From: an uncultured Oscillospiraceae bacterium
Lineage (GTDB): Bacteria > Bacillota > Clostridia > Oscillospirales > Oscillospiraceae
Reading direction: 5' to 3'
NCBI GenBank assembly: GCA_947624385.1
Contig: CANQJZ010000014.1
Location: 1-48,098 of the forward strand
Length of the DNA: 48,098 nt
Part shown: positions 1-48,098 of the stretch, one piece after another
Numbering within the stretch: the stretch's first letter is position 1
Layout: every line of letters starts with the position of its first letter
Program-made: the position numbers and the translations under genes
Notes under the pieces: model-generated
Databases searched by the model: none
What the model saw: the letters and a program-made list of their open reading frames with translations, nothing else
Told to the model about the DNA's origin: nothing

Positions 1-953
1 ATGTCCACGGCGTAGTAGGTCCAGGTGCCGTCCGCCCGGCGCATGCACTCGTCCTTGTCCGCGCCGAAGTCGGTGTTCCGAAGCCAGAGCTGGCCGTCCT
101 TTTCGTAAGTGTGGCCCGATTTGGTGAGGATGTCGATCGTGTCGGCCACATAGCCGCTGTCGTGCAGGTCCGTCTCCAAAAACCAGCGGTCGAACTTTAT
201 GCCGTAGCGCTCCAGATCGGCGCGCATGCGCTGGATGTTCCGGGGGATGCCGTAGGCGATGAAGGCGGCGCGCCGGTCCGCGGGGGACATGACGTCATAT
301 TTATCGCCGTCTTTTTCGTATATCTCCCGGGCCAGGTCCCGGATATCGTCGCCGTGGTAGCCGTTTTCGGGAAATTCCACCGCGTCCTCGCCGTGGAGCA
401 GCTGCAAGTACCGGGCCTCCACCGACTGGCCGAACAGCTCCACCTGGTGGCCGGCGTTGTTCACGTAGAACTCCCGCCACACGTCCCAGCCGGCCCAGTC
501 CAGCACGGCCGCCATGGTGTCCCCCAGCACGCCGCCGCGGGCGTTGCCGATGGTCATGGGGCCGGTGGGGTTGGCGGAGACGAACTCCACCATGACATGC
601 TTGCCGTTTCGCGTCTCGCTGCGGCCATAATTTGAGCCCTCGGCGCGCACCGCGTCCAGCACGGCGGCGTACCAGCCGTCGGACAGCCGGAAGTTCAAAA
701 AGCCGGGGCCAGCGGCCTCGGCGGCGGTGAACCAGGTCCCGTCCAGGGACAGGTTTTGCAGGATATTCTCCGCGATGGCCCTGGGCGCGGCGTGCAGGGT
801 CCTGGCCCCGGCCATGGCGTGGTTGGCGGCAAAGTCGCCGTTCTGGGTGTTCTTGGGGATGCTCACGGACCCGGCGGCGTCGGAAAGCGCCGGGACAGCG
901 TTTTTGATGAGCGCGTCGATGTCCGACTTCGCCCGTTCGATCAGGTCAGCCAT
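1..953 (-). CDS. argS: Arginyl-tRNA synthetase, N-terminal part (runs off the window)
   Basis: Cytosolic enzyme that charges tRNA-Arg with arginine using ATP. About 317 N-terminal residues are visible. They contain the Arg tRNA synthetase N-terminal additional domain, then the class I signature region (VEFVSANPTGPMTIGNARGG), a variant of the HIGH motif in which this family has HxGH or GNAR. The KMSKS loop and anticodon-binding domain lie beyond position 1. The ATG overlaps the end of the upstream DUF1934 gene by 8 nt, so the two are translationally coupled. B. subtilis has the same ywiB-argS order. No damage is seen in the visible part. Confidence 0.95.
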   Translation of the reverse strand, partial: MADLIERAKSDIDALIKNAVPALSDAAGSVSIPKNTQNGDFAANHAMAGARTLHAAPRAIAENILQNLSLDGTWFTAAEAAGPGFLNFRLSDGWYAAVLDAVRAEGSNYGRSETRNGKHVMVEFVSANPTGPMTIGNARGGVLGDTMAAVLDWAGWDVWREFYVNNAGHQVELFGQSVEARYLQLLHGEDAVEFPENGYHGDDIRDLAREIYEKDGDKYDVMSPADRRAAFIAYGIPRNIQRMRADLERYGIKFDRWFLETDLHDSGYVADTIDILTKSGHTYEKDGQLWLRNTDFGADKDECMRRADGTWTYYAVD

Positions 954-1380
954 TTGTCTTCTCTCTCACATTGATTTTAAACTGGTTGCGGCCCATGGGG
1001 GTGTGGTTGAAGTCGATGGCGTAGTCCAGCTCCATGGTGCCCCCGTGCTCGTCCAGCTTCGCGTCGATGCGGCGGGTGTCCACCCCCATGGTGGCGCTGC
1101 CGTATGGGGTCTCGTAGAGGAAAAAGTCTTTCTGCCCCTCCCGGAACACCATCTCGGAGTTCAGGCTTCCCTCCCGGCGCAGGACCACGCCCATGGGGTT
1201 GATGGTGAAGGTGGTACGGGTGCCCTCCAGGCCGGTCAGGTCGCTTTCCTCGTAGGTGAAGCGGCTCTCGCCGTTTTCAAAGCCGTACTTGCCCGCCGTC
1301 ACCAGCTCCACGGCGTCTTTTCCGCCGGAGGGGTCCCGCTGCACGCCCGTTATTGAAATGATCGCGTCTCGCATATTCAT
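946..1380 (-). CDS. DUF1934 (YwiB-like) beta-barrel protein
   Basis: A protein of about 144 aa matching the DUF1934/YwiB family, small calycin-like beta-barrel proteins of unknown function. Recognisable features are the N-terminal strand ISITGVQRDP, the middle TTFTINPMGVVLRREG and the C-terminal ELDYAIDFNH, the usual family pattern of an acidic-aromatic strand followed by a strand ending in a basic-NG tail. It is encoded directly upstream of argS with an 8-nt overlap. The start is uncertain: the ATG chosen gives MNMRDAI, while in-frame ATGs at 1389 and 1392 have a GGGGAT-like sequence about 11 nt upstream. A role linked to translation is suggested only by position. Confidence 0.75.
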   Translation of the reverse strand: MNMRDAIISITGVQRDPSGGKDAVELVTAGKYGFENGESRFTYEESDLTGLEGTRTTFTINPMGVVLRREGSLNSEMVFREGQKDFFLYETPYGSATMGVDTRRIDAKLDEHGGTMELDYAIDFNHTPMGRNQFKINVREKTNG

Positions 1381-1464
1381 GTGGTCCATCATAATACAAA
1401 TCCATCCCCAACACAAGGAAAAGTTTCTCCCAAGGCCAATATTCGTTGCTTTGCCCTATAGAAC

Positions 1465-1493
1465 ATTATAACACACCTGTGCTATAATAGCCA
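1465..1493 (-). promoter_or_regulatory. Extended -10 promoter for DUF1934-argS
   Basis: On the minus strand TATAAT (1470-1465) is preceded by TG one base upstream, an extended -10. A 17-nt spacer puts a weak TGGCTA at the -35 position. It lies about 85 nt upstream of the DUF1934 start. Confidence 0.4.
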
Positions 1494-1538
1494 TAATTAT
1501 AAAAGGGGAAGCACATTGTAGTAAATTCGTGCTATAAT
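1480..1538 (+). promoter_or_regulatory. Tandem extended -10 elements for the gene at 1570
   Basis: The sequence TGCTATAATA occurs twice, 50 nt apart (TATAAT at 1483-1488 and 1533-1538). Both are extended -10 elements pointing right, with no good -35. The second lies about 32 nt upstream of the next start codon. Confidence 0.4.
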
Positions 1539-1569
1539 ACAATCGGAGAAAGAAAAGGGGGTGAGCATC

Positions 1570-1974
1570 GTGACGATCGAGCTTACCGAAAAGGAATTCA
1601 GGCGTCTTCTGGATCTGGTGTACGTGGGGGATTGGGTGCTCAACTCTGCCCGTGGCGAGGACCGGTTCGAGGACTATGACTTTTTGCAGGAAAAGCTGTT
1701 TGCCCTGTGCTCGCAGGTGGGCATGCGCTCGCTCATCGAGACGTGGCAGGGGCATGTGTTCCCCTCCCGCGCCTACGAGGAGGGCGGTATCCACGAGGCC
1801 ATCGCGGATTATGAGGACGCGGCGTTTTTCGACATCCTGGCCGAGGAGCTGGCCCGCCGGGACATGGAGGGCGAGGGCATCGACGCCAACGACGAAAACG
1901 AGCTCATGAGCCGCATCGAGGATTATTACAACGAGTTTGAACAGCACGGCATCGACAACCTGACAGTCGAATAG
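1570..1974 (+). CDS. Small acidic hypothetical protein
   Basis: I do not recognise this 134-aa protein. It is soluble, strongly acidic and probably all-helical, with no signal peptide or membrane segment; runs such as FDILAEELARRD and MSRIEDYYNEFEQHG look amphipathic. I chose the GTG at 1570 over the in-frame GTG at 1561, because the purine-rich AAAAGGGGGTGAG ends 4-5 nt before 1570 but overlaps 1561. It is monocistronic, with its own promoter and a strong terminator 11 nt downstream. Codon use matches the GC-rich backbone, so it is probably a resident gene. Confidence 0.75.
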   Translation: MTIELTEKEFRRLLDLVYVGDWVLNSARGEDRFEDYDFLQEKLFALCSQVGMRSLIETWQGHVFPSRAYEEGGIHEAIADYEDAAFFDILAEELARRDMEGEGIDANDENELMSRIEDYYNEFEQHGIDNLTVE

Positions 1975-1985
1975 TCAAACAAATG

Positions 1986-2013
1986 CCGCCCGGAGTCATC
2001 CGGGCGGTTTTTG
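1986..2013 (+). terminator. Rho-independent terminator
   Basis: A perfect 9-bp stem (CCGCCCGGA with TCCGGGCGG, 4-nt loop) is followed by TTTTT. It ends the 1570 gene and may also serve the converging YitT-family gene. Confidence 0.85.
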
Positions 2014-2022
2014 CTGTTGTTA

Positions 2023-2910
2023 TTATTCCGCGTTCAGGTCGCGGACGTTGCGCTCCAGGGTGAAGCCCCGGCCCCGGACCTCCTTGACCTGGGTGATGGT
2101 GATGAACGCGGCGGGGTCTATGCCCTGGATGAGCTCTGTGGCGGCGTAGAGCTTCCGCCGGGGGATGACGCACAGCACGCCCTTTTGCTGCTGCTGCAGC
2201 GCGCCGGTCTCGATCTGGACCATGGTAGCCCCGGCTTCCAGCTCCGTCAGGATACGCCGGCGTATCTCGTCATAGTGCTGGCTCACGGCGAAGATCTGGA
2301 TCTGGGCCTGGCCCAGAATCATCACCCGGTCCAGCACCAGCGACTGCACCGCCAGCAGTACCAGCGCGTATAAAATGGGCTCCGGCGCGGAAAAAAGCGC
2401 CTGCCCGCCGATCACCAGCGTGTCCATCGCGTACACGCAGACGGACACGGGGATATGGGTCCACTTGTGCAGCATGAGGCTGGCGATGTCCATGCCGCCG
2501 GTGGAGGACCCCACTCGCAGGACAACGCCCAGGGCAGCGCCCATGAGCCCGCCGCCAAACAGCGCCGCCATCAGCATGTCGGAGCACAGCGAGCCCACGC
2601 CCGGTATGCGGCCGATGACGGCCAGAAAGGCCGGGTACAAAAGCGAGCTTGCCAGCGTGGTGGTCACCAGCTTGCTGCCCAGGGTCAGCCCGCCCAGCAC
2701 CAGCAGCACGGTGTTCAGTACCAGCACGAGCGCGGCCGTGTCCACCGGCAGCACCCGCGCCAGAACGATGGCCAGACCCGTGGTGCCGCCCATGATGACG
2801 TCGTGGGGGATGACGAACGCCTCCACCGCGAAGGCCAGAAGGGTGTTGCCCAGCACGATGGCGGCGCAGGTGCGCAGCACGTCGGATAACTTTTTCGTCT
2901 TGTTTGCCAT
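2023..2910 (-). CDS. YitT-family membrane protein (DUF161/DUF2179)
   Basis: A 295-aa integral membrane protein of the YitT family, conserved in Firmicutes and of uncertain function. Five to six hydrophobic segments fill residues 15-190, with the family motifs IPHDVIMGGTTGLAIVL near the N-terminus and RVGSSTGGMDI in the middle. The C-terminal ~90 residues form the soluble DUF2179 domain (QIFAVSQHYDEIRRRI...), which resembles a ferredoxin-like ligand-binding domain. The ATG giving MANKTKK was chosen because GAGGA sits 5-6 nt upstream; an ATG four codons earlier has no comparable site. It is divergent from spoVAC. Length is typical and no damage is seen. Confidence 0.9.
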   Translation of the reverse strand: MANKTKKLSDVLRTCAAIVLGNTLLAFAVEAFVIPHDVIMGGTTGLAIVLARVLPVDTAALVLVLNTVLLVLGGLTLGSKLVTTTLASSLLYPAFLAVIGRIPGVGSLCSDMLMAALFGGGLMGAALGVVLRVGSSTGGMDIASLMLHKWTHIPVSVCVYAMDTLVIGGQALFSAPEPILYALVLLAVQSLVLDRVMILGQAQIQIFAVSQHYDEIRRRILTELEAGATMVQIETGALQQQQKGVLCVIPRRKLYAATELIQGIDPAAFITITQVKEVRGRGFTLERNVRDLNAE

Positions 2911-2980
2911 AGCAGTCCTCACGTTTTCTTATATGCGTATTATACGCCGTTCCCGCCCGTTTGGCAAACGCGGCGCGGGA

Positions 2981-3009
2981 GCATATTTTTTCCCCGGCGG
3001 AACATACTA
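2981..3009 (+). promoter_or_regulatory. Sigma-G-type promoter of spoVAC
   Basis: GCATA, a 17-nt spacer and CATACTA match the forespore sigma-G consensus (GHATR, 17-18 nt, CATNNTA) at every constrained position. Initiation would fall near 3016. Confidence 0.7.
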
Positions 3010-3030
3010 AGAGCGGTGATGGAAATGAAC

Positions 3031-3465
3031 ATGACGAACAAAGAATACAACGAGTATATCAAAAATATGGCCCCCAAATCGCCTCTGGCGGGGGACCTCA
3101 TAAAGGCGTTCGTGGTGGGCGGGCTGATATGCTGCCTGGGCGAGGGCCTGCGCATGGGCTACGAGGACTTCGCGGGGCTTGCGAAAGAGGACGCCGCCAC
3201 GGCGGTGAGCATGACGCTGATCTTCCTGTCCGCGCTGTTCACGGGCCTGAACGTGTACGACAAGCTGGCCCGGTTCGCCGGGGCGGGTACGCTGGTGCCT
3301 ATCACGGGCTTTGCAAACTCCGTGGTAAGTCCGGCGCTGGAGTTTAAAACCGAGGGGTTTATTCTGGGTACGGCGGCGAAGATGTTTACTATTGCCGGGC
3401 CGGTGATAACGTTCGGCATCACCGCCAGCGTGGTGTATGGGCTGATACTGTGTCTGCTGCGATAA
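3031..3465 (+). CDS. spoVAC: Stage V sporulation protein AC
   Basis: A 144-aa inner-membrane protein of the SpoVA complex, which moves dipicolinic acid into the forespore and releases it on germination. Family features are the N-terminal KSPLAGDLIKAFVVGG, a mid-protein VYDKLARFAGAGTLVPITGFANS and a C-terminal GTAAKMFTIAGPVITFGI, with four hydrophobic segments. The start at 3031 (MTNKEY) fits the family N-terminus and leaves a GGTGATGG sequence as ribosome site; in-frame GTG 3016 and ATG 3019 would be nearly leaderless given the promoter. It is solitary here, with no spoVAD or spoVAE following. Its last 114 nt recur twice downstream, so the present 3' end may have been delivered by an incoming element. 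Confidence 0.92.
   Translation: MTNKEYNEYIKNMAPKSPLAGDLIKAFVVGGLICCLGEGLRMGYEDFAGLAKEDAATAVSMTLIFLSALFTGLNVYDKLARFAGAGTLVPITGFANSVVSPALEFKTEGFILGTAAKMFTIAGPVITFGITASVVYGLILCLLR
3352..3465 (+). repeat. spoVAC 3'-end repeat, copy 1 (in the gene)
   Basis: These 114 nt encode the last 37 residues plus the stop of spoVAC. Copies of identical length lie at 12667-12780 and 18119-18232. The copies differ almost only at synonymous positions (one L/V change and TAA against TGA stop), which indicates origin from functional alleles, not neutral decay. Confidence 0.9.
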
Positions 3466-3466
3466 A

Positions 3467-3506
3467 ATAAGCTATGGCCGCCGGGAAACCGGCGGCCATA
3501 GCTTAT
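3467..3506. terminator. Bidirectional terminator after spoVAC
   Basis: A perfect 18-bp stem with a GAAA loop (ATAAGCTATGGCCGCCGG and its complement). Related hairpins follow the other two spoVAC 3' copies and precede the DUF4838 gene at 20.1 kb, so this is the ancestral spoVAC/DUF4838 convergence terminator. Confidence 0.85.
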
Positions 3507-3634
3507 GATAATGAGAAAACGTGCTCTCTATGCTTTGGAGAGTGCAGAAGCCAGCGTTGAACAATAGCACAAAGATACATACTGTGAATGCTCAAAAATA
3601 CAAAATAGAAAAGCTCAAAAACATAAAACGGTAA

Positions 3635-3663
3635 TTGACACGGGGAATGCCATCGGCTATAAT
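3635..3663 (+). promoter_or_regulatory. Sigma-A promoter of the ATPase pseudogene
   Basis: TTGACA, a 17-nt spacer and TATAAT: a consensus promoter 22 nt upstream of the start codon. The stretch between the terminator and this promoter (about 130 nt) is AT-rich and holds nothing I recognise. Confidence 0.8.
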
Positions 3664-3684
3664 CATAGATGAGAGGTGAGAGCG

Positions 3685-4741
3685 ATGATCGATTATATGC
3701 CGAGAGTCGTAGATGCCGAGCTTGCGTTGAGGTTGGAAGCATTCGGAGCAACGCTTATCATTGGGCCGAAATGGTGTGGCAAGACGACGACAGGGGGGGC
3801 AGAAAGCAAAAAGTGTGCTTCGCATGCAGGACCCTGACCGTCGCGATGGATACCTTGCTACAGCGGAGGCTAAGCCCTCTCTGCTTCTTAAGGGAGAGAA
3901 TCCCCGGCTGATCGACGAGTGGCAAATGGCTCCCGTCCTGTGGGATGCTGTTCGAGTGGCGGTTGACCAGCGGCAGGAGGAGGGACTTTTTATTCTGACT
4001 GGCTCCACCTCCGTGGATAACACCGGGATCATGCATTCCGGCACGGGCCGTATCTCGCGTATGAAGATGTATCCGATGAGCCTCTTTGAATCCGGCCAGT
4101 CCAATGGAAACGTCTCTCTCAAGGCGCTGTTCGATGGCCCAAAGCTGGACATCGACGGAGCTATGTCCGATTTGTCCATTGAGGAACTGATTTTTTCCGC
4201 CTGCCGCGGCGGCTGGCCGGCCTCGCTCCGGCGAAAGAGAGACGCGGCCAAGCTGATGATCGCGAAGGACTATGTCAATAATATCTGCGAGACGGACATA
4301 TCCACGGTGGATGGGGTGCAGCGGAACCCCGTCTGGGCGAATATGATCCTCCGCTCCTATGCGAGGAATGTGTCCACGCTGGCGAAGAAAACGACCATAT
4401 ATAAGGATGTTGCCGCCAATGCAGACAGCATGACGGCGGCCACCATGGATGCCTATCTGAACGCGCTGGAGAAGTTGTTTGTGATCGAGGACATTGACGC
4501 CTGGTGCCCGGCGATCCGCTCAGCCACAACGATCCGCTCCGGGAAAAAGCGGGGCTTCACCGACCCGTCCATTCCGGTGGCGGCTTTGGGCCTGACGCCC
4601 GATTACTTTCAGACCGATTTGAAGACCTTTGGATTTGTCTTTGAGTGTCTGTGCATTCGGGACCTGAAGGTGTACTCCCAGGCGATGGGAGGGATGGTAT
4701 CCTATCAAGCGTATCTGGACATCCTGCGAAAGGACACATGA
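3685..4741 (+). pseudogene. AAA-type ATPase with DUF4143, frameshifted and truncated
   Basis: Remnant of the ATP-binding protein family with an N-terminal AAA-like ATPase and a C-terminal DUF4143 region. The first frame starts at ATG 3685 behind GAGAGGTGAG and encodes the Walker A sequence GPKWCGKTTT. It then meets a run of seven G at about 3798-3804, where one extra base shifts it. The rest reads in the next frame: LIDEWQ (Walker B-like), ILTGSTS (sensor-like) and a long DUF4143 part to about VFECLCIRDLKVYSQAMGG. The protein then stops after VSYQ, where relatives continue for about 100 residues with a nuclease-like tail. An ATG at 3761 lies in the shifted frame and is not a genuine start. 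Members occur as stand-alone accessory genes; no function is assigned here. Confidence 0.85.
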
Positions 4742-4818
4742 CGATGAAGTACCCCTTCCGTATGGTGATCTGGGAGGATGCCACAGAACGAATCATTGCT
4801 GTGTATAGGAGGATACAA

Positions 4819-5040
4819 ATGACTGAGATGAGCAGGGAAGAATTGCTCCGAATGGAGGAAGTCGGCGCCGAGCAGGGATGGGTTTCGCCTCTGTCGAAGG
4901 AGGATAAAGAATACTTTGCTTATCTGAGGACGGTATTCAAACGGTATAGTATCGTTCCTTCCAAAGCTACTCGCCTTGAATATGACTTTGTTGTGCGGGT
5001 GGCGGAGAGCGAGTTCTATCTCCAGAAGGCAAATGCCTGA
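4819..5040 (+). CDS. Small hypothetical protein (73 aa)
   Basis: An unrecognised charged protein of 73 aa with no membrane segment (MTEMSREELLRMEEVGAEQG... ends FYLQKANA). The ATG at 4819 has an ideal AGGAGG six nt upstream. An in-frame ATG at 4744 (MKYPFRMVIW) has a weaker AAGGA, so a 98-aa form is possible. It follows the broken ATPase by about 80 nt and ends at a strong terminator, so it may be the second gene of the same transcript. Confidence 0.6.
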   Translation: MTEMSREELLRMEEVGAEQGWVSPLSKEDKEYFAYLRTVFKRYSIVPSKATRLEYDFVVRVAESEFYLQKANA

Positions 5041-5045
5041 TCTAT

Positions 5046-5093
5046 AAAGCAACCCGGCCGGACCACAACAACAGTGGCCGGCTGGGTTGCTTT
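5046..5093 (+). terminator. Rho-independent terminator
   Basis: A long hairpin: AAAGCAACCC-GGCCGG pairs with CCGGC-TGGGTTGCTTT across a loop of about 16 nt. A/T-rich outer pairs make it work in both directions. It closes the first accessory transcript. Confidence 0.8.
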
Positions 5094-5155
5094 ATCGGGT
5101 CAGGAGACCTCTGAATAGCAAACTGATATAGCCTTTATTAGGAGGAAAATAGCAA

Positions 5156-5965
5156 ATGGGACTGCCGGAACTGACAGAAACTCAGATCGAACAGATAGCG
5201 TGCATCATCGGTGATACCCAAGGTGGACTCACAGGTTCTGAGATCGGACGCTTCCTTGCTCAGTGCCAGATGGAGGATCCAGACCCTGAAATGTCAAAGT
5301 GGAAGCGCTTATATAATGCGTTTTGCGATGCTGTCAATAAAAGCAGGTCTACAAATATCGTCTTTGGCTTTATTAAACGTTGTTTTGAGCCGGCTCAAGG
5401 ACTGAATGATCCAGAGCGGTATAGCCGGATGAGGCTGGAGATCAACACGGTTTTGATGCTTGTAGGCGTTGAAATAAGGGATGATGGAAACTTCTATTTG
5501 GTTCCAAAAGCGCAAAGCCTTAGTGAGGTCCAGCGCCGGACGAAGGGGCTGCGCGCGAAGCTGACGGGTTATGGCGCACATCCAGAAGTGCTGAAGTGTT
5601 GCCGTGAGGAATTGTTGGCAAATGACTATTTCCACGCTGTTCAGGAGGCAGCAAAAAGTCTATGTGAGCGAACGAGAGCGATGTCTGGTTTGTCATTAGA
5701 CGGAACAGACCTGTTTCAAACGGTGTTTTCTGGCAGGGATCCTTACATCGCGTATAATTCCTTGCGGACAAGTAGTGAACGGAATCAACAGAATGGACTT
5801 AAGGAAATGTTGTGTGGTGTGATGCACATGGTCAGGAATGTTACAGCCCATGAACTAAGGATCCGCTGGGATATCAATGAAAAAGATGCAGTAGATATAT
5901 TGGCGCAGATCTCGTATGTGCATAAGCTATTAGATGCATGCGTGACGGTTCCGAGGACGGCATAA
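5156..5965 (+). CDS. TIGR02391 (Ymh-like) family protein with HEPN-type motif
   Basis: A 269-aa protein. The C-terminal ~130 residues, from about 125, match the TIGR02391 family, found in mobile islands and linked to abortive-infection-like systems. It contains RNVTAHE near residue 228, an R-x4-H motif of the kind that forms the RNase site in HEPN domains. The N-terminal 115 residues hold LTGSEIGRFLAQCQ, a typical accompanying helical domain. GGAGG lies about 10 nt before the ATG. The gene stands alone between a terminator and the PP2C remnant. RNase or toxin activity is inferred from the motif only. Confidence 0.7.
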   Translation: MGLPELTETQIEQIACIIGDTQGGLTGSEIGRFLAQCQMEDPDPEMSKWKRLYNAFCDAVNKSRSTNIVFGFIKRCFEPAQGLNDPERYSRMRLEINTVLMLVGVEIRDDGNFYLVPKAQSLSEVQRRTKGLRAKLTGYGAHPEVLKCCREELLANDYFHAVQEAAKSLCERTRAMSGLSLDGTDLFQTVFSGRDPYIAYNSLRTSSERNQQNGLKEMLCGVMHMVRNVTAHELRIRWDINEKDAVDILAQISYVHKLLDACVTVPRTA

Positions 5966-6128
5966 AATCAAAACTCAGCGATTCTACAAATCTGAGCCAG
6001 AAGAGCTAGAGAAGCGAAACTGAGGCTGTTGTGTCAAGGTTGGTCAATTGAACGTGATTGGGTTGAACTTATTAGGGCTATCAATTGTTTTGCTAATATG
6101 ACAGCGCTGTATATTTCCGGCTTGTTAT

Positions 6129-6662
6129 TTGACCAAAGGAACGACCCGGGCGACGAATCAGGACGCGTTGATCATTCGTTCCGCTGAGACCGACGGCGGG
6201 CCGCTGGTCATGGCGGCGGTATGCGACGGGATGGGAGGTCGCGCCCGCGGGGAACTGGCGAGCACCACGGCGGTCCACGTCCTGTCGGAGTGGTTCGGAA
6301 ACGATCTGCCACCGGTTTTGCGGAAGGGATACGCGTTTCCGGCGCTCCGGGGAAGTATCGAAGCGGTCATCAGGCGGATTAGTCTGGTGCTGGAAATCTA
6401 TTCTGAAAATCACAGCATTAAACTCGGCACGACCTTGACGATGCTGCTTTTGTATGCCGGACGCTGCGTAACGGCCAATGTGGGCGACGCCAGAATATAC
6501 GCTGTGGGAAATGAAGTCCGGCAGTTGACCCAGGACCACTCTGCGGTACAGCGCGGCATCGACATCGACGCCATAGACCCGCAGGAGGCCTGGGTCGATA
6601 ACAGGCGCAACATTCTCTATCAGTGTCTGGGTGAATCGGACGGCCTGGAGCCGGATATCCTG
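6129..6662 (+). pseudogene. PP2C-type protein phosphatase, truncated at both ends
   Basis: Remnant of a metal-dependent Ser/Thr phosphatase. The visible motifs come in family order: TNQDA, VCDGMGG, LGTT, NVGDARIYAVG and LTQDHS, so most metal-binding aspartates are present. The first strand and a proper start are missing: a stop lies 10 codons upstream, and the only start nearby is a TTG without a ribosome site. After GESDGLEPDI the conserved DGxxD end is missing and the frame runs into out-of-frame kinase sequence, stopping at 6731. Such phosphatases usually sit beside a Ser/Thr kinase, and the tail of one follows here. The stretch from 5966 to 6128 holds no recognisable gene. Confidence 0.75.
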
Positions 6663-6690
6663 GAGCAGCGGGCCCGACGGGCGGGAGAAC

Positions 6691-6876
6691 GGCGGTCTGG
6701 GCGCGGTCCTCCGGCGCTGTCTGGAGAATGACCCCGACCGGAGATGTGCAAGCTGCGCGGAGGCACGTCGTGCTTTGGAGCGGTGCCTGACGCATGAGGA
6801 TGCGCTGGGTCCGGCAGAGAAAAACGCCCGGGAGCCATGGTCGAGGATGTATCAAATGTGCCCAAACGACATATAA
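6691..6876 (+). pseudogene. C-terminal remnant of a Ser/Thr protein kinase
   Basis: About 60 codons encode GLGAVLRRCLENDPDRR followed by CASCAEARRALERCL, the hallmark last helices (subdomain XI) of a Hanks-type kinase domain. The ATP-binding and catalytic loops are absent. It begins about 30 nt after the phosphatase homology stops, in another frame. One internal deletion therefore appears to have removed the end of the PP2C gene and nearly all of the kinase gene. Confidence 0.6.
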
Positions 6877-6951
6877 TGACGGTGGCAATGTGACTTATAT
6901 GGCGTGGTTGCATGTGGTTTTGACGAATTTAAAAATAGTTTGAAATAAAGC

Positions 6952-6980
6952 TTGACAATCTGTATGAAAACAGTTACAAT
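6952..6980 (+). promoter_or_regulatory. Sigma-A promoter for the 60-aa gene
   Basis: TTGACA, a 17-nt spacer and TACAAT, 46 nt upstream of the start codon. It is the only strong promoter before the metallopeptidase operon on this strand. Confidence 0.75.
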
Positions 6981-7026
6981 CAGGAATCATATATGAAAAG
7001 TCACATGGAAAGGCGGAGTTTCTAAA

Positions 7027-7209
7027 ATGATGTTTCCAGATATACGCGAGCTTCGCCGTAGGGAGTGTGAGGAAGGCCGCCGACTGGATGAGTTGATGGA
7101 AAAAGAGCTTCAGAAAGACGATGAAGAGCGTAGGCGGTCGTTTTGCATCCACACGCCGAAGGAGTCCATGTCGCGGCTGGGTGGTAAATCGGAAGATTAC
7201 CATTTTTGA
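7027..7209 (+). CDS. Small charged protein (60 aa) heading the plus-strand module
   Basis: An unrecognised 60-aa protein. The first ~37 residues form one highly charged amphipathic helix (IRELRRRECEEGRRLDELM, then ELQKDDEERRR), and the rest (KESMSRLGGKSEDYHF) is polar and probably flexible. GGCGGAG lies 8 nt before the ATG, and a consensus promoter lies upstream. A terminator-like hairpin separates it from the membrane genes, so it may be made in excess over them. The split metallopeptidase module on the other strand also carries a tiny ORF, without visible sequence similarity. Confidence 0.6.
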   Translation: MMFPDIRELRRRECEEGRRLDELMEKELQKDDEERRRSFCIHTPKESMSRLGGKSEDYHF

Positions 7210-7231
7210 AGAATTTCATATCATGAATGAG

Positions 7232-7270
7232 AGCAGACCCTCTAAGTTAAGCGCTTCGGGTCTGCTTTTG
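7232..7270 (+). terminator. Terminator or attenuator after the 60-aa gene
   Basis: AGCAGACCC pairs with GGGTCTGCT across a 17-nt loop and is followed by TTTTG. The large loop suggests leaky termination into the next genes. Confidence 0.5.
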
Positions 7271-7311
7271 ACGTGGCTTTTTGCGCTTTGGTGTTTTAAC
7301 GGGGGATGACT

Positions 7312-7638
7312 ATGAAGAGAAAAACAAGGGGCCGGTTTATAGCCGCTGGGCTTTATGTTATTCTGCTGAGCGTGTTGCTTGCAGTTGCCGTTGCGATCGC
7401 ATATCAAAGGGTCATTTTGGGAAAGACGTCATCCTTTGATCGTTCCATCATCAGAGATGTGATGGGAAAAGCAGAACTATACGATCGGTTGCGTAAAGCC
7501 GTTCGTGCGCCGGATTGTGGGTTGTCGCCGCTGGCAAATGTTATGGGGTTAATGGGGATCGTAAGCTTTACCCTCATTGCGGTCAATGAGGTGCAATCCA
7601 AAACGCAGCTTCGGCATCTTAATGGAAGAAGTGGTTAA
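7312..7638 (+). CDS. Small membrane protein (108 aa)
   Basis: An unrecognised two-segment membrane protein. A basic N-terminus (MKRKTRGR) precedes a hydrophobic stretch at about residues 9-31, then a charged loop (SFDRSIIRDVMGKAELYDRLRK), and a second segment at about 70-91. The ATG at 7312 has GGGGGATG upstream at good spacing; the in-frame ATG at 7306 is too close to it. It overlaps the next gene by 17 nt, indicating coupled translation, and lies on the same strand as the large metallopeptidase-like gene. Confidence 0.6.
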   Translation: MKRKTRGRFIAAGLYVILLSVLLAVAVAIAYQRVILGKTSSFDRSIIRDVMGKAELYDRLRKAVRAPDCGLSPLANVMGLMGIVSFTLIAVNEVQSKTQLRHLNGRSG

Positions 7639-8953
7639 CTATTACTTTCCATTCCATTTGTATATTCAGGTATTCTTTTATATATGCTTTGCAGTTCTAG
7701 GCGGCTATGCTTGCGGAAAGGGAATTGGCATGACCGGCGCATTGTGTGTGCTGGGCCTTCTCAACTGCTTTATTTATTCCGTGGTAATGGCTTGGAAGCT
7801 TTTGCTGTCGCCCAAAGCAAAATACAAGCTGGTTATTAAATACATAGATGGAATTATGAAAAGGCAGCGGCAACTGGATAAGAAACTTGAAGAGATTATC
7901 CAAGAAACGAAGCAGGAAGAGAGTCAGGGCGACAACAAAGACGCGAAACTGGGGGAGAATCAGAATAATAAAAATTGGCGTCAGAGGCGCAAGGAAAAGA
8001 GAAACGACCGTGTGGAAAAGCAGTGGAAGCAGCAATGGAAAATAACGGAAAGAACGGTTTTGGATTTTGCGAGATATGTGGGTGTGCAGTGGCAAGAAAA
8101 GATGTCGCTTCAGGTTTATGATTTTAAAGGAATTGCTATAGAACAAGACCTTATCGAATGGATGAAAATATGTTTGACTTTGCCACAGAACAGCATAGCT
8201 CAGAAAGAGAAAGTGGGCATCGGAAACAGCTTTCAGAGCTTTTTCGTAACAGACAATTATCTCGTTGGTGTTGATAGTATAGCTGAATATGTCTTATATA
8301 CAAAATGCCTGCCCTTTACTAAAGACAAAGACAGAGATAAAGAAATTGTTGATTTCAATAAAAATATACTGTTGTGCTGTAAACTGTGGGAGAGCCTGTT
8401 TCATGGTATTCAAGACGAAAAGGCAAAAGTTAGGCTTACACATAAGCTTTTAAGGAATGTGTATTTCGCCACTGACGTAGAGGATCAGGCGCTGTTTACT
8501 TTGCTGCCACTGGGGCTTCTGGAGTATCAGGGGTTTACACGGTGGACGGTCGTGGAGGCGAAGGAATATCAGGAAAAGTGTTTTGCGTTTCTGGTAGATC
8601 TTCTGCAGGCGGACGCCGAGGCCGTTCCGGCGGAGAAAGGTGGATTTCTGGATGGCTGGGTTGAAATTGTGCTTCTTGCAACAGGCTGTTTGAAATGGCG
8701 GGCATTGTTGTCACTGTCATATGCAGAACGATCGAATAATATTAAACCTGCGACGCAAAGAATGATAAGGAGCCTGATGGTAAAACCGTTTCAGGAACGA
8801 ATTGCCACGGAGTTGGATAAATATATCGTATTTGCGTGGATTTCTTTGTTTTCAGAAAACAAAAGTTTATATGAGGGTCTTACAGTACGTGAACTGAGAG
8901 GGTGTATGAAAGAGATTCAAGGGCAGATTCGGCGAGAGATGTATAATAATTAA
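7622..8953 (+). CDS. Membrane-anchored protein with charged coiled linker (443 aa)
   Basis: I do not recognise this family. Two N-terminal membrane helices (about 10-30 and 37-58) are followed by a very charged helical linker (about 75-135, IDGIMKRQRQLDKKLEEII then Lys/Gln/Asn-rich) and about 300 residues of probably helical, soluble domain containing ATDVEDQALFTLLPLGLLEYQ. By the positive-inside pattern the large domain should be cytosolic. The start at MEEVVNYYF overlaps the previous gene by 17 nt; an in-frame ATG 15 codons earlier is possible. The metallopeptidase-like gene starts 26 nt downstream, so the two are almost certainly one operon. Confidence 0.65.
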   Translation: MEEVVNYYFPFHLYIQVFFYICFAVLGGYACGKGIGMTGALCVLGLLNCFIYSVVMAWKLLLSPKAKYKLVIKYIDGIMKRQRQLDKKLEEIIQETKQEESQGDNKDAKLGENQNNKNWRQRRKEKRNDRVEKQWKQQWKITERTVLDFARYVGVQWQEKMSLQVYDFKGIAIEQDLIEWMKICLTLPQNSIAQKEKVGIGNSFQSFFVTDNYLVGVDSIAEYVLYTKCLPFTKDKDRDKEIVDFNKNILLCCKLWESLFHGIQDEKAKVRLTHKLLRNVYFATDVEDQALFTLLPLGLLEYQGFTRWTVVEAKEYQEKCFAFLVDLLQADAEAVPAEKGGFLDGWVEIVLLATGCLKWRALLSLSYAERSNNIKPATQRMIRSLMVKPFQERIATELDKYIVFAWISLFSENKSLYEGLTVRELRGCMKEIQGQIRREMYNN

Positions 8954-8978
8954 TATAAAGAGCAGAGAGGTATGTCCG

Positions 8979-9095
8979 ATGTACGATCTTAGGGTTGTTC
9001 GGTTTATTAAAACAACAGAAAGACAGTCAATTCTTAGTAATGCCAGCGCAGATTATATTTGCCTTGGCCACTTCGATATGATGCATATTGAGTAA
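8979..9095 (+). pseudogene. 5' segment of the metallopeptidase-like gene, ended by in-frame TAA
   Basis: AGAGAGG, 8 nt upstream, precedes an ATG that opens 38 codons (MYDLRVVRFIKTTERQSILS to FDMMHIE) and ends in TAA at 9093-9095. The frame is the same as the long ORF that follows, and the intervening codons LGTL also read through. The peptide aligns by eye with the N-terminus of the minus-strand homologue (FDMMHIE against YDELFVD), so it is the true N-terminus and the TAA replaces a sense codon, perhaps Tyr. Confidence 0.65.
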
Positions 9096-9104
9096 CTGGG
9101 CACG

Positions 9105-11564
9105 TTGACAAACGATCCGTTGGCAGCAATACAGCAGGATAGAGATGTTTTAGGAGAGGGTAGTTTTTCTTACAGCGTAAATCATGTCTATTCTTTGTAT
9201 ATTTTAAAAATTGTCAAAGAGGACGAAGAAAAAAACCTGGAAGACTTTTGGGATGATAGGGAAAGTGTTTACACAATCGTTACCAGGATACACTGTGATT
9301 ATGCTGCTGGCGTCGATCATAAGAGGCCCTTTTCTCGAATTATTGCGGATCATTGTATAGATGAAAAGTCAGCGCATATTACAGCGCAAGGTTGCGTAAA
9401 GGGCATTATAAAACTAGCTGGAGATATTAACAGCACTGGAAATGCTAAGGCTGATGTGAAATGCGTGCTCTATGATTCTCTTGAATTGGGTGATTCAGTT
9501 GTAATCATGAAGAGCGGATCTTTATCGGCTATTCTGGAGGTCGTGCGGCATATTTCATCAAACCCCTGCGTCAGAGATACCTATACATACTGTGGCATAT
9601 CCCGCAAGCTGCTGCAAGATAGAGACTCCGATCTAGACAAGCTGGCCATGAAGGATGCTGAGTTGCCGCATGTGTCAACACGGTTTTCTGTTCGCAACAA
9701 CTCAGCAGCAAGTATTTTCTTTGAAAAACTCTTAGAAGATATGGATCCTGTGCCTCATTTTTATGTGACAGGTACAGCGGATCAAATAATTCAATGGGGA
9801 AACTGTTCTGAAAATAGGTTCTTGAAAATCATGCGCAGGATAACGCAGCAGGGCGACAGCATATATCCTTGCTTCAACGATGTCATGACGAGGGTAGGAA
9901 TACGACAGGTGAATACAGTCCTAGAAGAGGATGACCCACCGGAAACAGAAAAAGCAAGCAAACTGGTCAGAGATAACCGGGTGAAGTTCTTTCGGGAAAC
10001 AATTGACTGGCTGAAGGAAGATCTTATTAGCAGGAATGGTGTAGATTCTAAAGTCGAGATCAATTGGAAATATTCCCTATTGAAACTTCTTGGAACATTG
10101 GAAACAATGTACGCGAACTACGTGATGGATGACTTGGCCAATTTGATTATTCCAAGTGTTGATGCGTTTCTAGTACGGCTAAATTGCATCAAAGAAAATA
10201 ACAGCGGATCAATACCAGCGAAGTATAATGAGGATATTCTTGAGTTCTTACGGCACTGGACAAGCTTGACGAACGATGTATCACAACTAGAGAGCCAATT
10301 GACTCAACACCCGGAGTTGATTCCTGTCAGATATTACATTCCTGCGATGTTGCTGCAGTTTGAGTTGCGATTTGTAGAATACTGCTGCGATGCGCTTAGT
10401 GACGGAGAATCACGAAGTTTTCATCCAATGTTGCTTCCGACAGATACAGAGGAATTATATACTTATTCTCCTTTAGACCCGAAGCAGGAGAAGTATCAGG
10501 GCAAGTGCCCGTTGTTGGTGTTTATACCGCTTCAGGATCTTTACCGGCCGTGGCAGAATGCACACCGGATAGCACATGAAATTGCCCATTACTGTGGCGA
10601 TTCCGAGAGAATGCGTAAAGAGAGGCATGAGGTCCTCACAGAGTGCATGGCATATTTTGTGGCCAATCGGTGGTATCGTGATTTTAGCAGACTTTTGTCA
10701 GAAGATGAGGCTGAAAAATTATATGTAAAGACTAGCGAATATGCAAGTGACCTTGCTAATTCGGTGGACGCACTGGTACGCCAGGCAGATCCAGATGTGG
10801 AAGAATGGTATTTGGCTCTGAGTAAAAGAAAACTGCTTTCCGCTGTAAAGGAAATTATAAATAATGAGCAGTATTTTGATCAATATCTGTTTAGTTATGA
10901 TCCGACCATTTTTTACAAAGGACGTAATAACTTTGAAAGTTTAAAACAAAGTGCCCAATCTGCACAAATCAAGCTCTACGAGATCCGAAGTCATATGGAC
11001 GGACTCGCACATTTATGTGCTGAATGTTATGCAGATATTGCAATGGTGTTGTTGTTAGAGTGCAACTTTCAGGACTACTATATGTGCGTATATCATGAGG
11101 AATATCTGAGATTGCGTAAAATCTACAGAGATGGCGTAGACAAGCCTCCGTTTGCAGGTGGCGTTCTCTCTCATATTGATCGAATGGGATTGGTCATATA
11201 CGCTATTCGCGGGATCGGGGATCCAACACTGCGTCAACAGTGGGAGAATGGATCGGTCACAGCGACGGAGTCCGTCAATATTCAGTGGATCAAAACTGCG
11301 GCGCAGTTTGTAGATTTCCTTGAAAAAGATAGTTCAAATCATTTTGATTCTATCCATGAATCTATAGAGGCGCTTCCGCTGTTTTATGAGTTTGTAAAGC
11401 TGGGAGGATTATTAAGAAGCTGTGCGCGTGGTATAGAAGATGCATTCAAGAAGTTCGCGAATCGTAAGGAAGCGAAAAAGGCGGTCATGGAGAGCATTCA
11501 ACACGTAAAAGACGGAGAGTTTGATTGGGAGAGGCTGCGGCGATTTTTGACCGGTGTCAATTGA
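9105..11564 (+). CDS. Putative HEXXH metallopeptidase with N-terminal sensor-like region
   Basis: 819 residues from a TTG restart, or 861 counted from the upstream ATG through the TAA. The N-terminal ~280 residues hold repeated units ending in hydrophobic-x-G-x-x-D-hydrophobic patterns (LGHFDMMHI, SLELGDSVVIM, VTGTADQIIQW), reminiscent of ferredoxin-like or ACT/Lrp ligand domains. A helical middle follows. The C-terminal half carries HEIAHYCG (His at residue 491 of the 819) and AECYAD (Glu at 640). A HEXXH plus a distant E-x-x-AD helix is the zinc-ligand layout of gluzincin peptidases. There is no signal peptide, so it should be cytosolic. It ends at an IS3-type end (TGTCAATTGA), whose TGA is its stop. 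The TTG start has no ribosome site, so the gene may be inactive. Confidence 0.7.
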   Translation: MTNDPLAAIQQDRDVLGEGSFSYSVNHVYSLYILKIVKEDEEKNLEDFWDDRESVYTIVTRIHCDYAAGVDHKRPFSRIIADHCIDEKSAHITAQGCVKGIIKLAGDINSTGNAKADVKCVLYDSLELGDSVVIMKSGSLSAILEVVRHISSNPCVRDTYTYCGISRKLLQDRDSDLDKLAMKDAELPHVSTRFSVRNNSAASIFFEKLLEDMDPVPHFYVTGTADQIIQWGNCSENRFLKIMRRITQQGDSIYPCFNDVMTRVGIRQVNTVLEEDDPPETEKASKLVRDNRVKFFRETIDWLKEDLISRNGVDSKVEINWKYSLLKLLGTLETMYANYVMDDLANLIIPSVDAFLVRLNCIKENNSGSIPAKYNEDILEFLRHWTSLTNDVSQLESQLTQHPELIPVRYYIPAMLLQFELRFVEYCCDALSDGESRSFHPMLLPTDTEELYTYSPLDPKQEKYQGKCPLLVFIPLQDLYRPWQNAHRIAHEIAHYCGDSERMRKERHEVLTECMAYFVANRWYRDFSRLLSEDEAEKLYVKTSEYASDLANSVDALVRQADPDVEEWYLALSKRKLLSAVKEIINNEQYFDQYLFSYDPTIFYKGRNNFESLKQSAQSAQIKLYEIRSHMDGLAHLCAECYADIAMVLLLECNFQDYYMCVYHEEYLRLRKIYRDGVDKPPFAGGVLSHIDRMGLVIYAIRGIGDPTLRQQWENGSVTATESVNIQWIKTAAQFVDFLEKDSSNHFDSIHESIEALPLFYEFVKLGGLLRSCARGIEDAFKKFANRKEAKKAVMESIQHVKDGEFDWERLRRFLTGVN

Positions 11565-12660
11565 ATGATTGCGTTTTGGTCGTAGCCGCCCACCCGGAAG
11601 GCAAACGCGCCAAAGCAGCCGGGAACAAAAACCGTACCCAGACTAATATGCTCCCTCTATGGAGGACGGTGAAAAAAGACACTGCATCCATGGAGGGAGC
11701 ATTATTATGGGCAAAGAGATCAGCAGCGAGGAGAAATATAATGTAAGACAAATTCTTCGCGGAGAAATGAGTCAGCGGTATGCGGCGGAGATTCTGGGGA
11801 TGCATTGGTCCAGTGTACAGGCGTGGGTGCGCCTTTATGAATCGGAGGGCGCGGCAGCGTTGGTGAGGAACGGCCAGAACCGTGGCTATGGCACCGAGGC
11901 ACAATGGGCCGCTGTGCAGGAGTATCTGGCCGGGAAGAGGGGGCCTGAGCGCAGTCTGAAACATATCAAATTCGGGCAAATACAACGCTCATGCACTGGA
12001 TAAAGGAGTATTATGCTCATGGAAGATCCACCTCGATGGTTTGGAACACACTATGACATCCACGCAAATGACAAGCGAGTGCTTCGTATATGCCGGGCAA
12101 CGGATATCCGGACCACAGTCAAGCGTGTCAGTCACAGATGCACCAGGTGTTCCAGAAACCCGCAGTACATAGACGAAAATCTACTGGACTGCCAATTCCA
12201 TGCGGACAAGCCCTAAAAGAGTTCAAGTGGTATGAGGGCATGGAGGTACACAAGCTGTATCTCAGCGCCACACTGGACCTGTATGATCGGCGTATCGTCT
12301 CCTATGTGATAAGCAAACGAAACGACAATCCGCTGATATTCAACACCTTTGACGAGGAGGTAGTAACTAAATCCCAATGCGTATCCCCTGTTCCGCAGCG
12401 ACTGTGGTTTCCAATACACGCACAGGGCGTTCCACCAGCGGCTCGAAAAGGCAGGCATGACCAGAGTATGTCCCGTGAAGCCCACTGCATAGACAATGGT
12501 CTCATGGAGGGTTTTTGGGGGCATTTTGAAAGGGGAGTGTTAGCTGCGTTTCTTCGAAAAGGGGAAATGGATGCGGTTTCAGCCACATAGTGGCAAGATG
12601 TTCGGAAAAGTGCGCCCTGCGCCCTCTGTTCGACACGAAAAGTTTGGTCCTTCATTGACA
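11552..12660 (+). mobile_element. Degenerate IS3-family (IS150-like) insertion sequence
   Basis: About 1.1 kb. The outer ends are TGTCAATTGAATGA on the left and, read inward, TGTCAATGAAGGACC on the right: imperfect terminal inverted repeats beginning with TG as in IS3 elements. An inverted repeat (TGCTCCCTC...GAGGGAGCA, 11650-11704) precedes the transposase. No matching target duplication is seen at the two ends, so the flanks have been rearranged. The right end adjoins a displaced spoVAC 3' end. Confidence 0.7.
11707..12590 (+). pseudogene. IS3-family transposase, multiply broken
   Basis: The first frame (to 12003) encodes a helix-turn-helix OrfA: MSQRYAAEILGMHWSSVQAW, then LVRNGQNRGYG. OrfB pieces follow in shifted frames: a part near 12150-12215 ending FHADKP, then EFKWYEGMEVHKLYLSATLD and DLYDRRIVSYVI at about 12225-12310, and CIDNGLMEGFWG near 12490. 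The LTDVTEFK segment with the first catalytic Asp is deleted between FHADKP and EFKW, and the second Asp region (HSDRG) is frameshifted. Only the final Glu helix is intact. The element cannot move by itself. Confidence 0.8.
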
Positions 12661-12666
12661 GCAGCG

Positions 12667-12780
12667 GAGGGGTTCATTCTGGGTACGGCGGCGAAGATGT
12701 TCACCATCGCCGGGCCGGTGATAACGTTTGGTATCACCGCCAGCGTGGTTTATGGGCTGATATTGTGTGTGCTGCGATGA
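12667..12780 (+). repeat. spoVAC 3'-end repeat, copy 2
   Basis: 114 nt encoding the same last 37 residues of SpoVAC (one L-to-V change) with its own TGA. It follows the IS right end after six bases. At least seven of its differences from copy 1 are synonymous. Confidence 0.9.
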
Positions 12781-12786
12781 AATAAG

Positions 12787-12903
12787 CTATGGCCGCCGGG
12801 AAACCGGCGGCCTGTTTTTATAGACCGGTGTAATTGCGCGTCACATCCAGAACCCGGTACACGTCCAGCCAGGGCTGGGTCCGCCGCTCGGTGGCGCGGA
12901 GGT
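12787..12903. repeat. Displaced terminator plus DUF4838-gene 3' end
   Basis: A hairpin (GGCCGCCGG, GAAA, CCGGCGGCC) followed by TGTTTTT, then about 85 nt closely matching the last 28 codons of the DUF4838 gene at 20128-20213. The match stops abruptly at GCGCGGAGGT. This is a scar of an older spoVAC/DUF4838 junction. From 12904 to 13030 I see nothing recognisable. Confidence 0.85.
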
Positions 12904-13030
12904 GGTTCGGGGCGGCACCTACCCGTAGGTTCATAAACTCGGCGAGGTGAAAAAGCTTTTCGCACTCAACGTCAAGGTATTACAAGGGTATGGGAAAGCA
13001 TAATTAAGGTGCAAGTTATTTTGATTTCGG

Positions 13031-13079
13031 TTGACAAATCATAATAATAGAACTTATAATACAGGCGTTATTATGATTT
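13031..13079 (+). promoter_or_regulatory. Promoter enclosed by a 12-bp inverted repeat
   Basis: TTGACA (13031-13036), an 18-nt spacer and TATAAT (13055-13060) are bracketed by AAATCATAATAA (13036-13047) and its exact complement (13068-13079). This is a likely operator for a repressor. It drives the Fic fragment downstream. Confidence 0.6.
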
Positions 13080-13115
13080 GGGGGTGCGTAGGAGATGGGA
13101 CGCGCTGGTGAATAA

Positions 13116-13319
13116 GTGAGGAATCCTAGCGGGGAGATGGCATATGACTCATTCCGTCCGGCTCCGCTGCCGCCGGTGCTGGATATGGACGATGAGCTTG
13201 TTGCGGACCTTGTCAACGCGACGTGGTCTTTGGCCACGCTTGAACACTTTCTTCTCAAATACCCAATATGGATCTGTACATACTTCCTCTTGACTACTGC
13301 GCTTTGCAGGAGGATTTGA
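13116..13319 (+). pseudogene. N-terminal fragment of a Fic-family protein
   Basis: The frame encodes YDSFRPAPLPPVLDMDDEL followed by VADLVNATWSLATLE, the characteristic N-terminal Fic_N region that precedes the Fic AMP-transferase domain. Homology stops near 13250, and the remaining codons (LLKYPIWICTYFLL...) are unrelated sequence to the next stop. The HPFxxGNGR catalytic motif is absent, so no activity is possible. The rest was lost when the converging minus-strand module arrived. The gap to 13383 holds no gene. Confidence 0.65.
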
Positions 13320-13383
13320 CTATGCTACATTGTCTATTGCAAATGGAAGAACGTTAGAATGAGTCGTTGATGCCAAGAAGAAC

Positions 13384-13424
13384 ACATCAGTGGACATGGT
13401 ACAACACCATGCCCGCTGATATGT
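13384..13424 (-). terminator. Hairpin downstream of the minus-strand metallopeptidase gene
   Basis: ACATCAGTGGACATGGT pairs imperfectly with ACCATGCCCGCTGATATGT across a 4-5 nt loop, about 50 nt after the stop. The T-rich stretch beyond it is short, so termination strength is uncertain. Confidence 0.45.
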
Positions 13425-13472
13425 TCTTTCAGATGCTATTATCAATTGTATCCCACAGTCAAGAGAGTATTG

Positions 13473-15278
13473 TCATTGGGAAGATTCCAGATGTGCATCT
13501 AATGCCTTGTAGTAACGGCTTACAAAATCAAACAAGTCTTTGTCTAACTCAAGTACCGAACCATTCTTGGACATTGTGGAGTATATGTGGCGAATATCCT
13601 TAATTGCTGCTTGTAAATTATCCTGCTGAAGCTTATCAGTCATGCGGGTTGAACACTCACATAGATACTCTACCTGTGCGTGGAAGAGAGCCGGGTTAAT
13701 ATTGTGCTCCTGTAGATATACGGCGGTGTCCTGGGGAGGACGGAGCGCCAACAATTTTTCCTCCGATTCTTTAGGTGTTTTCCATATTTTTTGCTTGGCC
13801 AGTGCTGTAGAAACTGCCAGAGTACGGGTTTTAAGGTCTTCCGCAGTTATTCCTCTGAACATTCGTTGGTACTGCTCTTGGCTCATATTCAGGAGCCTGA
13901 TAACCTGAAGATCCGCATAGGTTTCGCTGAACAAATAACAGAAGTGCTCATGCCGTTTTAGTCGGTTATGCAAACGCGAGGTGCTTTCAGCTTGGTTCCA
14001 AACATCTGCCTCAATATAATCTTCAAACATTTGGTCAAAATCCTGCCGCAGCTTAGCCTCGTATACCTTCCGGCGCGTTTCCTCCACGCTTTTCCATTTT
14101 GTCCGGGGTTTCTTTTTGTCCGGGGACTCTCCACTCCGTTTTGCATACCATGTCCCCCACTTGCTTTCCAAAAAGTAGCTCTCATAGAGGAACCTAAATA
14201 CCCTCTCACATATTTCTGGATCGCTGATAATAAAATTCGGCAGATCCTTCAACTCGTTTTCTACGTCTCTTAAGTAAAGGTCCTTTACATCACTTAGTTC
14301 TACATTAGTACGAAGCAGGAGACTATATAAGGAATCAACGCATTCTTTGGTTTTTCCCCAATTGATCCCAACATCCGGCATTGTTTCAACAAAACCAGGA
14401 ACTGGCATATTCCTTGTGAGATACTGTGGAAAAAGCTCGGCCATATCTTCTAAAAATGTCTGTATCCCTACTCTAAGGAGCAGCCGTTTGCGCATCGGAC
14501 GACTCCTGCATGTGTTGCCAACAAAATGGGATATTTCGTGTCCAAATACCTCAGTCGTATGACGCAGAGCATACAGAGACTGTTCGCCTATACTGATGGA
14601 CAGGAACTGATTGAGTCCCGTCACTTCTGGGATGGCAATTGATGTAACGTCCAGTTCTTTGGCGAACTTAGGTGAGATAGTCAGGTCATAATTCTCATTA
14701 GAATCCTTCAAAACATCAATAAGACGGTGAGCCAGGGCAACGTAGTAGGCCATGATCTTCGGTGGCATTTCAAATGAGGCAGGATGGAATGGGGGAACTT
14801 GGACAAACTGACGGTTGCTGTGGTTTGTGCTATCGATCAAGGCAGAGATATTGTTAAAAAAAGTCGTAAAACAATTTCGGATGGCGTCCATGTGCGTCAT
14901 TCCCAAGGCGTCTGACGTGAAGAGTAAAGTTGCATATTCGAGCAGGTCTATAAACTGCGGCACTAAGCAAGCCCCAAGATCAACTGTCAATTTCGTGTTT
15001 AGCAACGACTGAGACAGCATGGCAGCGTCTTTGAGCCAGCGAAGCCATATCTCATTTGGCTCGGTTCCAATTGCCTTGCATTTTCCTTTGTATAGTGTTT
15101 CAAAGGATTGCAGCGCCGTCTGCATCCCGTTGAAAACAGGTGGATTTTTTTCTGCCGGAACTGTATTTGAGCGGATAGAAGACATCTGCGGGGGAATCAG
15201 AATTGATAGCTTATAGGTCGAGTACCAGTCATCGCCTTTTTTTGCATCTTCATCAATTCGTTTACTTTTATGATCCAC
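13473..15278 (-). CDS. Putative HEXXH metallopeptidase, downstream half of a split gene
   Basis: 601 codons from a GTG, with no ribosome site. It carries HEISHFVG (first His at residue 247 of this frame) and FSETYADLQVIRLLN about 205 residues later, which match by eye HEIAHYCG and AECYADIAMVLLL of the plus-strand homologue. The conserved HEXXH and E-x-YAD support a gluzincin-like zinc site. A charged insertion (about SGESPDKKKPRTKWKSVEE) lies between them. The frame overlaps the upstream gene by 82 nt and connects to it exactly at a slippery A-AAA-AAG. It is most likely translated as the C-terminal ~587 residues of a -1 frameshift fusion, or is separated from its N-terminus by loss of one A. 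Cytosolic; substrate unknown. Confidence 0.7.
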   Translation of the reverse strand: MDHKSKRIDEDAKKGDDWYSTYKLSILIPPQMSSIRSNTVPAEKNPPVFNGMQTALQSFETLYKGKCKAIGTEPNEIWLRWLKDAAMLSQSLLNTKLTVDLGACLVPQFIDLLEYATLLFTSDALGMTHMDAIRNCFTTFFNNISALIDSTNHSNRQFVQVPPFHPASFEMPPKIMAYYVALAHRLIDVLKDSNENYDLTISPKFAKELDVTSIAIPEVTGLNQFLSISIGEQSLYALRHTTEVFGHEISHFVGNTCRSRPMRKRLLLRVGIQTFLEDMAELFPQYLTRNMPVPGFVETMPDVGINWGKTKECVDSLYSLLLRTNVELSDVKDLYLRDVENELKDLPNFIISDPEICERVFRFLYESYFLESKWGTWYAKRSGESPDKKKPRTKWKSVEETRRKVYEAKLRQDFDQMFEDYIEADVWNQAESTSRLHNRLKRHEHFCYLFSETYADLQVIRLLNMSQEQYQRMFRGITAEDLKTRTLAVSTALAKQKIWKTPKESEEKLLALRPPQDTAVYLQEHNINPALFHAQVEYLCECSTRMTDKLQQDNLQAAIKDIRHIYSTMSKNGSVLELDKDLFDFVSRYYKALDAHLESSQ

Positions 15279-16063
15279 GCGGTAGTCGCATTTCTTTTGA
15301 AAAAGCCGATGTCGTTTCTTCCAAGCATCCAGCCGTATTCCAGTTCCGGGGCATTCTTTCCGTCTATATCCTGTAACTCGGTGTAAAAGCTAGCTGCTTT
15401 TTTAAAATCTTTCACACCGATTCGGATATAAGCGCTAAAAGCTTCGCTATCTTCCAGAACTTTCTTTCCAAAAGAAAAGCTGTAGAGCGTGATGCAGTCT
15501 TCAACTTTTAACTTTTCAGAAAACTTAAGATCAAAAATCATTCTTGTGTATTCCGCAAAGCTCGTGCTGCGGACAAAGAGGATGATGTCACAATGGTCAA
15601 AGGTCAGATAGGCCAAATGCTGAGCCCCCGCGAATATTGTCTCTATGCATTTTAAGACGCCATCGATATCATCGCCGTTTTTTATATTAATTAGAGATAC
15701 AAAGAACAGAGGATAGCTTTGGTCAGCCCAAAAAGCCTCAATTCGATCTTTGCTGTATCGGTTACCCTCTTGTGAGGAAATATCTGTAAACGCAACGATC
15801 GTTTGATAAAATGACCCAAAAACGCGATGGTTTTTATCGCGTTTCAGCATATAGTCATAGGCCGACTGCAACGGCGACCTACCAACTTCCGATTCGACCC
15901 CGTCTACAAACAATTCATCATAGTAAGAGAAATTGTAGTAGTGGTTTTCATTGCTTGGCTCCGAAAAACTCATTGAGGACACAGCACCATGAGAGTGAAA
16001 TGTCAGTACCCGGGTATCTACATTTGGCTTACCTGCTGTGGCGACGACTCCAGTCTTATTCAT
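15197..16063 (-). CDS. Sensor-like N-terminal half of the split metallopeptidase gene
   Basis: 288 residues starting at an ATG with an ideal AAGGAG five nt upstream. Repeated alpha/beta units are visible (YYDELFVDG, LTFDHCDIILFVRS, GRNDIGFFKR), similar to ferredoxin-like ligand-binding folds. They align in order with the N-terminal 280 residues of the plus-strand homologue; for example RIGVKDFKKAASFYTEL corresponds to RFSVRNNSAASIFFEKL. In frame it ends 12 codons after the slippery heptamer with TGTRPISYQF. A -1 shift at the heptamer would continue into the peptidase half as QKKGDDWYSTYKL, matching TQQGDSIYPCF of the homologue. It is downstream of a 57-aa ORF and a cyclase-like gene on the same strand. 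Confidence 0.7.
   Translation of the reverse strand: MNKTGVVATAGKPNVDTRVLTFHSHGAVSSMSFSEPSNENHYYNFSYYDELFVDGVESEVGRSPLQSAYDYMLKRDKNHRVFGSFYQTIVAFTDISSQEGNRYSKDRIEAFWADQSYPLFFVSLINIKNGDDIDGVLKCIETIFAGAQHLAYLTFDHCDIILFVRSTSFAEYTRMIFDLKFSEKLKVEDCITLYSFSFGKKVLEDSEAFSAYIRIGVKDFKKAASFYTELQDIDGKNAPELEYGWMLGRNDIGFFKRNATTAWIIKVNELMKMQKKAMTGTRPISYQF
15236..15242 (-). other. Slippery heptamer A-AAA-AAG joining the two halves
   Basis: On the minus strand codons CAA AAA AAG of the upstream gene form A-AAA-AAG in the correct phase, the same heptamer used in E. coli dnaX. A -1 slip leads straight into the downstream frame (AAA AAA GGC GAT). I see no clear stimulatory hairpin. A one-base loss from an A8 run would look the same. 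Confidence 0.6.
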
Positions 16064-16119
16064 ACGTACTCCTTCCAAATGACAACAAAGAGGATAGACA
16101 ATGCCCATCCTCTTGTTGA

Positions 16120-16293
16120 CTATCTTCTTTTTGTCTGGCGGCTGTCTCGGTACACGCCAGAGACCTTGACGCTGGGATTACCCTCTTCAGCAAGCCGTGA
16201 GATTTGTGCATTCCTGCCTGCCGGTTCGGATCGGTTCACATTTCGCCGGACCTGTAGAGAGGTTCCCTTCGTCAGAAACAAATGCCGTTCCAT
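16120..16293 (-). CDS. Small basic protein (57 aa)
   Basis: Not a recognised family. The 57-residue frame starts MERHLFLTKGTSLQVRR and ends YRDSRQTKRR; it is strongly basic with no hydrophobic segment. Support for it being real: AAGGGAG four nt before the ATG, a consensus promoter 43 nt upstream, and a stop about 57 nt before the ribosome site of the next gene. It would be the first gene of the split-metallopeptidase transcript. Possible roles are regulator, RNA binder or antitoxin-like partner; none is demonstrated. Confidence 0.5.
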   Translation of the reverse strand: MERHLFLTKGTSLQVRRNVNRSEPAGRNAQISRLAEEGNPSVKVSGVYRDSRQTKRR

Positions 16294-16335
16294 ACGTCTC
16301 CCTTTCCATCTAGTAATTCTACTAAGATGCTATTG

Positions 16336-16364
16336 ATTATACCATAGCACACAATAAAATGCAA
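16336..16364 (-). promoter_or_regulatory. Sigma-A promoter of the 57-aa/metallopeptidase operon
   Basis: On the minus strand TTGCAT (16364-16359), a 17-nt spacer and TATAAT (16341-16336), preceded by TG (extended -10). Confidence 0.75.
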
Positions 16365-16380
16365 GAACAATATTCTTGCA
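16360..16380. promoter_or_regulatory. Palindrome over the -35 (operator or weak terminator)
   Basis: TGCAAGAA and TTCTTGCA form a perfect 8-bp inverted repeat with a 5-nt centre, overlapping the -35 element. On the minus strand TTTTATT follows, so it could instead end the cyclase-like transcript. Confidence 0.5.
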
Positions 16381-16430
16381 TTAGAAACCGCCTGTTCATG
16401 GCGTTTTCAGAGCTTAGAAGTCCAAGCCTT

Positions 16431-17747
16431 TCACGGCGAAACACCCTTTATCCCAGAGTTCTCTTCCTGCTTTATCTCTTGGGCTATTTCAGACCCACGA
16501 ATAATCTTGACCCCGCCGTCTTCCGAGAAAACGAGAGCGGCCATCCTGCCATCTGTCTGTTTCTTGTACAGATTTGCGATAAATGTTTTGATGCTGTTGT
16601 GGCGGGCACCCCGATCTAAGTGCCCATCCACGATTGCCAGTCCATCTACAATGGCCGCAGTATACTGCAACTCGCCAGTATTGACATCAACGACGAGTGC
16701 ACCATCGATTCGACCGAGATTTGCAAGAAACTTGCCCTGCTCCTTCGTGTGCTGCATCTGCAGCAAATGCACATTCTTCGTTGGCAACGCACGTTTTCTA
16801 TTTACAAGATTCTCCATCCAATCATGCGCAGGTCCACCAGACGCAAGATCTAGAAAGATGACCGACGTGCCATGGTGTTGCTGAGAGATGGCGTGGATGG
16901 CAGTTTTCATCTTTTCTACTATCGCAGCCTGGTTTGGGTCTCCTTTAAACTCCTCTTGGAGCAAAGAAAACGCGTTTTCAATCTCATCAACGATGATTCT
17001 CGGGTTCCCATTGATCATCTCAAAAAGAGGTTCTCCCTCTTTGGACAACACCCAATTGTAAGGTCCACGAATTTCAATGCAGTACGGGAACTCATTTTTT
17101 CTGTCTAAGGGAATAAATCCATAGCAAAGGTATTCTCTGCTTTCTTCGTCATGGTATAGGAGTAGACAGTTGTTGTGAGATCCCGCGAGAACCTTCCTCA
17201 CCTGCTTTATATTATGCGCGTTCAGTGCTAATCGTTTATTCTCAGTAAAACGCACAAGCGGCAAAGGCTCCAGTTTAGCACAGTCTCGTTCGTCCAAGTC
17301 AGGCAGGAACGCTATCTCTCCACGGGCGGCCTCCCCCTCATAGGGCGCATTTGAGAGCATGTCAATTACGTCAAAATCTAGGCCTAAAACAGTCTTATAG
17401 CGCGTCTTGAGCCAATCACCAATCTCAGCATAGAGGCAGTTTGCCACGTCGTCATTGGAAGAGGTGCCTTTAGTATCTGAACGATAAAAGAGCTTGTTGG
17501 GATCTTGAAAAGGGATCAGCCTCATTCCATGAAAGGCCCTCACAACTCTGTCAACAGCTATTTGAAGCAATGCCTGGCAGTCGCTTGTTCCGATATAAAT
17601 CGTTTCCAAATCTTTATACTTTCCTTGTAGCTTCTGAAAATAGGTGCCAACATCTTCTTTTGTGTTTCCGGCCTTCAATGTGCCGCTTTCTGCACCTAAG
17701 AGATTTGCAAGAGGATCCAAAATCTTCTGAAAATACGCGTTTTCCAT
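16431..17747 (-). CDS. Diadenylate-cyclase-like protein (putative sensor domain + DisA_N/DAC domain)
   Basis: 438 aa. The C-terminal ~270 residues follow the DisA_N/DAC fold pattern: KVLAGSHNNCLLLYHD, then HHGTSVIFLD (about 291-300), GRIDGALVVD (DGA at 348-350) and DRGARHNSIKTF (RH at 382-383). DGA and RHR are the nucleotide-binding and catalytic motifs of c-di-AMP synthases; here the second reads RHNS. The N-terminal ~150 residues, with YEGEAARGEIAFLP, look like one of the sensor domains known to precede DAC domains in conflict systems (DACN-type). The ATG has GAGGT seven nt upstream. An in-frame extension to 18107 runs into IS sequence and is not real. Soluble. Product and activity are inferred. 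Confidence 0.75.
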   Translation of the reverse strand: MENAYFQKILDPLANLLGAESGTLKAGNTKEDVGTYFQKLQGKYKDLETIYIGTSDCQALLQIAVDRVVRAFHGMRLIPFQDPNKLFYRSDTKGTSSNDDVANCLYAEIGDWLKTRYKTVLGLDFDVIDMLSNAPYEGEAARGEIAFLPDLDERDCAKLEPLPLVRFTENKRLALNAHNIKQVRKVLAGSHNNCLLLYHDEESREYLCYGFIPLDRKNEFPYCIEIRGPYNWVLSKEGEPLFEMINGNPRIIVDEIENAFSLLQEEFKGDPNQAAIVEKMKTAIHAISQQHHGTSVIFLDLASGGPAHDWMENLVNRKRALPTKNVHLLQMQHTKEQGKFLANLGRIDGALVVDVNTGELQYTAAIVDGLAIVDGHLDRGARHNSIKTFIANLYKKQTDGRMAALVFSEDGGVKIIRGSEIAQEIKQEENSGIKGVSP

Positions 17748-17793
17748 GTTGTCGACCTCATTATGCCCGAATGTTATATCAGTACCTATGTAA

Positions 17794-17821
17794 ATTTTAG
17801 CATAATTTGTAGAAAAATCAA
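17794..17821 (-). promoter_or_regulatory. Promoter of the cyclase-like gene
   Basis: On the minus strand TTGATT (17821-17816), a 16-nt spacer and TAAAAT (17799-17794) with an upstream TG, about 45 nt before the start codon. Confidence 0.55.
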
Positions 17822-18071
17822 GAGGAAAGAGGATGGAGGAGCCCTGTACATCGGGTGAATTGACTGTTGCACTACCTGGGGCATGTGTGGTGGCTTGGTC
17901 GTATTCAATATAGGAACTCTTTATTTGGATTTGGCGCTCGGTTTGGTTTAAAATGGTGCAAATAAAGAGGGGCAGAGCGATAATTGAATGCATCAGCGGT
18001 TTTGAACTGTGCCAATCATTTAGAGCCGCTAGGATCGTATTGCGACAAATAGTCAGATTTATCGCGTCCTC
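17822..18071. other. Intergenic stretch without a recognisable gene
   Basis: About 250 nt between the cyclase promoter and the IS end fragment. The open frame crossing it on the minus strand has no family resemblance and no ribosome site, and it begins inside IS sequence. I see no gene, RNA or repeat here. Confidence 0.5.
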
Positions 18072-18112
18072 CGACCTCCGTTCGACACGAAAAGTTTGGT
18101 CCTTCATTGACA
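18072..18112 (+). mobile_element. Right-end fragment of the same IS3-type element
   Basis: From GTTCGACACGAAAAG to CATTGACA the sequence is identical to the right end at 12628-12660. The same GCAGCG follows, then a spoVAC 3' copy. The element body is missing. Confidence 0.8.
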
Positions 18113-18118
18113 GCAGCG

Positions 18119-18232
18119 GAGGGGTTTATTCTGGGTACGGCGGCGAAGATGTTCACCATTGCCGGGCCGGTGATAACGTTCGGCATCACCGCCAGCGTGG
18201 TGTATGGGCTGATATTGTGTGTGCTGAGGTGA
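18119..18232 (+). repeat. spoVAC 3'-end repeat, copy 3
   Basis: 114 nt encoding the last 37 residues of SpoVAC, ending V-L-R with AGG TGA. It is closer to copy 1 in some positions and to copy 2 in others. Confidence 0.9.
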
Positions 18233-18235
18233 AAA

Positions 18236-18268
18236 CAGGCCGCCGGGAAACCGGCGGCCTGTTATTAT
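18236..18268. terminator. Terminator following spoVAC copy 3
   Basis: CAGGCCGCCGG, GAAA loop, CCGGCGGCCTG, then TTATTAT. Same hairpin core as after copies 1 and 2 and before the DUF4838 gene. Confidence 0.8.
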
Positions 18269-18287
18269 ATGTTTTTGCAGCTCGCTG

Positions 18288-18316
18288 TTGCTGTTGTGCG
18301 CGCTATCGCGTATAAT
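18288..18316 (+). promoter_or_regulatory. Promoter of the SWIM-domain gene
   Basis: TTGCTG, a 17-nt spacer and TATAAT, about 100 nt upstream of the start codon. Confidence 0.6.
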
Positions 18317-18417
18317 ACAGGTGAAAACAGGCAAGCGGGACGAGCGGGGGATTTGGCGTATGCCGGCAGGCGATCATCCCGGCCTGGTGCAGATATGAAA
18401 GTCGAGGTGCGTTCTGC

Positions 18418-20055
18418 ATGCTGGACCCTGTGTGGCGCGAATGTTTTGAGGAAAAGATACTGGAACGAGGGGAGAAGTATTGGCGACAAGGGCGCGTAAA
18501 GCAGATGCGCGATCAGGGAAATATCGCCACGGCGACAGTGTCGGGAACGGAAGATTATGAGGTGGAGATCTTTCTGCGGGACGGCAGGTTCTATGACGCC
18601 AGTTGTACCTGCCCCTACGCCGACGAGGGGAACGCCTGTAAGCACATGGCCGCGGTGCTTTTTGCTTTGGAGGCGGGGGAGGAACAGGAAACGGAGCAAA
18701 CGGGCCAGGAGAGCAAAGAGCCCGCCCGCCTTTCCTGGCGGGAGGCGCTGGACCAAATGGACGAGCGGGAGCTGCGGTCGCTGCTGGCGGAAATGGCAGC
18801 CGGGGACAGGCAGCTTCAGGAGCGGCTGGTCCTGCGGGCGACAAAGGAGCTGTCGGCCGGGCAATACGGCAGATGGGAAAAATATCTGAAAAAACTGGCC
18901 CGTGACGCCCGCGACCGGGACGGGTTCATCGAATACAGGCGGGCGTATGATTTCTGCATGTCGGTATATGATTTTTTGCAGGATACCGCGTCGGAGCTGA
19001 TAGATGAAAGGTTATTTCTGGACGCTTTCCGGCTGGCCTGCATGGTCTATAATTTTATTCTGGGAGAGGAGATGGACGATTCAGACGGCGGCACGTCCGC
19101 GGTCCTTGGATACTGCGAGCACATTTGGATGGACATGATCCGGCGAGCGGATGCGGAGGAAAAAGAGCAGATGTACGGTCTGCTTACCGGGCTGCCGGAT
19201 GATTTTGGCGCGGTCGAGCCGGTGCTCATGGAGGCGGACTGGGACAGGAAGCAGCTGGAGGCCGGCCTGCGGTCGCTGGACAAGGCGATCGGGAAAGGCG
19301 GCACGAATGAGGAGCTGGGCAGGCTCGTAAAAAAGAGGCTGCATCTTATGGAGAGGACGGGCGCGGACAAGGAGCAGATACAGGCGTATCTTGAGCGGTT
19401 CCATAAGCTGCCGGCCGTCAGGCAGATACTGATCGGGGAGCGCCTGGACCGGGGCGATGACCAGGCGGCTATCGCTCTGCTGCGGGAGAGCAAGGAGACG
19501 GACAGGGATGAGAGCCGACTGGTCACGCGTTACAGCGAGCAGTTGGCGGAACTGTACCGCAAAACAGGGCAGACGGCGCTTTATGAGCAGGAGCTGCGCT
19601 GCCTGATCTTCTCCTGCAACAGCTGGAGAACGGAATATGTAGAGCAGTTGAAGGACCTGACGCCGGCGGCGCAATGGCCGGAGCTGTTTGAACAGATCCT
19701 GCGGCTGCCGTCCATGCGGTCTAATACGCTGGAACTTCTGGCGTGGGACGGGCAGTTCCAGCGGCTGTGCGATCTGCTTTCCCAAAGGGAGTGGCTGGAA
19801 GAAGTGGACTGTTACGAATCGGCGCTGCGGTCATGGTCGCCGGAGAAGACGAGAGATCTCTATTCGTGGTGCCTGGACAGGACGATGGGCTCCGCAAATG
19901 ATAGGAGCGCTTACCGCGAATGTGTTGCGTATCTGCGGAAACTGCGTACATACCCGGATGGGGAAGCGGTCGTCAGTCGGCTGACTGAACTGTGGCGCGA
20001 GAGGTACCCCCGCCGCAGCGCCATGCTGGATGAATTGGACAAGGCCGGTTACTGA
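18418..20055 (+). CDS. SWIM zinc-finger domain protein
   Basis: A 545-aa cytosolic protein. Residues 1-90 hold an N-terminal region leading to CTCPYADEGNACKH (about 62-75), the CxCx(n)CxH zinc-binding SWIM motif, thought to bind nucleic acid or protein. The remaining ~450 residues are helical, with repeat-like pairs (LYEQELRCLIFSCNSWRTEY, LLSQREWLEEVDCYESALR), as in long SWIM proteins of Clostridia whose function is unknown. GAGGTG lies 8 nt before the ATG. Base composition is GC-rich like the backbone, unlike the AT-richer genes to its left. It sits alone between two copies of the spoVAC-type terminator, so it arrived as a separate unit. Confidence 0.8.
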   Translation: MLDPVWRECFEEKILERGEKYWRQGRVKQMRDQGNIATATVSGTEDYEVEIFLRDGRFYDASCTCPYADEGNACKHMAAVLFALEAGEEQETEQTGQESKEPARLSWREALDQMDERELRSLLAEMAAGDRQLQERLVLRATKELSAGQYGRWEKYLKKLARDARDRDGFIEYRRAYDFCMSVYDFLQDTASELIDERLFLDAFRLACMVYNFILGEEMDDSDGGTSAVLGYCEHIWMDMIRRADAEEKEQMYGLLTGLPDDFGAVEPVLMEADWDRKQLEAGLRSLDKAIGKGGTNEELGRLVKKRLHLMERTGADKEQIQAYLERFHKLPAVRQILIGERLDRGDDQAAIALLRESKETDRDESRLVTRYSEQLAELYRKTGQTALYEQELRCLIFSCNSWRTEYVEQLKDLTPAAQWPELFEQILRLPSMRSNTLELLAWDGQFQRLCDLLSQREWLEEVDCYESALRSWSPEKTRDLYSWCLDRTMGSANDRSAYRECVAYLRKLRTYPDGEAVVSRLTELWRERYPRRSAMLDELDKAGY

Positions 20056-20098
20056 GCCGGATCGACCGGGTTCGATATTGTGTGCTGAGGTAAAGAGG

Positions 20099-20127
20099 CT
20101 GGCCGCCGGGAAACCGGCGGCCAGGTT
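20099..20127. terminator. Bidirectional terminator between SWIM and DUF4838 genes
   Basis: CTGGCCGCCGG, GAAA, CCGGCGGCCAG, then GTTTTAT. It is the fourth occurrence of the spoVAC-associated hairpin and is preceded by a truncated relic GATATTGTGTGCTGAGGT of the spoVAC end. Confidence 0.8.
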
Positions 20128-21945
20128 TTATAGTCCGGTGTAGCTGCGGGTCACGTCCAGGGCACGGTATACGTCCAGCCAGGGCTGGGTCCGCCGCTCG
20201 GTGGCGCGGAGGTAGCGGGCCATATCCTCCCAGGCGGCGTGGGCCTCGCTGTCCCGGCCCTGAGCCAGCAGCTGCAGGGCCTTCGCCAGCCGCTGGCCGT
20301 ATTCGGCGTGGTGGCGCAGGGCCGACCAGAAGGGGCCGGTGTGCTTGGCCGCGTCCGACGCCAGACGCCCGCAGAGCCGGAGGGCCTGGCCGGCCTTGTC
20401 CGCGGCGGCCGGGTCCATGCGGGGGCCCTTGCCGTTTACATAATCACATAGCTGTAAATCGGACAGCTTTGCCAGATACCCCAGCGCCAGGGGCGCGTCC
20501 GGGCCGTAGGCGGCTTGGAAGTACTCGTTGACCAGCGCGTCAAAGTCCGCGCCGCCGTCGAACAGCGCCCGGCCCATCACGTAGTTGGGCAGGAAATTGG
20601 GCGAGCCGGCCCGGAGCTCCTGGCAGCTGATGTAGCCGTTCAGGCCCATCTCATGCAGACGGGCGATGTCCTGGCACAGGACGCGGGCGATGTGGATATA
20701 GCCGAGGTCGCCGTAGTGAGCCCGGCCCAGGGGGTAGTCGTATACAAAGCTGTCCCCCGGGAAGACATCCTGCCAGGCCCGGAGAAAGGCCAGGTTTTCC
20801 TCCAGCCCCGCCGGGAGGGTGATGCGGTTGCGGACATAGGGCGGTACTGCGCGCCGGGGCGCCGCCAGGTCGTAGGAGCTGGCAAAGGTCCGGCTGATGG
20901 GGGCGAACATGAGCACGAACCGGTCAGGGTCCGCGAGCCGCTCCCGGACGGGCGGCCAGAGAAGCTCCTGATAGAGCAGGAACACGATTTTGGTGTTCAG
21001 ACCCTCCGCTGTGAGCCGCCGGCCGATGTCGTTCAAAAGCGCCACGTACAGGTCCGTGGGGGCGCTCTCCCGACAGGCGGGGCACTCGCACACGTTGTTG
21101 TACTCGTCCGCCAGCCACACGTGCAGGTAGTCCACACCGGGGTTTGTCCTGGCGTAGTCCGTCACCAGCACGGCAAAGCGGGCGCGGGCCTGCGGGTTGG
21201 AAAGGCAGAGGTTCGTGTTGGTAGGCACGCCCTTATAAAAATCACGGACGCCGTGTACCAGCGCGGCAAAGGGGCGCTTGTCCTCCGCAAGGGGATGGGG
21301 CGAGCTGTCCCAGGTGAGGCTGTCGCAGCCAAGCACCTGGCCCGTCCAGCCGTGGCCCACCTTGTGCAGCATCAGACCCCGGCGGCGCATTTGCGCCTCC
21401 GCCTGGTCCATGACCGCCTCCGCGTCCGCGGCGTCAAAGGGCTCCGGGGCCGCGTGGGGGTTATTCAGGTGGCGGTACCAGCGGTCCAGAAAGACGTATG
21501 GCGTGCGGAACTGGAGGAAGAAGGCGTTGAAGCCCGCCTTGGGCAGCCAGTCGATGAAGTCCAGGATGTTCTCCCGGCTGTCGGCCCCCTCGATGCACAC
21601 GCCCCGGTGGAAGTAAGCCGCCGTCTTTTCATAGCGCAGACGGATGGCCTCGGGGGCGACAGGGGGGATGACCTCGTGTGCCCGGCCCGGGGCCAAAAAC
21701 CGGCAGCCCAGCATGCGCAGGGCGTCGTACACCCCCAGCAGGGTCGCACGGTCCGAGGACCCGACGATGGAACCGCCGACGGGGGACAGGTCCACGGCGA
21801 AGGCGTCGCTGCCGGCTTTGGGGACCGTGACAAGCCGGACGGACATGGCGGCGTCCGCCGGGAGCATACGGGCCAGATAAGAGCGCAGCTCGTCGGCGGC
21901 AAAGGCCAGGGTCTCGCCGGGGGCGTGGGTGATGGTGATGTTCAT
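20128..21945 (-). CDS. DUF4838-type glycoside-hydrolase-like protein
   Basis: 605 aa. The N-terminal ~100 residues form an alpha/beta domain like those preceding GH67/GH20 catalytic barrels (FAADELRSYLARML...IVGSSDRATLLGVYDALR). A DUF4838-like barrel follows, with SRENILDFIDWLPKAGFNAFF near 120, WLADEYNNVCECPACRE near 285 and a C-terminal helical part. Cysteines around NNVCECPAC are typical of the family. There is no signal peptide, so it should act on sugars in the cytosol. GAGGA lies 9 nt before the ATG. Its last 28 codons are duplicated at 12.82 kb. Natural substrate unknown. Confidence 0.8.
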   Translation of the reverse strand: MNITITHAPGETLAFAADELRSYLARMLPADAAMSVRLVTVPKAGSDAFAVDLSPVGGSIVGSSDRATLLGVYDALRMLGCRFLAPGRAHEVIPPVAPEAIRLRYEKTAAYFHRGVCIEGADSRENILDFIDWLPKAGFNAFFLQFRTPYVFLDRWYRHLNNPHAAPEPFDAADAEAVMDQAEAQMRRRGLMLHKVGHGWTGQVLGCDSLTWDSSPHPLAEDKRPFAALVHGVRDFYKGVPTNTNLCLSNPQARARFAVLVTDYARTNPGVDYLHVWLADEYNNVCECPACRESAPTDLYVALLNDIGRRLTAEGLNTKIVFLLYQELLWPPVRERLADPDRFVLMFAPISRTFASSYDLAAPRRAVPPYVRNRITLPAGLEENLAFLRAWQDVFPGDSFVYDYPLGRAHYGDLGYIHIARVLCQDIARLHEMGLNGYISCQELRAGSPNFLPNYVMGRALFDGGADFDALVNEYFQAAYGPDAPLALGYLAKLSDLQLCDYVNGKGPRMDPAAADKAGQALRLCGRLASDAAKHTGPFWSALRHHAEYGQRLAKALQLLAQGRDSEAHAAWEDMARYLRATERRTQPWLDVYRALDVTRSYTGL

Positions 21946-21962
21946 ATAAACATGTCCTCTGG

Positions 21963-21991
21963 AAAAAGACCCCGGGGAAGTCCCCGGGGTC
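21963..21991 (-). terminator. Terminator of the ABC transporter operon
   Basis: On the minus strand GACCCCGGGG, ACTT, CCCCGGGGTC, then TTTTT, 31 nt after the substrate-binding protein stop. Confidence 0.9.
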
Positions 21992-22021
21992 GTGTTTAGG
22001 TTTGCCTTGACAGGGCAGGGT

Positions 22022-23023
22022 TTACTCGGCGACCTGATCCAGAGCTTCCTGCATCACGTCGAACAGCACCCAGTCGCCCACGTCCTCGTGAGCCTCTTCC
22101 TCGGTGATGTTGCCGCCGGCGAGCATGTCGTTCTGCACGCCCTCATAGTAGCCCTTCATGGTGCCGTCCGCCATAGCGGTGGTCATGTCCTCGATGTTGA
22201 ACCAATGGGCGTCGCCCCACTGCAGGAGGTTGATGTCCTTGTCGGTGGCGGTCTGCTCGGCGCACCACTGGGCGACCTCATCGGCATTGTCAGGATCGGA
22301 GCCGTAGTCCATGGCCTTGTACAGCGCACGGCTGAAGCGGACCAGGGTGTCGTGGTTCTCCTCGGCGTAGCCGGGCAGGCAGATCCAGCTGGACATGTTG
22401 GTGGAGCCGTCGGCGAACTCGATCTCATAGGAGCCTTCGCTCTGCTCCAGGCACATGGAGGTGTAGGGGTTCCAGGTCACGGCCACGTCAATGTCGCCGG
22501 AGATCATGGCGGGGACGATGTAGCCGGGGTCCAGGGCGTTCAGGGTCACGTCGTCACGGGTCAGGCCGGCCACGTTCAGGGCGTTGTCCAGCGTGGTCTC
22601 AGAGGAAGAACCGGCGCTGTAGCCGATCTTCTTGCCGGCCAGGTCATTCACGGTCTCGATGCCGGAGTCGGCGGCGCAGACCAGCTTGTCGGTGGTGTGT
22701 ACGGAGCTGGGGGCAAAGATGACGGCGCTGCCGGTGATGCACAGCCGGTGGGCGCCCTTGCCGATGTAGGCCAGGTCGATGGAGCCGCCCTCCATGGCCG
22801 CGATCTCCGAGGGACCGTCGCCAAACTCGGTCAGCTCGATGGTGATGCCTTCGTCCTCGAAGTAGCCGCCGTTGATGCCGGTCATGACGGCCCACAGGGA
22901 GGCGTAGTTGGCCATGTAGCCGACGCGCAGGGTGATGGGCTCCTGCTCACCGTCGGCGAAGGCGATGGCGCCCAGGCTCAGGACCATAGCCAGAGCCAGA
23001 AGCAGTGCGAGAAACTTTTTCAT
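22022..23023 (-). CDS. ABC transporter substrate-binding protein (taurine/nitrate/sulfonate type)
   Basis: 333 aa, exported binding protein. A signal peptide (MKKFLALLLALAMVLSLGAIAFA) is followed by the NMT1/SsuA-like fold: LRVGYMANYASLWAVMTGI, then EIAAMEGGSIDLAYIGKG, and later GDIDVAVTWNPYTS. There is no lipobox cysteine, so it may be held by the permease or released. AGGAGG precedes the ATG. It is the third gene of the operon after permease and ATPase, 62 nt downstream of the ATPase. The ligand (sulfonate, nitrate, pyrimidine or another small anion) cannot be told from sequence. Confidence 0.85.
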   Translation of the reverse strand: MKKFLALLLALAMVLSLGAIAFADGEQEPITLRVGYMANYASLWAVMTGINGGYFEDEGITIELTEFGDGPSEIAAMEGGSIDLAYIGKGAHRLCITGSAVIFAPSSVHTTDKLVCAADSGIETVNDLAGKKIGYSAGSSSETTLDNALNVAGLTRDDVTLNALDPGYIVPAMISGDIDVAVTWNPYTSMCLEQSEGSYEIEFADGSTNMSSWICLPGYAEENHDTLVRFSRALYKAMDYGSDPDNADEVAQWCAEQTATDKDINLLQWGDAHWFNIEDMTTAMADGTMKGYYEGVQNDMLAGGNITEEEAHEDVGDWVLFDVMQEALDQVAE

Positions 23024-23085
23024 GGTATTCCTCCTAAAAATAATGATTACCTTATGTTTTCCGGCGTTGCCGGTCAGGTACGGGT

Positions 23086-23877
23086 TTACTTGCGGACTTC
23101 CAGGTATTCCTGATAGACCTCGTTCCACACCTCGGTCTTCAGCTCCAGGAAGCGGGGGTCGTTCTTGGTGGCCTGGTCCCGGGGGTAGGGGATGTCCACG
23201 TCCACGATGCGCTTGATGCGCCCCGGCCGGGCGGACATGATGACCACCCGCTGGGCCAGCAATATGGCCTCGTCCACGTCGTGGGTGATGAAGAAGCATG
23301 TCTTCTGCTCCTCCTCCCAGGTCTTCAGAAGTTCCGTCTGCAGCTGGGCGCGGGTCTGGGCGTCCAGCGCGCCGAAAGGTTCGTCCATCAGCAGCACTTC
23401 CGGGTTGTTGGCATAGGCGCGGGCGATGGCCACGCGCTGCTTCATGCCGCCGGACAGCTCCTTGGGATAGGAGTTCTCAAAGCCCTCCAGGCCCACCAGC
23501 TTTATGTACTTGCGGGCGATGGCCTCGCACTCGGCCTTGGGCAGACGCTTCATCTGCGGGCCGAACATGACGTTTTTCAGCACCGTCTGCCAGGGGAACA
23601 GCGCGTACTGCTGGAACACCACGCCCCGCTCCACGCCCACGTCGGTGATGGGCTTGCCGTCCAGATAGCAGGTGCCGCTGGTGGCGTCGTGCAGGCCGGC
23701 GATGATGTTCAGCAGGGTAGACTTGCCGCAGCCGGAGGGGCCGACAACGCACACGAACTCGTTCTCCATGATGTCCAGGTTCACGCCGTTGAGGGCCACG
23801 GTGGTGCCGTGTTCGCCTTTGTACTCCTTATAGACGTTGTCGATGTGGAGCTTTACTGTTCTCTCTTCTCCTGCCAT
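23086..23877 (-). CDS. ABC transporter ATP-binding protein (SsuB/TauB type)
   Basis: A 263-aa cytosolic ATPase that powers the uptake system with its neighbours. Motifs in order: Walker A GPSGCGKST (about 41-49), Q-loop VFQQYALFPW, signature LSGGMKQR, Walker B VLLMDEPFGALD, and H-loop CFFITHDVDEA. Family-length and intact. The start overlaps the permease gene end by 25 nt, with GGAGG eight nt upstream, indicating coupled translation. Confidence 0.92.
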   Translation of the reverse strand: MAGEERTVKLHIDNVYKEYKGEHGTTVALNGVNLDIMENEFVCVVGPSGCGKSTLLNIIAGLHDATSGTCYLDGKPITDVGVERGVVFQQYALFPWQTVLKNVMFGPQMKRLPKAECEAIARKYIKLVGLEGFENSYPKELSGGMKQRVAIARAYANNPEVLLMDEPFGALDAQTRAQLQTELLKTWEEEQKTCFFITHDVDEAILLAQRVVIMSARPGRIKRIVDVDIPYPRDQATKNDPRFLELKTEVWNEVYQEYLEVRK

Positions 23878-24650
23878 GACGTCAGCCTCCTTTCAACGAA
23901 ATTGACCAGCATGTTCAAGAGCATGCCGATGATGCCGATGATGATGATGTACATCAGCATGGGGGCCGACTCGAAGGTGCCGGACAGGGCCCGGATACGC
24001 ATGCCCAGACCGGCCTGCGCGCCGGTGGATTCCGCCGCCAGCAGGGTGGTCAGGCCCGCGCCCAGACCAAGACGCACGGCGGTGATGATGAAGGGCACCG
24101 TGGCCGGAAGGGTGATGCGGAAGAAAATGTCCATGTCCTTGGCGCCAAGCACCCGGGCGGCCTTGACCAAAGTCGTGTCGATGTTGGCGATGCCGCCGTA
24201 GATGGTCACGCACATGGTCATAAAGGTGCAGATCCAGATAAGGATGATGGCGGGAGTCTTGCCCACGCCGACCATGATGACGATCAGCGGCGCGTAGGCC
24301 AGCGCGGGGATGTTCCGGATGAAGTTGATCCAGGGCATGATGATCTTCTGCACCGGCGTGTACCAGGCCATCAGGAACGCCATGGGGATGGCGGTGACGA
24401 AGCCCAGACCGAAGCCGGCCGCCACGCAGATCATGCTGCTGCAAAAGTCCTTCCACAGCACGTTGCGCTCAAAGGCCATCTTAGGGAAGGATTCGATGAA
24501 GGTCTTTTCGATGAAGGGGAAGCTGCGGCCCGTGGATTTGCCCAGACTGAGCAGATACCACACGGCTATGGCGACCAAAAGGGAGATCAGTAGCCATACT
24601 TTGTTGTTGAGCGGCTTCCTTTTGGCCTTATCGGGCTTTTTCTCGTTCAA
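23853..24650 (-). CDS. ABC transporter permease (SsuC/TauC type)
   Basis: A 265-aa inner-membrane protein with about six segments. The EAA-type coupling loop is visible (KAARVLGAKDMDIFFRITLPA), as is the BPD_transp_1 fold. The first gene of the operon. It starts at TTG with AAGAGTG seven nt upstream; a nearby ATG is out of frame. The unusual start may keep its level below that of the binding protein. Confidence 0.88.
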   Translation of the reverse strand: MNEKKPDKAKRKPLNNKVWLLISLLVAIAVWYLLSLGKSTGRSFPFIEKTFIESFPKMAFERNVLWKDFCSSMICVAAGFGLGFVTAIPMAFLMAWYTPVQKIIMPWINFIRNIPALAYAPLIVIMVGVGKTPAIILIWICTFMTMCVTIYGGIANIDTTLVKAARVLGAKDMDIFFRITLPATVPFIITAVRLGLGAGLTTLLAAESTGAQAGLGMRIRALSGTFESAPMLMYIIIIGIIGMLLNMLVNFVERRLTSWQEKREQ

Positions 24651-24716
24651 CGCGCATCACTCTTTTCCGTTTCAGATTTACAGCTCCGGCGATATGCGGC
24701 TGCATGGTTTGCAAAC

Positions 24717-24745
24717 ATGATAGCATGAATGTGCCAAATTGGCAA
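24717..24745 (-). promoter_or_regulatory. Promoter and operator-like palindrome of the ABC operon
   Basis: On the minus strand TTGCCA (24745-24740), a 17-nt spacer and TATCAT (24722-24717) with extended TG. TGCCAAATTGGCA (24732-24744) is a perfect odd palindrome over the -35, so repression by a dimeric regulator is likely. Confidence 0.6.
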
Positions 24746-24847
24746 GAAGTAATTCCGGAATTTTTGAGCAAAATGCTCTATAAGCGAAAATTTTCGCAAA
24801 AAAGCGCACAATTTCCGGAAAATCAGGTCGGTTTGCTTTGGCAGTTC

Positions 24848-24877
24848 TTGACAACTTGCCGTGCCGGTTGCTAGAAT
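24848..24877 (+). promoter_or_regulatory. Promoter of the nagBA-glycolysis operon
   Basis: TTGACA, an 18-nt spacer and TAGAAT, 30 nt before the nagB start. Confidence 0.65.
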
Positions 24878-24906
24878 GGAGAAAACTGCGCAAAGGAGCG
24901 TTTGGC

Positions 24907-25722
24907 ATGGACTATTACGCTATACCCGCCGAGACTTTGGGGCAGGGCGCGAAGATACCGGTATACCCCCTGGGGGACTCGGGCGAGGTGTTTTACGAGC
25001 TGGCCCAGCAGATGGTCGAGGCCATCCGGGCCAATAACGCCGTTGGGAAAAAGACGGTGTTCATCTGCCCGGTGGGGCCGGTGGGCCAGTACCCCATCTT
25101 CGTGCGCCTGGTGAACCGGGACAGGCTGAGCCTGAAAAACTGCTGGTTCGTCAATATGGACGAATACCTCAACGACGACGGGACCTATATCGACGAGGCC
25201 AGCCCCCTGTCCTTCCGGGGGTTCATGGCCCGGAACGTGTACGGCAAGATCGACCCGGAACTTCTCATGGACCCGGCCCAGCGGGTGTTCCCGGACCCGG
25301 CGGACCCGGGGCGGGTGGACGCGCTCATCGACCAGCTTGGCGGCGTGGACATCTGCTTTGGGGGCATCGGCATCAACGGCCACCTGGCCTTTAACGAGGC
25401 CAGAGAGGACATGACTGCGGAGGAATTTGCCCGGCTGGGTACAAGGGTGCTGACCCTGAACCCGGAGACACGGGCCGCCAACGCCATTGGCGACAGGGGA
25501 GGCGCCATCGACGCCATGCCGAAAATGGCCGTGACCATCGGCATCAAGCAAATACTGGCCGCCAGGAAGGTGCGCCTGGGCGTGTTCCGGGACTGGCACC
25601 GGGCCGTGGTGCGCCAGGCGGCTTACGGCCCGGTGACGGCCCATTTCCCCGCCAGCCTTCTGCAAGATCACCCGGACGCGGCCATCTACGCCAATTCCAC
25701 GGCGTCGGGCCGGCCTTTCTGA
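24907..25722 (+). CDS. nagB: Glucosamine-6-phosphate deaminase/isomerase-like protein
   Basis: 271 aa, cytosolic. It would convert glucosamine-6-P to fructose-6-P plus ammonia. NagB/SugI fold motifs are WFVNMDEYLND (near 83) and CFGGIGINGHLAFNE (about 152-166), where the His is the ring-opening base. Sequence beyond these is divergent from classical NagB (for example FRDWHRAVVRQAAYGPVTAHFPAS), so a related sugar phosphate is possible. AAGGAG sits 8 nt upstream of the ATG; earlier in-frame starts lie inside the promoter region. nagA begins 3 nt after the stop. Confidence 0.85.
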   Translation: MDYYAIPAETLGQGAKIPVYPLGDSGEVFYELAQQMVEAIRANNAVGKKTVFICPVGPVGQYPIFVRLVNRDRLSLKNCWFVNMDEYLNDDGTYIDEASPLSFRGFMARNVYGKIDPELLMDPAQRVFPDPADPGRVDALIDQLGGVDICFGGIGINGHLAFNEAREDMTAEEFARLGTRVLTLNPETRAANAIGDRGGAIDAMPKMAVTIGIKQILAARKVRLGVFRDWHRAVVRQAAYGPVTAHFPASLLQDHPDAAIYANSTASGRPF

Positions 25723-25725
25723 GAG

Positions 25726-26868
25726 ATGGACGCGGTGCTCTTTCAAAACGGCCGGGTGTATGAAAACGGCCGGTTTACAGGCCGGGACCTGCTGGTGCTG
25801 GACGGGAAGATCGCTCCGGCGGACGCGCCGGTGCCGGCGGCGTGCCAGCGGGTAGACCTGGCCGGGAAGATGCTGGTCCCCGGCTTTATCGACATCCACA
25901 CCCACGGGGGAGGCGGGGTGGATGTGAACGCCGCCGACGGGGAGGGCTTTGCCCGTATCGCCCGGTTTTTCGCCTCCCACGGCGTCACCGGGTGGCTGTG
26001 CAGCGTGCTGACGGACACGGAGGAGGCCACGCTGCGGTCCATCGGATACGCCAGGGCGGCGATGGCCGGACCCGTGAATGGCGCACGGCTGCTGGGCATT
26101 CACCTGGAAGGGCCGTTTTTGGCCAGGGAATATAAAGGGGCGATGCCGGAATACCTGCTGCGGGAGGGGGACGCGGACCTCTTTTATAAGTACCAGACCG
26201 CGGCGGACGGCGCGGTGAAGTACATCACCGTGGCCCCGGAGGTACCCGGCGCGGTGGACATGATCCGGGCCATATCCGGCGACGTGACCGTGGCCATCGG
26301 CCACTCCGGCGCGAACTATGAGACGGCCGTCGCCGCCATCGACGCGGGGGCGAAGGCCGCCACCCATACGTTTAACGCCATGGGCCTTTTCCACCAGCAC
26401 AGGCCGGCCATCATGGGGGCCGTGCTGGAGCGGGACGTGTACTGCGAGGCCATATGCGACGGCCGGCACCTGCACCCCGGCACGGTGCGGATGCTCTTAT
26501 CCTGCAAGGGCTGGGATAAGGTGGTGGCCATCACCGACTCCATCCAGGCCGCGGGCCTGCCCGACGGGCAGTATAAGCTGGGGGTGAACGACGTGGTGGT
26601 CCGGGACGGGGACGCGGTGCTGGCCGATACCGGCGTCCGGGCCGGGTCCACGCTCACCTGTGACCAGGCATTGCAGAATCTGGTCCGCTTCACCGGGCAG
26701 AGCGTGGAAAAGGTCCTGCCCCTGCTGACGGAAAACCCCGCAAGGCTCATCGGCCTCGCGGGCAAGGGCGCCATCGGACCCGGCATGGACGGGGACCTGA
26801 CGGTGCTGGACGAGGACTTGCGCGTGCGGGCCGTGTACGTGGCCGGTGCGCGGGTATATGAAGCATAA
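25726..26868 (+). CDS. nagA: N-acetylglucosamine-6-phosphate deacetylase
   Basis: 380 aa, an amidohydrolase-fold metalloenzyme that removes acetate from GlcNAc-6-P to feed NagB. Motifs: IDIHTHGGGGVDVN (about 57-70), HLEGPFLAREYKGA (about 126-139, with the metal-binding Glu), GHSGANYETAV (His, about 195), ATHTFNAM (His, about 213) and ITDSIQAAG (catalytic Asp, about 268). Length is typical. It follows nagB by 3 nt and precedes the aldolase gene, whose own AAGGAGG lies in the short gap. Confidence 0.93.
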   Translation: MDAVLFQNGRVYENGRFTGRDLLVLDGKIAPADAPVPAACQRVDLAGKMLVPGFIDIHTHGGGGVDVNAADGEGFARIARFFASHGVTGWLCSVLTDTEEATLRSIGYARAAMAGPVNGARLLGIHLEGPFLAREYKGAMPEYLLREGDADLFYKYQTAADGAVKYITVAPEVPGAVDMIRAISGDVTVAIGHSGANYETAVAAIDAGAKAATHTFNAMGLFHQHRPAIMGAVLERDVYCEAICDGRHLHPGTVRMLLSCKGWDKVVAITDSIQAAGLPDGQYKLGVNDVVVRDGDAVLADTGVRAGSTLTCDQALQNLVRFTGQSVEKVLPLLTENPARLIGLAGKGAIGPGMDGDLTVLDEDLRVRAVYVAGARVYEA

Positions 26869-26893
26869 ATGATTTTATAAGGAGGATGACACT

Positions 26894-28051
26894 ATGCCAC
26901 TGGTACCTATGAAAGCCATTTTGGACGCCACGGAGAAGTATAACTACGCCCAGGGGGCGTTCAACGTCAACGCCGTATGCCAGGCCAAGGCGGTCATCGA
27001 GGTCCACGAGATGTTCCGCTCCGCCGCCATTTTGCAGGGCGCGGACCTGGCCAACGCCTTTATGGGCGGGCGGACGGACTTCGCCAACGGCACGCTGGAG
27101 GACAAGAAAAAGGGCGCCGTCAATATCGCCAACGCCGTCAGGAAATACGCCGTGGACAGTCCCATCCCCGTGGCGCTGCATTTAGACCACGGCAAGAGCT
27201 TTGAGGCCTGCGAGGCCGCCATCGCGGGTGGGTACACCTCCGTGATGATCGACGGGTCCAGTCTGCCTTTTGACGAGAACGTGGAGCTGACCCGGGAAGT
27301 GGTCAAGTACGCCCATGAGCGGGGCGTGACCGTGGAGGGGGAGCTGGGGGTCCTGGCCGGGGTGGAGGACCATGTGTTCGCCGCCAACAGCACCTACACC
27401 AATCCCTTGGACGCGGTGGAGTTTTTCAGGAAAACCGGCGTGGACGCTCTGGCCATCAGCTACGGCACCAAGCACGGCGCCAACAAGGGCAAGGACACGG
27501 TCATTCGAAAAGAGATCGCCATCGCCACGAAGGAATGCATGATGCACGCCGGCATCGAGGGCACCCTGGTGAGCCACGGGTCGTCTACCGTGCCCCAGTA
27601 CATCGTCTCCGAGATCAACGCCCTGGGCGGCGATATCCACGACGCTTACGGCATCAAGAAGGAGCAGCTCAAGGAGGTCTCTAAGCTGGGCATCCGGAAG
27701 ATCAACGTGGACACGGATATCCGCCTGGCGGTGACCCGCAATCTCCGTGAGCTGTTCCGGGATGAGCCCGGTCTGCGCGAAAGCGCGTCCATCGGGCCCA
27801 TATATGAGCTTCTGTGCGCAAACCCCGCCGCCTTCGACCCCCGGGTGTTCTTCCCGCCCATCATGGACACGGTGATGTACGGCAACGTGCCCGACCAGGA
27901 CGTGGCCCGGATCGTGGACTGCATCGAGCGGGGCGTGAAGGAGGTCGTGGGCACGCTCATCGTGGAGTTCGACTCCGTGGGCAAGGCCCCGCTCATCAAG
28001 CCCGTCACCCTGGACGAGATGGCGGAATTTTACCGCAAGAAGGGGATTTAA
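26894..28051 (+). CDS. fba: Class II ketose-bisphosphate aldolase
   Basis: 385 aa, zinc-dependent, cleaving a ketose-1,6-bisphosphate (fructose or tagatose) to DHAP and glyceraldehyde-3-P. Motifs: YNYAQGAFNVN (N-terminal), VALHLDHGKSFEA (catalytic Asp and zinc His, about 95-107), YTSVMIDGSSLPF, EGELGVLAGVEDHVF, ISYGTKHG (zinc His), LVSHGSSTVP (zinc His) and KINVDTDIRLA. At 385 aa it is longer than GatY/KbaY (about 285), with a C-terminal extension (PRVFFPPIMDTV...LDEMAEFYRKKGI) seen in a subgroup of the family. In context the likely substrate is fructose-1,6-bisphosphate. GGAGGATG precedes the ATG. Confidence 0.88.
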   Translation: MPLVPMKAILDATEKYNYAQGAFNVNAVCQAKAVIEVHEMFRSAAILQGADLANAFMGGRTDFANGTLEDKKKGAVNIANAVRKYAVDSPIPVALHLDHGKSFEACEAAIAGGYTSVMIDGSSLPFDENVELTREVVKYAHERGVTVEGELGVLAGVEDHVFAANSTYTNPLDAVEFFRKTGVDALAISYGTKHGANKGKDTVIRKEIAIATKECMMHAGIEGTLVSHGSSTVPQYIVSEINALGGDIHDAYGIKKEQLKEVSKLGIRKINVDTDIRLAVTRNLRELFRDEPGLRESASIGPIYELLCANPAAFDPRVFFPPIMDTVMYGNVPDQDVARIVDCIERGVKEVVGTLIVEFDSVGKAPLIKPVTLDEMAEFYRKKGI

Positions 28052-28054
28052 AAG

Positions 28055-29215
28055 ATGGGCATGAACATCCTGGTGGCCCACGGCGGCGGGCCGACCGCCG
28101 TCATCAACTGCTCCTTGCAGGGCGTGGTAGAGGCGGCGAGATGCTCGGGAAAGATAGATAAAATTTACGCCGCCCGCTTCGGTGCGGAGGGCATTCTGGC
28201 CGGGGACCTGATAGACCTGACGGATGTGCCGGAGAGCACCATCGCCCGGCTGGGCCATACCCCCGCCTCCGCCATCGGCTCCTGCCGCCGCAAGCTCACG
28301 GACGGGGACTATCCCACCGTGCTGGACACGCTGAAAAAGTTTGACATCGGCGCGTTTTTCTATAACGGCGGCAACGACTCCATGGACACCTGCCACAAGG
28401 TCAACGAGCTTGCCAGGGCGGAGGGGCTGGACCTGCGGGTCATCGGCATCCCCAAGACCATGGACAACGACCTGGTGCTGACGGACCACTGCCCCGGCTT
28501 CGGCTCCGCCGCCCGGTACGCGGCACTGAGCGCCGCGGAGCTGGCCTTGGACGCCTCGGCCCTGCCCATCCATGTGGTGGTGCTGGAGCTTATGGGCCGC
28601 AACGCCGGGTGGGTCACGGCGGCGAGCTATCTGGCGGCGCGGCTGACGAATTGCCAGGTGCTCACATACCTGCCGGAGCTTCCTGTGGACGAGGACAAGA
28701 TGCTTGCCGACATCGAGCGGGCATACGCCAAAGGCAACGGGCTGCTGGTGACGGTGAGCGAGGGCGTGCGGGGCCCGGACGGGCGGCTCCTGGCGGACAC
28801 CGGCATCGTGGACGGCTTCGGCCACACGGTCCCCGGCGGCACGGCCCAGCACGTGGCCGACGCCATCATCCAAAAGCTGGCTCTGAAGGCAAGGGCGGAA
28901 AAGCCCGGGCTTTTGGGCCGCGCCTCCATCCCGTACGTGTCCCAGGTGGACCGGCGGGAGGCATATGACGTGGGCCGGACGGCCGTGGAAGCGGCCCTGG
29001 CCGGAAAGAGCGGGTACATGGTGTCCATCGAGGCCGTCCGCACGCCAAGCTACCAAAGCAGTATGGGCTTCGTGCCCCTGGCGGAGGTTGCCAACGCGGA
29101 GAAGAAATTCCCCCTGGAATGGGTGGAGGGCGGCAATAAAATAGCCGACGCGTTTTTCGATTATGCCCTGCCGCTCATGGGCGGAGACCTGCCACAATAC
29201 GCGATCCTGAGGTGA
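28055..29215 (+). CDS. pfp: 6-phosphofructokinase, probably PPi-dependent
   Basis: 386 aa, cytosolic, phosphorylating fructose-6-P. Motifs: AHGGGPTAVINCSLQGVV (N-terminal), YNGGNDSMDTC (about 106-116), GIPKTMDNDL (about 130-139) and LELMGRNAGWV. The Asp in GGND, where ATP enzymes have Gly, and the Lys in PKTMDND are typical of pyrophosphate-using and related PFKs. It begins 3 nt after the aldolase stop and is 4 nt from the next gene. The donor is inferred from these residues. Confidence 0.85.
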   Translation: MGMNILVAHGGGPTAVINCSLQGVVEAARCSGKIDKIYAARFGAEGILAGDLIDLTDVPESTIARLGHTPASAIGSCRRKLTDGDYPTVLDTLKKFDIGAFFYNGGNDSMDTCHKVNELARAEGLDLRVIGIPKTMDNDLVLTDHCPGFGSAARYAALSAAELALDASALPIHVVVLELMGRNAGWVTAASYLAARLTNCQVLTYLPELPVDEDKMLADIERAYAKGNGLLVTVSEGVRGPDGRLLADTGIVDGFGHTVPGGTAQHVADAIIQKLALKARAEKPGLLGRASIPYVSQVDRREAYDVGRTAVEAALAGKSGYMVSIEAVRTPSYQSSMGFVPLAEVANAEKKFPLEWVEGGNKIADAFFDYALPLMGGDLPQYAILR

Positions 29216-29219
29216 AAAC

Positions 29220-30056
29220 ATGAAGCATATCTATCTGAACCTGAAACGCTTTGACGTGCCGCCGGAGTACGGCGGCGTGAACCGGCTGGCCCCGGTGAAG
29301 GACTGGGGCGCGGCCGTGGTGCAGGGTACCCAGGAGGCTCTGAAAAAGTACGACCCGACAAAGGTGGAATTTGTGCAGTATCTTCCCGAAGCCCATCTGC
29401 TGTCCGCCGCGGCTGCCCGGACCGAGGGCAGTCCCGTGAAGCTGGGCAGCCAGGGAGTGTACCGGATGGACACGGCCGTGGGGGGCAACTTCGGCGCGTT
29501 CACCACCAATCGCCCGGCCTCCATCGTGAAGGCAATGGGCTGCTCCGGGACCCTCATCGGCCACTGCGAGGAGCGAAACGACAAAAAAGGCGTGCTGGCC
29601 GAGGCCGGGTGTGCGGACATGTCCGCCGTGGACAGGCTCTTGAACCAGGAGATAAAATGCGCCCAGGCCCAGGGGCTGGACGTGCTGTACTGCATCGGCG
29701 AGACCAGCGAGGAACAGCCGGAATGGGAAAGCGTGCTGGGCCGGCAGCTGGACGTGGGGCTGGACGGGGTGGACAAGTCCAGGGTCGTCATCGGCTATGA
29801 GCCGGTGTGGTCCATCGGTCCCGGCAAGACACCCGCCGACAAGCCCTATATTACGAAGATCGCCCGGTTCGTGAAAGAGCGCACCGGCGGCATGGACGTG
29901 GTATATGGCGGCGGCCTGAAGGCCGACAACGCCGCCATGCTGGCGTCCATCGACGAGATCGACGGCGGGCTCATCGCCCTGACCCGGTTCACGGGCCAGA
30001 TCGGGTTTTATCCCGAGGAATACCTGGAGATCATTCGGCTTTATTTGGGGGAGTGA
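29220..30056 (+). CDS. tpiA: Triose-phosphate isomerase-like protein
   Basis: 278 aa, TIM-barrel enzyme interconverting DHAP and glyceraldehyde-3-P. Motifs: YLNLKRFDVP (N-x-K), TLIGHCEERND (electrophilic His region), IGYEPVWSIGPGKTP (catalytic Glu and flexible loop) and DVVYGGGLKADNAAML. It is longer than standard TIM (about 250 aa) and its N-terminus is atypical (NLK for NWK), so it belongs to a divergent clade found in sugar-catabolic clusters. It follows the PFK gene by 4 nt. Confidence 0.85.
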   Translation: MKHIYLNLKRFDVPPEYGGVNRLAPVKDWGAAVVQGTQEALKKYDPTKVEFVQYLPEAHLLSAAAARTEGSPVKLGSQGVYRMDTAVGGNFGAFTTNRPASIVKAMGCSGTLIGHCEERNDKKGVLAEAGCADMSAVDRLLNQEIKCAQAQGLDVLYCIGETSEEQPEWESVLGRQLDVGLDGVDKSRVVIGYEPVWSIGPGKTPADKPYITKIARFVKERTGGMDVVYGGGLKADNAAMLASIDEIDGGLIALTRFTGQIGFYPEEYLEIIRLYLGE

Positions 30057-30061
30057 GCGAT

Positions 30062-31507
30062 ATGAAACTGGAATTTGAGTATGGCAATGGCATGATGGCG
30101 GCGGAGCTGCCCGACTGGACGGACGTATTTATCCCCGGCGAGACGGTGCCGGACCCGCCATGTTTGAAGCAGGACTGGGACAGCTTATACGCCGCCACGC
30201 TGGAGAGCATACGCCACCCCATCGGCATGCCCGCCCTGCGGGACATCGCCAAGGCGGGGGACAAGGTGGTGTTCGTCATCCCCGACATCGTGAAAGGCGG
30301 CAACCAGCCCACCAGCCACCGGAAGGTGGCCGTCCGGGCGTGCCTGGACGAGCTTTACAGCGTGGGCGTGGAGAAAAAGGACGTGCTGCTGCTCATCTCC
30401 AACGGCCTGCACCCGCGGGCCACCGTGCAGGAAATGCGCGCCATATTGGGCGACGAGATCTTCAACGAGTTCTATCCCACCGGCCAGCTCACCAGCCACG
30501 ACAGCGAGGACTATGAGCACATGGTGGACCTGGGCTATACCGCCTCCGGCGACCACGTGCTGATGAACAAATACGTCTTCGACGCGGACGTGCCCATTCT
30601 GATCGGCCACACCCAGGGCAACCCCTACGGGGGCTATTCCGGCGGGTACAAGCACTGCGCCACCGGCATCACCCACTGGCGGAGCATCGCCGGACACCAT
30701 ATCCCAAGGGTCATGCACGGGGCCGACTTCGTGCCCGTGTCCACAAACAGCGTCATGCGTTCCAAGTTCGACGAGCAGGGCATGCTCATGGAAGAAAAAA
30801 TGGGCAAAAAGTTCTTCTGCTGTGACGCGGTGCTGGACACGAAAAGCCGCCAGATCGAGATAAACTCCGGCTGGGCCAAGGAAATGCAGCCCGTGAGCTG
30901 GGCCACCGCCGACAAACGCACATACGTCCATTGGGCGGAGAAGAAGTACGACGTGGTGGTCTTCGGCATGCCCACCAACTTCCATTACGGCGCCGGCATG
31001 GGCACCAACCCCATCCAGATGATGCAGGCCCTGTCCGCCCAGGTGATACGCCACAAGCGGGTGCTCAGCGACCGGTGCGTGTTCATCGTGCCCAGCATAT
31101 GCGACGGGTGGTTCCACGACGAGCGCTGGCCCTATCTGCGGGAGCTTTACGAGATGTTCCAGCACGACAGCATGAACATCCTGCCGGATATGGATAAGTA
31201 CGGGGAGTACTTCGCCACCCGGAAGGAGTACACGGACAAGTACAGATTCGCCCACGCGTTCCACCCCTACCACGGTTTTTCCATGATGAGCTGCGGGCAC
31301 CTGGCGGAGGAACACACCAGCGCCATCTATATCGTGGGCGCACGGGAGCCGGGCATCGCCCGGGGCATGGGGCTGAAGACGCGGGCCACCGTGGAGGAGG
31401 CTCTGGCCGACGCGGAGAAGAAGTACGTGGGGCCCCACCCCAATATTTTGGCCCTGCCGCGCACCTTCACCACCGCGGCGGTGCATCTGTGCATGAAGGA
31501 CGAATAA
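30062..31507 (+). CDS. LarA-family (DUF2088) nickel-pincer racemase/epimerase-like protein
   Basis: 481 aa. The LarA family uses a nickel-pincer nucleotide cofactor for hydride-transfer racemisation or epimerisation of 2-hydroxyacids. Visible: VIPDIVKGGNQPTSHRKV (N-terminal), SNGLHPRATVQEM (catalytic His), GNPYGGYSGGYKHCATGI (the Gly-rich segment with the Lys that attaches the cofactor in LarA) and a C-terminal part to 481. The Lactobacillus enzyme is about 425 aa. No larB, larC or larE cofactor genes are in this window. GGGGAGTG lies 6 nt before the ATG. Last gene of the nag operon; the substrate may be a sugar acid or lactate. Confidence 0.8.
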   Translation: MKLEFEYGNGMMAAELPDWTDVFIPGETVPDPPCLKQDWDSLYAATLESIRHPIGMPALRDIAKAGDKVVFVIPDIVKGGNQPTSHRKVAVRACLDELYSVGVEKKDVLLLISNGLHPRATVQEMRAILGDEIFNEFYPTGQLTSHDSEDYEHMVDLGYTASGDHVLMNKYVFDADVPILIGHTQGNPYGGYSGGYKHCATGITHWRSIAGHHIPRVMHGADFVPVSTNSVMRSKFDEQGMLMEEKMGKKFFCCDAVLDTKSRQIEINSGWAKEMQPVSWATADKRTYVHWAEKKYDVVVFGMPTNFHYGAGMGTNPIQMMQALSAQVIRHKRVLSDRCVFIVPSICDGWFHDERWPYLRELYEMFQHDSMNILPDMDKYGEYFATRKEYTDKYRFAHAFHPYHGFSMMSCGHLAEEHTSAIYIVGAREPGIARGMGLKTRATVEEALADAEKKYVGPHPNILALPRTFTTAAVHLCMKDE

Positions 31508-31528
31508 CACACAGGGGATGGATCATAA

Positions 31529-32485
31529 ATGGACCTGCAATATCTGCTGCTGCTGCAAAAATTCCGCGACGCCACCGGTGGGGCGCTGAACGACTTCTTT
31601 TTGCAGATCAGCGACCTGTCCTACGGCGTATTTATCTGGCTGCTGGCGTGTATGCTGTTCTGGGCCGCGGACAAGAAAACGGGCGCGTTTTTGTTCCTCA
31701 ATATGGCAGTCAGCCGGTTTCTGATGCAGCTGCTTAAGCTGACCTTCTGCGTGTACCGGCCCTGGATACGGGACAGCGCGATCGTGCCCGTGGAGACGGC
31801 CTCCGGGTACTCGTTCCCCAGCGGGCACAGCGTGACCAGCGCGTCCAATTACGGCACCGTGCTGGCGCGGTACGGGAAAAAACACAGGCCCTTGGGCGCG
31901 TTTATGCTGGTCATGCTGCTGCTGACCATGTTCTCCCGCAACTACATAGGCGTCCACACGCCCCAGGACGTGGCCGTGGGCGCGATACTGGGCCTTGTCG
32001 TGGTGTTTCTGGGCATACGGGCCTGGGAGTGGATCGACGTAAAGCCCGGCCGGGAGCGGCTCGTCCCCGCGGCGGGCGTGGCGCTGACGGCGCTGTTTCT
32101 GGCGTACATCGGCCTCAAGAGCTACCCCATGAACTATGACGAGGCGGGCAAGCTGCTGGTGGACCCGGCCAAGATGGTGCGGGACGGTTATAAGGACGCG
32201 GGCCGTATCCTGGGCGTGAGCCTGGGGTGGTATCTGGAGCGGCGGTTCGTCAGGTTCTCCACGGACGTGTCCGCGCTTGCAAAGGTGACCCGCTGCGGCG
32301 TGGGCGCGCTGGTGCTGCTGCTGTACGAGCTGGCGTTCATGCCGGCGGTGACGGGCGCGGTGAGCGCGGGGTGGATCGGCTTCGTGCTGACCTTCGGAGA
32401 GCTGATCGTGCTGATGGTGCTGTACCCGCTGTGCTTCTCCCGCCTGGAGGCCGGACGGGGCCAGACGGCGACAGCAAAAGGATGA
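31529..32485 (+). CDS. PAP2-family membrane phosphatase
   Basis: A 318-aa integral membrane protein of the type-2 phosphatidic acid phosphatase superfamily, which dephosphorylates lipid phosphates or undecaprenyl pyrophosphate at the membrane. The three active-site motifs are KLTFCVYRPW (about 71-80), PSGHSVTSA (about 95-103) and SRNYIGVHTPQDV (about 136-148). About eight hydrophobic segments follow, and the C-terminal ~150 residues extend beyond the core. It starts 21 nt after the LarA-like gene, and hairpins follow. Confidence 0.88.
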   Translation: MDLQYLLLLQKFRDATGGALNDFFLQISDLSYGVFIWLLACMLFWAADKKTGAFLFLNMAVSRFLMQLLKLTFCVYRPWIRDSAIVPVETASGYSFPSGHSVTSASNYGTVLARYGKKHRPLGAFMLVMLLLTMFSRNYIGVHTPQDVAVGAILGLVVVFLGIRAWEWIDVKPGRERLVPAAGVALTALFLAYIGLKSYPMNYDEAGKLLVDPAKMVRDGYKDAGRILGVSLGWYLERRFVRFSTDVSALAKVTRCGVGALVLLLYELAFMPAVTGAVSAGWIGFVLTFGELIVLMVLYPLCFSRLEAGRGQTATAKG

Positions 32486-32495
32486 GAATAAACAG

Positions 32496-32756
32496 ACCCT
32501 GGCCGCTCGAACGAGCGGCCAGGGTCAGCGTGTCGAAAAATTAGCAAATGTGCGTAAAGCAAGGGGGAGCTCGAGGGGGACGGGAGTCCCGCCTCGAATG
32601 GGATAAATAGCCGCCATGCGCACGCTTTGCGGGCGCGTGGGCCGCGACGCGGCGTTTTTTGCGGCGGCTTGCCGCCGGGAAAAACACGGTGTTTTCAGGC
32701 CGTCAAAAAACCTTTTTTGACGGCCTGGCCCTGGCCGCTCGAACGAGCGGCCAGGG
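32496..32756. repeat. Cluster of hairpins, including a duplicated terminator
   Basis: The stem CCCTGGCCGCTCG/CGAGCGGCCAGGG occurs at 32496-32525 and again at 32729-32756, where TTTT follows. Between them lie a perfect 15-bp A/T-tailed hairpin (32696-32727) and several GC-rich inverted repeats near 32640-32680. No reading frame is credible. These end the PAP2 transcript and the converging transcript at 32775; the block may also be a mobile intergenic repeat. Confidence 0.7.
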
Positions 32757-32774
32757 TTTTGCCGTGCTATGGGG

Positions 32775-33875
32775 TCATTTTGTAAATGTGAGGTCCAGGG
32801 CGTCGTTGCGGAACGTCACGGAAGTCACCTCCGCCGGGTCCACCAGACGGTTGAATACATACCGGGCCGTGCCGCTTTCATTGAGGCAGGACACGGGGCA
32901 GTTGTTGACGGAGGCGTCTCCCACCACCATGTACTCGCTGCCGTCGGCCAGATACACCGTGATTGCCTTGCCGCCGGCAATGTCGTCCACGGACGGCGCC
33001 GCGAGCATCAGGCCCATAGGGGATATGCTGGCCGTCCAGCCCTCCGGGCCGGGCAGCTCCACGGCCTCCGCAAGCGCCGTCAGAGGCACGGTGAGGCGGT
33101 ACCGCTCCGCGTCATTCTGAAAGAAGTCCACATACAGTTCATCCGGGCACGCGCCGTCCGTGAACAGGGCGATGTAGGCCCTGGCCTCCAGCCGCGTTGG
33201 CGTGGCCGACACAAGAAAACTGATATCATCCGTCATCCCGTCCGGCGTGCTGAACAGGGGCAGCGTGCCCAGCGTGACCCCCTGTACGCCGGTGTCCAGG
33301 TCGTCCCCGACGAAGGAGAAGTTCTTCACCGTCTCGTCAAATACCGTGATTTCCGGAAGTCCCCTGGGGTTTTCGATGGCGTAGGTCAGCACGCCCACGC
33401 CGTTTTCCGCCATGGTCAGGTTTTCCACCGTGCAGGTGTAGTCCCCCGCGGTGACGGACAGCGCGCCGGTCACCGTGTCCCCCAGCAGGGCCTGGGCCGC
33501 ATCCTGGTCCACCGGCTGGTTTTCCATGACGAGCTCCATGGTCTGCTGGTCGCCGTTCTCGTCCCACTGGTCCACGGGCATGGAATAAGTCTGCCTGCCC
33601 GCGTCCTCGCCGCCGAAGACGGTGGCGAAAAAGTCTGTATAGTTTGCCACGGCGTAGGCCGTGACGGACAGGGCCAGCACCAGCGCCGCCGCGACGGCGA
33701 TGCGCGCCGTCATACGAAGCCCTCGGCGTCCGGCTGTCCGACGGTCGGTCACCACGCCACGTTTTTGCAGCGCACGCCAAACCCGCGCCGGGGATACGGC
33801 CATATCGTCCAGTTCCAGACCGAACTCGTCCGGGCAAATGTCGTCCATCAGGTCGGATATATTGAGTTCTTTCAT
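32775..33875 (-). CDS. Membrane protein paired with the ECF sigma factor (putative anti-sigma)
   Basis: A 366-aa single-pass protein. A cytosolic N-terminus of about 53 residues (MKELNISDLMDDICPDEFGLEL) leads to one membrane helix (about 56-78, TARIAVAAALVLALSVTAYAVA) and about 285 extracellular residues of beta-rich sequence. The layout fits DUF4179-like anti-sigma or sigma-associated proteins in Firmicutes. Its start overlaps the sigma gene stop by 4 nt (ATGA). It would hold the sigma factor at the membrane until an envelope signal arrives; this is inferred from layout and pairing. Confidence 0.7.
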   Translation of the reverse strand: MKELNISDLMDDICPDEFGLELDDMAVSPARVWRALQKRGVVTDRRTAGRRGLRMTARIAVAAALVLALSVTAYAVANYTDFFATVFGGEDAGRQTYSMPVDQWDENGDQQTMELVMENQPVDQDAAQALLGDTVTGALSVTAGDYTCTVENLTMAENGVGVLTYAIENPRGLPEITVFDETVKNFSFVGDDLDTGVQGVTLGTLPLFSTPDGMTDDISFLVSATPTRLEARAYIALFTDGACPDELYVDFFQNDAERYRLTVPLTALAEAVELPGPEGWTASISPMGLMLAAPSVDDIAGGKAITVYLADGSEYMVVGDASVNNCPVSCLNESGTARYVFNRLVDPAEVTSVTFRNDALDLTFTK

Positions 33876-34420
33876 CGTTTGTCTCCTTTCTCAAGCTGCC
33901 GCCGAAGCTGGTCGCGGCCCCGTTTCAGCCGCTGGCGCACCGCCTCCGGCGTCATGCCCATTCGGCTGCCGATGTCGCCGGCCGTCTCGCCGAGATAATA
34001 GTGGCGGAGAAATATCTCCCGGTCCGACGGTCCCATGGCGTTCAAAAGTTCCCGTACCTGCCGCTTGCCCTCCCGGATGAGAAGCTCGCCCTCCGGCCCT
34101 TCGGCGGGCAGCTCCAGGCTGTCATAGTCCAGCGGCTGCTCCGTACACAGCTTTCTAAGCCCGTTGCGCGCCCGGCTGCGGGCAATGGACGCCAGGTAGC
34201 TTTTGGCCTTACCATCCATGGGCTTTGTCCGGTTGCGCCACAGGACCATGAACACGTCCGCGACGATCTCCTCGATGTCCTGCCGGGAAAGACGGCTCCC
34301 CGCGATGCCTCGTACGATGGCTCCTACATAGGACGCGTACTGCTGTATCATCCACCGCAGACCGGCCTCGTCTCCGCGACGCAGCAGCGACAGGGCGGCG
34401 TTTTCTGTCATATTCTCCAT
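33872..34420 (-). CDS. ECF-type RNA polymerase sigma factor
   Basis: 182 aa. Sigma-70 region 2 is at about 25-90 (YASYVGAIVRGI, DIEEIVADVFMVLWRN) and region 4 at about 125-178 (MGPSDREIFLRHYYLGETAGD, then MGMTPEAVRQRLKRGRDQL helix-turn-helix). It redirects RNA polymerase to a small regulon. AGGAGG lies five nt before the ATG. The downstream membrane partner is translationally coupled. Divergent from padR. Confidence 0.9.
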   Translation of the reverse strand: MENMTENAALSLLRRGDEAGLRWMIQQYASYVGAIVRGIAGSRLSRQDIEEIVADVFMVLWRNRTKPMDGKAKSYLASIARSRARNGLRKLCTEQPLDYDSLELPAEGPEGELLIREGKRQVRELLNAMGPSDREIFLRHYYLGETAGDIGSRMGMTPEAVRQRLKRGRDQLRRQLEKGDKR

Positions 34421-34498
34421 TGATTCCTCCTTGCAGAGCGCTCTCATTGGACATAACACGGGTCTGGGGGAAACGTGACGATTTTTTACGAAAATACC

Positions 34499-34552
34499 TT
34501 GACAGGCGAGGTAACTCGTGATATTATGCAGTCGTGAGATACCTCGCGAGGT
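34499..34552 (+). promoter_or_regulatory. padR promoter with two operator-like palindromes
   Basis: TTGACA (34499-34504), a 17-nt spacer and TATTAT (34522-34527). CGAG-GTAA-CTCG lies in the spacer, and the perfect palindrome ACCTCGCGAGGT (34541-34552) lies just downstream of the start point. Both fit autorepression by PadR. Confidence 0.7.
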
Positions 34553-34585
34553 GAAGTACATCAACTTATGAAGGGAGGGCGCGAT

Positions 34586-34921
34586 ATGTCCATATCCGCG
34601 GACATCCTGCGGGGGCACACGGACGCCATCATTCTGGCCCAGCTCATGAACGGGGACAGCTACGGCTACGAGATCAACAAGCATATATCCCAGCGGGCGG
34701 GCGGGGCCTACGGCTTCAAGGAGGCCACGCTGTACACGGCCTTCAAGCGGCTGGAGCAAAACGGGATGATCGCCTCCTATTGGGGGGACGACGGACCGGG
34801 CGCACGGCGGCGGTATTACGCCATCACCCAGGCGGGTATGGCCCAGCTTGCCGCCGACAGACAGGAGTGGACCGAGACGAAAAAGGTGCTGGACGCGCTG
34901 ATAGGGCAAAAGGAGGGGTAA
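34586..34921 (+). CDS. PadR-family transcriptional regulator
   Basis: 111 aa, a winged-helix DNA-binding protein. It contains the family core: GHTDAIILAQLMNGDSYGYEI, then ATLYTAFKRLEQNGMIASYW (recognition helix and wing) and RRRYYAITQAGMAQL. The ATG at 34586 has GGAGGG seven nt upstream; an ATG six codons earlier lacks one. It lies 2 nt upstream of the DUF4097 gene. PadR proteins usually repress their own operon and respond to small molecules or envelope stress. Confidence 0.9.
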   Translation: MSISADILRGHTDAIILAQLMNGDSYGYEINKHISQRAGGAYGFKEATLYTAFKRLEQNGMIASYWGDDGPGARRRYYAITQAGMAQLAADRQEWTETKKVLDALIGQKEG

Positions 34922-34923
34922 AC

Positions 34924-36228
34924 ATGGAGGACATCAAACGCAGATTCGCAAACGAGATCGCCGCAAAGCTGGCCGCAGCGCCGGAGTCCGACGCGAAATC
35001 GGAGATGATCGAGGAACTGGCGGAAAATCTGGCCGGGCGGTACGCGGACATGACGGCCGGTGGCATGGGGCCGGACGAGGCCTTCCAAAAGGCGATGGAC
35101 GAGCTGGGCAGCGTGGACGAGCTGCTGGCCTATCTGGCGGCGCAGGAGCCGACGGGGGAGGCCGCCGCGGGCGAGCAGGGCGATTGGGACGGGTTATTCC
35201 GGGACCTGGGGAACGCGGCAAAGGAAGCCGCCGGCGCTGCCAGGGACTTTTTCCACAGCGATACGGTCCAGGCGGCCGTGAACGAGGGCAAACGGGCCGT
35301 CCGGGAGGTAAAGGAGCAGCTTCGGAATATGGCCGGCTCCGGCTGGGATGGCGCCACGGTCCATATCCATGTGGACGACGGCGACAAGGCGAGGGATTTT
35401 GGCTGGACGAACGGCGGCTCTGACGAAGAGCAGGGCATCCCGTCTCAGGGGGTGCAGTGCCTGGACGTGGAGACCACAGGGGACGTGGAGATCGCTGTGG
35501 ACGGCGATGCGGAGGCGGCCATCCAGGTGGAGGGGAGCCGGTCCCGGCTGAACGTGTCCGTGACGGAGGACGGGGTGTTGCAGGTGCGGCCCCTGTACAC
35601 GGCCAGCAGCCAGTTTTTCACCTTCCGGGGCGTGTCCAGCCAGGACGTGACGGTGACTATACCGGCCCGGCTGTGGAAGAGCGTCCGGGTGTCCACCGCC
35701 ACCGGCGACGTGGACATCGGCGAAGAGTTGGAGGCGGGGCGGCTCGCGGTCCAGACCGCCAGCGGCGATATAGACTGCCGGGTGAAAAGCTGCCAGCGGG
35801 CGGAGTTCAGGACCGGCAGCGGCGACATTCGATTGGAGGGCAACGCCGCCCAGGTCCAGGCGGAGACGGCCAGCGGCGACGTGTGTTTGGAAGGGCCTAT
35901 GGGCCAGGTGAAGGCGGCCACCGCCAGCGGGGACGTGGAGATGGAAGGGTCCGTGTGGAAGGCCCACGTGAAGAGCGCCAGCGGCGACGTGCGGGTGCAG
36001 AGCATGACCCTGCCGGCGGAACTGGACCTGTCCTCCAAGAGCGGAGACGTGGAGGTCCGGGTCCCGGACAACGGCCCGTTCCGGGTGAACGCATCCAGCG
36101 TCACCGGCGAGGTGGACCTGCGGCCCTTCGCGCAGTGGTCCTGGTCCGGCGAGGCCGACCCCAATGCGCCTGTGCCCCGGTACAACCTCAGCAGTATCAG
36201 CGGCGACGTGTCGCTGGATAAATATTAA
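34924..36228 (+). CDS. HAAS-domain/DUF4097 beta-strand repeat protein
   Basis: 434 aa. Residues 1-75 form a helical HAAS-like domain (MEDIKRRFANEIAAKLAAAP, PDEAFQKAMDELGSVDELL). A linker follows, then a long right-handed beta repeat (DUF4097) from about 200 to the end with recurring TASGDV, TGSGDI, SSVTGEV and SSISGDV units. No membrane segment or signal peptide is visible, so it should be cytosolic. LiaX-type proteins of Firmicutes with similar repeats act in envelope stress sensing. The start overlaps the padR ribosome site region, and AGGAGGGG lies 6 nt before the ATG. Co-transcribed with padR. Confidence 0.85.
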   Translation: MEDIKRRFANEIAAKLAAAPESDAKSEMIEELAENLAGRYADMTAGGMGPDEAFQKAMDELGSVDELLAYLAAQEPTGEAAAGEQGDWDGLFRDLGNAAKEAAGAARDFFHSDTVQAAVNEGKRAVREVKEQLRNMAGSGWDGATVHIHVDDGDKARDFGWTNGGSDEEQGIPSQGVQCLDVETTGDVEIAVDGDAEAAIQVEGSRSRLNVSVTEDGVLQVRPLYTASSQFFTFRGVSSQDVTVTIPARLWKSVRVSTATGDVDIGEELEAGRLAVQTASGDIDCRVKSCQRAEFRTGSGDIRLEGNAAQVQAETASGDVCLEGPMGQVKAATASGDVEMEGSVWKAHVKSASGDVRVQSMTLPAELDLSSKSGDVEVRVPDNGPFRVNASSVTGEVDLRPFAQWSWSGEADPNAPVPRYNLSSISGDVSLDKY

Positions 36229-36246
36229 GGGGAGGAGAGATGTTCC

Positions 36247-37125
36247 ATGTCAAGGAGCGAGCGGATCTCCGTTGAATATTCCTATTTGTTGGACGTGTTC
36301 AGCGGCTGCCTTTTCAACGCGCCGGAACTGGGATCGGGGGAGGACGTAAAGCTGGAGTACCGCTTTGACTGTCCGGAGTTTCAGGAGCTTCGCCAGCGCT
36401 ATCCCATCGAGAAGGCCGCCGGAAGGGGCGGGGACTTTCAGCGGGCTCTGCGGCTGTGCCGGTATCTGGCGCCCAGGCTGGAGCACAAGAGCGATTACGA
36501 TAACCACGTTCCCTGCAATTCCCTGGCCCTGCTGGACTACTGCTTTGAGAAGAGCGGTGTGGGCATCAACTGCCTGAACAAGGCGAAGGTTTTGGCGGAA
36601 TGCTGCCTGGCGCTGGGTATCTATGCCCGCCGGGCGGGCGGGATGCCCTGCTCCCCCTACGACGGCGACAACCATGTGGTCACGGAGGTCTTTGACCGGC
36701 AGAGCGGCAAATGGATGGCCCTGGACCCGACATACGGCAGCTATTTCTCCGACGGCAAAGAGCCGCTCAACTGCCTTGAGCTCCGAACCGCTTTCGGGGA
36801 GGGCAGGCCCGTCTCCGCCGTGCTGAACCGGCAGACCCCAACGGATATCCGGGCGCTGCAGCGGCGCAACGCCGGCGTCAACTGGTACTATGCCAAAAAT
36901 TCCCATTGGTTCTTCTTCGACACGGTGTCCGCCTTTGGCGTGCCGGAGGACAGCGCCCAAGTGTACGTGACGCCGGAAGGCTTCGACGTGCGCCGGTGGA
37001 TGACCAGAAATGCGGAATACCGGACGGAAAGGTACGGCGGGAAAATAGGGGAGGCCCTTGCGCGGAGAAGCGCCGGCGGCGTTCGCCTGGCCTCCCCCGC
37101 GGTGTGGAACAGCCCGGTGGCATAG
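36247..37125 (+). CDS. Transglutaminase-like cysteine protease-fold protein
   Basis: 292 aa, no signal peptide. The papain-like triad of the transglutaminase-like superfamily is visible: Cys in GINCLNKAKVLAECCLALGI (about 108), His in GDNHVVTEVFD (about 142) and Asp in WMALDPTYGSYF (about 159). N- and C-terminal helical regions surround the core. It is 18 nt downstream of the DUF4097 gene, so probably in the padR operon. Substrate unknown. Confidence 0.8.
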   Translation: MSRSERISVEYSYLLDVFSGCLFNAPELGSGEDVKLEYRFDCPEFQELRQRYPIEKAAGRGGDFQRALRLCRYLAPRLEHKSDYDNHVPCNSLALLDYCFEKSGVGINCLNKAKVLAECCLALGIYARRAGGMPCSPYDGDNHVVTEVFDRQSGKWMALDPTYGSYFSDGKEPLNCLELRTAFGEGRPVSAVLNRQTPTDIRALQRRNAGVNWYYAKNSHWFFFDTVSAFGVPEDSAQVYVTPEGFDVRRWMTRNAEYRTERYGGKIGEALARRSAGGVRLASPAVWNSPVA

Positions 37126-37139
37126 AGCGCTGGATTAAT

Positions 37140-37357
37140 TCGTTTGAAAGCCAGAGGCTTTCAAACGAGAAGGATCTAAGCCTCGCAGAGTTTGCGCCCG
37201 CAGGCGCGAATAAAGTGGGATATGATTTCCGGGGGCGTGTACCTCGGAAATCATTCTTCTCGGCCCGCAAACGTGAACGCCCCCGCCAAATGGCGGGGGC
37301 GCTTTGCGCTGCAGCGGGCCGCAGCCTTCTCGATTGAAAGCCTCCGGCTTTCAATCG
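37140..37357. repeat. Four intergenic hairpins
   Basis: Perfect stems at 37140-37168 (13 bp, core TTTGAAAGCC), 37222-37254 (10 bp), 37278-37301 (CGCCCCCGCC, 10 bp) and 37331-37357 (12 bp, core GATTGAAAGCC). The first and last share TGAAAGCC/GGCTTTCA and are probably one duplicated repeat family. No coding region is seen. Confidence 0.65.
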
Positions 37358-37361
37358 ACTG

Positions 37362-38150
37362 TTATTTCATATAGTAGGCGGCGACCACGCTGGAGGCCAG
37401 GATGCCGTCTACCTCGCCACGGTCCAGCGCCTGGAAGAGGGCCTCGGTGTTGGTCTGGTAGATGACGGAGCCCAAGGTGTTGACGAATTTCCTATTCTGA
37501 TAGAGCACGTCCTCGTCCGCCACGGTCACCCCCAGAGTCTTGCCCTTCAGGCTGGAACGGCGGCGGATATGGCTGCCGGAGCGGGACACCAACACGTACT
37601 GGCTTGTGAGGTAGGCGGGGGAGTAGTCAAAGTCGCTGGACCGGTCCGCCTCCGGCACGGCCATGGCGATGTCGATGTTGCCGGCGTTCAGCTCGACCTC
37701 GGCGTCGGCGATGTTGATGGGGTAGAAGTTGATGCCCCAGCCCAGATACCCGCAGATGTAGGAGATCAGGTCCACGTCAAAGCCGGCGTATCCGCCATTG
37801 ACGATGTAGCTCATGGGCATGTTGGTCACGTCGATGCCAACGGTGATGAACCGGTCGGGCTTGTCCTCCAAAAGCGGCTCCATGGCGTCGGCGTCGCCCT
37901 TGATGTCCACCAGATTTTCCCCGAACCAGGTGGTGGAGAGGGAGCGGAACGTGTTGCTGGCGGCCAGCACCTGCATGGCGGCGGTCACGTATTCGCGCAG
38001 CCGGTCTCCCTTGCGGAAGGCGATATAATAGCTGCCCTCGCCGCTGTACTCGTCCACGATGCGGTAGCCGCCACCGCCGGAACAGCCGTCCAGCGGCAGG
38101 AGCAGCACAAGGCACAGCGCGGCGCAGACGATGGTCCGGAGCTTCCTCAT
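37362..38150 (-). CDS. Substrate-binding lipoprotein of the amino-acid ABC system
   Basis: 262 aa. A lipoprotein signal with the lipobox LDGC (Cys about 23) follows the hydrophobic VCAALCLVLLLP. The family 3 solute-binding fold is incompletely conserved: FITVGIDVTNMPMSYI, NGGYAGFDVDLISYICGYLGW, NAGNIDIAMAVPEADR and LKGKTLGVTVADEDV. Its N-terminal ~95 residues are unusual, so it may sense rather than bind classical amino acids. GAGGAGG precedes the ATG. It is the last gene of the operon, with a gap of 85 nt to the ATPase. Confidence 0.75.
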   Translation of the reverse strand: MRKLRTIVCAALCLVLLLPLDGCSGGGGYRIVDEYSGEGSYYIAFRKGDRLREYVTAAMQVLAASNTFRSLSTTWFGENLVDIKGDADAMEPLLEDKPDRFITVGIDVTNMPMSYIVNGGYAGFDVDLISYICGYLGWGINFYPINIADAEVELNAGNIDIAMAVPEADRSSDFDYSPAYLTSQYVLVSRSGSHIRRRSSLKGKTLGVTVADEDVLYQNRKFVNTLGSVIYQTNTEALFQALDRGEVDGILASSVVAAYYMK

Positions 38151-38235
38151 GGCGGTCCTCCTCGGATAAATAACGCCGCACAATGCGTGCGACGTTATTA
38201 TAGTAGCGTATATTTTGCAGAAAATCAAGAGCCTT

Positions 38236-39021
38236 TCACGGCCTGGTGAAGCTTTCCAGAAACCGGCGGGTCCGCTCCTGGGTGGGCGCGCCGATGACCT
38301 GCTCCGGCGGGCCGGATTCCACCACCACGCCGCCGTCCATGAACAGCACGTGGGTGGATACGTCCCGGGCGAAGGCCATCTCGTGGGTGACGATGACCAT
38401 GGTGGTCTGCCGGTCCGCCAGCTGGCGGATGACCCGCAGGACCTCCTGCGTGAGCTCCGGGTCCAGGGCGCTGGTGGGCTCGTCGAAGCACAAAATGTCC
38501 GGCCGCAGGGCCAGAGCACGGGCGATGGCCACCCGCTGCTGCTGGCCGCCGGAGAGCTGATGGGGGTAGTTATTGATGCGGTCGGAAAGGCCCATTTGCG
38601 CCAGAAGCGCCCGGGCCTCGCCGTCGATGTTGGCGAACAGCTCTTTTTTCCGGGCCTTATAGTCCGGCTCTTCCTTTGCCAGCAGCCTCCCGGCCAGGGT
38701 CACGTTTTCCAGAGCGGTATACTGGGGAAACAGGTTGAAGGACTGGAAAACCAGCCCGAAGTGCAGCCGCTTGCGGCGGATGTCCGCCTCCCGCTGTGTG
38801 GCCGGGTCGGCCGCGTCGAAAAGCGTCTCGCCGTTGACGGCGATGGAGCCGCCGTCGGGGGTCTCCAGAAAATTGAGGCACCGCAGAAGCGTTGTCTTGC
38901 CCGAGCCGGAGGAACCGATGACGGAGACGACCTGGCCCTTGTCCAGGGAAAAGCTGATGCCCTTGAGCACTTCCGTGCGGCCAAAGGTCTTGCGGATGTC
39001 TTTTACGTCCAGGATAGCCAT
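38236..39021 (-). CDS. Amino-acid ABC transporter ATP-binding protein
   Basis: 261 aa, GlnQ/ArtP-type ATPase. Walker A GSSGSGKTT (about 36-44), Q-loop VFQSFNLFPQ, signature LSGGQQQR, Walker B ILCFDEPTSALDPE and switch His VIVTHEMAFA. GAGGGGG lies seven nt before the ATG. Intact and of family length. It works with the permease encoded 14 nt upstream. Confidence 0.92.
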   Translation of the reverse strand: MAILDVKDIRKTFGRTEVLKGISFSLDKGQVVSVIGSSGSGKTTLLRCLNFLETPDGGSIAVNGETLFDAADPATQREADIRRKRLHFGLVFQSFNLFPQYTALENVTLAGRLLAKEEPDYKARKKELFANIDGEARALLAQMGLSDRINNYPHQLSGGQQQRVAIARALALRPDILCFDEPTSALDPELTQEVLRVIRQLADRQTTMVIVTHEMAFARDVSTHVLFMDGGVVVESGPPEQVIGAPTQERTRRFLESFTRP

Positions 39022-39035
39022 AAAAACGCCCCCTC

Positions 39036-39722
39036 TCAGCGGAAGTAGTCCAGACGCTTTTCCAGCCGCCCCAGGACCAGGGTCACGATGCCGGTGAACG
39101 CCAGGTAGTACACCGCCGTGAAAAACAGCGGCCATATGGCCCCGGCGATGCCGTGGGAGCCTTTCAGGAAGGACTGACCGGCCCATATGATCTCCTGCAG
39201 GGCGATGATGCGGGCCAGGGCCGTGTCCTTGACCAGGGTGATGATCTCGTTGGACATGGGCGGCACGATGCGCTTGATCACCTGCAAAAGGGTCACCTTG
39301 AAGAAGATCTGGCTTTTTGTCATGCCCAGGACCATGCCGGCCTCCTGCTGGCCTTTGGGGATGGACTGGATGCCGCCCCGGTATATCTCGGAGAAATAGC
39401 AGGCGTAGTTGAAGATGAACGCGATGGCCGAGGCCAGGAACCGTCCGGCCTCGCCGCTGCCCCAGATGTTGTTTTTCAGCACCATGCCGGGGAAATAATA
39501 GATGATGAGCAGTTGGATCATCAGGGGCGTGCCCCGGACCACCCACACCACGAATCGGGTGAGCAGGCTCAGGGGCTTGAAGCGGCTCATGGAGCCGAAG
39601 GCGATCACCAGTCCCAGCGGGAACGCGCCCAGGCCCGTGGCGACAAACAGCTTCAACGTCTGCAAAAAGCCCACGTTCAGGGCCTTGAGCACGGTGGGCA
39701 TCTGTTGGAGGATCAGGTCCAT
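39036..39722 (-). CDS. Amino-acid ABC transporter permease (HisMQ type)
   Basis: A 228-aa inner-membrane protein with about five segments. The family motif is LPQVIKRIVPPMSNEII (EAA-like coupling loop) with VKDTALARIIALQEI after it. GGGAGAACCAC precedes the ATG. It is the second gene after the binding protein. Confidence 0.9.
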   Translation of the reverse strand: MDLILQQMPTVLKALNVGFLQTLKLFVATGLGAFPLGLVIAFGSMSRFKPLSLLTRFVVWVVRGTPLMIQLLIIYYFPGMVLKNNIWGSGEAGRFLASAIAFIFNYACYFSEIYRGGIQSIPKGQQEAGMVLGMTKSQIFFKVTLLQVIKRIVPPMSNEIITLVKDTALARIIALQEIIWAGQSFLKGSHGIAGAIWPLFFTAVYYLAFTGIVTLVLGRLEKRLDYFR

Positions 39723-39749
39723 GTGGTTCTCCCGGAAAACAGTTTTTTG

Positions 39750-39774
39750 CCGGGGAGAGCGGCGCTCTCCCCGG
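39750..39774. terminator. Intercistronic hairpin between binding protein and permease
   Basis: An 11-bp GC-rich stem (CCGGGGAGAGC with GCTCTCCCCGG) without a T-run on the minus strand. It probably protects the upstream mRNA and limits read-through, giving more binding protein than permease. Confidence 0.6.
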
Positions 39775-39794
39775 TTAAGATAGAGTTTGGTCGT

Positions 39795-40598
39795 TTACTC
39801 CGCTTTGTCGGCGGTCTGGTCGATGAGGGCGGCCTGGACGCCGTAAGTTTCGGCGATCTCGAGCATGGACCCGTCCTCGTAGCTCTCCACGAAGAAGTCG
39901 TTCAGGGCCTGGGCCAGGTCGGAGCCCTTGCGGAAGCCCACGCCGTATTCCTCGCTGTTCAGGTTCACGGTGTTCGTCAGATCGGCATAGCCGGTGCCCT
40001 CGCCCACCATGGCGGCGGCCATCAGCAGGTCGATGACGGCGGCGTCAGAGGTGCCGGCGCTGACCTCCAGCAGGGCGTCGGCCTGGGTCAGAACGGGGGT
40101 ACACTCGTTGCCCAGCTTCTCCACCTCGGCCTCGCCGGCGCTGCCCGCCTCCGCCGCGAACACCAGGCCCTCCAGGTCCTCCACGGTCTGGTAGTCGGCC
40201 GCCTTGTCCGCCGGGACGATCACCGTCTGGGCGTTCTGGCAGTAGGCGTTGGAGCACTCCATGGCCTCGGTGACCTCGTCGGTCAGGGTCATGCCGTTCC
40301 AGACCACGTCGATGGTCTTGGCCTCCAGCTCCAGGACCTTGTTGTCCCACTCGATCTCCACAAATTCCACGTCCACGCCCAGGCTCTCGGCAAAGGCGGC
40401 GGCCATGTCGGCGTCAAAGCCGATCCAGTTGCCGTCCTCATCCCGGTAGTCCATGGGCTCGAACTCGGTGATGCCCACCACAAGGGTGCCTTTTTCCTGC
40501 ACGTAAGCAAGGTCGCTCTCGGCCTCGTCGGCCAGGGCGAAGACGGACAGGCTCAGCAGTATCAGAGCCGCCAGGGCGAGTGCGAGAAGCTTTTTCAT
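39795..40598 (-). CDS. Polar amino-acid ABC transporter substrate-binding protein
   Basis: 267 aa, exported. A signal peptide (MKKLLALALAALILLSLSVFALA) precedes a family 3 solute-binding domain: GTLVVGITEFEPMDYRDEDG, then WIGFDADMAAAFAESLG, DVVWNGMTLTDEVTEAM and a C-terminal lobe. No lipobox Cys. The ATG at 40598 has GGAGG seven nt upstream; an earlier ATG five codons upstream overlaps it. First gene of the operon. Ligand probably a polar or charged amino acid. Confidence 0.88.
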   Translation of the reverse strand: MKKLLALALAALILLSLSVFALADEAESDLAYVQEKGTLVVGITEFEPMDYRDEDGNWIGFDADMAAAFAESLGVDVEFVEIEWDNKVLELEAKTIDVVWNGMTLTDEVTEAMECSNAYCQNAQTVIVPADKAADYQTVEDLEGLVFAAEAGSAGEAEVEKLGNECTPVLTQADALLEVSAGTSDAAVIDLLMAAAMVGEGTGYADLTNTVNLNSEEYGVGFRKGSDLAQALNDFFVESYEDGSMLEIAETYGVQAALIDQTADKAE

Positions 40599-40785
40599 TT
40601 TTTGTTCCTCCATGGTTGGTTTGTTCTTGTGTTTAGCATGCTACCACATTAGCGAGCTAAAGTAAAGAACTTTTTTCACCCTCGGCCGTTTTTTTACATT
40701 TTGTTCACCCATGGGCGGAAAGGTGGTATATAATTGGGCAAGAATACACAAGTGCGCGCCGCGTTGGCGTGGGAGGTGGCGTATT

Positions 40786-41475
40786 ATGGCGAAGAAGGCG
40801 CTGATCGTGGAGGACGACGGCAACATCGCGGAGCTGCTGCGGCTGTATCTGGAACGGGACGGCTTTGAGGTCATGCAGGCGGCGGACGGCGGGCGCGGGG
40901 TGGACCTGGCCCGGAGCTTTGAGCCGGATATTATATTGTTGGATATCATGCTGCCGGTCAAGGACGGGTGGCAGGTGTGCCGGGAGGTCCGGGAGTTTTC
41001 CCGCACGCCCATCGTGATGCTCACCGCCAAGGGCGAGACCCGGGACAAGGTGGCGGGCCTGGAAATGGGCGCGGACGACTATATCACCAAGCCCTTTGAG
41101 ATCAAGGAGCTTCTGGCCCGGGTACACGCGGTGCTGCGCCGGGCGGACGGCGCGCCGGAGGACAAGCCCCGGCGGCTGGAGTTCGACAAGCTCATCATCA
41201 ACCTGGATTCCTATGAGCTGGTGGTGAACGGGGTGAAGGTGGACACGCCGCCCAAGGAGATGGAGCTGCTGTTTCACCTGGCCAGCGCGCCCAACCGGGT
41301 CTATACCCGCAACCAGCTTCTGGACGAGGTATGGGGCTTTGACTATTTCGGCGATTCCCGGACCGTGGACGTACACGTGAAGCGCCTGCGGGAAAAGCTG
41401 GAGGGCGTTTCCGACCAGTGGCGGCTGAAGACCGTGTGGGGCGTGGGCTATAAGTTCGAGGTAGGGGAAGCCTGA
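40786..41475 (+). CDS. OmpR/PhoB-family response regulator
   Basis: 229 aa. Receiver domain with D10-D11, phosphoacceptor D53 in IILLDIMLP, T in MLTAKGE and K in YITKPFE. The winged-helix DNA-binding domain is at about 130-227 (VYTRNQLLDEVWGFDYFGDSR, VDVHVKRLREKL). GGGAGGTGG precedes the ATG. The kinase gene begins 1 nt after the stop. Confidence 0.95.
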   Translation: MAKKALIVEDDGNIAELLRLYLERDGFEVMQAADGGRGVDLARSFEPDIILLDIMLPVKDGWQVCREVREFSRTPIVMLTAKGETRDKVAGLEMGADDYITKPFEIKELLARVHAVLRRADGAPEDKPRRLEFDKLIINLDSYELVVNGVKVDTPPKEMELLFHLASAPNRVYTRNQLLDEVWGFDYFGDSRTVDVHVKRLREKLEGVSDQWRLKTVWGVGYKFEVGEA

Positions 41476-41476
41476 G

Positions 41477-42928
41477 GTGAGAAAGAGCGTCTTTTTCCGC
41501 AACTTCGTCGTCACCACCGGCATCTTCTCGCTGTGCTTTCTGGTGTTCGGCACCACCATGTTCTTAATGGGCCGGGCCTTTCTCATCCGGGAGAAGCAGG
41601 AGAGTCTTTACGCCACCGCCGGGGAGGTCCGGCGCTTTGCCGAGGCCATGCACACGGAGGAGGAACTGGGCAGCTGGGAGCTGCGGATGAATCTGGCGGC
41701 CATCGCCCAGAGCACCGGGGACCATATCTTCCTGTGCGACAGCACGGGCCAGGTGGTGTCCAGCTCCGACAGGAACGTGAAGTCCCCCTATATCGGCCGG
41801 CAGGTGTCCGCCGCCGTGCTGGGGAAGATCGAGGCCGGGGGCGGCTATGAGGCGCTGACCAACCTTGACGGATTTTACGCGGACATGTATTATGTTGTGG
41901 CGGAGCCCATCGCCGGCCAGGAGGGCGAGACGGTGGGCTATGTGTTCGTCAGCTACGCCGGGGCCAGCTTTTTCACCGTCTGGGGCCGGTTCATCCTGAT
42001 ATTCGTGCTGGTGGCGGCGGGCATGCTGGCGTTGGCCATCGTGTTCGAGTACGCCAGCGCACGGCGGCTTGCCCGGCCCCTGAACGAGATGGCCGACGCC
42101 GCCCACCGGTTCGCCAAGGGCGATTACGGCGTGCGCGTCAGCCCATACCCGGACGAGGACGAGATCGGCACCCTGACCCAGGCGTTCAACACCATGGCCG
42201 ACAGTTTGGAGCGCAACGAGTCCCGCCGCCGGGAGTTCATCGCCAACGTCTCCCACGAGCTGCGCACGCCCATGACCAGCATCGCCGGGTTCGCCGACGG
42301 GCTGCTGGACGGTACCATCCCCAAGGAGGAAGAGGCCCGGTATCTGCAGACCATCTCATCGGAGACAAAGCGGTTGGGCCGGCTGGTGCGGAGCATGCTG
42401 GACATGTCCCGGCTGCAGGACGGCGACCCGGTCCGGCGGGAGCAGACCTTCGACCTGGGGGAGACGGTGGTGCAGACCATGCTCAACTTTGAAGAGCGTG
42501 TGGACGCCAAGGGCATGAGCGTGGAGCTCAATATGCCCGAGGACGACATTCGGGTCAAAGGCGATGTGGACGCGCTGACCCGGGTGGTGTATAATCTTAT
42601 CGACAACGCCATCAAATTCGCCGACGAGGGCTCGGCGCTGGCCGTGAGCATCTGGAAGGAAAACGGCAAGGCGTACACCGCCGTGCAGGACACGGGCCAG
42701 ACCATCCCCCGGGAGGAGCTGCCCTTGATTTTCGACCGGTTCCACAAGGCGGACCGGTCCCGGAGCCAGGACAGGGAGGGCGTGGGCCTGGGCCTTTACA
42801 TGGTCCGGCAGATATTGGCCGCCCACGACCAGGACATATTCGTCACCAGCGAAAACGGCGTGACCGTGTTCACCTTCACCCTGGCCCTGGCGGACAGCAG
42901 CCGGGCGGAAAAGCCCGAGCATAAATAA
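41477..42928 (+). CDS. Sensor histidine kinase
   Basis: A 483-aa membrane sensor. Transmembrane helices lie at about 10-34 and 168-192, enclosing an extracellular sensor of ~130 residues with FLCDSTGQVVSSSD. A HAMP domain (about 192-245) follows, then HisKA with ANVSHELRTPMTSIAG (H260), and the HATPase with VVYNLIDNAIKFA (N box), VQDTGQTIPREELPLIFDRF (G1/F) and GVGLGLYMV (G2). It starts at GTG with a weak site, so it is coupled to the regulator. The htrA gene follows by 53 nt, suggesting control of cell-envelope protein quality. Confidence 0.93.
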   Translation: MRKSVFFRNFVVTTGIFSLCFLVFGTTMFLMGRAFLIREKQESLYATAGEVRRFAEAMHTEEELGSWELRMNLAAIAQSTGDHIFLCDSTGQVVSSSDRNVKSPYIGRQVSAAVLGKIEAGGGYEALTNLDGFYADMYYVVAEPIAGQEGETVGYVFVSYAGASFFTVWGRFILIFVLVAAGMLALAIVFEYASARRLARPLNEMADAAHRFAKGDYGVRVSPYPDEDEIGTLTQAFNTMADSLERNESRRREFIANVSHELRTPMTSIAGFADGLLDGTIPKEEEARYLQTISSETKRLGRLVRSMLDMSRLQDGDPVRREQTFDLGETVVQTMLNFEERVDAKGMSVELNMPEDDIRVKGDVDALTRVVYNLIDNAIKFADEGSALAVSIWKENGKAYTAVQDTGQTIPREELPLIFDRFHKADRSRSQDREGVGLGLYMVRQILAAHDQDIFVTSENGVTVFTFTLALADSSRAEKPEHK

Positions 42929-42981
42929 AACGCGGGCCGGGCAATAATTCTTGTATCGACCACAGCAAGGGAGGGGTATCA

Positions 42982-44355
42982 ATGCCTCAGAATATAACGC
43001 CCCAGGCCGGGGACTGGTACGGAGCCGCCGGCGGTCCGGAGCAGGCCAGCGCCTGGTACCGGGCCGGGGAGCAGCGCCGTCCGAGCCAGACCGCCCGTCC
43101 GGTCGCCGGCGTGCCAAACGGGGAGAAGCGCCGCCGCCGGAAGTGGACAAAGGTGGTGAGCCTGTCCCTGTGCGGCGCGATCGTATGCGCGGCGGTGGCG
43201 GTATGCTTTTTCAACAGCGACCTGTACCGGCGCATGCGGGGGATAGAATTGCAGGGGTCCGACCGGGCCGGCGTGTATTATTATGACTTCGGCGGTGGGG
43301 ACACCGCCGACGGCGGCAGACAGTACGAGGACTTCCGGGAGTATTTTGACAACTATTATACCGCGTCCAGCGAGATCGGCCTGCCCACGGCGCCCACGGG
43401 CACCGGCGTGACGCTGCGGCTGTACCCCAGGCAGGAGCAGGAGCTGACCCTGCAGGAGATCTACGCCCAGGTCAGCCCCGCCGTGGTGAGCCTCACCACC
43501 TATATGGACGATCTGCCCTACAGCTGGGGCACCGGCGTGGTGTTCACCCCGGACGGCTATATCATCACCAACACCCATATATTGCAGGGCTGCTCCCGGG
43601 CCGTGGTGGCCTTTTCCGACGGGTCTGAGTACGACGCCCGCCTGGTGGGCGCGGACGACGCCAGCGACATCGCCGTGCTGGACATCGACGGGGAGGACTT
43701 TCCCTACGCCCGGTTCGGCCGGTCCGACGCGCTGAAGGTGGGGGATAAGGCCGTGGCCATCGGCAACCCGCTGAGTCAGGCGTATACCGGCACCATGACC
43801 GACGGCATCATCTCCGCCATCGACAGGAACGTGACCTATCAGGGCCACCGCATGACCCTGCTGCAGACAAACGCCGCCCTGAACGAGGGCAACTCCGGCG
43901 GGCCGCTCATCAATACCTCCGGCCAGGTGGTGGGCATCACCAACATGAAGATCATGTCCTCCTATATGGCCACGGTGGAGGGCATCGGCTTCGCCATCCC
44001 GTCCGCGGTGGTGAAGGACATCGCCGACCAGCTCATGGAAAACGGCGTGGTGTCCGGTCAGGCGACCATAGGCATCGTGGCCGGGTCCGTGAGCGCGGAG
44101 GCCATGGAGCTTTACGATCTGCCGCGGGGCGTGTACGTGTCCGAGGTGAACGAGGGCTCCGACGCGCTGGAAAAGGGCTTGCAGGTGGGTGACGTTATCA
44201 CGGCCGTGAACGGCCAGAGCGTGACCACCGTGGCCCAGGTGAACGCCATCAAAGAGGGCATGTCCGTGGGGGACAGCCTGACCCTGACCGTGTACCGGGA
44301 CGGGAAGAGCTTCGAGATGGATATCGTTCTGGTGGACAAAGCGGATATCGAATAA
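42982..44355 (+). CDS. htrA: HtrA/DegP-type serine protease with PDZ domain
   Basis: 457 aa, a membrane-anchored, outward-facing quality-control protease. A cytosolic N-terminus of about 58 residues (Pro/Gln/Arg-rich) and one membrane helix (about 59-77) precede a trypsin-like domain with H199 (ITNTHIL), D229 (DDASDIAVLD) and S305 (NEGNSGGPL). One PDZ domain is at about 355-450 (GVYVSEVNEGSDALEKGLQ, GDVITAVNGQSV). AGGGAGGGG precedes the ATG. Two-component systems adjacent to htrA usually sense secretion or envelope stress. Confidence 0.92.
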   Translation: MPQNITPQAGDWYGAAGGPEQASAWYRAGEQRRPSQTARPVAGVPNGEKRRRRKWTKVVSLSLCGAIVCAAVAVCFFNSDLYRRMRGIELQGSDRAGVYYYDFGGGDTADGGRQYEDFREYFDNYYTASSEIGLPTAPTGTGVTLRLYPRQEQELTLQEIYAQVSPAVVSLTTYMDDLPYSWGTGVVFTPDGYIITNTHILQGCSRAVVAFSDGSEYDARLVGADDASDIAVLDIDGEDFPYARFGRSDALKVGDKAVAIGNPLSQAYTGTMTDGIISAIDRNVTYQGHRMTLLQTNAALNEGNSGGPLINTSGQVVGITNMKIMSSYMATVEGIGFAIPSAVVKDIADQLMENGVVSGQATIGIVAGSVSAEAMELYDLPRGVYVSEVNEGSDALEKGLQVGDVITAVNGQSVTTVAQVNAIKEGMSVGDSLTLTVYRDGKSFEMDIVLVDKADIE

Positions 44356-44371
44356 GACGGATATAAGAACG

Positions 44372-44406
44372 GCGGGGCCCAAAAAATCGGGTCCCGCTGA
44401 TTTTTT
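44372..44406 (+). terminator. Terminator of the two-component/htrA operon
   Basis: GCGGGGCCC pairs with GGGTCCCGC (one G-U) across an A-rich loop, and TTTTTT follows. Confidence 0.8.
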
Positions 44407-44408
44407 GC

Positions 44409-44437
44409 TTGCGTTGCGTGCAATAATGCGCTACAAT
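44409..44437 (+). promoter_or_regulatory. Promoter of a structured RNA
   Basis: TTGCGT, a 17-nt spacer and TACAAT. The predicted start at about 44444 coincides with the first base pair of a long closing helix. Confidence 0.6.
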
Positions 44438-44443
44438 AGGGTC

Positions 44444-44650
44444 ACGAGGTAAACAAAAGGCGGGACTTGGAGTGGGCCAACACCCCAAGCCCCTATGCAG
44501 GAGAAGGGCCTCTCCCACACAGCAGGATAACTGCGCCGGACCCATTATAACCGTAACGGCTTGTTTTTACAAGGCGGTTTACATGGGGCAGTGCTGTCGT
44601 TCCACGGTGTAGGGAAGTTTCCCTGCGCCGTCTTTTGTTTGTCTCGGTGG
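44444..44650 (+). ncRNA. Structured RNA, possible 6S RNA (SsrS)
   Basis: The ends pair in a 19-bp uninterrupted helix: 44445-44463 with 44628-44646, with three G-U wobbles and no mismatch. Inside lie GCCCC-U-AUG with CAUGGGGC, several small hairpins (GGAGA/TCTCC, GCAG/CTGC, CTTG/CAAG) and a strong GGTGTAGGGAA hairpin near the 3' end. Length (about 205 nt), one long closing helix and an own promoter are properties of 6S RNA, as is GGGCCAACACCCCAAGCC near the 5' side. A leader of the LRR gene 75 nt downstream is the alternative; a second stem (GGTCCGCGGGCGG) lies in that gap. Confidence 0.5.
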
Positions 44651-44723
44651 AAAGGTCCGCGGGCGGTTACCCGCCCCGGACCCGACTGCCGGGAATCAAA
44701 AAAGAAAGGAACGGTATGGCACT

Positions 44724-46421
44724 ATGGCAAAGCGCGGTTTGAGTTTGCTCCTGGCGCTGGTTACGCTCTTCTCTCTGAGCGTCCCAGCGCTTGCGGAGGA
44801 AGAGGCGGTCGAGGAACCGGAGGAAACGGAAGCCCCTGTGTTCACAGAGGAACCGGTCGAAACGGAAGAGTCCGTCGTGACGGAAGAACCTGTGGTCACG
44901 GAAGAACCCATCGTGACGGAAGAACCGGAACCGACGGAGGAGCCGGCCACGGAACCGGAGGTAACGGATGCTCCGGACACTCCGGCGGACGAGCCTATGC
45001 CCGCAGCGGCATACTCCGGTTATTGTGGCGACAATGTGACCTGGTCCCTGTCCGGCGGCACCCTCACCATCTCCGGCACGGGGAAGATGTGGGATTATAG
45101 TCGTGATTACACTTCCCCGTGGTATCTTTATCGAGATTCCATTAAGAATGTTGTCATCAAAAGCGGTGTGACCAACATTGGGGAAGCCGCGTTCAACGGC
45201 TGCAATTCTCTGGTCAGCATAGATATACCAACAGGCGTGACCAGCATCGGTCCCGGTGCGTTTTATCAATGCTTTATGCTGGAAAGCGTGAAGATACCAA
45301 ACAGCGTGACCAGCATCGGGAACTCCGCATTCAGTGATTGCCAGTCCCTTGCCAGCCTGGATTTGCCAGACAGTGTGACCAGCATTGGTGCCGGCGCGTT
45401 TTTGCAGTGCTTTTCCCTGACGAGCGTGACGATCCCCGATGGTGTGAAAAGCATTGAAGATCAAACATTTATGTTTAGCGGCGTGAAGAGCGTGACAATC
45501 CCAGACAGTGTGACCAGAATTGGGGATGCTGCGTTTGATTGCAGCGCCCTGAAGAGTGTGACGATCCCGGACAGTGTGACCAGTATTGGCGTTCAGGCAT
45601 TTTATATGACCGGCCTGACAAGCGTAACGATCCCCAGCAGCGTGACCAGCATTGAGGGAGCTACGTTTTTTGGTTGCGGGCTTCTGAAAAACATAACGAT
45701 CCCCAGCAGCGTGACCAGCATTGGGGGTTATGCATTTTTGGGTTGCGATGCCTTGGCGGACGTCTATTATGGCGGGTCCGAGGCACAGTGGAACGCTATC
45801 CGGTTCGAGGATGAAAACGAACCCCTATGGTCGGCTACCATCCACTATAACAGCGCCCCCGCGCCCCAGCTTGCTGCCCCCACAGTGAAGATCGAGAAGG
45901 TCTCCGCCGGCATCAAAGTGTCGTGGAACAAGATCGCCGGCTCTCCCCGTTACATGGTCTATTACAAAGAGGACAATGGTAGTTGGAAAAAGATAGGGAC
46001 CACGACAAGCACGACGTACACGCGCAAGGCGGCGAACCTCAAGAACAACGTGACGTATACATTCACGGTGCGGTGTTGTGAGAACGACAAGAAAACCCTG
46101 CTGGGACCGTATAAGGCGAGCAATGCTCTGAAATATACCGCCCAGCTTGCCGCGCCTACGGTGAAGATCGCGAAAGTTGCCGGGGGTATCAAGGTAAGCT
46201 GGAACAAGATTGCCGGCTCGCCGCGGTATATGGTTTACTACAAGGAGAACGGCGGGAGCTGGAAGAAGATAGGGACGACGACCGCGACGAGCTACACCAG
46301 GGCCGCCAAGTATCTGAAAAACGGCGTTACCTATCAATTCACGGTCCGGTGCTGTGAGAATGATAAAAAGACACTGCTTGGGCCGTATAAGGCGAGTAAC
46401 AGTTTGAAGTATACGAAATAA
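44724..46421 (+). CDS. Secreted BspA-like leucine-rich-repeat protein with two Fn3-like domains
   Basis: 565 aa. Signal peptide (MAKRGLSLLLALVTLFSLSVPALA), then a Glu/Thr/Pro stalk (about 25-95) of near-repeats EEPVVTEEP, probably cell-wall proximal. LRR_5-type repeats of about 23 residues follow (about 130-345), with the consensus VTIPDSVTSIGxxAF and a terminal cap DVYYGGSEAQWNAI. Two fibronectin-III-like domains of about 95 residues form the C-terminus (about 375-565), 70% or more alike by eye, each with KIAGSPRYMVYYKE and VRCCENDKKTLLGPYKASN. No LPXTG motif. Such proteins mediate adhesion or carbohydrate contact. Confidence 0.85.
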   Translation: MAKRGLSLLLALVTLFSLSVPALAEEEAVEEPEETEAPVFTEEPVETEESVVTEEPVVTEEPIVTEEPEPTEEPATEPEVTDAPDTPADEPMPAAAYSGYCGDNVTWSLSGGTLTISGTGKMWDYSRDYTSPWYLYRDSIKNVVIKSGVTNIGEAAFNGCNSLVSIDIPTGVTSIGPGAFYQCFMLESVKIPNSVTSIGNSAFSDCQSLASLDLPDSVTSIGAGAFLQCFSLTSVTIPDGVKSIEDQTFMFSGVKSVTIPDSVTRIGDAAFDCSALKSVTIPDSVTSIGVQAFYMTGLTSVTIPSSVTSIEGATFFGCGLLKNITIPSSVTSIGGYAFLGCDALADVYYGGSEAQWNAIRFEDENEPLWSATIHYNSAPAPQLAAPTVKIEKVSAGIKVSWNKIAGSPRYMVYYKEDNGSWKKIGTTTSTTYTRKAANLKNNVTYTFTVRCCENDKKTLLGPYKASNALKYTAQLAAPTVKIAKVAGGIKVSWNKIAGSPRYMVYYKENGGSWKKIGTTTATSYTRAAKYLKNGVTYQFTVRCCENDKKTLLGPYKASNSLKYTK

Positions 46422-46451
46422 TGAATTTGGGCGCGGCAAAAGCCGCGCCCA

Positions 46452-46668
46452 TTCTCTCCCTCAGTCAGCGCGGAGCGCTGACAGCCCCCTTTACACAAAG
46501 GGGCCGTCCATATGGAATGGGCGCGTCTTTTGACGCGCCCTTCATTATTGAAAGCCTCCCCTGTGCAAGGGGAGGTGCCGAGCGAAGCGAGGCGGAGGGG
46601 TTGTTGACAACCCTCCAGTCACGCTTACGCGTGACAGCCCCCCTTACACAGGGGGGCCGCATTTGGCG
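46452..46668. repeat. MITE-like intergenic repeat block
   Basis: Two related modules, AGTCAGCGC-GGA-GCGCTGACAGCCCCCTTT (46463-46498 region) and AGTCACGC-TTA-GCGTGACAGCCCCCCTT (46618-46645 region), each followed by a (C)n/(G)n stem and flanking GCCTCCCCTG/CAAGGGGAGG (46554-46575). Similar CAGTCAG...CTGACAGCCCCC units are scattered between genes in many Oscillospiraceae genomes. Non-coding; some stems may end the LRR transcript. Confidence 0.65.
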
Positions 46669-46676
46669 CTTTTTGT

Positions 46677-46823
46677 TTACATAATATGCTCTTCCGCGCA
46701 GTCGTCCCGGACGCGCATGCCCATGTCCTCCCGGGTGGCGGTGTGGAACTTGGCGATGGACGTGCTGTCAAATTTCGGCGACAGACGCGTCTCCGGGTCC
46801 AGGCGCGGGTTCGCCCCTGTCAC
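46677..46823 (-). CDS. Small hypothetical protein (48 aa)
   Basis: A 48-residue frame from GTG: MTGANPRLDPETRLSPKF, then AKFHTATREDMGMRVRDDC, ending EEHIM. It is charged with no membrane segment. GC-rich codon use favours it being real. AGAGG lies about 13 nt upstream, which is long. It begins 15 nt after the stop of the Asn/Gln-rich ORF, so the two are likely a small operon. I do not recognise the family. Confidence 0.45.
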   Translation of the reverse strand: MTGANPRLDPETRLSPKFDSTSIAKFHTATREDMGMRVRDDCAEEHIM

Positions 46824-46838
46824 GTCAGGGCCGTGCCT

Positions 46839-46949
46839 CTAATTCTGGCTGCCGCTCTTGTTCTGGCTGCTCTGGCTGTTCTGGTTATTGCTCTGGTTAC
46901 TGGTCTTGTTCTGGCTCGTCTGATTGCCGGCCTTGTTCTTTTTGGACAA
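46839..46949 (-). CDS. Asn/Gln/Ser-rich small protein (36 aa)
   Basis: A TTG start with GAGGTG six nt upstream opens a 36-residue frame (SKKNKAGNQTSQNKTSNQ...) that is almost only N, Q, S, K and T. Composition recalls the small low-complexity proteins of spore formers. It could be a minor spore component, but no signature is present. Longer versions extending upstream lack a ribosome site. Role unknown. Confidence 0.5.
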   Translation of the reverse strand: MSKKNKAGNQTSQNKTSNQSNNQNSQSSQNKSGSQN

Positions 46950-47088
46950 TGTTATCACCTCGGTGCTATTTTGTCCCAGGTGGGACATGTTATGCGCGGC
47001 AAAGGAAAATTTTATCCATGGGTCCGCAACAGGCCCGGCCGGGTTTTGTGCAGCTGGGAGAATAATTGCGCCAATGGGGGATTTTTCC

Positions 47089-47117
47089 TTGACAATTCGT
47101 GGATATTGAAGTTTAAT
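47089..47117 (+). promoter_or_regulatory. Promoter of ppdK
   Basis: TTGACA, a 17-nt spacer and TTTAAT, about 98 nt before the start codon. Confidence 0.65.
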
Positions 47118-47214
47118 ATGTGTGGTCATAATAGGCGGGGAATGGGCTTTCCCGCGCTGACCGCTTTTTGATGTCAATACAATTCACAGGAATTTTAAGG
47201 AGGAAAAACGCGCA

Positions 47215-48098
47215 ATGAAGTATGTCTATCTGTTCTCAGAGGGCAACGCCAACATGCGTGAGCTGCTGGGCGGCAAGGGCGCCAACCTGGCCGAGATGAC
47301 CAACATCGGCCTGCCCGTCCCCCAGGGCTTCACCATCACCACCGAGGCCTGCACCCGTTACTATGACGACGGCAAGCAGATCGGCGAGGACATCCAGAAG
47401 CAGATCATGGAGTATGTCGCCAAGCTGGAGGAGATCACCGGCAAGAAGTTCGGCGACGCCGAGAATCCCCTGCTGGTCTCCGTCCGTTCCGGCGCTCGGG
47501 CCTCCATGCCCGGCATGATGGACACCATTTTGAACCTGGGCCTCAACGAGACCGTGGTGGACGTGCTCAGCCGCAAGTCCGGCAACCCCCGCTGGGCGTG
47601 GGACTGCTATCGCCGCTTCATCCAGATGTACTCCGACGTTGTCATGGAGGTCGGCAAGAAGTACTTCGAGCAGCTCATCGACAAGATGAAGGAAGCCCGC
47701 GGCGTCACCCAGGACGTGGAGCTGACCGCCGACGACCTGAAAGAGCTGGCCGAGCAGTTTAAGGCCGAGTATCAGGACAAGGTCGGTTCTGCTTTCCCCA
47801 CCGATCCCGTGGAGCAGCTCATGGGCGCTATCAAGGCCGTGTTCCGTTCTTGGGACAACCCCCGCGCCAACGTCTATCGCCGGGACAACGATATCCCCTA
47901 TTCCTGGGGCACCGCCGTCAACGTCCAGTCCATGGCCTTCGGCAATATGGGCGACGACTGCGGCACCGGCGTGGCGTTCACCCGTAACCCCGCCACCGGC
48001 GAGAAGAAGCTGTTCGGCGAGTTTTTGACCAACGCCCAGGGCGAGGACGTGGTGGCCGGCGTGCGTACCCCCATGCCCATCAGCCAGATGGCCGAGAA
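47215..48098 (+). CDS. ppdK: Pyruvate, phosphate dikinase, N-terminal part (runs off the window)
   Basis: The first ~294 residues of a ~875-aa enzyme interconverting pyruvate + ATP + Pi with PEP + AMP + PPi, central to PPi-linked glycolysis in Clostridia. The nucleotide-binding domain is clear: [20 protein letters not shown] (about 18-37), [25 protein letters not shown] (86-110, with the catalytic Arg) and [27 protein letters not shown] sits 11 nt before the ATG. Strongly biased codon use suggests high expression. The phosphohistidine and PEP domains lie beyond the window. A PPi-producing enzyme fits the PPi-type PFK encoded at 28 kb. Confidence 0.96.

Follow-up and report, generated by a model that had tools for sequence, protein, structure and literature searches.

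At an A-AAA-AAG heptamer in dnaX, -1 ribosomal frameshifting gives the shorter of the two products. According to the part of the source drawn on here, A_AAA_AAG shifts far more readily in E. coli than other heptamers do, and a tRNA-Lys(CUU) should pair tightly with AAG (PMC5009743). How often a gene break reflects recoding can be gauged from a survey of frame-transition genes, which in the part considered here lists 206,991 predicted cases, 104,260 of them singletons explained for the most part by errors, recent indels or false positives, and 146 recoding clusters versus 4010 pseudogene clusters (PMC3711429). Two further systems are relevant for the proteins involved. The diadenylate cyclase (DAC) of the anti-phage system DS-2 corresponds to NCBIfam NF053872, as described in the portion of the DefensePredictor report used here (PMC13092281), and gluzincin-type zinc metallopeptidases combine the motifs HExxH and ExxxD.

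The locus compared here with these systems lies in a window of 48,098 nucleotides, the whole stretch of DNA analysed, from an uncultured Oscillospiraceae bacterium (Table 1). A gene for a probable zinc metallopeptidase, so judged by its motifs, is split there into two overlapping frames, and the split is genuinely present in this assembly. ORF1 extends from ATG 16063 to the TGA at 15199-15197; the ORF listing places its start further upstream, at the in-frame ATG 16108, which gives 303 aa. An earlier note on this DNA had pointed to CAA AAA AAG in the upstream frame and to a -1 slip that enters the downstream frame there. The codons are present in the assembly sequence, and translation reproduced the slip, with ...MQKK joined to GDDWYST... 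in a product of 863 aa. The A7 tract within these codons is the longest homopolymer in the overlap of ORF1 and ORF2. The note had also described the downstream frame as having only a GTG and no ribosome site. The GTG is indeed without a Shine-Dalgarno (SD) sequence, but an in-frame ATG at 15185-15183, 11 nt beyond the TGA of ORF1 and upstream of both catalytic motifs, had been overlooked. Anti-SD pairing amounted to -8.9 kcal/mol at the start of ORF1, -1.1 at GTG 15278 and -1.3 at ATG 15185.

Table 1. Features of the split gene and its surroundings (positions within the window).
Feature	Position	Strand	Description
Putative membrane protein	7577-8953	plus	upstream of paralogue B; hydrophobic segments near residues 23-77
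Paralogue B	8979-11564	plus	HEIAH + ECYAD; interrupted by TAA 9093-9095
Degenerate IS3-type relic	11659-12590	plus	between B and the split gene
Direct repeat, left copy	12612-12822	plus	about 210 bp, 91% identical to 18064-18269
ORF2	13473-15278	minus	C-terminal metallopeptidase-like part, HEISH + ETYAD; 601 aa from GTG
ORF1	15197-16063	minus	288 aa; N-terminal part of the probable metallopeptidase gene; good Shine-Dalgarno (GGAAGGAG)
CAA AAA AAG (ORF1 frame)	15236-15244	minus	A7 at 15243-15237; in-phase A-AAA-AAG 15242-15236
DACNH + diadenylate-cyclase-like protein	16431-18107	minus	upstream of the split gene
Direct repeat, right copy	18064-18269	plus	paired with 12612-12822

Because four relatives have a single frame, the view that ORF1 and ORF2 derive from one ancestral gene is supported. 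All four of these other members (888, 852, 883 and 1127 aa) are continuous through the junction stretch, and the joined 863-aa product could be aligned along them with MAFFT. One of them comes from a goat-caecum Clostridia MAG (G914), where a DAC lies upstream of the one-frame peptidase. HExxH with a downstream ExxxD was found in six of six members, and HExxHxxG and ExxxD are invariant in a five-sequence alignment. These motifs liken the protein to gluzincins; unlike established gluzincins, however, the peptidase matched no Pfam family at its cut-off, and a sequence search of the PDB with the peptidase profile returned only noise. An AlphaFold2 model of ORF2, with only three sequences in the alignment, was of poor quality, with a mean pLDDT of 37.4. 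The family is rarely found and unclassified. Identity of ORF2 was 24% to the G914 protein, 21-22% to G638 and 17% to paralogue B.

The searches covered 1983 genomes overall, with overlaps between draws counted. ORF2 retrieved only its own genome among 200 genomes of the family and 35 of the genus, and nothing further among 398 of the phylum apart from a spurious match in G412, rejected at E 0.003 with two internal TGA codons; the long frame at that locus resembles a P-type ATPase by eye. Profile searches gave the own genome, G131 and G914 among 295 genomes of the order, only G914 among 63 genomes of its family and only the own genome among 341 of the class. B, searched in 250 genomes of the family, found its own genome, G616 and G638; a match in G072 (E 9e-5), inside a frame resembling uroporphyrinogen decarboxylase by eye, was rejected as chance. 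ORF2 had no match in plasmids and phages, ORF1 none in plasmids and B none in plasmids and viral contigs. Contig scans were seeded by short peptide patterns, with distant relatives missed: viral contigs gave no match with ORF2 or alignment A3, and genome contigs gave none with ORF2 alone and only the G914 contig with alignment A3. The genus, family, phylum, plasmid, phage and contig searches thus yielded no close relative of the split gene, so that the lack of a conserved heptamer applies to distant relatives. The earlier note had reasoned that homologues in a plain single frame without a conserved heptamer would reduce the split to an error or a fresh mutation. Such homologues were found, but all are distant, and for this reason they cannot date the split as old or new in the lineage. 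No A-AAA-AAR was found near the aligned junction in the relatives, and none of five other members has a tract of at least six A within 30 codons of it; about 20 codons away, B carries G-GGA-AAC and G914 T-TTC-CCT.

In the case of paralogue B, the 861-aa homologue from ATG 8979 that had been proposed does not hold, as the TAA in Table 1 breaks the frame at codon 39 counted from that ATG. The ORF listing gives an open frame of 819 aa from TTG 9105. The family profile matches 8982-11555 with this single TAA inside the matched region, and since homology runs through it, the stop is more readily read as a lesion than as a sign that the start was wrongly chosen. B and the split-gene copy share 22% identity over 131 aa (E 8e-6, single comparison), with no significant BLASTP match between the N-terminal halves of the two copies. 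The pairing of QKKGDD with TQQGDS at the junction, proposed previously, was not reproduced: MAFFT sets QQGD some columns off, in a poorly conserved stretch. G638 and G616 have putative membrane proteins in a place equivalent to that of the ORF upstream of B.

The place of the frame change was approached by scoring joined products with different switch positions. With the family profile, built from an alignment that included the joined protein and therefore mildly biased, switches at 15265-15205 scored 124.6-130.2 bits (128.0 at the A tract, maximum 130.2 at 15205) and switches at 15388-15316 scored 111.8-116.9 bits. Codon-usage likelihood was maximal near 15340, about 3 log units higher than at the A tract. 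Pairwise alignment with the G914 protein likewise favours 15343-15340 (146 vs 128 at the tract), alignment with B points to the neighbourhood of the tract (score 22 at 15247 and 20 within the tract itself), and scores with G638 and G616 differ little between positions. We infer an indel somewhere in about 15345-15205. Being the longest homopolymer in this interval, the A tract is the most plausible site, and a plausible exact one; if the frame changed near 15340, the heptamer would be there by coincidence.

Programmed -1 frameshifting at the heptamer would provide, in a set ratio, a short form lacking the peptidase and a long form containing it, so that the shift would here yield the longer product, in contrast to dnaX. 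The heptamer is identical to that of dnaX, in phase and known to be shift-prone in E. coli, and the joined product is like the single-frame relatives. At the density seen in 12 related or neighbouring ORFs (five in-phase A-AAA-AAR in 23.6 kb, the ORF1 site counted), 0.04 would be expected in the frame overlap of about 190 nt. However, when an A tract loses one base, two of the three phases are left with a canonical heptamer, so that its presence is weak evidence for programming, and unsplit frames also carry in-phase A-AAA-AAR, e.g. the G914 gene at codons 140 and 189. Unlike in dnaX, no SD-like stimulator was found about 10 nt upstream of the heptamer (the best pairing, -3.1 kcal/mol, lies about 25-40 nt upstream) and no stable fold downstream of it (four stretches, folded without pseudoknots, all fell short of mononucleotide shuffles in stability, with z from +1.0 to +1.6), in agreement with what had been seen by eye. 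Moreover, the heptamer is unconserved in distant relatives, all four single-frame relatives are unsplit, and two of the lines of evidence on where the frame switches (codon usage and alignment with the G914 protein) favour 15340. Finally, the host (genome 93% complete) has a tRNA-Lys(CTT) at G000:C15:46069-46141, and the anticodon TTT was absent from the loci of 30 of 33 tRNA matches; this is not a host with only a UUU lysine tRNA, as is expected for a slippery A-AAA-AAG, and its tRNA-Lys(CUU) speaks for tight pairing (PMC5009743). Of the two readings offered by the earlier note, programmed frameshifting is thus left unsupported by the unsplit relatives, the stimulators and the tRNA, and appears improbable to us, and error or mutation is favoured.

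Alternatively, ORF2 could be made separately as one of two subunits by termination-reinitiation at ATG 15185. A stop-to-start distance of 11 nt suits translational coupling and this start would preserve the catalytic motifs, but neither ATG 15185 nor the GTG has a Shine-Dalgarno sequence and the four single-frame relatives are continuous across the junction, which makes this a shade less probable than programmed frameshifting. As slender as the two-subunit reading, in our estimate, is the chance of a DAC-coupled metallopeptidase, from a bacterial defence family as yet uncharacterised, that is expressed via -1 frameshifting, mostly as the 288-aa part with a set fraction of peptidase; we know of no anti-phage system with frameshift dosing of this kind. 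A phase-variable locus, in which the length of the A tract toggles the peptidase within the population, would fit an island with a possible role in defence and an A tract located at the junction or close to it. Nevertheless, contingency tracts are generally longer than A7, the other members lack a comparable run near the junction, and 11 runs of at least seven A occur in the 12 surveyed ORFs, so that such a tract is nothing peculiar to this site; we regard phase variation as very improbable. Transcriptional slippage on the A tract could mend the frame in some mRNA, but apart from the homopolymer itself no support was seen, and seven A's are few for efficient slippage of RNA polymerase, so that it deserves hardly any credence.

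The surroundings are consistent with decay. Transposase homology in the IS3-type relic runs across two frames, with stops, and the two repeat copies flank the module of DAC and split peptidase. Between 7 and 18 kb, ten of eleven 1-kb bins have a GC content of 41.7-48.8% and one of 52.7%; in the right flank, all thirty bins lie at 53-68%, which suggests that the low-GC island was imported. Ten ORFs of the right flank show no obvious frame break (eight match NCBIfam models, most below cut-offs), and a generally poor assembly is therefore not indicated. Altogether, we hold it very likely that the split is a small-indel lesion in this decaying island: probably a recent mutation, with an assembly or sequencing error less likely and rather doubtful. 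Like singleton frame-transition genes, at least as these appear in the part of the survey considered, the break was found once, among unbroken relatives and in a decaying neighbourhood (PMC3711429). Unlike in indel-disrupted genes, there is a heptamer at or near the break, and, as a point against a lesion, both frames are open (288 and 601 codons) with HEISH and ETYAD kept; this implies one lesion only and not advanced decay. Lesion status, place, cause, the import of the island and domain roles are inferred in the following picture. An ancestral two-part protein would have joined an N-terminal region, perhaps for sensing, to a C-terminal HExxH...ExxxD zinc-metallopeptidase-like region. A small indel, most plausibly in the A tract, would then have broken the frame in an imported low-GC island where paralogue B and the insertion sequence are likewise broken. 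Ribosomes starting at ATG 16063 would make a 288-aa protein without peptidase, and the longer protein would arise at most in small amounts, via accidental slippage.

The neighbour upstream of the split gene matches Pfam PF21750 with 30.1 bits (cut-off 27) and NF053872 with E 3.5e-16 and 58.7 bits, far under the cut-off of 630; the DAC beside the G914 peptidase reaches 67.1 bits. By these scores it is probably a distant relative of the DS-2 DAC, with the difference that the adjoining gene here is a peptidase. Its first approximately 15 codons fall inside the repeated segment. PF21750 occurred in two of the 398 phylum genomes, the own one and G202. Plasmids yielded two distant DACs, from Priestia and Dyadobacter, viral contigs none, and a PDB search by sequence no match. 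A literature search for 'DACNH' returned nothing related, and among the titles listed on DAC with metallopeptidase, conflict systems, anti-phage, DisA or protease the pair was not recognisable. Neighbours of the family include a DS-2-like DAC at two loci, a putative membrane protein at three and a SIR2-like protein at one, a pattern reminiscent of modular conflict systems. The pairing of the peptidase with the DAC, an enzyme that produces a signal molecule, offers a starting point in the search for new defence modules of bacteria.

As a case of frameshifting the locus is ordinary, and it illustrates the weak evidential value of an in-phase heptamer at a gene break. The gene family is the more useful outcome, and it can be tested via its intact relatives.

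The split metallopeptidase-like gene consists of two minus-strand frames, ORF1 and ORF2, which overlap by about 190 nt. The coordinates and the heptamer described in the earlier note are correct, and a -1 step at CAA AAA AAG near the end of ORF1 gives a joined product of 863 aa. ORF2, previously credited with only a GTG start, however carries an in-frame ATG at 15185, 11 nt past the ORF1 stop. An inverted repeat directly upstream of the ORF1 Shine-Dalgarno (AACAAGAGGAT ... ATCCTCTTTGTT, by eye, 16063-16150) may serve as a terminator, or as a hairpin with a regulatory role, between the peptidase and the neighbouring diadenylate cyclase (DAC).

Coordinates of the split gene, its surroundings and related loci (window positions unless a locus is named)
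Feature	Position	Strand	Remark
ORF1	ATG 16063 to TGA 15199-15197	minus	good Shine-Dalgarno before ATG
ORF2	13473-15278	minus	-1 frame relative to ORF1
CAA AAA AAG near ORF1 end	15244-15236	minus	ORF1 frame; seven A's at 15243-15237
DAC neighbour of split gene	16431-18107	minus	upstream of ORF1; DACNH domain 30.1 bits, cut-off 27
DS-2-like DAC upstream of HExxH/ExxxD metallopeptidase	window 13473-18107; L020:5826-10151 (G914)	minus; minus	gaps 368, 580 nt
B-type peptidase behind putative membrane protein	window 7577-11564; L012:6377-10644 and L013:7601-11731 (G638, G616)	window plus	
G131 member with SIR2-like and response-regulator/DUF4062-like proteins	L021:2647-8202	minus	
Repeated segment copies around island	12612-12903; 18064-18269		related pieces 3352-3497, 20074-20213

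Neither ORF1 nor ORF2 matched a Pfam, NCBIfam or PADLOC model at the limits used. Genome searches yielded four other family members, all in a single frame: G638 (888 aa), G616 (852 aa), the goat-caecum Clostridia genome G914 (883 aa) and G131 (1127 aa, distant, its frame counted from TTG). All six members, including the split gene and its plus-strand paralogue B, contain HExxH followed 142-231 residues downstream by ExxxD, an arrangement that we take to be typical of gluzincin zinc peptidases. The N-terminal halves have diverged beyond the reach of pairwise BLASTP; in the alignment, the relatives' N-terminal part corresponds to ORF1 and the remainder to ORF2. The simplest reading is that the two ORFs derive from one ancestral frame. 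In the case of B, the family profile aligns over 8982-11555 with one TAA inside, at 9093-9095 in the N-terminal part, making it a second broken family member within one island. B, counted from its ATG at 8979, therefore fails as the length standard for which it had been used, as the profile aligns through this stop.

Joined products scored 124.6-130.2 bits against the profile of relatives for a switch at 15265-15205 (A tract 128.0) and lower, 111.8-116.9 bits, at 15388-15316. This would place the frame change at or after about 15265, but other lines disagree. By codon usage the best switch point lies near 15340, exceeding the A tract by about 3 log units, and pairwise alignment to the G914 protein scores highest at 15343-15340 (146 vs 128 at the A tract). 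The score with B favours the A-tract region, and those with G638 and G616 vary little across switch points. No homopolymer in the overlap is longer than the A tract, which makes it a likely site of mutation.

Programmed -1 frameshifting at A-AAA-AAG would also join the two frames, and the heptamer, its one positive support, looks suggestive: 12 ORFs contain 5 in-phase A-AAA-AAR in 23.6 kb, this one included, a density at which an overlap of this length should hold 0.04. However, indels tend to occur at homopolymers, and in two phases out of three an A tract that loses one base is left with a canonical heptamer; the motif thus says little. Unsplit frames also carry in-phase A-AAA-AAR, e.g. codons 140 and 189 of the G914 gene. 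The earlier note saw no clear hairpin or upstream Shine-Dalgarno, and computation agrees. The best anti-Shine-Dalgarno pairing upstream is -3.1 kcal/mol, about 25-40 nt away (-8.9 for that of ORF1), and four downstream stretches fold more weakly than mononucleotide shuffles (z +1.0 to +1.6, pseudoknot-free folds). The homologue comparison which that note proposed speaks against frameshifting on both counts, as the four relatives, all of them distant, are unsplit and, in the five other members, the 30 codons to either side of the aligned junction contain no A run of at least 6; about 20 codons from it, B has G-GGA-AAC and G914 T-TTC-CCT. Furthermore, the host encodes a tRNA-Lys with anticodon CTT (G000:C15:46069-46141), and TTT was absent from the loci of 30 of 33 host tRNA matches in this 93% complete genome. 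This differs from E. coli, in which, according to PMC5009743, A_AAA_AAG is highly shift-prone owing to the weak pairing of its only lysine tRNA with AAG; an organism that has two, such as Thermus thermophilus, should possess one that binds tightly. Altogether, we consider programmed frameshifting very unlikely.

The surroundings point to decay. Ten of the eleven 1-kb bins at 7-18 kb have 41.7-48.8% GC (one 52.7%), against 53-68% in the thirty right-flank bins. Between B and the split gene lies an IS3-type relic, its transposase homology divided between two frames that contain stops; no further near-full copy was found in the host genome. Copies of a ~210-bp repeat, 91% identical, lie on both sides of the DAC and split-peptidase module, and both the start of the DAC coding sequence and 12759-12903 resemble recombination joints. 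By eye, the repeat comprises the end of a small hydrophobic frame and a terminator-like hairpin. Ten long right-flank ORFs showed no obvious frame break; against NCBIfam (E 1e-10) eight matched, mostly under curated cut-offs, and two did not. Decay is favoured over generally poor assembly because the known lesions fall within the island. As a prior, we used a survey of frame-transition genes (PMC3711429), in which 104,260 of 206,991 were singletons, explained for the most part by errors, indels or false positives, orphan recoding being a further possibility, and pseudogene clusters numbered 4010 vs 146 recoding clusters. The frame break is ordinary and was most likely caused by a recent indel; both paralogues on the island are disrupted, and the island itself is decaying and probably imported. 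Adjoining the island, a SWIM zinc-finger protein (18418-20055) matches PADLOC candidate PDC-S62 (E 3.4e-19).

The window DAC scores 58.7 bits against the DS-2 anti-phage DAC model. In G914, the DAC upstream of the peptidase scores 67.1 bits (DACNH 23.3, under cut-off). Both are distantly similar to the DS-2 DAC, far under its 630-bit cut-off, and 24% identical to each other over 168 aa. According to PMC13092281, changing two predicted catalytic residues of the DS-2 DAC abolished defence. The pairs share one order in two genomes of different families, and a DS-2-like DAC with an unclassified HExxH/ExxxD metallopeptidase is possibly a new defence module. On a Priestia megaterium plasmid (L006:7458-15628), a distant DAC relative lies near a cytosine methyltransferase, an NgoFVII-family restriction endonuclease and a very-short-patch repair endonuclease.

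Other members have other partners. Upstream of the B-type members (window, G638, G616), which form a second type within the peptidase family, lie putative membrane proteins of 458-529 aa with hydrophobic segments. Those of the window and G638 are 28% identical over 79 aa (E 4e-5) and the remaining pairs showed no detectable similarity, so that their homology is only weakly supported. In G131, the SIR2-like neighbour matches PF13289 (E 9.3e-14) and, weakly, PADLOC SIR2 and ThsA; the response-regulator neighbour matches candidate PDC-S60. Among the peptidases, B had two PADLOC matches (E 0.004 and 0.02); those of the four relatives had none at E 0.01. From these partners we infer that the unbroken family may form a modular system, against stress or phages, that would couple the peptidase to interchangeable partners.
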